From Crambe crambe (Eukaryota; Porifera; Demospongiae; Poecilosclerida; Crambeidae), in NCBI GenBank assembly GCA_963924555.1, contig OZ004595.1, positions 2,728,001 to 2,792,000 on the forward strand: a stretch of DNA of 64,000 nt, given 5' to 3'. Every line of letters begins with the position of its first letter. Positions within the stretch are counted from its first letter, which is position 1. A program made the position numbers and the translations under genes. The notes under the pieces were generated by a model. The model did no database searches. It saw only the letters and a program-made list of their open reading frames with translations, and was not told the origin of the DNA. Of this stretch, positions 1-64,000 are shown one piece after another.

Positions 1-3000
1 AGGGGGATGACCACTGTGACAGCCACACCCACCTCTTCTCCTATACCCAATTCCTCTCCTTCACCAAGATCTCCCTCTGAGGGAATAACCTCTATGGTGA
101 GCACCTCACCTCCCAGCAGCACCACAGTATCCAATAATAATACAGGTGAGCTCAATATGGATTACTACATTGTGTGACTGAGAGCCTTTACTATGCATTT
201 TAACCAGTTGGGATAACATAATATGGTCACATGACTTGTGACCAATCAGATCCTCTGAGAAGTATGCTTTAGGACTAGCTATGACCTTCCAGCCTCAGTC
301 CCTAGTGCTTACAGTAAGTGAGCACCTTAATATCTTCTTTTATAGACTTTAGCATTTCACTAGTTATATTGGGTTTCAAAAAGGAAAACTTCAGAAATTT
401 ACCTCATCATTAAAGATCACTCTGATCTAGCTCCATATATTTTAATGCATGGTGCACTCAAATGATGATGCTACAGGGGCAGCGGAACCGGCCCGGCAGA
501 CCCAGCAGCTGCCGGACCAATATTGAAACAACCAGTTACTAAAGCCTACAGTACTCTAAGTAATCTTAGACTATAGCTAGTCACAATCAAGGAATTTCAT
601 TGGTCCATTTGGTGAATTCTATTCACTTAGAATCACGCCTTATGGCACTTAGAATCACGCCTTATGGCACTTAGAATCACGCCTTATAGCACTTAGAATT
701 CACTTGCCCTAGGTAAACCCGGTAAAGATGGTCATTCCAATTGGTCCAATTCTAGCAACGCATCGCGGTGGCCACGGTTATTGTTTCTAGGTGCGCTCTG
801 ATTCATGTTTGTTGCATTTAAAAACCATGGTTATTGTTTTCAAGTGCGTGTTGAGGTAAGTTAAACAACTCCAGTGATTGGCTATAGTCTAAATAAGTTA
901 GACACCTCGACCAACGGGATCTACGGTCTGTTTAGAAACCTTCGGGCCCTTAGTAGCGCCCTCGCTGCGCTCGGGACGCTACAGCCCAGGGCTCTCAGAT
1001 TTCTAAATAGACCGTAGATCCCTTGGTCTCGTTGTCTAACTATTATTTAGAACACAGTTACCTTGTTTCTTTAGTAACCTACCAAGAGCCTATGGCACTT
1101 AGTAAACCTAAAGGCACTTAGTACCCTGTGGTGGGCAGCAATTAGAAATATTCTTATGAATCACATATGAATCCATAGTAACCAACCAACCCTGCCTGGT
1201 GGGCGTATGTTAGAAGACTTATCAAAAAATCAAAAAACCATTATGATGAAGCTAGTTTCTCGCCTCCTGACGCTAGTGAGTACCAACTAAAGCCTAGAAA
1301 AGAGTAACAAGGTACCGAAGGTAGCGTAGAAACCTTAGTTCATATTTTCAAGCATATAAGCTAGAAAGCCTACCTTAGTTCTGGTGATTTTCAGCTGCTG
1401 GATTTTCCGTGCATGAAGCTTTCATGGCTGACTAGCTAACTTTAGCGATTCATTTGAAGCCTTTCTACTTTAGTCTAAGTTCCAAAACTATGTTGCTATG
1501 TTCTGAATAAGTTAGGCAACTTGACCAACGGGATCTAAGTTATTTAGAGACCCTTGGGCCCTTAGTAGTGCCCTCGCTGCGCTCGGGTCGCTACAGCCCA
1601 GGGCCCTCGGGTCTCTAAATAACTTAGATCCCTAGGTCTTGTTGTCTAACTATTATTGTAAACCTGGGCTAACAATGTCACTAACAGACTTGGTGTTTTA
1701 CTGATATTGGTCAATAATCATTCTTTTGGTTCCCAAACACTCCTAGCTACTCAACACTTGAAATTTCTGGTCTCCAATAATCTTAGAATTTTAACATAAA
1801 ACCTCCTCAGATTGCACCAGATTGTAATGGACCCCAAAATCCAAAAATTTCCTGAGGGGCATGTCCCCAGACCCCCCTAGATGGCGCGTTTTGCACGCTC
1901 GCTATGGTACAAAAAATCTCTGCCCCCCACTTTTCAGTAGCTGTCTCCACCCCTGAAGTCGCAGCTTTCTACAATCTCTCGCGCTTCAGAGCGATCACTA
2001 ATTAACGCACACCAATTCGCTGCCATGCCCATAATGATCGAAATGGGTTTCTGGCAAGAGATTTAGCAGAGGAAAAAAAGGATAGTGGATTCAGCTAGCT
2101 AGCTAACTAAAAATAAACTAGCTTGTAGTTGAGCAGGCAAAATCATGATTACTGTTCCTTAGGCCATAGCTACAGTGGAATAAATTACGAAGAATATACC
2201 ATGGCACAGGCACAATTGTACCATTTGATGACTCTGTAAATATTTTTACAAGAATGAAGCAGAGAATTCAGACTTTAATGTAGAGTAGGAATGAATACCA
2301 AATGAGAAATCATAGCATTGCAAAAAAATATTTGTTTTCAGGCTTCAAATAATATGGCTTGCAATAAATGGTTTTTTCCTGATCAATGAAAATTTGCTTA
2401 CTCCACCTCTGTGCTATAATGCTCGTGCAGGCACATTAAAACATTTAGAGCTAGATAAGAGTGAACTTAATGTCCATGTGTGATCTTTTAGCCTGCACAT
2501 TTTATCGTATTAGGTGAATCTACTACAGCGGAAGAGAGATTTCCTTATCTGAAAAGTGAGGATCTATCAGATAAAGAAAGGGATCAGCTGAAGGGAAGAC
2601 TCCTAGTGGACAGTAAAGACATCCGAAGTAAATTCTCATCTCTACTCTTCCACACAGAAAGGTCCTTAACTAGTGAGAAAGTGTCGATGCAATCCTTGAA
2701 GGTACTTCTCTCGCCTTATAAAATATCCTATCACGAATCTGATGATGAAGTCAGCAAAATATTGCTGAAGGCTTTTCACTACTGCTCATTGTTTAATTTT
2801 CAAATTGTAAAAGATATCATCGATCATCTTGGGACTAATGATGACAAGGAGAGACTAGCCAAATACGAAGCAAGTTTCAAAGAATATTGCAAGCGCAGAC
2901 TTTGTGAAGTACCTAATGAAGTACTGAACCCTGGTGGATCGGGAGAGGAAAAAGAACTCTGTGTTAAGACAGATAAAATTTTTGACGTTCCATTGGAAGA

Positions 3001-3879
3001 TGTTTGCATTATACAATCGGAGATATCAAAGATATTGGAGAGGCCCATATACTTGAAAGATATGAAGGAGGGATGTGTCGAACTCGTTTTTTATCTCATT
3101 CATGAGCTGGATGAAATTTTTCCTTTGAGTAAGAAACAAATGAATCTGCTGAAAAGAATTGGAGTGTTAAGAGTGTATGATGAACACAATGAATACTTCT
3201 CTCTGTCAAAAGGTATGTAGTATGTATTCTTATTTTTCGTTAAAGCTAGGTGTACAGTAGCTACTCACATCATCATAAGAATTAAGCTAAAATGGAAGGG
3301 AAGAACCGTGCTCCTTTCAAAATAGCACAAAAAGAGAAAGATATGAAGGAAGCCGATGAAGAAACATTTAGAGGTGACATGGATGATATCATGTACAAAA
3401 AATATCCCATAACTGGAGTAATCTTACTATAAACAGCCCTGACCCAGATTCGTCCTTATTGAGGGAGTTCGTGGTGTGGGTATATTTATAAGACCACATT
3501 CAGTGCAGTTTTTTGCCATAGGCCAATATCTCAAAAACCACACCCTACTAGTCCTCCTACCACTACAAAAGCTGTTGCTATGTGCATATGTTTATTATTT
3601 GATGTTGCAGATCTTACTGTTGAAGTTACTGAAAGTGAAGATGAAAACAGTGACAGTTCAGACACAAGTACAAGAACAATGACAGTCGAAGAAAGACTGT
3701 TGATATTTTCTCCAGCTCTTACCCACTTTCTGGATGAACCAAAGGCTTCCCTTCAAGTGAAGAGTGGTGGTGATGATGATGGTGATTCAGTGATCAGTGA
3801 GGTGAGCGTGGGCACTTCAATATACAGTGGAAGCACATCAACTTCAGGACTATTTTCTGACATCTTCGATGAGTCCAAG
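1..3879 (+). CDS. CARD-type adaptor module, copy 1 (5' end outside window)
   Basis: Three exons are visible. Exon 1..145 is the end of a Ser/Thr/Pro-rich linker, followed by a phase-1 GT donor. Exon 2514..3212 encodes about 233 residues: a charged lead-in, then an alpha-helical region with a motif like F-IVKDIIDHLG--DDKERLAKYE-SFKEYCKRR, then a compact segment ending with EIFPLSKKQ. I have seen similar two-part segments in invertebrate proteins carrying death-fold or NACHT domains, but I cannot name the family. Exon 3611..3879 is acidic and Ser-rich and ends at a phase-0 donor after FDESK. All phases agree (1, 1, 0). The CARD-like first exon, present in copy 2 at 29702, would lie left of the window. 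No stop codon closes this reading frame before the donor, so it must continue in a later exon; the first compatible one seen is at 10446, the sacsin start. Exons and splice sites are read directly; function is inferred. Confidence 0.7.
624..700 (+). repeat. 22-bp tandem repeat, three and a half copies
   Basis: The unit begins CACTTAGAATCACGCC and repeats at 624, 646 and 668, with a partial fourth at 690. It lies in the long intron of adaptor copy 1 and is repeated at 30815..30891 in copy 2. Confidence 0.9.
897..1040. mobile_element. Hairpin MITE, GTTAGACA-ended family, member 1
   Basis: The ends are GTTAGACA and TGTCTAAC. The arms pair over about 45 bp around GGGATCTACGGTCT / AGACCGTAGATCCC, and a GC-rich loop carries GCCCTCGCTGCGCTCGGG. 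No coding capacity. The same element is at 31088..31231 by duplication, with relatives at 1511, 31702 and 63862. Confidence 0.8.
1511..1650. mobile_element. Hairpin MITE, GTTAGACA-ended family, member 2
   Basis: Same design as the element at 897, with the same loop sequence but diverged arms (GGGATCTAAGTTATTTAGAG and its complement). Non-coding and intronic. Its duplicate is at 31702..31841. Confidence 0.8.
3292..3432 (+). other. 46-codon open frame inside the adaptor intron, unknown
   Basis: An ATG-to-TAA frame of 46 residues, rich in Lys, Glu and Asp (starts MEGKNRAPFKIAQKEKD). It sits in the intron between the death-like and acidic exons of copy 1, and the corresponding intron of copy 2 lacks it. 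It may be an inserted fragment of another gene or chance. No family recognised. Confidence 0.25.
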
Positions 3880-4471
3880 GTAAGGAATAAAATGACAAGT
3901 ATATGGATCTTCCAGAAGAACTTTAATATTACATTAATCATTCTGCACATAATTATTCCTTTATTTGCAGGTAGCTACAAGCTAAATTTCTTTGTCCTTT
4001 TATTTGGCAGGTATACATAATAGTATGAAAGATATTTTGATCAATTTTCATTTCCATCAAGCATGCTAACTCTTGAAAGAATAAGCATGACACGTAGTGC
4101 ACCTTTGTATTGAAGCTGAGAAGAGCAATCTCTGTGGTGTCCTCAGCTGTACTGAAACTTTATACTGCACTGAAAAATTTGGTAGTGCATGTCCACTTGG
4201 AAAATTTGTAGTACCACTTTTTGATTGGCTGTGCCACTAGTTACTTTTTAACAGTAGCTATGCTTACCATTCAATATTTCACACAACACCTTGGCCCCTT
4301 GGCCTCAATTTTCAAATACCTTGACTATAAACACCTAGCTACCATCCATCTTATACTACAAGTAAAGGAAAAAAAAAATTTTTTTTCTTATTTTTCTTCG
4401 CTAATATGATAAAATTCAGTAAAAATTAGCTTTATGAATTATGAGAACTAATTCTATTGAAAAAAAGAAAA

Positions 4472-4741
4472 GTAGGGATGTCTGTGTACGTATGTGGTTC
4501 AAAAAAGTTCAGCAACAAGAGAGTGAACTTCAGTCAAGTAACCCCTTACCCATCACCAATATTACCAAACTATTAGCTAACTATTCCTACTTCACTCCCT
4601 TTATAGCGCATCTTGGCCTGTCACAGGAGTGAAGTAGGAATAGTTAGCTTGTAGTTTGGTAATATTGGTGATAGGTAAAAGGTTACTTGACTGAAGTTCA
4701 CTCTGTTGTTGCTAAACTTTATGAACCACAGCCATCCCTAC
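4472..4741. mobile_element. Fold-back element (GTAGGGATG family)
   Basis: Long inverted repeat with ends GTAGGGATG / CATCCCTAC, arms of about 125 bp and a loop at about 4600..4625. The centre CTATTCCTACTTCACTCC and the flanking AAGAGAGTGAACTT recur in the larger fold-back at 35231, so both belong to one family. Non-coding. Confidence 0.85.
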
Positions 4742-4875
4742 CTTCATATATTGTAGCTATGTAGTTTTCATATGAGCCTAAGGACTAAAGCTGATGGAGC
4801 TCGTATCTATACAGTTTATAATAAAAAGATTGCTATTGACCTAATTTTGTAAGGCCTTTACTGGTGTTATGCATG

Positions 4876-5111
4876 CAGGGTTTCATCTACTGGGGGGTGC
4901 AGGGGGGAAGCGTCCCCCCAAACCCTCAATCTTCCCCCCCCCAATTACATGTAGTCACCAAAGGGAGTAATTAAGGACCAATTTGGGATACTAGTAAGCA
5001 TTTTTGGCTTCACACTTTGTGTGGAAGGGGGCATATTCCCCTCCCACACCCTCCCCCTTGCTGTGGCCTATGAACTTCCTCCCCAAGGTGAAATTCCTAG
5101 ATGAAACCCTG
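4876..5111. mobile_element. Short TIR element with CAGGGTTTCATCTA ends
   Basis: Perfect 14-bp terminal inverted repeats at 4876..4889 and 5098..5111 enclose G/C-tract DNA without an open frame. No convincing target-site duplication seen. A hAT-like MITE is possible from the CAG start. Confidence 0.6.
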
Positions 5112-5683
5112 ATATACTTGATTAGTATTTGCATCAAGGCTTGATTCATTACTAGTGCTTAGGTTTCATGCTCTGAGCATTGAGAGACCAACATTAAGAG
5201 AGAAAGCTAGTGACAGATTCACTTCAGGTGTGAGATCAAGGTCCAAGAATCATGTGTACGGGGGCGGGGCATAAAAATATCGCAGTCAATTTTGAGTAGT
5301 GTGGTAGCATTTGAATGAACCATTATTTTCTGAAATAAGTTGTTTAATGATGATGATGATGGTGATGATGAATGACCAGATGAAAACGGCAATTTTAGAA
5401 GTCACTGTCAAACATGATATACTGCTTTGTCTTCTGCTCTTCATACTTGAGTCCTAACACATTGAAGGTGTTCTGTCTTGAAGTTAGGAGTTGCTGACTG
5501 TAGGAGGGGAATTATGAAAAAAATAATACTATAAGTATTATTCCAATGGGGCAATCCATGCCATCCCTACTTAGAGAGTATATCATACTCTCTCTGATAC
5601 AAGTTCACCGTCCATTCATTGATGCTTTACATAATGAAAGGAATGATTAAAAGTGAGCAATAAGTATAAAGAGCATTCATCTT

Positions 5684-5995
5684 CAGGGGCGGATCCAGAG
5701 ATTTCCAAAGGAGGGGGCATTTTAGATCTGTGCACAAGCGCGGAGAAAATTTTCAAAGACTGCGCCCACTTTCAATTGGAAACGCCCACTTTAATAGGAT
5801 GTGCTTTATAAAACAAACCTGGCTGCAGCGAAGGTTAGCTACTGCAACTTGCTATAAAAGGGGGGGGGCATCGGAGCAAAAGTTAGCTAGTTTTGCACTG
5901 TGCCTGGCTGCAGGAGCAAAGGTTAGCTAGTCAAGCTATGCTATAAAAGGGGGGGGGGCATCTGCCCCCAATGCCCCTCCCTTGGATCCGCCCCT
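5684..5995. mobile_element. hAT-like MITE with CAGGGGCGGATCCA ends
   Basis: Terminal inverted repeats CAGGGGCGGATCC at 5684 and GGATCCGCCCCTG ending at 5995, with ATCTT directly outside both ends. Internally there are two diverged direct copies around GGTTAGCTA and a poly-G tract. Ends of this type are common on non-autonomous hAT elements. Related end sequences occur at 28979..29078. Confidence 0.65.
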
Positions 5996-7063
5996 GATCT
6001 TCTACTATAGACACAATGCCCAAAAGTTCACCATCCACTTTCCAAGTGAGTGTGTGCTAATTAGAGAATAGGTACGTAGTACAAGTCTACAAGTGCAGAC
6101 TTCAGTGCAAACTTTCACTGCTCTTCTCAGCTTCCATAATGCTGAATTCTTAATTGCTACTATCATGATATAAGTTCATTTTCTTTTGGAATTGATCTTT
6201 TGTTATATAGTTAGAAGTGCAGACAAGTAAGACTACATTGGTTCTTATTCAAAAAACAAAACAAAACAAAAAAACAATCAGAGTGCTCTCTATGTAAGGA
6301 TGACCTATGACCCTTCATAGGACTAATACAAAATAAATTTGGATTTCTCAGAAAACAGCTGTTATGACTGCTTACCCTGTATTTTATACACATTCTTATC
6401 ATGTAGGAGATTCTTATCATGTAGGAGAATTTTCTTACTCATCTTCTTAATGGCTAGAGCTGGAGAAAAATTGGGCCATGTTCTATACATGAATCTGCAC
6501 CATTTTACTCAGATAAAGTCCACATCCCATCGGTTTAGCCTCTAGTATATAGTTCACTCAGAAAAAAAGCCACTTTTTTAGTACAGTCAACTATACAAAA
6601 AGCCATTATTTAAAACAATGTGCATGTATAATAAATGTAGTTGCCATGACTTTTGAAACAAAAAGTCTTTCTTCTGAAGTCATAACAAAAGTCAGCTCAA
6701 AGATAAGGTTGTCTAGCTATTAGCTATGGCAAAGGACAGCGTCTCAATTCCAATTTGGTCTGGCTCGCGAAACTAGCCAGCTGATCGAGCAGCTCAACTA
6801 TTATCTAGAAGACTTTAGTCTCACTAAATCGCTTACCAGGCTCCGACATAGAGCTATGAAAATGTGAAGCAAGGCTACTGTTGTTAACCTCCTGACCTGG
6901 GTTCAAGCAATTGTGTAACTGGTTTGTCTAGTTATAGATTCAAATTAATTGACATAATGAAAAAGCAGCAAAAAAAAATGTAGATGTCCTGCAAAAAGAA
7001 GTCACAATAAAGAAATTGAATTTCCATTTTTAAAAGAAAAAAAACAACATTTCTTCTAATAAA

Positions 7064-7247
7064 TGATGTAGGGATGACTGGTCAAGAAAGAGTTGGAACA
7101 AGGACTGAATGGATGAGATTATGCAAGGATGAAGTCGAATCTGAGTACAGTCACTAGGTGACGTGCCCACATTTGACTTCATCCTTGCATAATCTCATCC
7201 ATTTAGCCCTTGTTCCAACTCTTTTTTGACGAGTCATCCCTGTATCA
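7064..7247. mobile_element. Fold-back element (GTAGGGATG family), short
   Basis: Imperfect palindrome with arms of about 80 bp (TGATGTAGGGATGACT / AGTCATCCCTGTATCA). The flank TTTCTTCTAATAAATGATG resembles the ends of the larger family members. Non-coding. Confidence 0.8.
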
Positions 7248-8381
7248 CTTCAAGCATACAGGCAAGAAGGTGTAAACAGAAGCAAGAAGACCTGGCTCGT
7301 TCAATGCTGACATTATGAAGCTAGGTATATAGCATGCAAGTCGTACAGGACAGGAAGTATATGGGACATTAGGTCACTATTTGTTGATAATTAGTTTCTC
7401 ATCAGGTGGTTTTACTCCATAGTTCTATTCAGTCATTTTATTGGAAAAAAAAACAAAAAAAAACAGGAGTGATGCAGTCAGAAGTGATATGGTATATTAT
7501 CATGGCCAAATCCTGTCGGTAGAGTAAACTGATGTGTGAGGGGAGGAGAAACAAATAGTGGCCTTACAAACAACAATAACACCTTGTTTATCCAGAACCT
7601 CGTTTCTCGTTTATCAGAGAGTGCGGTAGCACTCTCTATGTAGGGATGACTCGGACGGCCGCGCGCGCCGCCTATAGACTAATACTAAAGTGAAATTCTA
7701 GTTCCCCCACTTAGACCTAACAAAAGCTACTGTGAATGATTATCCAGCCTACTAGAGCCTACTACAATGTGCAGACCAAGTTTCAGGACCATGGACCTTA
7801 CCGTTTCAGAAATACGGCAAGCAGGTAAATCGCTATATTCTTCTTCTTCTCTATTATTATTCTTCTTCTTAGACAACCATATCTCTCGAACCACTCAAGC
7901 TACAGCTATAATTTCTGGACAAATCCACTCCAAATTCTACCAACTACGATCTTTTCTACTCGTTGATCCTCGAAAGAGTCGATGAAAAAGGAGACACTAC
8001 GGACAGCACTCGACTAATTCAATTAGGAAGCCATCTTTTCTATAATACGCATGCGCATGTATTTGAATATCCAATTATTCGAAATCATAATTATTACTCA
8101 GCTGTCTCTAGCTAGCTAGCTAGCTCTAGCTCTGGATAATGATGATAGACTACTGTATCGATTCGGGGATTTAGATTCACCACGGTAGATTCTATTTCAG
8201 CATCTTCGACCTCCAAATATGGCTCAATAAACACAACACCTTGACTCGATAATGATTGGGCTGGTATGCTATTGGAGAACTATTGGAGAACTTCTTTCAT
8301 CTGTCCCTGCATACACATAGAAGAATGAACTCTATACATAGCTAAAACCATAAAAGAGAGGAAAAAAGACCGGGAACAAGT

Positions 8382-8679
8382 AAGGGAAAAAGCATTTCTT
8401 GAAATGAAAAAAGATGTAGGGATGACCACTGCTCAAAAAAGTAAGGAAACAAGAAGGGTGAAATGGGATCAATCTTTGTTCTGTACATCCAGCCAACATT
8501 CCCTACATATACGTCGGGTAGCTTCAGATTATAATGTAATAATGTATGTATATGTGGGGATTGTTGGCTGGATGTACAGAACAAAGATTGATCCCATTTC
8601 ATCCTTCTTGTTTCCTTACTTTTTTGAGCAGTGGTCATCCCTACATCTTTTTTCATTTCAAGAAATGCTTCTTCCCTTA
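8382..8679. mobile_element. Fold-back element (GTAGGGATG family)
   Basis: Nearly perfect 298-bp palindrome starting AAGGGAAAAAGCATTTCTTG. It gives similar open frames on both strands only because it is its own reverse complement. It shares the outer AAGCATTTCTTGAAATGAAAA pattern with the copies at 35231 and 36352. Confidence 0.9.
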
Positions 8680-9064
8680 TCCATACATGTACTACAAGCA
8701 TTTTTAAGATGGTTTGAGGTGTTGTTTTTTTGAGAGTGCTTTGCACTGGCACATAATTAGCAACTGCATAACAATAATCAGTAGTATCTACACTGTTCTA
8801 GGCTGTTAGTACTAGCCCATAATATTAAACTCACAACCACAACACTATTCTGCTTATTTTTCTCCGCTAACATGATAAAAATTCAATGGAAATAGTTCTC
8901 ATAAAATTAGCTTATGAAACAAACCACCAACATTTCGACCAGAACACTATTATTTTAATGCTCTAGACTAATTCACTTATCTGGAAGCCTAGAAAAAAGT
9001 TTGGGCAAAGGTGTCTGGATAACGATACATTGTAACTGAGATTTCGATCAATTGTAATGTATTT

Positions 9065-9306
9065 ATTCATCCACCCACTAATAAGAATACTGAAGTGTGA
9101 AATTGAAATTGCTGCAAGTTATGTGGTATTCATCCACCCACTAATTAGAGTAAAGAAGTATGAAATTGAAATTGCTGCAAGTTATGTGGTGTTCATCCAC
9201 CCACTAATTAGAGTAATGCTGCAAGTTATGTGGTGTTCATCCACCCACTAATTAGAGTAATGCTGCAAGTTATGTGGTGTTCATCCACCCACTAATTAGA
9301 GTAATG
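9065..9306. repeat. Minisatellite, 63- and 44-bp units
   Basis: Five unit starts with TTCATCCACCCACTAAT. The first two units are about 63 bp and the later ones about 44 bp, having lost the middle part. The open frame across it follows from the repeat and is not taken as a gene. Confidence 0.9.
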
Positions 9307-10448
9307 AAGACTAGTGTGTAATTCTACAGCCTAGCTGATTTAAGAAAGCCATGGCCATAAGCCATGGGTGTGATTTCTCTATTTATTACTCACCCCTATA
9401 CTTTAAAGGATTAGCCCCTGAGATGCCTGCCACTCAGAGACTAGCTTTCTCAAATGTACTGATTGTCCTTAATTACCTGAGAACTACAATGAGTCAAATG
9501 CTTTGAATAACCTAATGATGCTGCACATTCTGTGATACAGATGAAACTGATAGTTTATCCAATGCAAATCAATTTGTTGGTAGTAGAAAAGGTAAATTTG
9601 ATGATTATCCATGCTAAAATACCCTCCATATTGCACCAGATTGAAACTGAGACACCCTAAAATCTCTTTTTTTTTCTGGGTCTAGATGATGTGCTTCATG
9701 TACCACTATAAAATAGCTATAGCTCCAGCCCTGTTGACCAAACCACACCCACTGTAGCTTAGCTTCAGAATTCTCTTCTTGTCTAGCTAATCTTTTCTCT
9801 GGCTCAGAACATCTGTAATTATGGTGCTTTACTTTACCATGAGGCTCTTTCATTTAAACTATTTACAGCTATATTGTACTGTACTGTGGCTAATAAATTA
9901 TAATGAAAAAGGAGGGGAGGGGGGGGGGGGGGGTCAGGTCCCTTAGGCCCCTACATAGATCAGCCCCTAATAATGTTATCTAACATAGTCTGATAGTGTA
10001 GTCTTATCTTACAATTTTTATGTAGCAATGATGTAATTAATTATTTGTGTATAATTATGTTCTGACTGCATTGGAGCACGTTATCTAACATGAATGTCTT
10101 GTACAATGGTGACGGTATACCTTTTAAGAGCAAGGGTGTAATTATTTTGTGTTTTTACTGCATTAGAGCACAGAGTGTTACAGTAAGTAATTTTACAGTG
10201 TACCAATAAATGAAGCTCTGGCTGCATTAGAGCATGCATTATGGCATGTGCTAAGAAGTACCAGGAAGTGGGTGTTGATTAGCTAATGAGATTCATGAAT
10301 TCTAATGAATTCAGTAATGAAATTCATTAATAACAGAAATCACATGTTTTGTGAATTCTTGGTATGAAGTTGTTCTTGGCATAAAGTTTACCGGTTCTTA
10401 AAAAAATATCATACGTAGCTCTATAATCATCATTTTGAAATTCAGAAA

Positions 10449-13400
10449 ATGGCCAAAGAGGAGACACAGTTCACTGGTGAGGCATTTGGCCAGAAGAGGC
10501 CTCCTTTATCAGTGACTATTAAACAAATTCTAGAAAGGTATCCTGATGGACAAATCTTTAAGGTAAAGTACAATGGGGCAGGGCTATAGACACTAGCTAG
10601 TTATGTTACCAAGTAGCTAGCTACACCATACAAAGTAAGTTAGCTCATTAGCCATTTGTAATGAACATGTAAGTTACCCTAGGGATCTACCTAAGATTGG
10701 TGGGGTGAGGGGGGTAGGGGGCTGAATTTTAAGGCAATATAATATAGCTAGTAGTAGAGATCCAATAAATCTGGGGGGTGGGGGAGGGAGAATTTTAAGG
10801 CAATATAATATAGCTAGTAGCTTGAAATAGAGGTAGAGATCCAATAAATCTGGGGGAGGAGGGGGGGAGGGAGGGAGGAAGGGAAGGGACAATAGTGTAG
10901 TATCATCTGAGGGGGAGAAATAGTACGCTATCTATAATCTGGCCCCATAAGTCCCTCATCCTACGTGCCATAACTACAAAACATATTCAGGAAATGATCC
11001 AAAATGCTGACGATGCTGGAGCAAAGAAAGTGCAATTTTTTGTGGATTCTCGGTCCTATGGAAAGGAGTCCCTCGTTAGTCCTGACTTGGCCCAATGCCA
11101 GGGTCCATCTCTCCTATCTGTGAACGATGCCTCTTTCTCTGACAAGGACTGGGAGGGGATCCAAAGTCTACAGCAGAGTGTAAAAGCTGATGATCCTTTC
11201 AAGGTTGGACGTTTTGGAATTGGATTCAACTCAGTCTATCATCTTACAGGTGGTTAGCTATAACATCATAGATATGTGTGTTTGTGTGCGTGCGTGTGTC
11301 GTGTGTGCACGTGCGTGCGTGCGTGCATGTGTGTGTGTGTGCATGCGTGTACCTGTGTGTGAGAATGAGTGAGAGAGAGATGGCTGACCATTGATATTAT
11401 AGGGAATACGCTGAAACTGAAATTGCTAGGTCATGAAGTTTACAATAACTATCTTTCAAAAGTCAAAAGTGGAGGGCCAGAGGGCCGTGGCCCCCTAGAC
11501 TACTCACTATTGGGTCCCCCCAGATTTAGGCCCCCAAGACAATATACTATTGGGTCCCTCCCCCTCCCCCAATATTGGAGCTTCACCTCGGTCATTAATG
11601 TATTAGTGGGTCAGCTATGCTATTTGGGTGCCGAAAAATCGTCAATTTTGTATGAGAAAAACACTTCACTGAATGCTGCTTTTATTAACCTTCTACTAGA
11701 GCCCCAAGTGATACTGTATGGGCTAGGTGATACTGAGGGGCCACTCTCCCTAAAGTTGCCTTACCCCCTGGCCGACATATTTAATATATATAGGGACAAC
11801 CCATGCCCTTAGCCCACATGACTACAGCAAATAAAGCCACTTGGCCTGAACATAATCCCCCCTCCCCCTCCCCCTCCCTCTCCCCCCTCCCAATTAAAAT
11901 TCTGTTTCCTCTGCCTATGAATATTATTTTTTTGCATGCATACAAAATACCCTGCTATCAAAATTATGGTACTAGGAGAATGCAAGCATTAGGGGCATGC
12001 TTAGTTTAACCAATGGTTATCACAAAAATACCAGGAGTAATTATGCTATCTTATATTTTGATGTACATAATTATGTACATTATACAGATGTCCCAGTGAT
12101 AATAAGTGGTGAAAAAGTGGCTTACTTGGAACCTCAAGAACGTATATGGGACCACCAGACTGGGCGATCCTTTACTCTCTCTGAGCTACAAGATACTGAC
12201 AACCTTGCTCCTTTCAACGAAATATCGGATTTTCGATCCAGCGGTATGACAAGCTACTCTAAAACAATATTCCGTTTTCCCCTGCGCAAAAAGCCATCAG
12301 CTCTATCTGAAAATTTGTATGATGTACCTAAAATTCATGAGTTGATACATGCCCTTCGTGAAGAGGCTAAATACCTGCTAGTTTTTTTGCGGTCTATTGA
12401 TACCATCGAAGTTTACGATATTTCTAGCGATGGAACTCAAACTCTATGCTTCAAAACTGAAATTTCTGATAAATACAAGCGTGATATTGGGCGCAAGCGA
12501 AAGAAATTTCTAGATGATCTTAAATTGATGTATGATTCGAAAGCATATGATATATCCAGCTTTATCGAATTCACTGCAAAGTTCAGCATTGAAGTGTCTG
12601 GAGTCGGATTGGACCAAAGCCAGTGTGGGAGATTCAAATGGCTAGTGGCCAATCAGGTAGGCTCTGACAACATGGGTGTTCTTGCGGCAGCTGAAAAGCA
12701 GAAAGTCTTTCCCTGGGTAGGCACAGCACTGGAATTGACTTCCGATCAGAATAATGGTCGGATATTTTGCTTTCTTCCGATGCCAATTGAAGCAGCTTCT
12801 AATCTTCCAGTGCATGTAAATGGTACCTTTGGTCTCACTGATGATCGTCGGAGCTTGAAATGGCCAGGAACAGAGAGGAAAAATGATCCAACAGCAGATT
12901 GGAATAAAATGATTGTCAATCAAATCCTTCCAAGATGTTATGTCACTCTGCTCCGTAAAGCTAAAGATCATCTTCAACATAATAATTTCTATAAAACATG
13001 GCCTGGTGAAAAGATACTGAAAGGTCCCTGGGGAGACATCTTGAAGCCTATTTATGCTTCTCTGTTTGAATATCCAATCATTTGGTCCAAAGGTCATAAG
13101 AAAGAAGGAGAATGGATTGAAGCAAAACAGGGGTTCTTTGTACCAAGAGAAAGCAATATTGAAATAGTAATCCAGCAGTGTCTTGTGTCATGTGGTGTAA
13201 AAGTCGTGGACGTACCACGGAATGTCTGGTATGCCATGGATCTGGCTAGCATCCAAGTGAAGGAGATAAAACCAAAATTAGTACGTAATAAGATCAGCAC
13301 AAGAGACCATTCCAGTTACTTGAAGCTGAGCAAACTTGATAAGTTCACCTTACTGGACTACTGCTTAGCTGACGGGCAGTACCAAGATCTAGCAACAGCT

Positions 13401-16400
13401 AGCTTAGTTTTGCTTCCTCTTTCAGATGGTACATTTGTACAGTTCAGAAAGAGAGCGCACAAAAAGAAATCTGAGACTACAATTTATGTTTGCTCTGATA
13501 CTTGTCCAAGTTACTTGCTTCCTAATCTACAACACTTGATTGTAGATCTCACAGATATCAATATCTCTCTGCATAACAAACTTTTGAAAGTCGCTGAATC
13601 AAAGATGACTCACATCAAGCCATTAACTGTTGAAGACATAGCAAAACTGATCGATCAAGCAATGCCTTCCTCTTGGAAGAATTCAGAAAGAGTGACTCTA
13701 CCAGATAAAGATTTTCCAGCTGAATGGTTTGAAAAATTCTGGAAGTGGGTTGAAGGAAAAAAATTGCATATTTTTACCAATAAATTGATATTACCAGTTG
13801 CTCCACACAAAGATGTGCATGACCCTGCTGCTGAGTTTTGTGCCATAAGATTAACCACATCCCGGTCAGTAATTTATATTCCATCATCACTTGAATGTGA
13901 GGATGCCCCGAAAGAAGCGATTAATAAGCTTCAGGTGTCGATATGCTGGGAAAAGGAGTTTCCATTTGTGAGGCACAAGAATTTGAAGACTTACGTCCAT
14001 GCTTATGATACTAATGGTCTACTTGATGCTATAAGCGCAATACCCAACTATGGCACAGTCAAGTTCAGTACTAATGAGGCAGATGAGTTGAAGAACTTCT
14101 TAAAGCCAAGTGCACTTACAGGAAACCCCAAGAGAGTCAGAATACTGGAAGAACTTGGTATTTTTGTTACGGCTCATAATTCTGGCAATCGCCTGTCATC
14201 AGTTCTACAAGTCAAGTCTGATTCAACTCTCAAAAAAGCAATGGTAGCCCCTCTTGATTTGTGTCTCGATGTCTCCAAGTTGCCACCAACACTGATTATG
14301 TTCTCACAAGTAGATCAGCACCAAAGCCAGGTACAATTGCTCCAGAAAATGAATGTCACTTTTCCAAGCGATTCCGAGTTCATTTCAAAGCATCTGCTTC
14401 CCATGATACGTGCCAAGTCGATTCCTGACAATTTAGTTGACGAGATCATGATTCAAATTCTGGATGCATTTTATGCTCTGAGTTACAATGACAAGACCAT
14501 CGCTATGGAAATCAAATCCCTTCCATTTGTCAGAGTGAGTATGAATGCTGGACACCGGAAATGTCCCCTTGATCTGTATGATCCTCGCAATCACGAAATT
14601 GCTCAAATCTACAAACGAGAATCTGTGTTTCCCATATCTCCTTATGACAAGGAAAGCTGTCTCATTGTGCTGGAACAGTGTGGCTTACGTACAGTAATAA
14701 CACCTTCTGAGATTCTTGATATCATTGCCTCCATAGGTACTTCTCCTGGACCACATCCCCAGCATGTCAATCAAACAATAGTAACTCGTGCTGGAGCGAT
14801 TCTCAACTATATATCTAATGAAAAGTTTCTAGAGCAATTGAGTGATGAGGAAGATGAAATTTCATTCAGCAACAAACTGAAAGAACTATCTACAACTAAA
14901 AGTTGGCTGCCTGTGTTATCGAAACCACCAAACGACTATCCTCTTGATCTTAAGTGGAAAGGAAGAGAGTATGATTCCCATGTCATGTCACTCCAAGCTT
15001 TTCCTTGCTATGTTCTGAGTACTGAAGACTGTGATAGGATGCCTTCATTAGTTGGATCACAAATGTACTTATCAGACCCTGCTTTACCCCCAAGAGTAGC
15101 TCAAATGCTCCTTCCTGTTTGTGACATTGTCCAGCATGTCATATCTCAGCTGCAAGAAATTGTTAAAGTGTACAGAGCACTTACAAGAGAAAATACTTCA
15201 AGTCTGGTGCATCAGATATACCAAGAATTGATGGATTCCAACCACCAGCAAAAGACATACCTCAATGATCCAAGTTCAGAATGGCTCTACATAAGGAAGA
15301 GTCACATATTTGTGAGTCTGTCGGTGGTTGCATCTGAGCAAAATTCAACTTTCCGTCAAAACTTGGAGCCATATATATACCAGCTGCCTGAGAGTTTAGT
15401 AAATTATACACAATTATTTCAGAAATACGGGATGAATGAGAAAGTGTCCCAGTCACAGATTTTGTCAGTTCTCGAGAAGATTAGGGATCATATCTCAAGG
15501 AGTGATAATGAGATTGAATGTCGTCCTGATGAAGCCTGGAACATGGTCATGAACATCTTGAATTGGCTGACCAATAATGGCTCGAAGGATGTCTCTGATC
15601 TGATACAGGAGGTCAATGTGTACATTCCAATTGATTCTGAGGCAGAATCGGAATGGCCTCAACTCGAGAATGCAATAAATGTGGTATTCACTGACAGCGA
15701 ATTCCTCCGAGACTTTGCGATATCAGAGTCTGATACTTCCATCCTGTTCTCCCATTCGAGAATTTATCCTAAAATGGCTGAATGTTTAGGTCTGAAGTTA
15801 CTAACCGATGAGATGGATATATCAGAGGATGCTTTTGAAGACACAGGACAACATGAACCTCTGACTCAACGGCTGAAGACTATCCTCAAGGACTATAAAG
15901 ATGGTCTGACAATCATCAAAGAATTGCTTCAAAATGCAGATGATGCTGAAGCTACTGAGTTCAACATCTGCTATGACAGCAGAACACATATCCTTGAAAC
16001 AAAGAAACTCTTTTTCCAGGGAATGTCTGAATCACATGGTCCAGCTTTGGTGGTTCATAATAATCGGACTTTCTCTAATGATGATTTTGTTAACATCACC
16101 AAGCTGGCAGGAGCCACCAAAGAGAATAAGCAGTTGAAAATTGGTAAATTTGGTATCGGATTTTGCTCTGTGTATCACATAACTGATGTTCCCTCATTTG
16201 TGAGCAGAGATTTGCTTCACATTTTTGATCCTACTTTGACTCACCTCAAAAAGGAAGTCAAAAACCCAAGCCAACCGGGGAAAAAAGTGAAATTCACTCA
16301 GAAGATAATTTCCAAGTCACAACAACTTGATCCCTATGTTGGCCTCTTTGGATTTGATAAAAAGCAAGATTACAAGGGAACCATGTTTCGTTTGCCTTTT

Positions 16401-19400
16401 CGTACATCCCCAAGTGAATTGAGTGGTACATGTTACACTGACGGAACAATCCATGAATTGATGGATAACTTGCAAGGGTGCACCTCAAAGTTGATTCTTT
16501 TCTTGCAGCATATCAACCGTATTACCTTCCAGCACATCAGGAATGGAGAATCAGAACCAACCATTCTATTTGAAATTGTTAAAGAGCCTGTCTCACTGGC
16601 TGTAAATCTGCCACAGAAAGTCCAGCTTAACAAAATCTATAATTCCTCATCTCAGTCTTCAGAATATTGGTTAGTGGCTGAAAACGAATCAAATTTCGAA
16701 GGTAAGTATGCTACAGCATCAGTAGCATGTACTCTTAACTTCGATGAAGTTTCAAGTTACAGTGTGAGGAAGAAATTAGATGGTGAAGCATTCTGCTTCT
16801 TACCACTTTCTCAGTCAATTGGCTTCCCAGTACACATCAGTGGTAATTTTGCTGTGATCAATAACAGGCGTGGGTTATGGACATCAGATGAAGCCACCCA
16901 CAAGGCAGACACTGAAGTAAAGTGGAACTTGAATATGATGAAATTGGTCGTTCCAAAGGCATACCACTCCTTGCTTATAGCTCTTCAAAGAATGCATTCA
17001 GAAAAACGACTATCAGAGTATAACTTTTATGATTTTTGGCCACTTGAAGAAAAGATCAAAATCAGTAACCCTTGGAAGTATGTCATAGTACCGTTGTACA
17101 AATTACTAATGAGAGATGAATTGTTTTACTCAACCACAAAGAAGTGGCTGACTCTTCAGAGTTGCAAGGTTCTTGACTCCAACATTTTATCTCTGCCTCC
17201 AGACAATACCACACCTGAGTGTGTATCAGAAATAATGACGCACCTTAAAATCCCATTAGTCAACTTGCCTGAAAATTATAAGCAGCATCTCGACTTAAAT
17301 ACTGTGCTCATAACTGAGAAAAAATTTATTGAACTCTTTTTTCAAAATTTGAAACAATTCGATGTGATTAAAGATAGCAGAAACGAAATGGTTCAGTGCT
17401 TGTTAGAAGTTTACGCGTCAGATTTTGATGATGGGACGACAAGAAGTTATTTCCTAGACAATTATTTGAGAAAGTATTCTTGCATTCCATCCTCACCCAA
17501 TGGGACTGTGTTAAAAAAATGTAGTGAATTGATCGACCCAGAATCAAAGTTTGCTGATCTGTATGACAGGAGTGAGCATCATTTCCCAGCAAAAGAAATA
17601 GCTTCTCGCCATCTTTCAAGCACTGCTTTACATAACTTGGGGATGCTGTATGAGATCATTCCATGGAATATGCTGATTGAAAGGGCTCAAACAATCCCTA
17701 CATTGATGAAAACTAACAAAGTCGAAGCTCTTGAACGTGTCAAGCTGATCCTTTACAGCATTAAGAATCATACTGAAAAAGACCCTCCCTCAACTGGCAT
17801 TTTGCTACACGATATTCCATTTCTTCCAGTGCTCACAAAGCCTGATGGTTACCCTCTTGATTGGAGAGGTGATAACGCACCACTTTTATGTGGCAGTCAA
17901 TTGGTTCTTGTAGGGCTTTCAGAAAGGTATCAGGGTGTTAGTAACACTCATACTCATGTAGCAGGTGCTCAAGTCATGTTCTTATGTGAAAAGCCACCTA
18001 AAGATGGAGGATGTGGTTCACTTGATCGGTCCTTGAGGAAAATCTTGCACATCAAACAAGCTCCATCATGTGATGATGCCATTCATCAACTAAAACAACT
18101 TATTGATTTATCAAAATCAAAAGTGGAACTGAAAATAATTGATGAAATGTGTGCACAAATTTATGCTTTTCTAGACAGGGAAATCAAGTATGCTCGTGGA
18201 AAGGAGAAGCCTACTCCAAAGTGTATTGGTGAGATGAAGCGTATCAATTCAGTCTGGACTGGTTCAAAGTTCATAGGTATGCAATGTATTGCCAAGAAGT
18301 GGACACTTAATGGACCATATCTTTACCAAGTACCATCAATTTTATCTGGCCAAGTTGACTTATGCTCTACACTTGATATCAAAGAAGAATTTACAGAAGA
18401 TGATTTGAAGTCCACACTGCAAGATATGAGTATCGAGTTTAAAAATTGTCCTATTGACAAGGACAGCCAAGAAGTATTTTCCAACCTGATACCACTGCTA
18501 CGTCATCTCTCACCACCAGAATTCAGTAATTTCAAAATTATGCTCCCTGATGAGAATTTTATTATGAGACGGTCTGATAATCTAGCATATAATGATGCAG
18601 ATTGGGCTCCACACGATGATAAGTATACCTATGTGAACGGTTCAATTTCAAAAGAATTAGCCAAGCAACTCCTCATAAAGCCTGTCAGCTCCGAACTGCT
18701 GGAAAAGTATGTCTTGAAAGAGAAGTCCTTTTTTGCTGGCTCTGAGTTTGGTCAAAGAGAAGAGCTGACTCAACGAATTCAGAATATTTTGCGAGACTAT
18801 CCATTCAATATCACTCTACTGAAAGAGCTTTTGCAAAATGCAGATGACGCTAAAGCAACTAAAATGTGCATTATTTTGGACAAGCGATCTCATCTCAAAG
18901 ACAAAGTTCTATCTGAAAATTGGCAAAAACTTCAGGGACCTGCCCTACTTGTGTGGAATAATAGTATTTTCACTGACAAAGATCTCAAAGGAATACAGCA
19001 ACTTGGCTTGGGGAGCAAGAGGTCTGATAATGAAACCATCGGTCAGTATGGTATAGGATTTAATGTCGTCTACCATCTCACCGATTGCCCGAGTTTTGTC
19101 ACTGGTGAAAACACACTCTGTATCCTGGATCCTCACTGCCACTTCATCCCAGGAGCCACTCCCAAAGCTCCAGGAAGGATATTCAGTGGTGATGTTTGGG
19201 AAAATTACTCTGGCATCAAGTCAGCTTACCTACGTGGTGGACTCAATAAGACCTTACCCGAGTTACAAGGTGGATCTCTTTTCCGATTTCCCCTTCGATG
19301 CACTAGAGAGCTTTCAGCCATGTCTGAAATAGTTGATAATAGCAATGTCCCTGAAGAAGGTGAATGTACTATCAGTGCTCAAGAAATGCATAAACACTTA

Positions 19401-22400
19401 AATACTTGGGCACCAAAGATGAAGAATGCCATGTTTTTCTTAAATCATGTAACTGAGCTGAAGTTTTGTGTGATTGAAGAAAACTCCACAGACATTTCCA
19501 TAGAATACTCATACAAGACTTGTGTGGATGATGCTGCAAAGAGAAAGAGGGCACTACTACATGACAAAATTTCTAACTTCAAGAATGTATCAGGTGATGA
19601 ATGCTGTCTTATTGACTACCCCTTGACTCTAATAGACTCCACACCTAATTCAGTGATGAAAGAAGAGTGGATTGTGCAGCAAGGTGTTGGAGATGTCTGC
19701 AATGCTGCCCAGAAGTGGCAGTTTGTGAAACAGGTAAAGCCAAAACATGGTTTGGCTTCTCCTCTGCACTTTTCCTCCTCAGATTCCCAAAACAGTTCCA
19801 CTCAAGAAGGTAGAGGGAGGAACTTTGAAGGACAAGTATTTTGCTTTCTTCCTCTGCCAATTTTTTCTAACCTTCCTGTGCATATTAATGGGAATTTCAT
19901 CTTGAATTCTTCTCGTTCCAACTTGTGGTTTAACATCGATATGGATGATAGAACAAGATGGAATGCCAACCTCATCAGAGCTGTGGGATCTTCTTATGAG
20001 AAATTTTTATCCAATATCAAGCAGTATTTCTTTCCTCAAACAACATACAAATCCTGGCCACCTCTTATTGCTGCCATCCATTCTTACTATGATGTGTTTC
20101 CCCAAGTAGGTAGAAGAGAGCTTGATAAGAAGTGGTCTGATCTTGCAGAAGATGTGTATGAGAAGCTGGTTTCATCTAATGCTCAAGTGATGATGGTCAC
20201 AAGATCCAGTGGACCTTCTAATGCATCAGCTGAAAGGTCTAAGGTTTTCACAATACAGTGGCATCGTTGCATTGATAGCTCCTCATCAAAGATCTATTTC
20301 TGGAAGTCAAAAGAGAGTAGCAGGGAATATGACCAGAAGACTATAAGGCCTATACTTGAGGATATCGGGATGAAAATCACATCTGCTCCGTTGCGATTAA
20401 TGGGCCACTTCAATGAAGCTTTAGCAAAGAAGAAATGTGTGGAAATTGTATCTGTATCACCCCAGGCTGTTTATTCCTATTACACCAAGTATTATAACCA
20501 GTGCAGTTCAACTGGTTTCCCTGCAGCCATCAAAGATACTTCTTTCTCCATGATCAGTAATTTCAAAATCTTCACTTCGTATGTATTATTGAGTGAATGG
20601 GAGTATCAATCACAAGGTCACACATTCCCTGAACCTCCTTTTGGTTTTCCTTTGTTGCTGACAGAGGATGAGAAGCTGAGATGCTTTGATAAAGCACATA
20701 TGACTGTAAAATCTGAATTCGCCCATTTATTCCCATCATGTCAAAGTCAATTTTTGCATCATGATTTACTTGATTGTTACTATTCTAGTGCATATTTTAT
20801 TGATTCACAAAATGGTCTAGATGTAGTACGAGTGATCTTTACAAAATCCCTCCCAAGTATATTGTTTTCTACAACGAAAGCAAATAATGATCATGAGCAG
20901 ATCATCTCAAAAGACAAGCTGAAAAGTATTTGGGAATGCTTTTCCAAAGATGCTTTATTTGAACACTATCTCCCCGAGATTATCAAACTCTGTGCCATTA
21001 TTCCTGCAACCAATGGCTACTTATTCACATCTAAGAATCCTCTCCAGCCTGTAGTAGTGACTCCTAAGATACATCAGCAATATATAAGCACAGTTGAAGT
21101 TCTCAAGAGTTTGGGAATGCCTTTTGTCGATACTGCAATAGCACGCACAGATAGAATTGGCTGTCCAAGTCTGGTCGACTACAGAGAAGTATTAACAAGT
21201 CTTTATCATCTATTTCAGGAAAGAGATATATCAGCTTCCATGAACGGTACTCGTGTGTCTACTATAGTTGAGCTCTTAAAAGGAATTGATTATAGATATG
21301 ATCCACAAAGCTGTGGTTTGGTGAAGTCGTTGCCGATCTATGAAGCTGTAGATGGTAAATTTGTTAGTATCAATGAGACAGAAGTGTATATGTGGCCTGA
21401 AAAGGACACAATGTGTGATATTGCTTACAGCAAATGGAGCAAACATGTGAATGTCATCTTTCTGAACCGCAGTGCAGTTTGGAAGGATTTAGCCTCAAGA
21501 GAAGTATTATCCATACAATCAATCGCCGCAGAAGACTTGTATGTAAAGTTTATTTTCCCATGGTTTTCGCACCTAAGTGATGATGAAAGATATACTCACC
21601 TAGACCATCTCAAAAATTTGTATGATATTAACAAACCTTTTAAGGAATCAGCACTACGGTTTTCTGGTAATTATCAAAAGTCTCAAAGAGCTAACAATTT
21701 TATAAATGCATTACGTGATTTGAAATGCCTAAAATCCAAAGATGGCATTTTGAGGAGAATCAATGAGTTCTGTGATCACAAACAAGTTATATTCACAAAT
21801 TTTTCCATGAAGTTTCAATTCCTTCCTGATAAGTTTAGAGAACCCAATGAAGAGATAAAATGGATGGACTTCTTTAAAGAACTTGGATTGCGAGAAACTG
21901 TGACAAAAAATGAATACCAGGAATTTTGTACAGAAGTGTCTAAAGGAAACCATGGACATCTCACCAATGCTTCTACTGTTCTTGTGAAGCATCTACTTTC
22001 TGATGCTGCAAAGGCTGAAGCATGGCATTATGATGCTATCTTTCTCTCTAAGATTTCTCATATACCATTTGTGGTGGCTAAAAAAGATGAATCACTGAAT
22101 TGGATAGTTAAAGAAGCCGAGCCGAATGTAACTATTGCACAGGGAGGTATCATGATTTCTCTCACTTCTCCTTGCCAAGCATGCACACTTGACTGCAGCA
22201 CCCTCCTATGGACTGTAAAACCAATGGTGGACTTACATCTCCCATGCTTTCAGACTCATGAGAGCATTTCAATGTTGAAAAACTTGAAAGTAACGGAAAA
22301 TTCCAACGCTACTTCATCTGATGTCATTGAGAATATCAGTAACATTAGCAATCACAGTCACTTTGCCAACTTTGATCTATTTGATTCCTATCCTGAGAGC

Positions 22401-24869
22401 ATGAAACAACCAGAAGCCATCCAAAAGGGATTGATGCAAGTTATGAAAGAAAATTTCCAACACTTGAGTGGTAATGTATCTGATTCTGAGATTAGTACCT
22501 TAAGTTCGCTCCCTTGTATTCCAGTTTATAGTGTTCCTCTAGAAGCTGGCAAGCGACAGCTGGTGTTGGTCAAACCCTGCTATGTGGTTAGTTGTGAGGT
22601 AAAGAACTTCCACCCCTACCTTCACAGCTTGCCCGATGACCTACATGCTGTTTTACCTGTAATGACAAGTATAGGGGTGAGGAATAAGATTGATATGAGT
22701 CATATTCAAGCAATATTAGAAATGGCATACACACGTGCCGAGGATCAGATATTGGAAGTGAACACACAGAAATGCGTTGTAGATGCTCTAAAAAAGCTGA
22801 AATTTCTACTCGCTGACACTGAGAAAAAGGACGCCGAAGATATTGGAAAAATATTGGCTCCTCTTTATCTTCCAAGCACTGAAGGGAAACTGGAACTGTC
22901 AACCAGTTTGATGTATGGTGACACTAGTGCTTACCGGGGACACTTAAAACTTAACTTGCAGGATATAGAGTATGCACAATTGCATATTCGAATGAGTGAC
23001 TACATCCTGTTTGGTGCATCACAATTTTGCGATGCTCTACCTGAGAATGTCAGACCGAAACGGATGTCTGATATTTGTGAGCAGAATATAGTATCACAAT
23101 GTGATAAAGTGGCTGACTCAGAAGTCACTTCAAAGATCAAAGAAATGTTGAAGATTAAGCTCATTTCAACTGCTGCTTTGAAGATTATTTTGCACTACAT
23201 CAAAGATGATAGTATCAGTGACAAGATAAAAAATTTCCTAGATGATTTTCTGTGCAACATTAAAGTACTTACAGTCAGGGGATTGAAAACAGCCATCAAG
23301 ATAAGAGACTCTGGTATAAATATAGGAACTGCAACAACTGATTTTTTTCTACAGTGTCAGGAAAACCACAATTGTTGCCTCTATCTTGATGCAAAAATTA
23401 CAGTTCCCATGGATGACTGGGCTCTGAGTGAATTAGCTGATTACATCATGCGTCAGATAGCAAAGGAGAAGCCTCAGATGGAGGGAGAAGCTCGAAGAAA
23501 GATTAGAGAGATGTTGAAGCTTCTCTTTAAGGTTCAAAACGGTCCACAGATTGAGAATTTACTTGAAAAGGAAGATATTGCTATTCAGTCTCAAGATATG
23601 GACTTGATGGAAGCAGAACTTGGAAGGGAGATTCCACACTGCTGGCATCATAGATTGGATCAAGACATTGACAACATATTTTATCCCACTGAGTGGGTAG
23701 GGTACGAACAGCATGAAAATCACATTGTTTTTGCCCAAATAGGTTATCCAATTCTACCCAATGACCAAACTGATTTGGATTCAATACCAAGAGTGCACAT
23801 GAGGTACAAAATATACATAAAAAAGGATGACGTGGAGGGTATTGATGTAAGTGGATTGGATTTGTTCAAGTTCATCAAAGGGAAGGCAAAAGTTAAGATA
23901 GAACAAGACTCAGTTTCAGGCCATGCAGTTGTGATCTATGAAGGTGATGGTTCTTCAGAAGAAAAGATGGAGAGTGAAGAAGATAGAGTCAAGGCTAATG
24001 CTGAGAATCTTAAATCCATTGAGGAAAAAATCCGTGAAGAATTGAAAGAGATCTGGAAGTTACCAGAAGATTTGAAGAAGAAAGCCATCAAGAGAATGTA
24101 CCTGAAGTGGCATCCAGATAAGAATCCAGATGATCCTGAATTCGCAGAGGAGGTCTTCAAGTTTCTTAAGAGTCAGGTTGAACGATTGGAAAATGGACAA
24201 GGGGTGAGCAGTGATGATGAACCAGGTTACACAAGCCACCAGTATCGATCCAGGTGGGCTCATGATTTCTCAACATGGGATCAAACTGCTCGAGATCACT
24301 TTCGCTGGTTTAACTATGAGCAAAAATATCACAGTTCTGGCTTTGCAAAGTCTCATAATTACAGTGGTTCAACATCTGATGCTGGATGGTTCTTCCAAGG
24401 CTCTGATGATGATGCCAAAAAGCAGCAATTGAAGAATATCAGAGAAGGAAGAAGGTGGGTGGAACAGGCAGAAGTCGATTTTGGAATGCTTGAAGCTAAT
24501 CTCTCTCTGAGTATATCTGATCCCAGTCTTCGTGGATATGGGCTCGTGTGTTTCTTATCCCACCAAGTCGCAGAAAAGGCCCTACAAGGTGGAGTCTTTG
24601 CTATTTGTGGTGAAGATAGAAGGAAAGATCACAACCTCTCTCGACGAGCCTACATGGTTCAAGCGAGGAAGCTTGGTTTAACCTTTGGGTTGCTGTCTCA
24701 TGTTGCACCTCTTGAAAGGTACTACCTTGATAGTCGATATCCTAACCAATGGGAAGGCTATGACAATATTCCTGCTGACCACTTTACTGCCAGTGATGCT
24801 TCAGAAGCTGTGAAGAATGCAACATTTGTGTTGGAGATGGTGAAGAGTCTCATGCCTGACATGAACTAA
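10449..24869 (+). CDS. SACS: Sacsin-like giant chaperone protein
   Basis: Exons 10449..10562, 10991..11249 and 12088..24869 join in frame to a protein of about 4384 residues, close to human sacsin (about 4579). In animals sacsin acts in the cytoplasm near mitochondria and intermediate filaments as an Hsp90/Hsp70-type co-chaperone. Three large repeats each begin with a GHKL-type ATP pocket: QNADDA plus GIGFNSVYH near residues 40-125, LLQNADDAEA plus GIGFCSVYHITD near 1380-1480, and LLQNADDAKA plus GIGFNVVYHLTD near 2345-2450. A J domain with the HPD motif (KWHPDKNP) lies near 4105-4160 and a HEPN-like helical domain near 4245-4380. The N-terminal ubiquitin-like domain of vertebrate sacsin is absent. 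ATG 10449 has a strong context (A at -3, G at +4). However, an AG acceptor lies just before it at 10444-10445 in phase 0, so it could also be an internal exon of the adaptor gene at 1..3879. Confidence 0.93.
10690..10875. repeat. Two-copy G-rich direct repeat in sacsin intron 1
   Basis: The block GAATTTTAAGGCAATATAAT followed by AGCTAGTAG and AGAGATCCAATAAATCTGG occurs twice, each beside a poly-G tract. Non-coding. Confidence 0.75.
11270..11372. repeat. GT/GC microsatellite in sacsin intron 2
   Basis: Alternating GT, GC and GCGT tract between the second and third sacsin exons. Any open frame through it is a by-product. The rest of the intron (11373..12087) holds C-rich tracts and no exon. 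Confidence 0.9.
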
Positions 24870-24956
24870 CTGTGTATGTTGTAGTATTGTTTTTTGTTGT
24901 TTTTTTATTTTTATTATTGTTGTTTTATTATGGCTACTAGTTTTATTATGGGCTAC

Positions 24957-25356
24957 TAATTTTTACTGCTTAATAAATTCACTTTATGTGATATAATATA
25001 TATTTTTTATGTGTAAACTTACCCAGCAAATGCCATGTCTCGGAATTAAAGTGATTCCACAATTTTTCAGGCTCTGGAGTTGTAGACCCTATTATGCAGA
25101 CCAGAAATGCCTATTAGTTTTAGCTACAACTGTCCTCTTCCCTATTGTTTGTGGTAAACCCTTACCAGAGGCTTCTGGTCAACCATAGGGTCTACAACAC
25201 CAGAGCCTGAAAAATTGTGGAATCACTTTAATTTCAAGACATGAGTAAGCACACATAAAAAATATATATAAAATATATTTTGTGTACTTATACACATACT
25301 TATACATACGCGATATTATATCAAAATAAAGCGAATTTATTAAGCAGTAAAAATTA
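24957..25356. mobile_element. 400-bp fold-back at the sacsin 3' end
   Basis: Arms of about 150 bp (TAATTTTTACTGCTTAATAA at the left, its complement at the right) with matching inner blocks such as GTGATTCCACAATTTTTCAG. The unpaired centre is at about 25100..25180. It starts 88 bp after the sacsin stop codon, so the transcript end lies in or before it. Confidence 0.85.
24972..24977 (+). promoter_or_regulatory. Possible polyadenylation signal of sacsin
   Basis: AATAAA 103 bp after the stop, inside the left arm of the fold-back. It is the first full hexamer after the gene. The base composition there is AT-rich, so chance is possible. Confidence 0.45.
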
Positions 25357-27673
25357 ATGGTACAGCGGGAGGAAAAAGGACAGGGGTCGACAATGTGGCC
25401 TATTCCACCTCTGAAACCGGAGCTCCACCTATTATATAGCTACTTGTGAAGGAAAAATTTGAAGCAAGTGATGATGAATGCATAATGTAAAAAGAAATAG
25501 AGAGAACATTGGCAGTGGTACGTATACACCCAAATGGTTACGTTCAGGATCCAAAAGCATTAAAGCACACACAGCACAATGGATTGTGATAGAAAACCCT
25601 ACCTCCATGCTCAACAAAGAAGTAACTGGGATTAGAAATTAAACCCAACACCCTAGAATCTCCACCTTTCAATCACCGTGAAGGGCACTATATGAATGCT
25701 TACTACAGTTGAAGCTCCAAGTGCTGAGTGTCCAGACACAATGGAATAGGCTATTTTCAAGAGAGTGGGGACTTGGACATATCAAAATCATGCTCTTGAT
25801 ATCCACAGATCAGCAGAGATGATGAGCTCCATGACATAGACAACATTAGCTAACAAGCATTTACCTGCATTGGAAATTGATTGAGGGGGTGAAGGCTGTA
25901 ATTAAGAAATTAGGTGACAAACTATAACAAAAATTAGGAATTTTATACCCAGATTTTTTCATTACCTCTAGAGAGATGAATGAACCAGGATGCAAAACAC
26001 AGTACACAAAATGGTACAGAAGCATCTAGGAGAAGACTTGGGAAAGAATGTGCTTCAAAGACTATCTTCCACCAAGTGGTGAATGTTCTTATGATGAACT
26101 TGAAGGTATACTAAAATAATCATTAGCTATATGACTATAATAGAGCCTCACAAGAGGAAGAAGATAATGAAGTTGACATGCTATCAAACATAGTCAACTC
26201 TAAGAATTCACACTGTAAAAATAAAAGTGTTTACTGCACACCATTTTATCCCAATACACACAGTGTTTTTGTTTTTGGTATGTGCAGTACACACAGTCAC
26301 TTTCGTTTTTACAGTGCACATCTTTCTTTATTGCCAATTAACACCTTGCTACATGGATGAAGTTCAAACCAATTCTGGAACCAGAGTTCCAACCCAATAT
26401 ATACAGCAATTTAGCTACCTGGGAAGGGAAAATTTGAAGCAATTAAATAGAGAGAATTAACATTCTCCTACATGTACGTAGTGTGGAAGAAAAAATCTCT
26501 CCTTTTAGTTATTGTCTATTGACTCTGAGCAACTTTTCTCTCTCTATACATTCAATGCACAGCATCAGGGCTAGCACCAACTAGCTATTTAAAGACTTAA
26601 TCTAAAGGTCACCTTCGTTTGAAGGCATTGAATTCAGCTAGCCTGCTGCTGCATGGCTTGCAGAAAACTGCAAGGAGAGAAGCATAAGTGACAGTTGAGG
26701 GTAAAATCAAAGTGTGTGATTTCTACCATCACACAAGTGGGATCAAAGATGATCACGGAAATTGGGGTGGGGGGAAGTGGTAGAAAGTGACAGTAGAGAG
26801 AGTATAGGCAGGGAGATTGGGGTGGGAGGAAGTGGTAGAAAGTCTATTAGTCTGATAATAGTGGTGGGAGGAAGTGATAGAAAGTCTGTTAGTCTGATAA
26901 TAGGGGTGGGAGGAAGTGGTAGAAAGTCTGATCTTAGTAGAGGAAGAGATGCTAAATGACAGAGCTAATCATACGCACTCATGAATTCAATTACGTACCA
27001 AAATTTTTTGTAATTTTGCAAACAGTTTTCTTGAAAGGGTGCAAAAAATAACAATAAAAATCACTCAGAATGCAATGCTAGCACTTGATAATCATCAAGA
27101 GCACCCATGTCATGGCCATGTGCAGGCATGGCAGCCTATTATTATGCTGCTATTCCAGTGAAACCCTATCATTATTATGCCAGCATATTAGCCCCATGCC
27201 TATTCACATTCAACCAATCATATAGCTAGTTATTAGTCTGGAATGCAATAATAATATGTAATTTCTATCATCACACGTCGATAGCTAGCTAGCTATCGAT
27301 TTGATTGCTGGATAGAAAATTAGCTAATGTTGAAGGGACATTTTTAAAACTCTCTTGAGCAATGGGATCTCTCTCTCTCAAGTGAGTTTTAGATGCACTG
27401 ATAGGAGCATTGCAAGCCTAGCACTTTGAAGAAACTGCTCATCAGCAAGAAAAAAAAGTTTAATTAAAGTGTCTTACATTAACTTTCATAGCTAGTTTAG
27501 CTATACGTACTTAGCTAGTACAAACTACAAAGTCATACTGATGCCATGACAACCTATTCATTAGTGAGGAATTCAAAACAGCTTAAATAAATTACAGCAT
27601 TCATATAAACTCAGTTCATTATTGCCCACAACACCCGTTATTTTAGGATCGGGGCCCTGCAGTGTACAGTGAA
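25357..27673. other. Intergenic, no gene seen
   Basis: No exon recognised on either strand. Two loosely similar stretches, 25420..25510 and 26360..26460, share GGAAAAATTTGAAGCAA-like text. A minisatellite lies at 26762..26940. Confidence 0.6.
26762..26940. repeat. Minisatellite, about 43-bp unit
   Basis: About four units with GGGAGGAAGTGGTAGAAAGT and TTAGTCTGATAATAG. The 65-codon frame across it is a by-product of a unit that happens to stay open. Confidence 0.85.
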
Positions 27674-28430
27674 ATGGCTGAAGCTCTCAAGAAACTTGAT
27701 GAACAGCTCAATTGTGCCATCTGTCTTGATACCAAACTTCTCCAGTGCTTCCATATCTTCTGTAGGCAGTGCCTTGTGAAATTAGTTGTGCGGGACAACT
27801 CTTACCCAGCCAATGGAGTGGCAGGCCTGCAGTCAGCTTTTCATATCAACCACCTCTTGGAAATCAGAGATTCAGTGAAGGAAGCAAAAACTCCAGCAAC
27901 AAGTCAGGAAGTGGTAAAAAGTGACAGGACACACCCCATTGCAAAGGTTACTCCTAACTGCTTTGAGCATGCTGACAAAGAACGAGAACTTTACTGTGAA
28001 ACTTGTGAAGACTTAATCTGTTTGAAATGTGCTATCAAAGGAGGCAAGCATCAAGACCACAATTATCAACCATTGAATGATGCTTTTGAAAAGTATAAAG
28101 GTGAGATGACGTCATCGCTGGAACCAATGGAGAAGAAGTTAGCCACCATAGGCACTAAGGCAGTTAGATAAAACTCATGAAGGCAGGAGGACTGAGTTGA
28201 TTGGTGAACTAGACCGAATCACTCAGAGAAAACTGAAAGGCCTGGCAATCCAGAGGGACCAGATGGAGACTACTCTGGTCCAGCTGAGAAGCTCTCTTGC
28301 ATTTATCGACGAGAGTATGAAGACAGGCATTCAGGAAGAGATGCTGCAGATAAAAGAAGTGCAGGATTTCAACCAGGTGTATTGAAGCCTGACACAGAAG
28401 CAGACATCATATATACAGCATCACTGTAGC
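27674..28430 (+). pseudogene. Broken TRIM gene (RING fragment, B-box, coiled coil)
   Basis: From ATG 27674 the frame gives the start of a RING finger (CAICLD, then CFHIFCRQCL). The spacer between them is shortened, and the distal zinc pair (CPxC type) is missing after LVVRD. A B-box 2 zinc finger is intact near 27957..28070 (CFEHADKERELYCETCEDLICLKCA, then KHQDHNY). The coiled coil then starts, a frameshift near 28145 creates a stop at 28169, and the coiled coil continues in another frame (IGELDRITQRKLKGLAIQRD) to a second stop at 28382. A third frame still reads PDTEADIIYTAS, which is typical of the linker after the coiled coil. TRIM proteins are ubiquitin ligases, many in innate immunity; this copy has lost the ligase finger and is probably dead. 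Confidence 0.85.
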
Positions 28431-28444
28431 ATGTTATCTCCAAT

Positions 28445-28815
28445 AAACTAATGTTGAAGACTTTGCCTCACTCTACCAGATTGATTTACCTGCTCCACTC
28501 TCATTACTGAGCTTCAATAGCTATTGGAAACGTAAATTCATCCACTGTGTACAGACAACCCGATAGATGCTCTAAATGAATGTGACAGTAGGCTTTTCCC
28601 CAATGTTTCCACCTTATTGAAAATACTAAGTACAATTCCTGTTACATCTTGGATCTTCTCTGCTCTACGCTGAGTAAAACCTTTCCTAAGAACAATGACA
28701 GAGGGCAGACTTAGTGGTCTCACTCTATTACACATTCATCGTAACATTTCAATAGATTTGGATGATGCAGTTAATCCCTTTGCAAGAAAACATCTAAGAA
28801 AACTTTATAATAGAA
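28445..28815 (+). pseudogene. hAT transposase C-terminal remnant (ZMYM1-like)
   Basis: In two frames broken by a stop near 28563 one reads EDFASLYQIDLPAPLSLL, SYWKRKF, then RLFPNVSTLLKILSTIPVTS, a degraded CERSFSALR site, and RLSGLTLLHIHRNISIDLDD. This is the pattern of the hAT dimerisation domain in ZMYM1-like transposase-derived proteins. Frameshifts and stops make it inactive. It abuts the TRIM remnant. Confidence 0.75.
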
Positions 28816-28978
28816 AATAAAAACAAAACATTATATATATATTATAATAATTTAAAAGCCTACAATTTTCAGTGTGGTGTTTCTGTAGCTATCTATTAAT
28901 GAAAAAATAAGCCTACAATTTTCTGGTGGGGTGTTTCTGTAGTTGAAAATTATAAGCCTGTGAGGAAGGACAAGCTTT

Positions 28979-29078
28979 GTTTTCTGGATCTGCCCCTGAG
29001 AGGTGGGCGTGGTTTCGTAAAAAATTTTCAGCGCGCAAGTTAGCCCCCCCCAACTTTTTTTCCTGGATCCGCCTCTGC
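28979..29078. mobile_element. hAT-like element end fragments
   Basis: Two adjacent ends, CTGGATCTGCCCCTG and CTGGATCCGCCTCTG, of the type seen at 5684..5995. No opposite end found nearby, so this is likely a nested or truncated copy. Confidence 0.45.
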
Positions 29079-29701
29079 AAGTGGCTGTATCAAGTTGAGT
29101 GCTATGTTTCGTAAAAGGTAGGAATATAACTAGTGCTCTTTAGATCTCTAGAATCCAATTCTACTGTGCCGCCAAAAAATCATGCCCAGTTAGCTCCTGA
29201 AATAAGTGTAAGTGGGAGTGATGTAATCCTGCCTAGTGATCCAGGCACTCCAATTGTCCCAGAAAACTTTTCCAAGCTTCTTTGTTTGATAACTGATTTA
29301 GTTTGAGCAATAAATACATTTTTTCTAAGGCCAAACCAATTGTGTGCCCAGAGTTAAAATAACTGCTGGCCCTTGGTGCAAATGGCCAACCACTTTCTAA
29401 AGTGTTGTCCTTCTGATGCACTCAAAAACAAGAGTGTACTTCATACCTATCGTAAACAGTAAACAGTAAAGATACCTTACTGTTTACAGAGAGCATTCAA
29501 AAGATATGCAGTAAACACTTTCACTTTCAGAGTGTAGCTAGCTTAGAGGTGGAAAATTAATTGTGTATGGGAATTTTACAGCAATGAAGTGAAAGCCATG
29601 TGCACATGGCCATCGACAATGCTTAATTTCTGATTGTTAAATTCTCATGTTTAAATCATCACATAGCTGTCTACAGTTGGAGCTATTGTTGACTGTTGGT
29701 G

Positions 29702-32700
29702 ATGGAAATGGCAGAGTCCAAGGAGTATTCCACTGTTGTCAAGTGTAGCAAGAAGCTGGAGATTGCTCTCAAGTCTGATAGAGATATAGCACAGTTTCTT
29801 CATGAGCAGGGACTCCTCACAACAGATGATTATGATATTGTCAGCAGTCCAACATCAAGACTCTCTCCTGCTGAGAAATCTAGCATACTGGTGGCTGCAA
29901 TCAGAAATAGAGTTGAACTCCATCTTCGCAATTACCATGTAGTGGTCAACTACATGCAGCAGAACAGCACAAGATACAGAGACATTATTGAGATTCTTGC
30001 TATGGAGTATCAGGGAAGTACAGATCCTCGAGCATCTCCCAAATTTTTCCCTCCAGCTGCTGTATTCACCCCTCAGGCACCACCGGGTATATGGAGAAAA
30101 CTAGATGTCGATTTTTAAGTTCATGTAATTGTTTCCCATAGTTACTACCCAACCTGAGCCTGATGCTGCTCCTTCACCAAATAAGTCCTTCAGGGGGATG
30201 ACCACTGTGACAGCCACACCCACCTCTTCTCCTATACCCAATTCCTCTCCTTCACCAAGATCTCCCTCTGAGGGAATAACCTCTATGGTGAGCACCTCAC
30301 CTCCCAGCAGCACCACAGTATCCAATAATAATACAGGTGAGCTCAATATGGATTACTACATTGTGTGACTGAGAGCCTTTACTATGCATTTTAACCAGTT
30401 GGGATAACATAATATGGTCACATGACTTGTGACCAATCAGATCCTCTGAGAAGTATGCTTTAGGACTAGCTATGACCTTCCAGCCTCAGTCCCTAGTGCT
30501 TACAGTAAGTGAGCACCTTAATATCTTCTTTTATAGACTTTAGCATTTCACTAGTTATATTGGGTTTCAAAAAGGAAAACTTCAGAAATTTACCTCATCA
30601 TTAAAGATCACTCTGATCTAGCTCCATATATTTTAATGCATGGTGCACTCAAATGATGATGCTACAGGGGCAGCGGAACCGGCCCGGCAGACCCAGCAGC
30701 TGCCGGACCAATATTGAAAAAACCAGTTACTAAAGCCTACAGTACTCTAAGTAATCTTAGACTATAGCTAGTCACAATCAAGGAATTTCATTGGTCCATT
30801 TGGTGAATTCTATTCACTTAGAATCACGCCTTATGGCACTTAGAATCACGCCTTATGGCACTTAGAATCACGCCTTATAACACTTAGAATTCACTTGCCC
30901 TAGGTAAACCCGGTAAAGATGGTCATTCCAATTGGTCCAATTCTAGCAACGCATCGTGGTGGCCACGGTTATTGTTTCTAGGTGCGCTCTGATTCATGTT
31001 TGTTGCATTTAAAAACCATGGTTATTGTTTTCAAGTGCGTGTTGAGGTAAGTTAAACAACTCCAGTGATTGGCTATAGTCTAAATAAGTTAGACACCTCG
31101 ACCAACGGGATCTACGGTCTGTTTAGAAACCTTCGGGCCCTTAGTAGCGCCCTCGCTGCGCTCGGGACGCTACAGCCCAGGGCTCTCAGATTTCTAAATA
31201 GACCGTAGATCCCTTGGTCTCATTGTCTAACTATTATTTAGAACACAGTTACCTTGTTTCTTTAGTAACCTACCAAGAGCCTATGGCACTTAGTAAACCT
31301 AAAGGCACTTAGTACCCTGTGGTGGGCAGCAATTAGAAATATTCTTATGAATCACATATGAATCCATAGTAACCAACCAACCCTGCCTGGTGGGCGTATG
31401 TTAGAAGACTTATCAAAAAATCAAAAAACCATTATGATGAAGCTAGTTTCTCGCCTCCTGACGCTAGTGAGTACCAACTAAAGCCTAGAAAAGAGTAACA
31501 AGGTACCGAAGGTAGCGTAGAAACCTTAGTTCATATTTTCAAGCATATAAGCTAGAAAGCCTACCTTAGTTCTGGTGATTTTCAGCTGCTGGATTTTCCG
31601 TGCATGAAGCTTTCATGGCTGACTAGCTAACTTTAGCGATTCATTTGAAGCCTTTCTACTTTAGTCTAAGTTCCAAAACTATGTTGCTATGTTCTGAATA
31701 AGTTAGGCAACTTGACCAACGGGATCTAAGTTATTTAGAGACCCTTGGGCCCTTAGTAGTGCCCTCGCTGCGCTCGGGTCACTACAGCCCAGGGCCCTCG
31801 GGTCTCTAAATAACTTAGATCCCTAGGTCTTGTTGTCTAACTATTATTGTAAACCTGGGCTAACAATGTCACTAACAGACTTGGTGTTTTACTGATATTG
31901 GTCAATAATCATTCTTTTGGTTCCCAAACACTCCTAGCTACTCAACACTTGAAATTTCTGGTCTCCAATAATCTTAGAATTTTAACATAAAACCTCCTCA
32001 GATTGCACCAGATTGTAATGGACCCCAAAATCCAAAAATTTCCTGAGGGGCATGTCCCCAGACCCCCCTAGATGGCGCGTTTTGCACGCTCGCTATGGTA
32101 CAAAAAATCTCTGCCCCCCACTTTTCAGTAGCTGTCTCCACCCCTGAAGTCGCAGCTTTCTACAATCTCTCGCGCTTCAGAGCGATCACTAATTAACGCA
32201 CACCAATTCGCTGCCATGCCCATAATGATCGAAATGGGTTTCTGGCAAGAGATTTAGCAGAGGAAAAAAAGGATAATGGATTCAGCTAGCTAGCTAACTA
32301 AAAATAAACTAGCTTGTAGTTGAGCAGGCAAAATCATGATTACTGTTCCTTAGGCCATAGCTACAGTGGAATAAATTACGAAGAATATACCATGGCACAG
32401 GCACAATTGTACCATTTGATGACTCTGTAAATATTTTTACAAGAATGAAGCAGAGAATTCAGACTTTAATGTAGAGTAGGAATGAATACCAAATGAGAAA
32501 TCATAGCATTGCAAAAAAATATTTGTTTTCAGGCTTCAAATAATATGGCTTGCAATAAATGGTTTTTTCCTGATCAATGAAAATTTGCTTACTCCACCTC
32601 TGTGCTATAATGCTCGTGCAGGCACATTAAAACATTTAGAGCTAGATAAGAGTGAACTTAATGTCCATGTGTGATCTTTTAGCCTGCACATTTTATCGTA

Positions 32701-33765
32701 TTAGGTGAATCTACTACAGCGGAAGAGAGATTTCCTTATCTGAAAAGTGAGGATCTATCAGATAAAGAAAGGGATCAGCTGAAGGGAAGACTCCTAGTGG
32801 ACAGTAAAGACATCCGAAGTAAATTCTCATCTCTACTCTTCCACACAGAAAGGTCCTTAACTAGTGAGAAAGTGTCGATGCAATCCTTGAAGGTACTTCT
32901 CTCGCCTTATAAAATATCCTATCACGAATCTGATGATGAAGTCAGCAAAATATTGCTGAAGGCTTTTCACTACTGCTCATTGTTTAATTTTCAAATTGTA
33001 AAAGATATCATCGATCATCTTGGGACTAATGATGACAAGGAGAGACTAGCCAAATACGAAGCAAGTTTCAAAGAATATTGCAAGCGCAGACTTTGTGAAG
33101 TACCTAATGAAGTACTGAACCCTGGTGGATCGGGAGAGGAAAAAGAACTCTGTGTTAAGACAGATAAAATTTTTGACGTTCCATTGGAAGATGTTTGCAT
33201 TATACAATCGGAGATATCAAAGATATTGGAGAGGCCCATATATTTGAAAAATATGAAGGAGGGATGCGTCGAACTCGTTTTTTATCTCATTCATGAGCTG
33301 GATGAAATTTTTCCTTTGAGTAAGAAACAAATGAATTTTCTGGAAAGTATTGGAGTGTTAAGAATGTACGATGAACACAATGAATACTTCTCTCTGTCAA
33401 AAGGTATGTAGGTATTCTGTACAGCATGTAGCTACTCACATTATAAAAAATTAAGCTACGGATATCAGGCTCAGCTGATACTGGTAGCTTATCATAAGTA
33501 AATTCTGTAACAAAAATGAAATTGTCCCATGACTGAAGTTTATATTGACAGTTCAGACACAAGTATGCATGAACAATTGACAGTCAAACGAATATTTCTC
33601 TCTCCATGCCCAGATCTTCCCTCCCCTACCCTCTTCCTGGAAGAACCGAAGGCTGCCCTTCAAGTGAAGGGTGGTGGTGGTGATGATTATGAGGTAAATA
33701 CGGGCACTTGTTCAACATCCAGCGGAAGCACATTAGCTTCAGCTGACATCTTTGATGAGTCTAAG
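29702..33765 (+). CDS. CARD-type adaptor module, copy 2
   Basis: Four exons with consistent phases: 29702..30086 (phase 1 end), 30142..30336, 32705..33403, 33539..33765 (phase 0 end). Exon 1 encodes about 95 residues with a death-fold pattern (ALKSDRDIAQFLHEQGLLTT, then ILVAAIRNRVELHLRNY), best read as CARD-like. Exon 2 is a Ser/Thr/Pro linker. Exon 3 is the same helical death-like exon as in copy 1 and exon 4 the acidic tail. Intron 1 is 55 bp. CARD-type modules are homotypic adaptors that recruit caspases, kinases or MAVS-like proteins, so a signalling role is inferred. The last exon has no stop before its GTAAGG donor, a donor conserved with copy 1. The next acceptor in phase 0 is at 39241, at the ZNFX1 gene. 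The sum of these exons plus 39242..44998 is 7263 nt, exactly 2421 codons. Confidence 0.75.
31088..31231. mobile_element. Hairpin MITE, GTTAGACA-ended family (duplicate of 897)
   Basis: Identical to 897..1040 except for a base in the right arm (CTCATTGTC instead of CTCGTTGTC). Carried here by the segmental duplication, not by an independent insertion. Confidence 0.8.
31702..31841. mobile_element. Hairpin MITE, GTTAGACA-ended family (duplicate of 1511)
   Basis: Matches 1511..1650 apart from one loop base (GGGTCACTAC instead of GGGTCGCTAC). Carried by the duplication. Confidence 0.8.
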
Positions 33766-34728
33766 GTAAGGAGCAAATGATAAGTGTGTGGATCTACCAG
33801 AAGAATCTTATGTTTAATCATTCTGCACATAATTATTCCTTAAGGACACTTGGTACTAAATTTTTGTGGGTATATTTTTATTCGGCAGGTATAGTATAAA
33901 GATATTTTGCTCATTAATTTTTGTTGCCATCAAGCATGATAGCATTATTCCCTAACTCATAAAATCAGAGAGTGCGGTAGCACTCTCTAAGTAGGGATGG
34001 CAGGTCAAAGTCCATAGGACAGTATAAACTAAAAACTCTTCTTTCTCTTCTACCCTTACTCTACAGGTTCTCAGAAGGCTACAGTGAATTATTATATCTA
34101 CAAAGAAGAGAGGAGAATGTTCAAAAGCCAAAAATTCATTCGCTAACATAAGAAAAAAACGAGTTCTAAAATTGACCTTTCGTTCTTTTTCTTTATAATA
34201 ATAATGTATAAGATCGACGTACCGACTTACTGGCTATAGTCATCAAAATTCTGCTTTGGCCATCTGTTAGAGCGGCACCTAGAGGCTGATCTTTTGCTAT
34301 TAGTTTTGACTAAGGCTCTACTTCACTATTCGATAGCACTCGGAACACTGCTAATCTTTCTACGCCATTTTGAAGGGGGCGGGGCATGTGGGAGGAGCCA
34401 CGTAAGCTTAAGTTTAGCTATAGCCAAGGTCTTCATTTATTATCTGATGATGTTCCAGTCACTCCTTGCTGAATTACAGTACAGATGCTCATCCTATAGT
34501 AGCATTATAGCCAGTACTTGGCTGTAGTGTAGTCAGCTCACTTCACCATGCCGTGTACATGTCATTTACATTGCTGTTGCTGTAAAGTTTTATATCAACA
34601 AAACTTAAATAGCTAAACAAATTCTTCAACCAGAGACACTGTATGTACCTACAAAAGAGGTTTATGTAGAGCTGGCTTTGTATAGTACTGTACTGTAGCC
34701 TCCCTCATTCAACTTCAAGCACTAAGAA

Positions 34729-34850
34729 AAAGGATAGAAACAAGTGAGCGTAAAAAATTTCTTCAAATAAAAAGGTTAAGTAGGGATAGCCTAAAATCTA
34801 GCTGGGCTATCTATAATGTGCTGCAGCCTCGTATGAAAAAAATCTTCGCG
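34729..34850. mobile_element. Single arm of a GTAGGGATA/G fold-back element
   Basis: Reads AAAAAGGATAGAAACAAGTG, then AAAATTTCTTCAAATAAAAA and GTAGGGATAG, like the left end of the element at 35231, but no matching right arm follows. Truncated copy. Confidence 0.6.
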
Positions 34851-35230
34851 ATATTACCTCATAAAAGGGGTGGGGCAATTAATAGCAGTTCTCCTCATAT
34901 AACACCTGCACAGGATGTGGCCATTTGATGGCATCCACTATTATGATCACTACACCAAATGCATAAACTTCCCATACTCCTCCCTCAAGCAAGACATACG
35001 TACCATCTCAATAATTATTTCAGTGATCACATATGTAACAATTAGCTAATGCTGTTCACTTTTTAAAATGTTCACTCCTTTCAGTACTCCATTACACTGC
35101 AGATGATCATCCTTCAAACTCTCCTCCCTGAACAGAATGAAATACTGTCTGATCATTAAATAAATTTAGTTCAATCAAGGAAGCCTTTAGTGTCTATCAA
35201 TTTTCATAATCACAAAGAAAAAGAATACAA

Positions 35231-35679
35231 ACAAGTGAATGCAAAAAATTTCTTCGAAATAAAAATGTGAAGTAGGGATGCTATTATAACTGCAGCTTCA
35301 TTATGAAAACCAAGTACTGCAGCATCGAAGCAGTATGGCCCAAAAATCTAGCTGGAATATGTATTATAACTGCATGCAAGAGAGTGAACTTAGTGAAGTG
35401 ACCCTTACCCATCATCAAGTACAAGATACTATTCCTACTTCACTCCCATGATCAAGGGCCAAGGGAGTGAAGTAGGAATAGTATCTTGTACTTGATGATG
35501 GGTAAGGGTCACTTCACTAAGTTCACTCTCTTGCATGCAGTTATAATACATATTCCAGCTAGATTTTTGGGCCATACTGCTTCGATGCTGCAGTACTTGG
35601 TTTTCATAATGAAGCTGCAGTTATAATAGCATCCCTACTTCACATTTTTATTTCGAAGAAATTTTTTGCATTCACTTGT
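35231..35679. mobile_element. 449-bp near-perfect fold-back element
   Basis: Arms of about 217 bp (35231..35447 and 35463..35679) around a 15-nt loop, with no mismatch seen in the stretches compared. Outer ends ACAAGTGAATGCAAAAAATT; then GTAGGGATG; centre CTATTCCTACTTCACTCCC. Transcribed, it would form a very long double-stranded RNA stem. Confidence 0.95.
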
Positions 35680-35821
35680 ATGAATAGGTATGACTTGTAC
35701 ATAGTTACCATAATTATGTTGACTGTATGGAAGCTGAGAAGAACAAGCTCTGCAGTGAAAGCTTTGCACTGAAAACTGTCTGCAGTAAAAAAAATCTCTG
35801 CATTGAATCTCTGCATTGAAA

Positions 35822-36126
35822 CATAACTCCCGACTGCTTCATCCTATATCTACGATCTTGGTACCATATTGAAGCTCTACACCTGATCTAAGGAATGGTA
35901 TTATTCAAATTGAAGTAATGCTCAAGTCCTAACTGTCAATTGCCGTTCGAGTGCCTTCGTGGATGCTTGACAGCCATAACTTCCGACTGCTTCATCCTAT
36001 ATTTACGATCTTGGTACCATCTTGAAGCTCTACACCTCAGGTAAGGAATGGTATCGTTCAAATTGATCAAATTGAAGTAAAGCTCAAGTTTTAACTGTCA
36101 ATTGCCGTTCGAGTGTCTTCGTGGAC
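35822..36126. repeat. Two-copy direct repeat, about 152-bp unit
   Basis: Both units carry CATAACT-CCGACTGCTTCAT, TACGATCTTGGTACCAT and GTCAATTGCCGTTCGAGTG. The second has a short extra ATTGATCAA. No open frame; no family recognised. Confidence 0.85.
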
Positions 36127-36351
36127 GACTCAAATTCTCAAACGCTTCGTAGACAGCAAAGTTAGTTTATACACTTCATAGACGCTATGTAGATGTTTCT
36201 TAGACAACATTAGAACGCTACAACGCTTCGTAGACACTGTTGAGAAAAAAAAACTGTCTTGCTGAGTTGCGGTGGGCGTGGTAAGGATATTTGGTAAAGG
36301 GTTGTTCTTGACATCTCTAGCCATGCCCCTTGAAAAAAGTGTGCAAACAAG

Positions 36352-36692
36352 TGAGAGTAAAAACATTTCTTCTAAATGAAAGAGTGATGTAGGCTTGAGT
36401 ACATGACTATAAAAAGTACGGAAACAAGTTGCTGGCTATGTACTGACCCTACATCGCTGCGTGGACTGCTCTGCTAACTATTATAAAATTGACATAAACC
36501 CTACATCGCTGCAAGGTGTAGCCAAAAAGGATAAGCAATGTAGGGTTTATGTCAATTTTATGACAGTTAGCAGAGCAGTCCACGCAGCGATGTAGGGTCA
36601 GTACATAGCCAGCATCTTGTTTCCGTACTTTTTATAGTCATGTACTCAAGCCTACATCACTCTTTCATTTAGAAGAAATGTTTTTACTCTCA
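36352..36692. mobile_element. 341-bp fold-back element, same family ends
   Basis: Arms of about 145 bp. Outer text TGAGAGTAAAAACATTTCTT matches the style of 35231 and 8382. The inner arms contain a nested repeat of CCCTACATCGCTGC. Non-coding. Confidence 0.9.
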
Positions 36693-37235
36693 TTTGCTAT
36701 TTAATTGGAGGCCAAGGTGTTGTGTGAAATATCCAAGTAGCTACTAGCCAATGGGGCTGAAGTTATGCTGTTATTATAATGAAAGGAATGCGGTTAATAA
36801 GTGCTAGCTATATAGATCAATGTATTGATGAACTCTGAATTACGTATTAGCACTCTTAAACATGGGGATGCTGGTTTAAGAATGATGTAATGTGAAAACT
36901 TCAAACTCATGGAGCTATATGTATGTGGAAACTTTTTAGGAATTGGCTTTGTGAATGCACTACAGTAGCTAACTAGCTAGCTAGCTACCTTTGCCAATGC
37001 TCCAGCCAGGGACACAGTAATGAAATCAGGGGGTGCAATAATTATGCTAGTTATCACCTGCAGATAATCTGTGACAATGCAAGCTATAGCAGCATAAGTA
37101 GCTATAAATGTCCCTAAAACAAATATTAGTAGTGTTGCTATTGTAGTTATCTGGTAGCTAGTGTGTTGGCTTGCTAAGCCTGAAGATTCACGTTTTAGTC
37201 CTGATTTGACCAATTTTTCATGATTTGTAGCTATT

Positions 37236-37425
37236 GCCATGATTTTAACTGTGATGTAGCTATTGCCATGATTTTAACTGTGATATAGCTATTGGCATGG
37301 ATGATTTTAACTGTGATGCAGCTATTACCATGATTTTAACTGTGATGCAGCTATTACCATGATTTTAACTGTAATGTAGCTATAGCCATGGATGATTTTA
37401 ACTGTGATGTAGCTATTGCCATGAA
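37236..37425. repeat. Minisatellite, about 29-bp unit
   Basis: About seven units of GTAGCTATTGCCATGATTTT followed by AACTGTGAT, with small variants. No spacer structure, so not a CRISPR-like array. Confidence 0.9.
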
Positions 37426-38038
37426 ATAGCTGAATGTGTACATATGCACATGTACACACTGATGTGCACATTATTAGCTATATAAATTCAGTTAGCTAGC
37501 CAAATCTTTTGAACTGAAACTTAATCAAGACTTCTTACACAGCATTTTTCACAGTTAGCAGACTTAGCTATAGCTAATTTTGTTGATATTAATGACTAAT
37601 TATTTCACACAACACCCTAATCCAACTTTCAATACAAGTCTTAATTTCATATGAGCAATATGAAAAGAATACCTCATCCGTATTAGGTATGTGCTAATTA
37701 CAAATAATTCTTGCTATTAGCTATCATCATAATTCATTTGCTTTTTGGAGATCAATCTTTGTGGCTCATCAATCATATAGTAGTAGTGCAGACAAGTAAG
37801 ACTACATTATACTTGTGTTATATTTTCCTCTTTCTAATCGGTGTACTCTGTATAAATGAATGAAGTTCTCTTCATTTCCTTTCTGTGATGAAGTTGCCTA
37901 CCTAGTACAGAAAGTCTGCTGAACATAAAAGGTCCACAGTTCACCACATGTACCTTCAATCCATACCAAAATATAGTTCAAAACTAGTTCTTAGCTATTG
38001 CAGTGATTTAATATCAGAATGATATCCAGAATGATGTA

Positions 38039-38843
38039 GCGTAAGGCATCAAATTTCGACCGCATCTTAAATCGACCGTTTTAATGACACGGGAAGTTTA
38101 CGGTAGTAAACAAACGTAAATGGAGTCTAAGAAAATGGCTGCATTGGAAAATGTATGGGAAAAACTTACAAGCTATGGAGAGAAAACAGGACTTCAAGAG
38201 AACTATTTATCAGCTGTAGTATGAAAGTAAGTTGCTAGCTCACGTTACCCATCCCCATGGCTCCAGAAGATTGCTCAAAAGCTATAGGAAAACTATCGAC
38301 TTATGGTAGAATGGTAACTGCTGCAGAAGCTCTCCTTTTTGTTGGATTCAGATAATAATGCTCAGAAACAGTCTTCATCGGTCTGTGTTTCATATTCTAG
38401 TCATATCCATCCGTACAGCCCTCGCTATAACAAAGAGCAAATTCGACTGAAAATTGTGAAGCCATTTATGATAGAAAAGCTTCGTTCATTTTTGTTATAA
38501 TGATGTATTTTATAGCATAAAAGTATCTTTTTAAGGGCCCTTAAGGCCCTGACATGTAGTGGAGCAAAACTTTAAAAGAAAAACTGGGGTGGACGAATTT
38601 ATTGATATTAGATTTTCAACGGGTGGTCGAAGATAGATATTGGTGGACGATTATTGGTTCTTTAGTTGATGTAGTAGATTCAGTGTTACAAAATTTCTAT
38701 CCAATTGTGGGGGGAATGATTTATATGACGTTAAAGAGGAAGGAAATATCTTCCTTATGGTTCTTGTTTGAGGCTTTGACGACCGTCGGTGAAGACGATA
38801 TGGCACGAGGAAAATAGTCTGGCCGAATAGTGATGCCTTACGC
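38039..38843. mobile_element. TIR element flanked by TA (mariner-like target site)
   Basis: Perfect 13-bp terminal inverted repeats GCGTAAGGCATCA (38039..38051) and TGATGCCTTACGC (38831..38843), each bordered by TA, the target site used by Tc1/mariner-type elements. Inside are short open frames (34 codons from an ATG near 38120; 71 codons at 38602..38817) with no recognised transposase motif. Probably a non-autonomous or decayed element. Confidence 0.7.
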
Positions 38844-38906
38844 TAAAGGTGTCTGATTTTAGTGCTAATTGTCTACTATAGTCTAGTAGACTATTAGCTA
38901 AACAGC

Positions 38907-38945
38907 TAAAGGGGCACCATGTCTAGTAGACATGGTGCCCCTTTT
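38907..38945. other. Perfect 17-bp stem, 3-nt loop, followed by T6
   Basis: AAAGGGGCACCATGTCT and its exact complement flank AGT, then a T tract. It looks like a bacterial terminator, but the setting is eukaryotic. It could be the decayed core of a fold-back element or a small Pol III-type end. It lies 290 bp before the ZNFX1 exon. Confidence 0.5.
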
Positions 38946-39235
38946 TTCGGTACATAGGACTTTTGTGTTCTGAATCTAGATGAATGCTGCATGGGATTTC
39001 ACCATGGCAATCACTGTGCAAATTCTAAAGAGCTGTGATGCAACGACTGAAAAGTTTTGAGAGTTTTAATTATGATAACGTCCACAGATTGTTTAATTTA
39101 TAAGGTTGAACCACTCACAATGTTCGGTTAATTAATTAAACTTGTGTGTCTATATTGACATTCTAGTTAATTAAAAACCTTATTTTTAATTAGTTATTAA
39201 TTAGTCAATAATGAGTTCATTTATATGTAACTTTT

Positions 39236-42200
39236 ATGCAGGAACAGTATCTACATGATCAAGAAATAGGACAAAATAAAGGTCTACATGGAGGGAATGG
39301 TAGGAGGCATCATGGATATCACAGGAAGCATGATGGTAGTGATAGAAGATATGGGGATGACCACAGGGGACATGATGAAGGTTGGGTATGGCAGGATGAA
39401 TATGGTGATGATTACATGGTAGAACAAGAAGGTGTGCATGGATGGATTGGGGGTGACCGCAGAGGGAGTGGTGAAGGTTGGGGATGGGAGGGTGAAGGTG
39501 ATGGAAGTGTTCATGGTGGTCATGGTAGGGTGCGTGGTAGGGGTGGACGGGGACGGGGACGTGACAGTGGCGTCAGGCAGCATGATGGTGGTGTCAGGCA
39601 GCATGGTGGTGGTGTCAGGCAGCATGGTGGTGGTGGTGGTAACACATTCTGCCTATCAGATGAGGAACTTCAAACCTTATCCGGAAGTATCGATTCTAAT
39701 GAAGTGCTAGCAAGTGTTAGTGTTAATGAAGTAAAGTTCTTGAATACTTACAAGAATCAGCGATACTGCAATCATCCCTTGAAATTGAAACAATTGATCA
39801 AGCTTCTGCATTTGCTCACAAGCTGTGAAGACCAGAGAGCTGCTTCAATGATGCTGGCACAGATTTTATCAGCTAGTGGTGAATATGCTTCATTCATGAT
39901 GAAAATCGATCAGCTCCTCAAAAATATGGCATTGGAAACTCGTGACCATATCAGAAAAGAAAACCCTCGTTATATTAGCTATCTCGTAGACATAGGTCTA
40001 GTGGCAATCAATACTGTTCCAACAACAGTTTACTCAACATATCCTGTGACTGTCATGGAAGAAACTATAAGGGAATTAACTGAAATAGGAGAAAAAATGC
40101 AAGTTGTTATGGCTAAGTTCGATAATTTAAAAACTGCCTTTAAATTAGCTAGATCAGTGGCTATTAAGGAGAAGATGAGTAAGAACAAGGAAAAGCACTC
40201 TAGTACTGCTGAACTTGAACTTCCTGAGCCTTTCACTGAGCTACCAATACTGCCCACACTGGAAGAGATGCACTCAAATAAGGTTTTTCTCAGGAGTAAC
40301 AAAATTAGAGGTGCGTACAAAAGCTGGCAGCATTACTTTGATGTGCAGTTCCGGCTCCTTCGTGAAGACTTTATCCAACCTTTGAGAAAAGGAATCTCAG
40401 TGTACTGTGACTCTGGTCCTACTCTAAGAAATGCTGATATCCGCATATATGAAAATGCTAAAATCCTGAATCCAGTCTGCCTCTTCACTGGCATGGGATT
40501 CCAGCTTCGTTTCGACTCAACCAAGCTGAAGCATATCAATTGGGAGCACTCCAGAAGGCTTATTTTTGGATCTTTATTGTGTCTCTCAAATGACGATTTC
40601 GATAAATGTATGCTCTTTGTAACAGTCGTTAAGAGGGATCCTAAGACTCTCAAAGATGGATTGCTCACTATCAAATTTGAAAATGATGTCAACGGCTTTC
40701 GAATTGACCCTACAGAATCATTCAAGATGGTCGAATCAACAGCTTACTTTGAAGCCTATCGTCATGTGCTTGAAGGCTTGCAGGAAATGTCTAGATTTCC
40801 CGATGTATTGCCAATGAAGAGCTATATTGTTGATTGCCAGTTGTGTAATGTTGAGACTCCGGCATTTCTGAACATGCCCCAAAGACCACCAATTTTTGAC
40901 ATGAACGATATCCTTAATAAATCAGGTGAAAGAAGAAGACGGGCCTTTGACATAACAAAATCCTCCAACTGGCCCAGTGTAGATAAAACAGGACTTGATA
41001 AATCCCAGCTCGATGCTCTCAAGATGGCACTCAGCCAAGAAGTCTCAGTTATTCAAGGTCCACCTGGCACGGGTAAGACTTTCATTGGCTTGAAAATTGT
41101 GGAAGCTTATCTTAAAAATCGTACAGTTTGGGATCCTGAAAAGACCTCTCCCATTCTCGTGGTGTGCTACACTAACCATGCCCTGGATCAGTTCCTAAAA
41201 GAAATTCTTGATACTCCAATCAATGATGAACCACCAAACATAATTCGTGTTGGTGGTCGATGCAAAAATGAAGCTTTAGCCGAATGTATTCTCAGCAAAA
41301 AAGTTCGGGACTGTCGTGCTAGTAGACAATTGCCACATCGTTTGCATAAAGATGTTTCCAGAGCACTTGCTGTCATGTATGATAACCAAGAATCTATAGA
41401 CAAAGTGATGAAAATGTGTGACGCAGAATCCAAAAATAATATCATCGGTTTGTCCTATCTTGGTCAAGTGATGGGTCAGCTGCATTATGAGCAATTGAAA
41501 TATGGAGCAACTTCAGAAGCAGGGAAAGAAGTGGAGGTGTGGCTTGGACTCTGGTACCCAGAATCAGAACAAGACTTCAATTTAATGGAGTTAGCAGCTG
41601 ATGATCCAGAACCCTCTCCAGACAAAGTACTAGCTGCCGATTTGGAGGATGAAGATGGAGAAGATGAAGCTGAACTGATCGAGGTGGATGCTGAGGCCCG
41701 TGTCCTTGAAGAAGGACGAATGATTGAAGGGGAGGTTGTGGAGTTATCAAGAAAGACTGTCACTCCAGAACCCAATGCCCAACAATCTCAGAAATCTCGC
41801 CAAAGCAATGCCAAAACTCAGGATGGGTGGACAACAGTTCAGTTGTCTGGTGCAAAAAAGAAGTTCATAATCCAAGGCTTCAAAAACAAGCCTATGACAA
41901 AAGAAGAAGCCACTCGAGTGAGGAACCTGTGGAGGCTAAACAGCAAACAGAAGTGGCGGTTATATTTGTATTGGATGAATGAATACACAAAACACTGCAA
42001 GGACAGAGTTAATCAGCGAGCAGCTGCTTACAATGAAGCATGCAAGGCATACAGCGAGTGCCAGAGAGATGTGGATAGCTTTGTAGCACGAGGAGCAGAT
42101 GTCGTTGGGATGACCACCATGGGGGCTGCCAAGTATCACCACATGTTGAAAAACCTTCACCCAAAGATTGTTATCTTTGAAGAAGCTGCTGAAGTCTTGG

Positions 42201-44998
42201 AAGCACACATAATCACATCTCTTGCCCCCAGTGTACAACAGCTGATCATGATCGGAGATCATAAGCAACTCCGCCCAAAGCCAACTTGTTACAATCTAGA
42301 AAAGGATCACAACTTAGCAATTTCACTCTTTGAAAGATTGGCTAATAATGATTTTCCCTATGCTTCTTTGGAAATCCAACACAGAATGCGACCTGAAATA
42401 TCCAGACTCATCCATCCAAGCATTTATGACCATCTCATTGATGCTGATGAGGTAAAGAAGTACAAGCACGTGGAAGGAGTAAGCAAAGATGTCTTCTTTA
42501 TCAACCACAGCCATCCTGAAGAGAGAAATCAATTTCGTGACATGTCATCGAAGGTCAACTTATTCGAAGCCGAGTACACAGTCGAACTCTGTCACTACCT
42601 TTTGAAGCAAGGCTATCCTCCAAAAGAAATTACCATCCTGACCATGTATCGAGGTCAGCTCTTTGAACTGAGAAAGAGAATGAAGAGGGAAGACTTTGAA
42701 GGAGTACGTGTGGCAGCTGTTGACGACTTTCAAGGAGAAGAGAATGAAATAATACTGCTATCTCTCGTTCGAAGTAATTCCGATGATAAAATTGGTTTCT
42801 TAAGTGTTGAAAATCGTGTCTGTGTTGCTCTGTCCAGAGCTAAGATGGGGCTCTATGTGATTGGTAATCTAGCCATGCTCACTAATAAATTTGACACCAA
42901 GTGGCCTGAGATATTGCAAGGCCTTCAGAAAGAAAATTGCATTGGAAATGGCTTGCCACTTCATTGTGTTGTTCATCCAGATGATAAATCAGTAGCATCC
43001 AAGCCAGAAGATTTCAGAAAACGTCCAGAGGGAGGATGCTCTAAAATCTGTGGGACCAGATTGAAGTGTGGTCATGCATGTCACCGAATCTGTCATCCAA
43101 AGGACAGAGATCATCTGTATCATACTTGCACTAAAGTCTGCATGAAACCTTTGAAATGTGGACACAACTGCAAAGGAAAGTGCTATCAGTGCAAAAAAAA
43201 TGGCATATGTTTGCCTTGCTCTCAAAGTGTGTCGAAAATCCTTGCATGCGGTCATCCTGTTACAGTTCGCTGCTCAGATAACCTTGGAGTGATAGTTTGC
43301 TACATTTCTTGTGAAGAAATGCTTCCTTGTGGTCATCAGTGCCAAAATAAATGCTCACAACCTTGTTCTATCCATTGCAAGGTAGGTGTTAAAAAACTAC
43401 TTCCCTGTGGGCATACTGTGATGGTTCCTTGCTTCAAAGATCCCAGCTTAGTGGTTTGCACAGTGAAATGTGGTGAAATACTGGAATGTGGAGATAAATG
43501 TGTAGGTACATGTGGCAAATGTCAACAGGGACGTTTGCACATGAAGTGCAAGCAACAATGTGGTCGTGACTTAGTGTGTGGCCATCCCTGTGACTTTCCC
43601 TGTGCCTCCATATGTCCTCCTTGTTTGAAGCCTTGCAACAACTACTGCATCCACAGTCAATGCCCCAAGAAGTGCTTTGAACCTTGTACTCCTTGCCTGG
43701 AGAAATGTGAGTGGAGATGTCCTCACTTCGAGTGTACAAAGCCTTGCGGTCAGCCTTGCAACCGTCCCCCTTGTAACAAGCCTTGCAAAAAGGTATTGAA
43801 ATGTGGCCATGAATGTATTGGTCTCTGTGGAGAAAGATGTCCCAGCAAGTGTCGAGTGTGTAACAGAGATGAAGTTTGTGAGATTTTCTTTGGAAGTGAA
43901 GATGAAAATGATGCCCGATTCATTGAGCTTCGAGATTGCAATCACATCTTTGAAGTCTCTGGTCTTGATCAGTGGATGCGGACTGATACTTCAGGATCTC
44001 AATCTGATCCTGATATGCCTCCAGAGTCTAATCAAGTGTTGTTTAAAGTGTGCCCAAGATGTATGACTCCAATACGCAAGTCTCTCAGGTATGGTGACAT
44101 CATCAAAGAAGTATTGAAGGACATCAATGCTATCAAGTACAAACAAATGGAAGCTTCACCAAACTTGTCATCAAAATGGCAAGAGGTGAAGGCAGAAATC
44201 AAAAATCTCAACGATACATCATACATCAGGGCTGAGCTTCTAGCCATCAGAAAAGAAACAAAGCAGAAGAGTGATTCCACTAATCGTTTCCGTGCCGCCA
44301 CGTTGGAAGTGCAACTTACCATTTTGCCCAAAATACAGAAGCTTAAAATCCTGGATGCTAACTTGAAACCACTTTATGGTAAACTCAATATCTCAGGTTG
44401 TAGTCCAGAGTATATCCAAGAGGAGTTAGAAGTCCTGAAAAAAATTTTGATGCAGGAGTTTTTGTCAGCTCAGGAAGTCTCTGATTGTGTGTGTGAATTA
44501 CGTCGACTGACATGTTCGGCAAAGCTTTTAGAACTGCTCAGCAAAATACGAGAGAAACAGATCAAAATCTTGCCAAGTGACCTCAGGACAATCACTGAGA
44601 GAATCAAAGAGGTCCATTACTGTGGGTGGAAGAATGCAAAGATGAGTGAAGAGCAGGAAGAAGGAGTTACGAGGTTAATAAGAGAGATGATCATTAAATA
44701 TAAAATGGATGCATTAACGGAAGAAGAGAGAATTAAGATTGTGTCAGCCATCGGTCTTTCGAAAGGACACTGGTACAAGTGTCCCAACGGCCACTACTAC
44801 TGCATAGGGGAGTGTGGTGGGGCTACCCAGAGGTCCCGATGTCCAGACTGCGGGAGCACCATAGGAGGAGAAGGTCACAGGCTTGCAGAAGGAAACAGGC
44901 ATGCTGGAGAAATGGATGGTTCGCAATATGCAGCGTGGTCAGATGCCGCCAATATTGCAAACTTAGATCCAGCTCTGATGGCCCAACTCAGGATCTAA
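39236..44998 (+). CDS. ZNFX1: ZNFX1-like helicase A, plus-strand copy
   Basis: 1920 residues if started at ATG 39236. Residues 1-135 are Gly/Arg/His-rich with RGRGGRGRGR and three GGVRQHG-type repeats. Then follow the ZNFX1 region (HYFDVQFRLLREDFIQPLRKG near 365) and an SF1/UPF1-type helicase: Walker A GPPGTGKT near 608, EEAAEVLE near 981, GDHKQLRP near 1007, VDDFQGEEN near 1161 and LSRAK near 1200. NF-X1-type Cys/His fingers occupy about 1270-1545, and an RZ-type finger about 1840-1875 (GHWYKCPNGHYYC, CPDC). The end, SQYAAWSDAAN, is typical of ZNFX1. Animal ZNFX1 binds RNA, helps sense dsRNA and acts in small-RNA pathways. ATG 39236 has a poor context and lies inside a splice-acceptor-like TTTTATGCAG, so the real exon may begin at 39242 and be joined to the adaptor module ending at 33765. 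Confidence 0.93.
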   Translation: MQEQYLHDQEIGQNKGLHGGNGRRHHGYHRKHDGSDRRYGDDHRGHDEGWVWQDEYGDDYMVEQEGVHGWIGGDRRGSGEGWGWEGEGDGSVHGGHGRVRGRGGRGRGRDSGVRQHDGGVRQHGGGVRQHGGGGGNTFCLSDEELQTLSGSIDSNEVLASVSVNEVKFLNTYKNQRYCNHPLKLKQLIKLLHLLTSCEDQRAASMMLAQILSASGEYASFMMKIDQLLKNMALETRDHIRKENPRYISYLVDIGLVAINTVPTTVYSTYPVTVMEETIRELTEIGEKMQVVMAKFDNLKTAFKLARSVAIKEKMSKNKEKHSSTAELELPEPFTELPILPTLEEMHSNKVFLRSNKIRGAYKSWQHYFDVQFRLLREDFIQPLRKGISVYCDSGPTLRNADIRIYENAKILNPVCLFTGMGFQLRFDSTKLKHINWEHSRRLIFGSLLCLSNDDFDKCMLFVTVVKRDPKTLKDGLLTIKFENDVNGFRIDPTESFKMVESTAYFEAYRHVLEGLQEMSRFPDVLPMKSYIVDCQLCNVETPAFLNMPQRPPIFDMNDILNKSGERRRRAFDITKSSNWPSVDKTGLDKSQLDALKMALSQEVSVIQGPPGTGKTFIGLKIVEAYLKNRTVWDPEKTSPILVVCYTNHALDQFLKEILDTPINDEPPNIIRVGGRCKNEALAECILSKKVRDCRASRQLPHRLHKDVSRALAVMYDNQESIDKVMKMCDAESKNNIIGLSYLGQVMGQLHYEQLKYGATSEAGKEVEVWLGLWYPESEQDFNLMELAADDPEPSPDKVLAADLEDEDGEDEAELIEVDAEARVLEEGRMIEGEVVELSRKTVTPEPNAQQSQKSRQSNAKTQDGWTTVQLSGAKKKFIIQGFKNKPMTKEEATRVRNLWRLNSKQKWRLYLYWMNEYTKHCKDRVNQRAAAYNEACKAYSECQRDVDSFVARGADVVGMTTMGAAKYHHMLKNLHPKIVIFEEAAEVLEAHIITSLAPSVQQLIMIGDHKQLRPKPTCYNLEKDHNLAISLFERLANNDFPYASLEIQHRMRPEISRLIHPSIYDHLIDADEVKKYKHVEGVSKDVFFINHSHPEERNQFRDMSSKVNLFEAEYTVELCHYLLKQGYPPKEITILTMYRGQLFELRKRMKREDFEGVRVAAVDDFQGEENEIILLSLVRSNSDDKIGFLSVENRVCVALSRAKMGLYVIGNLAMLTNKFDTKWPEILQGLQKENCIGNGLPLHCVVHPDDKSVASKPEDFRKRPEGGCSKICGTRLKCGHACHRICHPKDRDHLYHTCTKVCMKPLKCGHNCKGKCYQCKKNGICLPCSQSVSKILACGHPVTVRCSDNLGVIVCYISCEEMLPCGHQCQNKCSQPCSIHCKVGVKKLLPCGHTVMVPCFKDPSLVVCTVKCGEILECGDKCVGTCGKCQQGRLHMKCKQQCGRDLVCGHPCDFPCASICPPCLKPCNNYCIHSQCPKKCFEPCTPCLEKCEWRCPHFECTKPCGQPCNRPPCNKPCKKVLKCGHECIGLCGERCPSKCRVCNRDEVCEIFFGSEDENDARFIELRDCNHIFEVSGLDQWMRTDTSGSQSDPDMPPESNQVLFKVCPRCMTPIRKSLRYGDIIKEVLKDINAIKYKQMEASPNLSSKWQEVKAEIKNLNDTSYIRAELLAIRKETKQKSDSTNRFRAATLEVQLTILPKIQKLKILDANLKPLYGKLNISGCSPEYIQEELEVLKKILMQEFLSAQEVSDCVCELRRLTCSAKLLELLSKIREKQIKILPSDLRTITERIKEVHYCGWKNAKMSEEQEEGVTRLIREMIIKYKMDALTEEERIKIVSAIGLSKGHWYKCPNGHYYCIGECGGATQRSRCPDCGSTIGGEGHRLAEGNRHAGEMDGSQYAAWSDAANIANLDPALMAQLRI

Positions 44999-45968
44999 CT
45001 TAATATACGAAAAAGATGAAAAAAGACAAAATATTTTTAAAAAAACAACAAAAAATCGAACAAAATAATAAAAAACAAAATAAAAAGAAACAATTTAGGA
45101 AAAGCTAAGCCAAAAAAACAACAAAAAAACAAAAAAAAAAACTGGTACAAATTAAGGCTGAGTCCACTTTATACGTAGGATACTTATGGTAATGATATTT
45201 TTTGCTTACTCTTTATAGTTATATCACTATATCGCTTTTAAATTTACTGCTTAGTTTGTGTTGACTTACAGTAGTTTCTTCAATTGTGTCATAATAAATT
45301 ATAATCTGTGAAAACTATATCGGACAAAAGTTCATAATTAAACAATTTTATAATGCAGCACATCAAAAATGAGTTCACGACAGAAAGGACCAAAATCAAA
45401 ACCTAATAGCAAGCCTCATGGGTATGAACTTTCTATATTTTCTCGAAATGATATTGCCTCTTTTGCTAAAAGCAATGCGTCCCAGTTGATTAAGGTCTTG
45501 TCAAATGAAATTAAAAGATTTCAAAGCACCCTGGAAAAAACAGATATTTGCAGTATCAAATTTGACATTGTTATTCAAATCCTTCTCAAAGTATCTCATG
45601 GTCTTACTGAAGAGAATGGTGACTTGTATTCAAAAGCTATAAATATCTTGGGAGAAGTATTTAGTAATCGTCCAATTTTTCAGAATGGTCTTACACGTGC
45701 ACCATATTGAAAAATCTTGGAAAGTCAAGTTTCAATGTCGAGCAAAGTATTGGGACTTTATGTGACTTCTTCATGTGTCTGTTCAATAAACTTCCAAGTG
45801 TTTGTTGGAGCGTATTACCTTTGGATGAGCTTCATCAAACTGTTGAAACTCTCATTGAAATTGATCGCCTTCCAAATAAGGAAACACTGCTACCTAAAGT
45901 GAAGGAACTATTGGACTTACGTAGAATGATGAAAAACCAGGAACGTGTCAAGAGAATTGATTCGAAGT
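39236..45968 (+). repeat. Inverted duplication, left arm (partner about 54785..61358)
   Basis: Helicase A, the 370-bp A-T-rich gap and the first 200 codons of helicase B are mirrored on the other strand at 61358 down to about 54785. The gap regions still align closely. The 5' ends upstream of each A gene diverge. Confidence 0.9.
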
Positions 45969-46261
45969 GAGAGTCAGCCATCGGTCTTTCGAAAGGACAC
46001 TGGTACAAGTGTCCCAACGGCCACTACTACTGCATAGGGGAGTGTGGTGGGGCTACCCAGAGGTCCCGATGTCCAGACTGCGGGACTACCCAGAGGTCCC
46101 GATGTCCAGACTGCGGGAGCACCATAGGAGGAGAACATCACAGGCTTGCTGAAGGAAACAGGCATGCTGGAGAATTGGATGGTTCGCAATATGCAGCATG
46201 GTCAGATGCCGCCAATATCGCAAACTTAGATCCAGCTCAGATGGCTCGACTCAGGATCTAA
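45369..46261 (+). pseudogene. Chimeric pseudogene: helicase B start joined to helicase A end
   Basis: 45369..45968 matches the first 200 or so codons of helicase B (MSSRQKGPKSK start), with small deletions near 45670..45700 that cause a frameshift and a stop at 45708. At about 45969 it jumps to the last 95 codons of helicase A (SAIGLSKGHWYKCPNGH onward) and ends at 46261. A stop lies exactly at the junction. The A part has a 33-bp tandem duplication (46053..46085 and 46086..46118) within the RZ finger. Its last residues (AQMARLRI) match the minus-strand A copy better than the neighbouring plus-strand A. A deletion within an A-B-A array explains it. Not expected to make a working protein. Confidence 0.9.
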
Positions 46262-47383
46262 CTTAGTATTACTTGACATAAGAAAGAGGGACTTTGACAC
46301 GAGAAAGAGGGGGGAAAATCTAAACTATAGCAAAATTAGCTGCCGATATTAAAGTTATAATTATCAAAAAGTGCAACTGAGTGACTTACTATCTTATAGA
46401 GATCTGAAGAGGTTTCTTGGTTTTGTTTGTGTGTGCATGCATGTGCGTGCAGCCAATCCCAACTGAGTCCCTGCCCCGATAGCCCAAACGCCACGCAAAG
46501 AACTTGAATACAGTTATAAAGTTAAGGCAAGAACTGACACGCACAAAAATGAACTCTGTTTTATACTGATCATGAGTGGGTGTGGTTAATTAATCTCTGC
46601 GGTCAAATGATACATCCAGTTACTGTCAACTCTTCCTCCTGGTTCTTGTGTGGCCTGGGCGTCGGTCAGCTGGGGCAGTGGCCTGCCTAACAGTGTGTGC
46701 ATGTGTGTGTGTGTGTGTGTTTAATCTATTTAATAATAAGGAATCTCTCTGGGACCCAGTGAGGCATGCAATTTTCAGTCATTTTAGTTGGAGTCAGAAC
46801 ATTAGCTACTGGCTATCCCAAACTCTCCGAACTCTCACTCTCTGTCCACTGTTATCATCATTTCATGCACACTAGTGTCTCTTCAGTAATACGTACATTA
46901 TGCAATATTTTGTTGAGCTCTCTGGCCTTGAATGTATCTAGAGTAGCTATAGTGTGTGATGACGGTGAGTTAGCCATAATACTCCGATTGTGGGGACCTG
47001 CCCACTACTATTCTTTCTGTTTACTTTTTGTTGTTATTTGTTGTTGGTTTTTTAATCCCTCTAACAGCATCTTCAGCAGTTGATTTTCCCCCCTCAGGCC
47101 TCTCCTTGCTGTCTCCAGCTGAGAGAATTTTCTGTGACTATCATCTGTAATTCATCTGTGATTGCCTTTTTGTTCATTAACAATCAACTCAGCTAGGTAA
47201 CCTAATTAATTATGCAGATTTTGTGCAGAGCATGCACATCATTCAGCGTTATGATGAAATGGACTCTGCTAAAACTCTGTCATGTTTATAATAAGATTCA
47301 TTGTTATCTATCTAGATTGTGCAAAGTTGATATCTCTTGTTCAGTCAGTTCAGTCATACGTATCATAGATTGTATCAGTCAAA

Positions 47384-47520
47384 GATGTTGATTACTCTCA
47401 AGTCTAACAAAGAGCATTGAATTCCTCACAACAGATACTTATGATATTATCATCAGCATCAAGACTCTCTCTTGCAGAGAAATTTAGCATACTGGTGGCT
47501 GCAATCAAAGATCGAGTTAA
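47384..47520 (+). pseudogene. Degenerate copy of the CARD-like exon
   Basis: It aligns to 29753..29918: shared blocks include ACTCTCAAGTCT-like text, ATTCCTCACAACAGAT, TATGATATT, CATCAAGACTCTCTC and TAGCATACTGGTGGCTGCAATCA. About 30 bp are missing near the start and stops occur (for example TGA at 47419), so it is not coding. It shows that an adaptor module once lay inside the ZNFX1 cluster. Confidence 0.85.
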
Positions 47521-47820
47521 GATATTCAGGCCCAGTGCCACAAATAATTTTGTTTGCCGATTCAGTTGTTGAAGAATTTAGAAAAGCCCCCCCCCCCCTG
47601 CCTCAAGGGGGAACCGTTCCAGTCTCCTTGGAATTAGAAAATTAATGGCCATTGCATCGGAAAACTTGTCACAGAGCATGATTAAAGAAGGACGTACAAA
47701 CAACGGTATGACCCCCTTTTTGTTAAGTCTAGAGTTGGATATAGGCCTACCTCCACAAATCATCTAGCTTTAGCTATACACAACACCACAGTATTTTACT
47801 TTCAACTATGTATACAGAGC

Positions 47821-47898
47821 TTAGTCTGGCACAGCCAGCCCCAGGCACTTCCTCAACTCCTCGCGCTAGAGTGCCTGGGGCTGGCTGTGCCAGACTAA
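47821..47898. mobile_element. Small perfect fold-back, 28-bp arms
   Basis: TTAGTCTGGCACAGCCAGCC and on, paired with its exact complement ending CCAGACTAA, around a 22-nt loop. TA near both ends suggests a TA-target MITE. Confidence 0.75.
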
Positions 47899-48184
47899 CT
47901 GTAGCTAATGTGGAGGATGCTTTATTGTGCAACACACATCATGAGTTATAGAGTCAAAAGTATTATAGTCAAATAAACACACATGATGAGTAATATAACA
48001 AAGTAAAGGAGCAAAATAGCTAGTCTATAGCTACAATAATTAATAGTGCAACAATTAAACATTGACATGAGCTGCAATATAAAGGAACAAAATTTCACTT
48101 CCTGCATGATAGAAGTTCACAATATAGCTACATGCACACACACCTGTTGAAGTTAAAGGAACTATAGACTAATAGCTAGTGTAG

Positions 48185-51100
48185 TCATTTTTTTCTGCGC
48201 TTTCTCCCTTTTGGATCAGTCAAAGGTTGATCTGCACAAAGAGTGAAAACTTAGTGGTCATATAATGTGACAATCCTTATAATACCTTTTATTGGTGCTG
48301 CTACTACTGCTGCTACTGCTGTTGCTACTGCTGTTGCTTCTGCTACTGTTGTTGTTGCACTTCTCGTTTCCTGTGTCCCATGGCCAGCAGGTTTTGTCTT
48401 GCTCCTCTTCTTCTTTGCCTTTCCTGGTAAAGGAGCTGCCATCACTGAAAACAAATATAAACATCTATTATTGAACAAAACAGCACTCATAGTACATTAT
48501 CATACACAATAATTATTATAGTTAGTGGAAAGTTACTTTCTGCTCGTTGTTTTTTAATATCGATATGCCTTGATTTCCGCACTTCGATCTCATTGGCCTG
48601 TATGCTTCCATCATAACTACCTGCATCCAGAATGAACGATGAATGGCATCTGATGAAACTACACATACATAATTAAAGACCACCCCTAGGGATAGTAGGG
48701 CTAGGGGCTAGGGCTAGGACTATTCCTTCACACATGTACACAAAGATGACATGTACACACACACATATGCACACACAGAATACTATGAGATAACACATTC
48801 AATCACTTTTAAAATAGTTATATTGTCTTAATTACCTGTACACTCTGGACAAGAGACTCTTAAGGTTCCTACTTCACAGACTGGAACACAGTAGTAGTGA
48901 TTTCCATTGCATCTTTGCCAGCTCCCATTCAAAATGTGTGGATGGAAACACTCTATCTCTCCAACAAGGTCATTTGTGAACTCAAAGATTCGGATGCCTT
49001 TGGTGAGGAGTTTGTCATCCAATGACTGTGAGTGACGAATGAAATCTGCTCTTTGTATTCGTAGCTTTGGATCAGATTCATGCTTCTCCAAAAATGCTTT
49101 TTCAGTGGCACATGCTCGATGGAATTGAACGATACGGACAAAGCTTTGCTCATAAGCATACATTTTCGCTTTGACACACAAACGATAGAATTCACTCATT
49201 AAATCAGAAAGGATTTGAAATGAGAGCTTTGTTTCTTTCCTTGAAATCTTCTTCCCAATAAGGTTTAATATTCGTTGGAAGGATTCGTGAGTGTGACCTA
49301 CTAATAGGACATACTTGAGAATTTTGGCAAATAAATAGAATAACAGGTATTCCTCTGGATTAAATTTAGATGAAGAAGTTGAAGCCAAATAATAATTAAT
49401 CACCCACTGCATACCACGAGGATTTTTTAAAATGACTGCAGAGTTTTGTTCAAACTCTCTCAAAGTAGATTCAAAAAGTTGGTCTAAGAGAATCTTCTTT
49501 TGGTCAGATGTTTCTTGCTGTATGGTTAAATCTTCAAGTCTGGTTCTCACAGCATCAACGTGCAGTAGTGACTCCTTCATACGATTGCCATAGCGATAGC
49601 TACAACTGAAAGGTGAGCAGCACTCTGGACATTGAAGAGGACTTACTTCATATTCAGGCAAGCTCTCAACATATTTATCCAAATCTTTTACTGCAAAGAT
49701 ATGACTGCAAGGCAACTGGATATAGCACTGGTCTGGGGATATTGTCTTTGAAATCTTTAGTTGACTCATAAATCTATCCTTATGACACTCAGGACAGATG
49801 GAAAGACAGGGTTCTCCACACAGGCCAACACATCGATGGCGACCACACTTCAGTTTTTTATTGCACTTCTCATTACAAACGGGCCTATCACATTGCTCAT
49901 GGCACTGTTTTTTGCATTTATAATGTGGACAGGACCAACCACATGGCTCATGGCACTGAAGATACTCAGTATTGCAGTCATAGGGGACTTTGTTGTGTCT
50001 ACATTCAAGAATTCTACTAGTCTCTGAATGATTATCAACATTCAATGGGTGAGTTGAGCCCAGACACTTCATTCTTACCAGTTCACCACAAAAATGCTTC
50101 AACTTTATTGAAGAACTGCATGGCTTGTGGATGCGTGTCAAACAACAATCTGAACACGTCCCCCTGCACAGATGCCCACAGGCTAATGGAGACCGGCAAA
50201 TCATATCACAAGGCTGCTCTTCAGGTGTAGTAGAACAACGTACATTGTGCTGATGCCCACAGGGATAGGTTTTCTTGGTACGAACTTGGCATTCAAGCTC
50301 AGAGCTGCAGTCGTCACAACATAGTTTAGTGCAAGGGTGGCCACAACTCATCAACTTTTCGCACTTCTTTTGACATGGCTGAAAGTCTTGGTGACACATT
50401 TTTCTAAGCTTATGCCCCTGATTACAGGTCCACTCCATATTCACCTGACATTTCTTTGTGCATTCATCTCCACACCTGTTCATACAGATATGTCCACAAT
50501 TTAACTTCTTTTGACATGGTCGTTTGCACTTGATTTTCTGCAGGTTAGTTCTCTCAAAGCACGAGATTTCAGTCTCATGCTTGCAAGCTGGCAGAGAGAC
50601 TTGGATTTTCGTGTGGCATTTCACTTTGGCACTTTCACCACATGTTGTCTCAACTTTATGGCCACAGTCCTTGAACTTTATTGTGACTTTCTTAAAACAT
50701 GACTGCTTATCAATACAAGATCTGCCACATATGGCAGGGCATTTATGGCCACAAGCTAATTTCTTTGGACATGGCTCGGTGCAGGTGTAATGCTTGGGGT
50801 CTTTTGAACACGAAAGATTGGCTGTGTGCCCACAAGGTAATTCTCTTAGACACAACTCAGTGCAATTGTAATCATTGGGGTCTTTTGAACACAGAAGATT
50901 GGCCGTATGACCACAATGTAATTTCTTTTGAAACAACTCAGTACAAATGTACTGACTGGGGTCTTTCGAGCACATTAGCATGACTTTGTGACCACACTTT
51001 AGGGTCCTCTCAACTTTAGTTGTGCAAACACACTTTTGGTAGCAATTTAGTGTGCATGGATGTCCCAATTTACACAGTTTTCCACATGGCATCTTGCATA

Positions 51101-54100
51101 TTAACTTTTTGAGGTCCTGACTGCAAGAGACTTTTTGTTTATGGCCACAACATAGGATCGTTTCTACTTCAACATTGCAGGGTTTGCATTGTTCAGAACA
51201 TAGGAGAGGACAGGGATGCCCTTTGGAGCAAGATTTCTCACATTCATGCCTGCATTTCACTTCACTGGGATTTTGATGGCAGTCCATTTCTTGTTGGTGC
51301 TCACACTTTGGGATAACTTTGGTTACTTTCGTCTTACACACACACTTTTTATAGCAGGGCAAAGTACATCGATGACCTTCTGAACATAGACGGGAGCATC
51401 TTTGATGACATGTAATATAACGTGGATCTTCATGGCAAAACATTTCCTGTGTGTGGCCACATTTTTCAATAAGCTTGGGTACTCTTGTCTTGCAGATGCA
51501 CCTTTGGTGACAGAGCAAATCACATTTGTGACCTTGTGAACACAGACGAGAGCATTCGTGGCGACAGTCAAACTTAGATGGATCTTCAAAACAAAACATT
51601 TCTTGAAGGTGGCCACATTTAGGGATGATCCTTTTCACTCGTGTAAAGCACTGACATTCTTCGCAACACATTTTGGTGCACCTGTGGCCCTCAGGGCATT
51701 CTCGACTGCATCGTTGCCTGCATTTAAACTTCATATGCTCACGATCATCAGTGTGGCACTTCCGAGTACAAACATGCCCACAATCCAAGCGATATCGACA
51801 GTCGAGTAAGCAGCCTCCACTAGGAGATTTTTTGGCAAAGACTTCAGGTGTTGTGGCGATATATTCATTACTGGGATGATTCACACAGTGAATCTTCAGG
51901 CCGATCCCTAATCTACCCTTGGCTTCCATACTGGACATTATCCTCTCCCATATATCAGTTTTTGAGCTTTTTCTTAGCATTTCAAAGTTACCGATGCAAT
52001 AAAATCCATGCTTGGCACGAGAGAGAGCAACGCACACACGGTTTTCTTCTCTTAAGAATCCTATGTTTCCTTCCTTGTTACTTCGGACCAGTGAAAGCAA
52101 TATGATGTCATTTTCTTCTCCTTGAAAATCATCAACAGTACTAACACGAACTCCTTGAAATGTTTCAACTGGCATTAATTTCTTTATTTTAAGAAGTTGT
52201 CCAGTGTAAGTAAGGAGGATTGTAATCTGACTTGGACTGTAACCAACTTGCAGTAGATACTTGCACAAAGCAACCAAGTATTTTGCTTCGTATATATTTG
52301 AATGGCTGAGATCACTTCCTTCCTCGAGATGATGATGTTGGATGAAGAAAATGTCGCCGCTTATACCCTTAATATTGGGATAATCTTTGACTGACTCGTG
52401 GTTTTCGAGGGTTTCGTACACATGAGGCTTGACGAGCTCTGCAATTTCAGGCCTCATTCTGTGCTGGATTTGCAAAGTGACGTGAGGGAAATTGTTCTTC
52501 ACTAAACGTTCAAATAATGAAATGTCTAGCTTGTAATCGACAACCAGATCATACTCGTTTGGCTTTGGTCGCAGCTGCTTGTGATCTCCAATGAGAATAA
52601 GGTGCTGAGTTGCAGCATTCAGTGCCGACACTATGTGAGACTCAAGCACTTCAGCTGCCTCTTCCACTATTACGATTTTGGGTTTGACGAGATGAAGAAT
52701 ATGCTGATATTTTGCAGCTCCTGTAGTAGTCATGCCAATGATATGAGCTGTTTCCAGTGCATAGCGGTCAGTGTTTTGATGTGCTTCATTTGCTTGATCA
52801 CACGCTTGATTGTACTCTTTGCATTTTTCTTCAAGTTGATTCAGTAGACATTTTTTATACTTTCCATGCCAGTACTTATACAGTCTCCAGCGATCCTTTA
52901 AATCGATGTTATGGACGTCTTCAATTTCATTGACTTCTTCATTTTCTTCCATAGCTGGTGAGCGCATTCCATTTTTTCGTAATTTTTTGTGATTTGCAGG
53001 CCTTATAATTTCAACAGTACGTCTGATGTCATGAAACTTTGTTTTCTTCTGCTTGACAGTGGCTGCATTGTTGCTAGAACCTTCAAATGTTAATTCTTCA
53101 AACATTTCACTCATCCCATCGATCATTCGAGAGTCTTCTTCAATAGTTGCCTCTCCACGAACTCGAACATTTTTCGAGTCTTCATAATCATCATTTCCTT
53201 CAATTGGTTCATCTTCTTCACTCTCTTCTTCAGAACTGCTATCATCCTCAGAGCTTCCTTCTTCAGATGACTGAAAGTCTTCTCTAGGAATAAATTTTTC
53301 AATCACTGATTTATCATAGAGTCCCAGCCATATTTCAAGTGCCTTATCAAACTCTTCTTCAGTCTCAGCCTGGTCAAGGAGAGTTCGATAATGGTGCTCG
53401 TCAATCACATCCTTTATACGCTTTTGTTCAATGAATCCATGGTCTGGATCCATGTTGAAAGAATCCATTTTTTTCTTGCAATCTTCTCCAACTTGGTCAG
53501 CCCCCTTCAGTAACCTCTTGTACATTGCATATTCACTGTTTGGAACATTCTTGAGCGTTTGCTTGACATTATACAAACTGTACTTCTGGATCTTTTCATT
53601 CCTACTCCTCCCTCCAATCCTGATCAACCTTAGGTTCGGATCATCGTATAAATCAAGAATCCCTTCAAGGAACTGATCCAGGGCATGATTAGTGAAGCAC
53701 ATGATGAGGATAGGAGATACATGGGTATGTAAATGAGCCATGCGACCCTTGTTACCCATTTGACCAATGTGAACTGGATTAGGTCTAGTGGAAGTTGAAT
53801 TCCAAGCCTGCTGATTTTTCAACAGAGTTTGCACGATTTTTAAGCCAATGTACGTTTTCCCTGTCCCTGGAGGGCCCTGGATGACAGCAATTTCTTGTGT
53901 TAATGCCTTTTTGAGAGCCAGTAGCTGAGATTCATCAAGCTGTGTCATTTCTACAGTCGGCCATTTAGCATTGCTCATGATATCAACATGTGTGAACATG
54001 CCACTATTAGTAACACATGCTGTATAGCTTCGAGCCTGAGTTTGAGCTTTCAATGTCTCCTTCTTTATGATAAACTGGATGTCATAGGTGGAAGAACGAC

Positions 54101-55391
54101 GGTCAAGATATTCAGGGTGGCTGACCTTTTCACACTCATTGTAAATAAGGTAGTTGGTAAACCGCATTGTATTAACTTCTGCTGTCTGTAAACTTTTGAG
54201 TATGTGTTTACTAGCTTCATAGTAAGCTAGCGACTCCACCATTACAAACTTTTTTTTAAGACGTTGATAAGCTACTAGTTCAGCACCTCCTTGGAACATA
54301 ACTTCAAGGTAACCTCTGGATATCGTTCGTGGTTCTCTTTTAGATACCACAGCAAAGAAGACATTTTCTTTGAAGTTATCTGGGGACAGGCACAAGAGGG
54401 AACCAAAGATGAGTCGTTGTGAATGCTCCCAATTGCAGTATTTTAAACGACTCACATCAAATTGAATCTCATGGCACAATCCTGTCTTTGTGAACACAGG
54501 TCTCTCTATTACAACATTATTGTAGACTCTCACATTACGTAAATTCAATCCTTTCTTTCCCTCTAAGTAGTCACTTATGCCCTTTCGAAGGGGGGATATG
54601 AAATCTTCTCTCAGCAAGCGGAACTGCACATCGTAATAATGCATCCAGTCCTCATATGCCCCCTCGACTATATTTGGTCTCAACTTGTAAGGAGGTTTTG
54701 GGTCACTCACTTCTTCCCACTTTGGAAGGATTTGGACTGTTCGATACTCTGAATTATCCCATTTTTTCAAAGGTGTGTGCTTCGAATCAATTCTCTTGAC
54801 ACGTTCCTGGTTTTTCATCATTCTACGTAAGTCCAATAGTTCCTTCACTTTGGGTAGTAGTGTTTCCTTATTTGGAAGGTGATCAATTTCAATGAGAGTT
54901 TCAACAGTTTGATAAAGCTCATCCAAAGGTAATATGCTCCAACAAACACTTGGAAGCTTATTGAACAGACACATGAAGAACTCACATAAAGTCCCAATAC
55001 TTTGCTCGATATTGAAACTTGACTTTCCAAGACTTTTCAATATGGTGTCTTTAACGTACACTTTAAGACCGTTCTGAAAGATTGGACATCGATTACTGAA
55101 TACTTCTCCCAAGATATTTATAGCTTTTGAACACAAGTCGCTATTCTCTTCAGTAAGACCATGAGATACTTTGAGAAGGATTTGAATAACAATATCAAAT
55201 TTGATACTGCAAATATCCGTTTTTTCCAGGGTGCTTTGAAATCTTTTAATTTCATTTGACAAGACCTTAATCAACTGGGATGCATTGCTTTTAGCAAGAG
55301 AGGCAATATCATTTCGAGAAAATATAGAAAGTTCATACCCATGAGGCTTACTATTAGGTTTTGATTTTGGTCCTTTCTGTCGTGAGCTCAT
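48185..55391 (-). CDS. ZNFX1-like helicase B with expanded zinc fingers
   Basis: The main exon runs from ATG at 55391 to 48836. It encodes an N-terminal helical region, the ZNFX1 region (YYDVQFRLLREDFISPLRKG near 250) and an SF1 helicase: GPPGTGKT near 507, EEAAEVLE near 910, GDHKQLRP near 937, VDDFQGEEN near 1087, LSRAK near 1127. An acidic insert lies near 700-735. Cys/His NF-X1-type repeats fill about 1197-1870, far more than in helicase A, and a weak RZ-like finger (SWQRC, HYYC, CPEC) near 2155-2185. The frame can end at 48828. However, a GTAAT donor at 48835 in phase 1 fits two further exons: 48444..48286 (Lys-rich, then Ala/Thr/Val-rich) and 48231..48185 (basic tail RKRRKK, stop). All three phases match. 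With them the protein is about 2253 residues. A paralogue of ZNFX1; RNA binding is inferred. Confidence 0.9.
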
Positions 55392-55677
55392 TTTAGATGT
55401 GCTGCATTATAAAATTATTTAATTATATAAATTTTTGTCCAATAGTTTTCACAGATTATTATTTATTATGACACAATTGAAGAGACTACTGTAAGTCAAC
55501 ACAAACTAAGCAGTAAATTTAAAAGCGATAATATTATAGTGATATAACTATAAAGAGTAAGCAAAAAAAATATTATTTCCATAAGTATCCTATAAAGTGG
55601 ACTTAGCCTTAACTTGTACCAGTTCTGTTTTTTTGGTTTAGCTTTTCCTAAATTGTTTGTTTCTTTTTGTTTTGTAT

Positions 55678-55683
55678 TTTATT
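55678..55683 (-). promoter_or_regulatory. Possible polyadenylation signal of minus-strand helicase A
   Basis: AATAAA on the minus strand 60 bp after the helicase A stop, in the 351-bp gap before helicase B. The gap is A-rich on this strand, so the match may be chance. Confidence 0.35.
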
Positions 55684-55742
55684 GTTTTGTTCGTTGTTTT
55701 TTTTTTTGTTTTTTGTTTTCCCCCTCTTTTTCATATACTAAG

Positions 55743-58700
55743 TTAGATCCTGAGTCGAGCCATCTGAGCTGGATCTAAGTTTGCGATATTGGCGGCATCC
55801 GACCATGCTGCATATTGTGAACCATCTATTTCTCCAGCATGCCTATTTCCTTCAGCAAGCCTGTGACCTTCTCCTCCTATGGTGCTCCCGCAGTCTGGAC
55901 ACTGGGACCTCTGGGTAGCCCCACCACACTCCCCTATGCAGTAGTAGTGGCCGTTGGGACACTTATACCAGTGTCCTTTCGAAAGACCGATGGCTGACAC
56001 AATCTTAATTCTCTCTTCTTCTGTTAATTCATCCATTTTATACTTAATGATCATCTTTCTTATTAACCCCTGGACTCCTTCTTCCTGTTCTTCACTCATC
56101 TTTGCATTCTTCCACCCACAGTAATGGACCTCTTTGATTCTCTCAGTGATTGTCCTGAGGTCATTTGACAAGATTTTGATCTGTTTCTCTCGTATTTTGC
56201 TGAGCAGTTCTAAAAGTTTTGCAGAACATGTCAGTCGACGTAATTCACACAAACAATCAGAGATTTCCTGAGCTGATAAAAACTCCTGCATCAAAATTTT
56301 TTTCAGGACTCCCAACTCCTCTTGGATATACTCTGGACTACAACCTGAGATATAGAGTTTACCATAGAGTGGTTTCAAGTTAGCATCCAGGATTTTAAGC
56401 TTCTGTATTTTAGGCAAAATGGAAAGTTGCACTTCCACTGTGGCAGCACGGAAAGGATTAGTGGAATCACTCTTCTGTTCCATTTCTTTTCTGATGTTTC
56501 GAAGCTCAGCCCTGATGTATGATGTATCGTTGAGATCTTTGATTTCTGCCTTCATCTCTTGCCATTTTGATGACAGGTTTGGTGAAGCTTCAATTTGTTT
56601 GTACTTGATAGCATTGATATCCTTCAATACTTCTTTGATGATGTCACCATACCTGAGAGACTTGCGTATTGGAGTCTTACATCTTGGGCACACTTTAAAC
56701 AACACTTGATTAGACTCTGGAGGCATATCAGGATCAGATTGAGATCCTGAAGTATCAGTCCGCATCCACTGATCAAGACCAGAGACTTCAAAGATGTGAT
56801 TGCAATCTCGAAGTTCAATGAATCGGGCATCATTCTCATCTTCACTTCCAAAGAAAATCTCACACACTTCATCTCTGTTACACACTCGACACTTGCTGGG
56901 ACATCTTTCTCCACAGAGGCCGATACATTCATGGCCACATTTCAATACCTTTTTGCAAGACTTGTTACAAGGGGGACGGTTGCAAGGCTGACCACAAGGC
57001 TTTGTACACTTGAAGTGAGGACATCTCCACTCACATTTCTCCAGGCAAGGTGTACAAGGTTCAAAGCACTTCTTGGGGCATTGACTGTGGATGCAGTAAT
57101 TGTTGCAAGGCTTCAAACAAGGAGGACAGATGGAGGCACAGGGAAAGTCACAGGGATGGCCACACACTAAATCACGACCACATTGTTGCTTGCACTTCAT
57201 GTGCAAACGCCCCTGTTGACATTTGCCGCATGTGCCAACACATTTATCGCCACATTCCAGTATTTGACCACATTTCACTGTGCAAACCACTAAGCTGGGA
57301 TCTTTGAAGCAAGGAACCGTCACAGTATGCCCACAGGGAAGTAGTTTTTTAACACCTACTTTGCAATGGATAGAACAAGGTAGTGAGCATTTATTTTGGC
57401 ACTGATGACCACAAGGAAGCATTTCTTCACAAGGAATGGAGCAAACTATCGCTCCAAGGTTGTCTGAGCAGCGAACTGTAACAGGATGACTGCATGGAAG
57501 GATTTTTGACACACTTTGAGAGCAAGGCAAACATATGCCATTCTTCTTGCACTGATAGCACTTTCCTTTGCAGTTGTGTCCACATCTCAAAGGCTTCATG
57601 CAGACTTTAGTGCAAGTATGATACAGATGCTCTCTGTCTTTTGGATGACAGATTCGGTGACATGCATGACCACACTCCAATCTGGTCCCACAGATTTTAG
57701 AGCATCCTCCCTCTGGACGTTTTCTGAAATCTTCTGGCTTGGATGCTACTGATTTATCATCTGGATGAACTACACAATGAAGTGGCAAGCCATTTCCAAT
57801 GCAATTTTTTTTCTGAAGGCCTTGCAATATCTCAGGCCACTTGGTGTCAAATTTATTAGTGAGCATGGCTAGATTACCAATCACATAGAGCCCCATCTTT
57901 GCTCTGGATAGAGCAACACAGACACGATTTTCAACACTTAAGAAACCAATTTTATCATCAGAATTACTTCGAACGAGAGATAGCAGTATTATTTCATTCT
58001 CTTCTCCTTGAAAGTCGTCAACAGCTGCCACACGTACTCCTTCAAAGTCTTCCCTCTTCATTCTCTTTCTCAGTTCAAAGAGCTGACCTCGATACATGGT
58101 CAAGATGGTAATTTTATCAGGAGGATAGCCTTGCTTCAAAAGGTAGTGACAGAGTTCGACTGTGTACTCAGCTTCGAATAAGTTGACCTTTGATAACATG
58201 TCACGGAAGTGATTTTTCTCTTCAGGATGGCTGTGGTTGATAAAGAAGACATCTTTACTTACTCCTTTCACATGCTTGTACTTCTTTACCTTATCAGCAT
58301 CAATGAGATGGTCATAAATGCTTGGATGGATGAGTCTGGATATTTCGGGTCGCATTCTGTGTTGGATTTCCAAAGAAGCATAGGGGAAATCATTATCAGC
58401 CAATCTTTCAAAGAGTGAAACTGCTAAGTTGTGATTCTTTTCTAGATCGTAACAAGTTGGTTTTGGGCGGAGTTGCTTATGATCTCCGATCATGATCAGC
58501 TGTTGTACACTGGGGGCAAGAGATGTGATTATGTGTGCTTCCAAGACTTCAGCAGCTTCTTCAAAGATAACGATCTTTGGGTGAAGATTTTTCAACACGT
58601 GATGATACTTGGCAGCCCCCGTGGTAGTCATCCCAACAATATCTGCTCCTTGTGCTACAAAGCTATCCACATCTCTCTGGCACTCACTATGTGCCTTGCA

Positions 58701-61358
58701 TGCTTCATTGTAAGCAGCTGCTCGCTGATTAACTCTGTCCTTGCAGTGTTTTGTGTATTCATTCATCCAATACAAATATAACCGCCACTTCTGTTTGGTG
58801 TTTAGCTTCCACGGGTTCCTCACTCGAGCGGCTTCTTCTTTTGTCATAGGCTTGTTTTTGAAGCCTTGAATTATCAACTTCTTCCTTTTTGCACCAGACA
58901 ATTGAACTGTTGTCCACCCATCCTGAGTTTTGGCATTGCTTCGGTGAGATTTCTGAGATTTTTGGGCATTGGGTTGTGGTGAGACAGTCTTTCTTGATAA
59001 CTCCACAACCTCCCCTTCAATCATTCGTCCTTCTTCAAGGACACGTGCCTCAGCATCCACCTCAATCAGTTCAGCTTCATCCTCTCCATCTTCATCCTCC
59101 AAGTCAGCAGCTAGTACTTTGTCTGGAGAGGGTTCTGGATCATCATCAGCTGCTATCTCCATTAAATTGAAGTCTTGTTCTGATTCTGGGTACCAGAGTC
59201 CAAGCCACACCTCCACTTCTTTCCCTGCTTCTGAAGATGCTCCATATTTCAATTGCTCATAATGTGGACCCATCACTTGAACAAGATAGGACAAACCAAT
59301 AATATTATTTTTGGATTCTGCGTCACACATTCTCATCACTTTGTCGATGGATTCTTGGTTGTCATTCATAACAGCACGTGTTCTGGAAATATCTTTATGC
59401 AAACGAGGTGGCAATTGTCTACTAGCACGACAGTCCCGAACTTTTTTGCTGAGAATATATTCGGCTAAAGCTTCATTTTTGCATCGGCCACCAACACGAA
59501 TTATGTTTGGTGGTTCATCATTGATTGGAATTTTGTGAATAATTTCCAGGAATTGATCCAGGGCATGGTTAGTGTAGCACACCACGAGAATAGGAGAGGC
59601 CTTTTCAGGATCCCAAACTGTACGATTTTTAAGATAAGCTTCCACAATTTTCAAGCCAATGAAAGTCTTACCTGTGCCAGGTGGACCTTGAATAACTGAG
59701 ACTTCTTGACTGAGTGCCATCTTGAGAGCATCGAGCTGGGATTTATCAAATCCTGTTTTATCTACACTGGGCCAGTTGGAGGATTTTGTTATGTCAAAGG
59801 CCCATCTTCTCCTTTCACCTGATTCATTAAGAATGTCATTCATGTCGAAAATTGGTGGTCTTTGAGGCATGTTCAGAAATGCTGGAATTTCAACATTACA
59901 CAACTGGCAATCAACAATATAGCTCTTCATTGGCAATACATCAGGAAATCTAGACATTTCCTGCAAGCCCTCAAGCACATGACGATAGGCTTCAAAGTAA
60001 GCTGTTGATTCGACCATCTTGAATGATTCTGTAGGGTCAATTCGAAAGCCGTTGACATCATTTTCAAATTTGATAGTGAGCAATCCATCCTTGAGAGTTT
60101 TAGGATCCCTCTTAACTACTGTTGCAAAGAGCATACATTTATCGAAATCATCATTTGAGAGACACAATAAAGATCCAAAAATTAGCCTTCTGGAATGCTC
60201 CCAATTGATATGCTTCAGCTTGGTTGAGTCGAAACGAAGCTGGAATCCCATGCCAGTGAAGAGGCAGACTGGATTCAAGATTTTAGCATTTTCATATATG
60301 CGGATATCAGCAGTTCTTAGAGTAGAACCGGAATCACAGTACACTGAGATCCCTTTTCTCAAAGGTTGGATGAAGTCTTCACGAAGGAGCCGGAACTGCA
60401 CATCAAAGTAATGCTGCCAGCTTTTGTACGCACCTTTAATTTTGTTACTCCTGAGAAAAACCTTACTTGAGTGCATCTCTTCCAGTGTGGGCAGTATTGG
60501 TAGCTCAGTGAAAGGCTCAGGAGGTTCAGGTTCAGCAGTACTAGAGTGCTTTGATTTCTTATTCTTACTCATCCTCTCCTTAATAGCTGCTGATCTAGCT
60601 GATCTAAAGGCTGAATTCAGTTCATCAAACTTAGTCGTGATATCTTCCATTCTTTCTCCCATATCAGTTAATTCCCTTATAGTTTCTCCCATGACAGTCA
60701 CAGGATATGTTGTGAAAACTGTTGTTGGAACTGTATTGACTGCCACTAGACCTATGTCTATCAGATAGCCAATATAACGAGGGTTTTCTCTTCTTATATA
60801 ATCACGATCTTCTAATGCCATTTTTTTGAGGAGGTGATCAATTTTCATCATGAATGAAGCATATTCACCACTAGCTGATAAAATCTGTGCCAGCATCATT
60901 GAAGCAGCTCTCCTGTCTTCACAGCTTGTGAGCAAATACAGAAGCTTGATCAATTGCTTCAATTTCAAGGGATGATAGCAGTATCGCTGATTCTTGTAAG
61001 TATTCAAGAACTTTGCTTCATTATCATTAACACTTGCTAGCACTTCATTAGAATCGATACTTCCAGATAAGGTTTGAAGTTCCTCATCCGATAGGCAGAA
61101 TGTGTTACCACCACCACCACCATGCTGCCTGATGCCACCACCATGCTGCCTGACACCACCACCATGCTGCCTGACACCACCACCATGCTGCCTGACACCA
61201 CTGTCACGTCCCCGTCCCCGTCCACCCCTACCACGCACCCTACTATGACCACCACGAACACTTCCATCAACTTCACCTTCCCATCCCCAACCTTCACCAC
61301 CCCCCCTGTGGCCACCCCCATATCTTCCACCACCATGATATCCTTGACGTCCTGCCAT
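55743..61358 (-). CDS. ZNFX1: ZNFX1-like helicase A, minus-strand copy
   Basis: 1871 residues, single exon from ATG at 61358, with a strong start context (G at -3, G at +4). Same order as the plus-strand copy: Gly/Arg-rich start with four GGVRQHG-type repeats, helicase with GPPGTGKT near 558, NF-X1-type fingers and an RZ-type finger near 1790-1820. All helicase motifs are intact. The first 25 residues differ from the plus copy. Upstream, at about 61395, GTTTTGTGCAG is an acceptor-like site aligned with the acceptor of the plus copy. From that site, the frame that reaches the ATG is closed by TAA, and the open frame (MQDHNLLGVIKK) is shifted relative to helicase A. This copy therefore cannot be fused in frame to an adaptor by that splice site and most likely stands alone. 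It ends 351 bp before helicase B on the same strand, an A-B pair. Confidence 0.93.
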   Translation of the reverse strand: MAGRQGYHGGGRYGGGHRGGGEGWGWEGEVDGSVRGGHSRVRGRGGRGRGRDSGVRQHGGGVRQHGGGVRQHGGGIRQHGGGGGNTFCLSDEELQTLSGSIDSNEVLASVNDNEAKFLNTYKNQRYCYHPLKLKQLIKLLYLLTSCEDRRAASMMLAQILSASGEYASFMMKIDHLLKKMALEDRDYIRRENPRYIGYLIDIGLVAVNTVPTTVFTTYPVTVMGETIRELTDMGERMEDITTKFDELNSAFRSARSAAIKERMSKNKKSKHSSTAEPEPPEPFTELPILPTLEEMHSSKVFLRSNKIKGAYKSWQHYFDVQFRLLREDFIQPLRKGISVYCDSGSTLRTADIRIYENAKILNPVCLFTGMGFQLRFDSTKLKHINWEHSRRLIFGSLLCLSNDDFDKCMLFATVVKRDPKTLKDGLLTIKFENDVNGFRIDPTESFKMVESTAYFEAYRHVLEGLQEMSRFPDVLPMKSYIVDCQLCNVEIPAFLNMPQRPPIFDMNDILNESGERRRWAFDITKSSNWPSVDKTGFDKSQLDALKMALSQEVSVIQGPPGTGKTFIGLKIVEAYLKNRTVWDPEKASPILVVCYTNHALDQFLEIIHKIPINDEPPNIIRVGGRCKNEALAEYILSKKVRDCRASRQLPPRLHKDISRTRAVMNDNQESIDKVMRMCDAESKNNIIGLSYLVQVMGPHYEQLKYGASSEAGKEVEVWLGLWYPESEQDFNLMEIAADDDPEPSPDKVLAADLEDEDGEDEAELIEVDAEARVLEEGRMIEGEVVELSRKTVSPQPNAQKSQKSHRSNAKTQDGWTTVQLSGAKRKKLIIQGFKNKPMTKEEAARVRNPWKLNTKQKWRLYLYWMNEYTKHCKDRVNQRAAAYNEACKAHSECQRDVDSFVAQGADIVGMTTTGAAKYHHVLKNLHPKIVIFEEAAEVLEAHIITSLAPSVQQLIMIGDHKQLRPKPTCYDLEKNHNLAVSLFERLADNDFPYASLEIQHRMRPEISRLIHPSIYDHLIDADKVKKYKHVKGVSKDVFFINHSHPEEKNHFRDMLSKVNLFEAEYTVELCHYLLKQGYPPDKITILTMYRGQLFELRKRMKREDFEGVRVAAVDDFQGEENEIILLSLVRSNSDDKIGFLSVENRVCVALSRAKMGLYVIGNLAMLTNKFDTKWPEILQGLQKKNCIGNGLPLHCVVHPDDKSVASKPEDFRKRPEGGCSKICGTRLECGHACHRICHPKDREHLYHTCTKVCMKPLRCGHNCKGKCYQCKKNGICLPCSQSVSKILPCSHPVTVRCSDNLGAIVCSIPCEEMLPCGHQCQNKCSLPCSIHCKVGVKKLLPCGHTVTVPCFKDPSLVVCTVKCGQILECGDKCVGTCGKCQQGRLHMKCKQQCGRDLVCGHPCDFPCASICPPCLKPCNNYCIHSQCPKKCFEPCTPCLEKCEWRCPHFKCTKPCGQPCNRPPCNKSCKKVLKCGHECIGLCGERCPSKCRVCNRDEVCEIFFGSEDENDARFIELRDCNHIFEVSGLDQWMRTDTSGSQSDPDMPPESNQVLFKVCPRCKTPIRKSLRYGDIIKEVLKDINAIKYKQIEASPNLSSKWQEMKAEIKDLNDTSYIRAELRNIRKEMEQKSDSTNPFRAATVEVQLSILPKIQKLKILDANLKPLYGKLYISGCSPEYIQEELGVLKKILMQEFLSAQEISDCLCELRRLTCSAKLLELLSKIREKQIKILSNDLRTITERIKEVHYCGWKNAKMSEEQEEGVQGLIRKMIIKYKMDELTEEERIKIVSAIGLSKGHWYKCPNGHYYCIGECGGATQRSQCPDCGSTIGGEGHRLAEGNRHAGEIDGSQYAAWSDAANIANLDPAQMARLRI

Positions 61359-62753
61359 GCCCTTTTCTTGATCACACCAAGAAGATTATGGTCCTGCACA
61401 AAACAGTTAACTATGATTTTGGCACTGCACTTCTAATAATGAAGCTACTGTATGGCGCTTAACTTTTGAGGAGCCAAACTTTTGTGGTTTTTTCCCCAAG
61501 TAGCATGAAAGTTAAGCTCCGCAAAAGTAAGGATTAACATAGAATGACCTTTGACCTCCCATCTGGCCACGTGTATATCAAAAATTTAGAGGTGGTATTT
61601 CGTTATTATTCATTATTAGACTCCAGAAAAAACTAGTCAGAAATCTTCGACAACTTCCAAGATCCTTTTGCTGTAGCGATGACTCGGTCTCTATGGCTCC
61701 ATACACTTTGATTAAAAATAGTCGACTGGGTGTATGGTTATTGTTATGTGACTGAGCATGTGCACTCTGTACCCTGTGATGCAGCTGCAAAACTTACTTT
61801 AGCAAAAAAAATTTTAATGGCTAAGTTGAGCTCCTCAAAACTTAGGGTTATAGCTAAACAACTTCTTTGTATATTATGTAGTTTGCTAGCTGAATAGACA
61901 GGAGTATGGTGGTGGGCCATACTAAGGTATGTACTTAATTGTTCAATATTACCAAAGTCCATAGAAGGAGGGGATCCAAACAGCCGCTGTGGCTATAAAT
62001 GTGACCCATAGCTATTACCTGATTTGCTTTCTTTCTCTACATTTTTATGGTTTCTTCCTGACGATTTCCACATTTTAATTAGTGCATGCACACAACTGCA
62101 CATTGCTACTGGGAGGTTGCTAGTAAGTAGCGTACAAGAAAAAGCTACACAAAGAATTTAAGCTGAAAGTACTTTAACTGTGCTGGAATATTATTCTTTG
62201 GAGTCATGTTCATTAATGACCCCAGGTCCACACTACTTTGTAGAGGTGATGTCCACATATTACCCCTTCAAAGGATAAAAAATATCTCCAGCTCCTGCTA
62301 AGTGCAGGTGGTGACATAAGAATTAGGTGCACAGCATAAACCTTACCATCTAGAGTGATAAGCGCATAACCCGAGTCTATTACTGTAATCACAAAGGAAG
62401 TACATAGCTATGCATGTGAGCAGGTACAGTACAAAAAAAAAAAAGAAAAAAAAGATTACATACCAAGTAGTAAAACAAATAATGTAATGTTTCTGCTCTT
62501 ATATGCACTCTAGAACTTCATTCTTCCCATTTCAGTATACTTACTACTGTCATAAAGAGCCGGAAATTACATGCCATCTTCTCTTTCTCAGCCATTACTC
62601 AGCAAACACAGGTAGTTCAGTAAGGGCCAGCAGAACAGAATACCCTATAGCTACATAATTAGACGTCACATACTAACACATTACATCGGTGACCCTTACC
62701 CAATTCATACATGCCAGGAGATAGTTCTAGAGCTTAAGAATATAGCACTAAAG

Positions 62754-62896
62754 CTAGCTAGTCAGCCATGAAAGCATGGAGAATCCAACAGCAGAGAGTC
62801 GTGTGGAAAAATCACCAACAACTAAGGCTTCAGTACCTTGTTGCTCGTACCTCGTTGCTTGAACTTTGTTGCTCTTCCCTAGGCTTTAGAGTTGGC
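62754..62896 (-). repeat. Relic of the adaptor-module intron
   Basis: On the minus strand it reads CCAACTCTAAAGCCTAGG, AAGAGCAACAA, CCTTAGTTGTTGGTGATTTT and TTTCATGGCTGACTAGCTAG, in the same order as 1290..1440 (and 31481..31631). Either a shared repeat family or a remnant of the adaptor module upstream of this helicase. Confidence 0.65.
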
Positions 62897-63861
62897 ATTC
62901 TTCATAGCATGAACTAGCAGCTAGCTAGCTGGATAGATGGAAACCCTACCTCTTGTGTAGCTTATTCATGTGATAACCTTTACCAAATATTCTAGCAAAT
63001 TCTAGCTACTTGGTATGCAGTTGGCCCTTGGAAAAAAAAAAAAATGCATTATTATGGCTTGGAAAGTTTGATCACTCTATGGATCTTTTTTCTCTAGAGC
63101 ATTATTTCAATTCAGACTGAGAGTTTCATTACATAGCTGAAAGTAGGTTATGCATTAGCTAATTTCCTTGAATGCTACACTCATGTGATTGGATAGTCCT
63201 TCCTAGATACCATTTAGTAACAAATTCAAATGATGAAATGACATGAAAACAATAAGCTTGCTCCTTTTCCAGATATTTTTTGAGCAAGTTTACTAGCCGT
63301 CCAGGTGCTGCCTACTAGTTAAAACTTCAGCAGGTTGCATGTCTTCATCTCTCTCACAAAGCTATACACACTTTGTTTGCTCTTCATTAATGGCTTGGTA
63401 AGGATTGGTGGCAGTAGGAGGAACAACAATAAGTCGGAGTTTGCTCCATAAAGCTGGTCTGAAGGGTGTACGTAGCTATCTTACAAAGACCAAGAGCTGC
63501 TTGAGAACTGATTTCTTTCCATGTTGACCAGTGAATATATTATTCAGACACACAAAGAACTCATGCCAGTATAATAAAGACTTGTTATGAACTACACAAA
63601 ACTAGATACTAGCCACAATGACCACATGATGAGCAGGATTAGAAATTGGTATGTGCTGCCTAAATACTGCTTTTGAAAACTCTACAGATAATAATTAAGC
63701 ATGTATGATGTACCTAAGACAGTAGCAGCTAGCTAATGGCTGCATAAAGCTTGTCATGAGCAACACCGTCGTAGATCTGTCACTATAACACTCCATTCAT
63801 GCTGTTGCTCTCACTTTGTAGCCTTTCAGGTACAGTAGGTAGGAGTATAGGCTATATAATA

Positions 63862-63991
63862 GTTAGACACTGAGACCGAGGGATCTACGGCATTTAAGAG
63901 ATCTGAAGGCGTGACCGAGCGCAGCAAGGTCACTACTAAGGGCCTGAGGGTCTCTTAAATGCTGTAGATCCCACTGGTCAAAGTGTCTAAC
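63862..63991. mobile_element. Hairpin MITE, GTTAGACA-ended family, member 3
   Basis: Ends GTTAGACA / TGTCTAAC, arms GGGATCTACGGCATTTAAGA and complement, and the related loop in the opposite orientation (GACCGAGCGCAGCAAGG). An independent copy, as its arms differ from those at 897 and 1511. Confidence 0.8.
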
Positions 63992-64000
63992 TAATTTAGA

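Follow-up and report, generated by a model that had tools for sequence, protein, structure and literature searches.

The window analyzed here comprises 64,000 nucleotides (C18:2728001-2792000) of the Crambe crambe genome (143 Mb in 119 contigs), and its forward strand carries five proposed exons, at 29702-30086, 30142-30336, 32705-33403, 33539-33765 and 39242-44998, which join with phases 1, 1, 1 and 0 and zero internal stops. A preliminary description of this DNA had assigned exactly 2421 codons to these exons, and we reproduce both the sum (7263 nt, including the stop) and the open frame; when exon 4 begins instead at an acceptor at 33613, the chain is 7188 nt, or 2396 codons, in the same frame. 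Exon 1 (29702-30086; 128 codons plus 1 nt) starts MEMAESKEYST and encodes a CARD-like domain, exon 2 (30142-30336) is a Ser/Pro/Thr-rich linker with phase 1 at both ends and no stop at its joins, and exon 3 (32705-33403) specifies a 232-residue module with a helical half and a probable TRADD-N half. The tail encoded by exon 4 (33614-33765, with a longer form from 33539) ends ..DIFDESK at a conserved phase-0 donor. A proposed intron of 5.5 kb (33766-39241), which is repeat-rich, leads to exon 5 (39242-44998, stop codon at 44996-44998), which Pfam identifies as a ZNFX1 helicase.

A first copy of the adaptor (copy 1) lies upstream on the same strand. Its exons 2 and 3, together with their introns, occupy 1-3230 and are 99.4% identical to 30192-33418; a genome match places its exon 1 just before the window (C18:2727511-2727894), and its exon 4 (3649-3879) has about 70% identical DNA and the same donor. 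This exon 4 is a candidate for joining the downstream sacsin-like gene found by Pfam (10446-24869, forward strand), which has an acceptor-like ..AAATTCAG before 10446, in phase 0 and 3 nt ahead of ATG 10449, and which ends in C-terminal DnaJ-like (below cut-off) and HEPN domains. The duplication, spaced 30.19 kb (1-3230 and 30192-33418; C18:2709883-2731230), runs from a sacsin-like gene through adaptor exon 3, its 5' end lying inside the sacsin gene and its 3' end at the point where older copies of about 70% similarity adjoin, and it looks like the product of gene conversion or unequal exchange. That exons 1-3 belong to a 99.4% identical duplicate, and hence to a recent exchange, counts against reading adaptor and helicase as one gene. 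Elsewhere in the window, an ORF at 27647-28171 has a RING and B-box appearance by eye, resembling TRIM proteins, and two further long ZNFX1-like ORFs lie on the reverse strand (48828-55406 and 55743-61385), one with a long zinc-finger array and the other closely matching the window helicase.

Families and neighbors of the adaptor exons

Both the CARD-like exon and the exon-3 module belong to large families in this genome. The CARD-like exon has 97 genome matches and is conserved across 14 aligned copies. Its predicted structure has six helices, with CARDs among the best structural matches at low confidence: Foldseek returns zero matches at E<=0.001, and the best 50 rows are mostly globins, although the CED-4/CED-3 and CARD9 chains reach the top probability, 0.51 each. 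The CARD-like label given in the preliminary description is therefore supported weakly, by this model. Exon 2 scores -9.4 bits in a codon model trained on four coding pieces and is unsupported in any frame, which counts against the one-gene reading; nearly its whole length lies inside the 99.4% identical duplicate (from 30192).

At least 153 genome matches were found for the exon-3 module. TRADD-like_N (PF20694) is detected, below its cut-off, in 5 of 22 module members (best E 0.0034), at about residues 158-215 in four and 163-192 in one; the window copy itself has no PF20694 match. PDB profile searches gave nothing relevant, the best values (0.47 and 0.018) being to unrelated proteins. The structure model of the 232 residues (pLDDT 43) is too poor to use. 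The exon had been called death-like, and we prefer to describe it as a helical region followed by a probable TRADD-N domain, since its second half weakly resembles PF20694. Within 1.5 kb of module copies lie AIG1-like GTPase, ubiquitin-repeat and Kelch partners, so that the family appears as a large expansion with exchangeable downstream effectors (ankyrin, GTPase, ubiquitin, Kelch and sacsin). No viral contig encoding the module was found.

When 85 of the 97 CARD rows and 58 of the 153 module rows are taken in, a CARD exon is followed by a module on the same strand in at least 11 pairs (10 CARD exons) and on the opposite strand in 1. The reverse order, module before CARD, occurs in at least 7 pairs (3 CARD exons), all in the C10 arrays, and counts against the one-gene reading. 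One CARD-like exon (L066, C20:117508-120837) has, by eye, immunoglobulin-like ORFs within 1.5 kb downstream.

We also surveyed the neighbors of module rows listed on seven contigs, using 21 ZNFX1-like and 27 sacsin starts that were grouped by eye, some of which are perhaps one gene. At least 4 of the 27 first sacsin pieces are preceded, on their own strand, by a listed module no more than 12 kb away; the genome has 103 SACS matches in about 25 genes, again grouped by eye. Among the ZNFX1-like starts, a listed module within 12 kb upstream is seen for the window copy and for 0 of the 20 others, which counts against the one-gene reading. Two sacsin first exons without an in-frame ATG, C6:3266350-3268350 (L096) and C9:4199880-4201750 (L097), are preceded within 2 kb by a TRADD-N-type module and are apparent further fusions; the C9 sacsin gene looks broken. 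The genome may thus have a tendency to join whole genes to the adaptor cassette.

The tail donor, the proposed intron and the start of the helicase

The exon-4 acceptor chosen in the preliminary description, ...GACTGAAG/TT with the exon starting at 33539, is poor, with a pyrimidine at 9 of 15 positions. The site TTTCTCTCTCCATGCCCAG/AT at 33613, which lies 75 nt further downstream, has 13 of 15, leaves the phase unchanged and has same-phase homologues in L071-L074 (L073 being cut at its AG); a third candidate, the AG at 33551, was discarded because it breaks the frame. The tail exon has 36 genome matches, most of them in a tandem array at C10:0.14-0.94 Mb. Its donor at 33765 reads AAG/GTAAGG, and in the 26 copies read (of 36 tail-exon rows) AAG is followed by GTAA in every case and by GTAAG in 25, with the qualification that the search motif itself demanded AAG and that L083, which failed the motif, was read by eye. 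Because it is conserved in this way, we take the donor to be real, and the earlier observation that no stop precedes a conserved phase-0 donor is borne out. Directly behind the donor, 21 of the 26 copies carry VRSK and a stop, which counts against the one-gene reading; the sequence or frame differs in the other five (copy 1, L074, L086, L092 and L094).

In 28 of 36 cases the tail exon is followed, on its own strand, by an ankyrin exon, at a distance of 2.3-3.8 kb in 27 of them, and both window copies are among the eight rows without a listed ankyrin exon. Of at least 160 ankyrin rows, 32 supplied the distances and the first 83 the start positions; in 76 of these 83 the alignment starts no later than residue 4, whereas the first Met is residue 14. 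Since similarity starts before the first Met, the ankyrin exon looks coding from its acceptor (TCACAG/GAC, phase 0, in L095) and fed by an upstream phase-0 exon. Exon 4 as a last exon was rejected in view of donor conservation and the ankyrin pattern, and from the sequence we conclude that the tail exon is internal.

The proposed intron (33766-39241) contains 41 ORFs of at least 30 codons, none exceeding 2.5 bits, where the 95th percentile of the null is 3.2. Its length, 5.5 kb compared with mostly 2.3-3.8 kb in the ankyrin genes, counts against the one-gene reading. An ankyrin remnant was considered and rejected because no ankyrin similarity is present in the intron at E<=10, the two window matches at that threshold lying elsewhere. 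Positions 38036-38850 form a transposon-like element with imperfect terminal inverted repeats and at least 44 genome matches, and palindromic stretches are visible by eye near 35270-35690 and 36350-36690. Eight possible first exons run from an ATG to a phase-0 donor; the longest (33 codons) falls within a transposon-like element. A rival first exon at 38120 was set aside because it lies in this kind of element, the one with at least 44 matches.

Exon 5 gives Pfam matches to ZNFX1 (PF25396, 3.5e-32), AAA_11 (6.3e-26), AAA_12 (5.1e-43) and ZnF_RZ (PF20173, 6.1e-22), and its layout is an RG-rich N-terminus, the ZNFX1 domain, an SF1 helicase, a Cys-rich array and the RZ zinc finger. Cys/His-rich repeats are evident in the translation, with no Pfam zinc finger besides RZ at E<=1. 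The helicase is intact over 1918 codons, with dN/dS values of 0.26-0.32 relative to the ZNFX1 copies L002-L004. Its acceptor at 39241, TTTTATGCAG/GAACAG, has a weak pyrimidine tract (9 of 15, under the filter that lists acceptors at 10 of 15 or more), which counts against the one-gene reading, and was accepted because it is homologous to that of other ZNFX1 copies; read in this way, the phase-0 acceptor directly at the helicase frame described previously holds, the open frame running into it. We likewise confirm that ATG 39236 overlaps this acceptor and has a poor context, so that splicing at the shared acceptor would remove it. The first in-frame ATG beyond the acceptor, 39416, was rejected as a start because 14 out-of-frame ATGs lie ahead of it and because its use would remove sequence that is coding in L003.

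In six other ZNFX1 copies (L002-L004 and L006-L008) an AG lies, by eye, 0-35 nt before the ATG in 6 of 6; these sites were left unlisted by the pyrimidine filter and look like the end of a 5'-UTR intron. In L002-L004 a TAA just upstream closes the frame and the ATG has a good context. The window copy lacks the ATG of the other copies, its distance from the acceptor to the shared GATCAAG being 15 nt rather than 20 nt, and its frame is open in phase 0 through the acceptor. A broken ZNFX1 copy on C16 is likewise open and without that ATG, sharing 147 bp with the window copy at 87%; over the first 22 codons, 4 of 5 codon differences are silent and the single gap is 3 nt. Among the matches listed, none to the CARD, module or tail lies near this copy, which counts against the one-gene reading, although the copy is broken. 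Upstream of about 39330, blastn finds no similarity to other ZNFX1 copies except C16, and for 39242-39448 the codon model ranks the proposed frame best (11.2 bits against 7.1 and -7.1). Broken ZNFX1 copies occur elsewhere in the genome, and L008 has an internal TGA.

One gene or several

The upstream donor thus calls for an exon in phase 0, the neighboring helicase for a start in phase 0, and we regard a single gene as the best account of this arrangement. We consider it probable from these features that adaptor and helicase are a single gene encoding a protein of about 2400 residues, in the order CARD-like domain, linker, probable TRADD-N module, tail and ZNFX1. The one-gene model proposed previously gains from the donor conservation, from sister copies facing other effector exons, from the loss of the helicase's own ATG and from the lack of another recognizable coding exon between the two parts; the 33765-39242 splice is itself inferred from sequence, and the junction is accordingly a predicted one.

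That two genes are present seems unlikely to us. The adaptor would then stop after its donor (..DESKVRSK and a stop) or end in an unrecognized 3' exon, and ZNFX1 would be translated from ATG 39236 or would have a short first exon of its own among the repeats. The stop lies 12 nt past the donor in the window and VRSK with its stop recurs in most copies, but the donor is kept in the five copies without it. Similarly, ATG 39236 is conserved in C16, although shared-acceptor splicing would remove this poorly placed codon and the out-of-frame ATGs ahead of 39416 disfavor a later start. A separate first exon could be drawn from the eight phase-0 candidates, and an adaptor end might use one of three AATAAA sites in the intron, although these are fewer than the 5.2 of shuffled sequence and the intron ORFs all stay within the codon-model null. 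A rather improbable alternative is that stand-alone adaptor and helicase coexist with a fused isoform, produced from another promoter or by alternative splicing. An alternative first exon could readily be employed, given that the other ZNFX1 copies apparently begin behind an intron in their 5'-UTR; against this, blastn finds nothing upstream of the window copy that resembles the 1.5 kb preceding L002-L004. We give very little weight to a decaying chimera, in which an accidental read-through or splice is transcribed and yields no functional protein. The recent exchange in exons 1-3, the broken state of other ZNFX1 copies and a ZNFX1 partner that is unique among the loci compared would fit such decay, but every exon is open and the helicase remains intact at the dN/dS values given above.

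The single-gene structure could have arisen if a ZNFX1 copy lying behind a TRADD-N-type gene had its 5'-UTR-intron acceptor taken over by the phase-0 donor of that gene, after which the ATG of the ZNFX1 copy would have been dispensable and then lost. Death-fold domains signal through assembly. By analogy with its family, the ZNFX1 part would bind double-stranded RNA and oligomerize, gathering the CARD and TRADD-N domains so that death-fold signaling is nucleated in cis, and a separate adaptor such as MAVS, which vertebrate ZNFX1 uses, would not be needed. The fused protein is thus likely to act by letting RNA drive its CARD and TRADD-N domains into clusters in cis. Whether the locus encodes a complete RNA receptor, with CARD and TRADD-N fused to ZNFX1 through acceptor capture, independently of RIG-I-like receptors and with sensing and signaling in one chain, is a more tentative proposal, to which we assign slightly less than an even chance.

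If the fusion is made, its product may be a self-contained RNA alarm protein and would provide a natural link of ZNFX1 to death-fold signaling outside vertebrates, suggesting that ZNFX1-to-CARD signaling is ancient or evolved repeatedly. Moreover, if our reading is true, the acceptor-before-ATG layout would leave ZNFX1 and sacsin genes well placed to receive a common death-fold donor cassette that itself duplicates, and cassette and acceptors together would constitute a general route to immune chimeras in this genome. A donor cassette combined with a 5'-UTR-intron acceptor is also a testable mechanism for the diversity of TRADD-N proteins in marine invertebrates, as an alternative or addition to the published retrotransposition.

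Comparison with known systems

Vertebrate ZNFX1 shares the ZNFX1 domain, SF1 helicase and RZ zinc finger with the window helicase and is not known to carry a CARD. As described in PMC12585102, human ZNFX1 meets MAVS through its ARM domain, and grouper ZNFX1 is a dsRNA receptor that oligomerizes without RNA bridging and acts through TBK1. Among the open-licence papers listed for ZNFX1 with sponges (microRNA or lncRNA studies) and for ZNFX1 or NFX1-type proteins with invertebrates, CARD or death domain, no such fusion is reported, and the words ZNFX1, TRADD and sacsin are absent from the accessible portion of a paper on sponge NLRs (PMC12909245).

The closest relatives by architecture are the Death-like/TRADD-N proteins with variable C-termini of Kaur et al. 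2021 (PMC8195603), which, in the main text of that paper, fall into NCOA6- and DEDD2-clade expansions. In Amphimedon, 357 NCOA6-clade TRADD-N proteins are reported, most with Death-like domains in front and with ankyrin or other C-termini, and the DEDD2-clade fusions include sacsin, AIG GTPases, polyubiquitin, Mov10, DDX60 and RLR-like partners, the last three in cnidarians and brachiopods (PMC8195603). As is proposed for the window gene, with its CARD-like and probable TRADD-N parts, these proteins combine an N-terminal Death-superfamily domain, TRADD-N and an exchangeable effector; lineage-specific expansion is common to both, and ankyrin, AIG GTPase, polyubiquitin and sacsin, all published there as TRADD-N partners, adjoin module copies here (PMC8195603). 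The suggestion that the locus represents an undescribed receptor type was therefore too strong, since Death-like and TRADD-N domains with exchangeable C-termini, RNA helicases included, are already published in that text (PMC8195603), and what is new here is the proposed combination with ZNFX1. The words ZNFX1 and NFX1 are absent from its main text, and retrotransposition is proposed there as at least part of the fusion mechanism (PMC8195603), whereas the proposed partner in the window gene is ZNFX1 and the arrangement of the locus points to a captured 5'-UTR-intron acceptor.

The layout proposed for the window gene, with a death-fold domain before an RNA helicase, is also that of RIG-I-like receptors, among them invertebrate members whose N-termini are grafted (PMC8998645). 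They employ an SF2 helicase and a C-terminal domain of their own, whereas the window gene has the SF1 helicase of ZNFX1; exon 5 gives no Pfam match to a RIG-I domain at E<=1 and a DEAD-box value of 0.047, below its cut-off. Because its helicase is SF1 and a RIG-I domain is absent, the window gene is not a member of the RIG-I-like receptors, although by analogy the fused protein would work like one.
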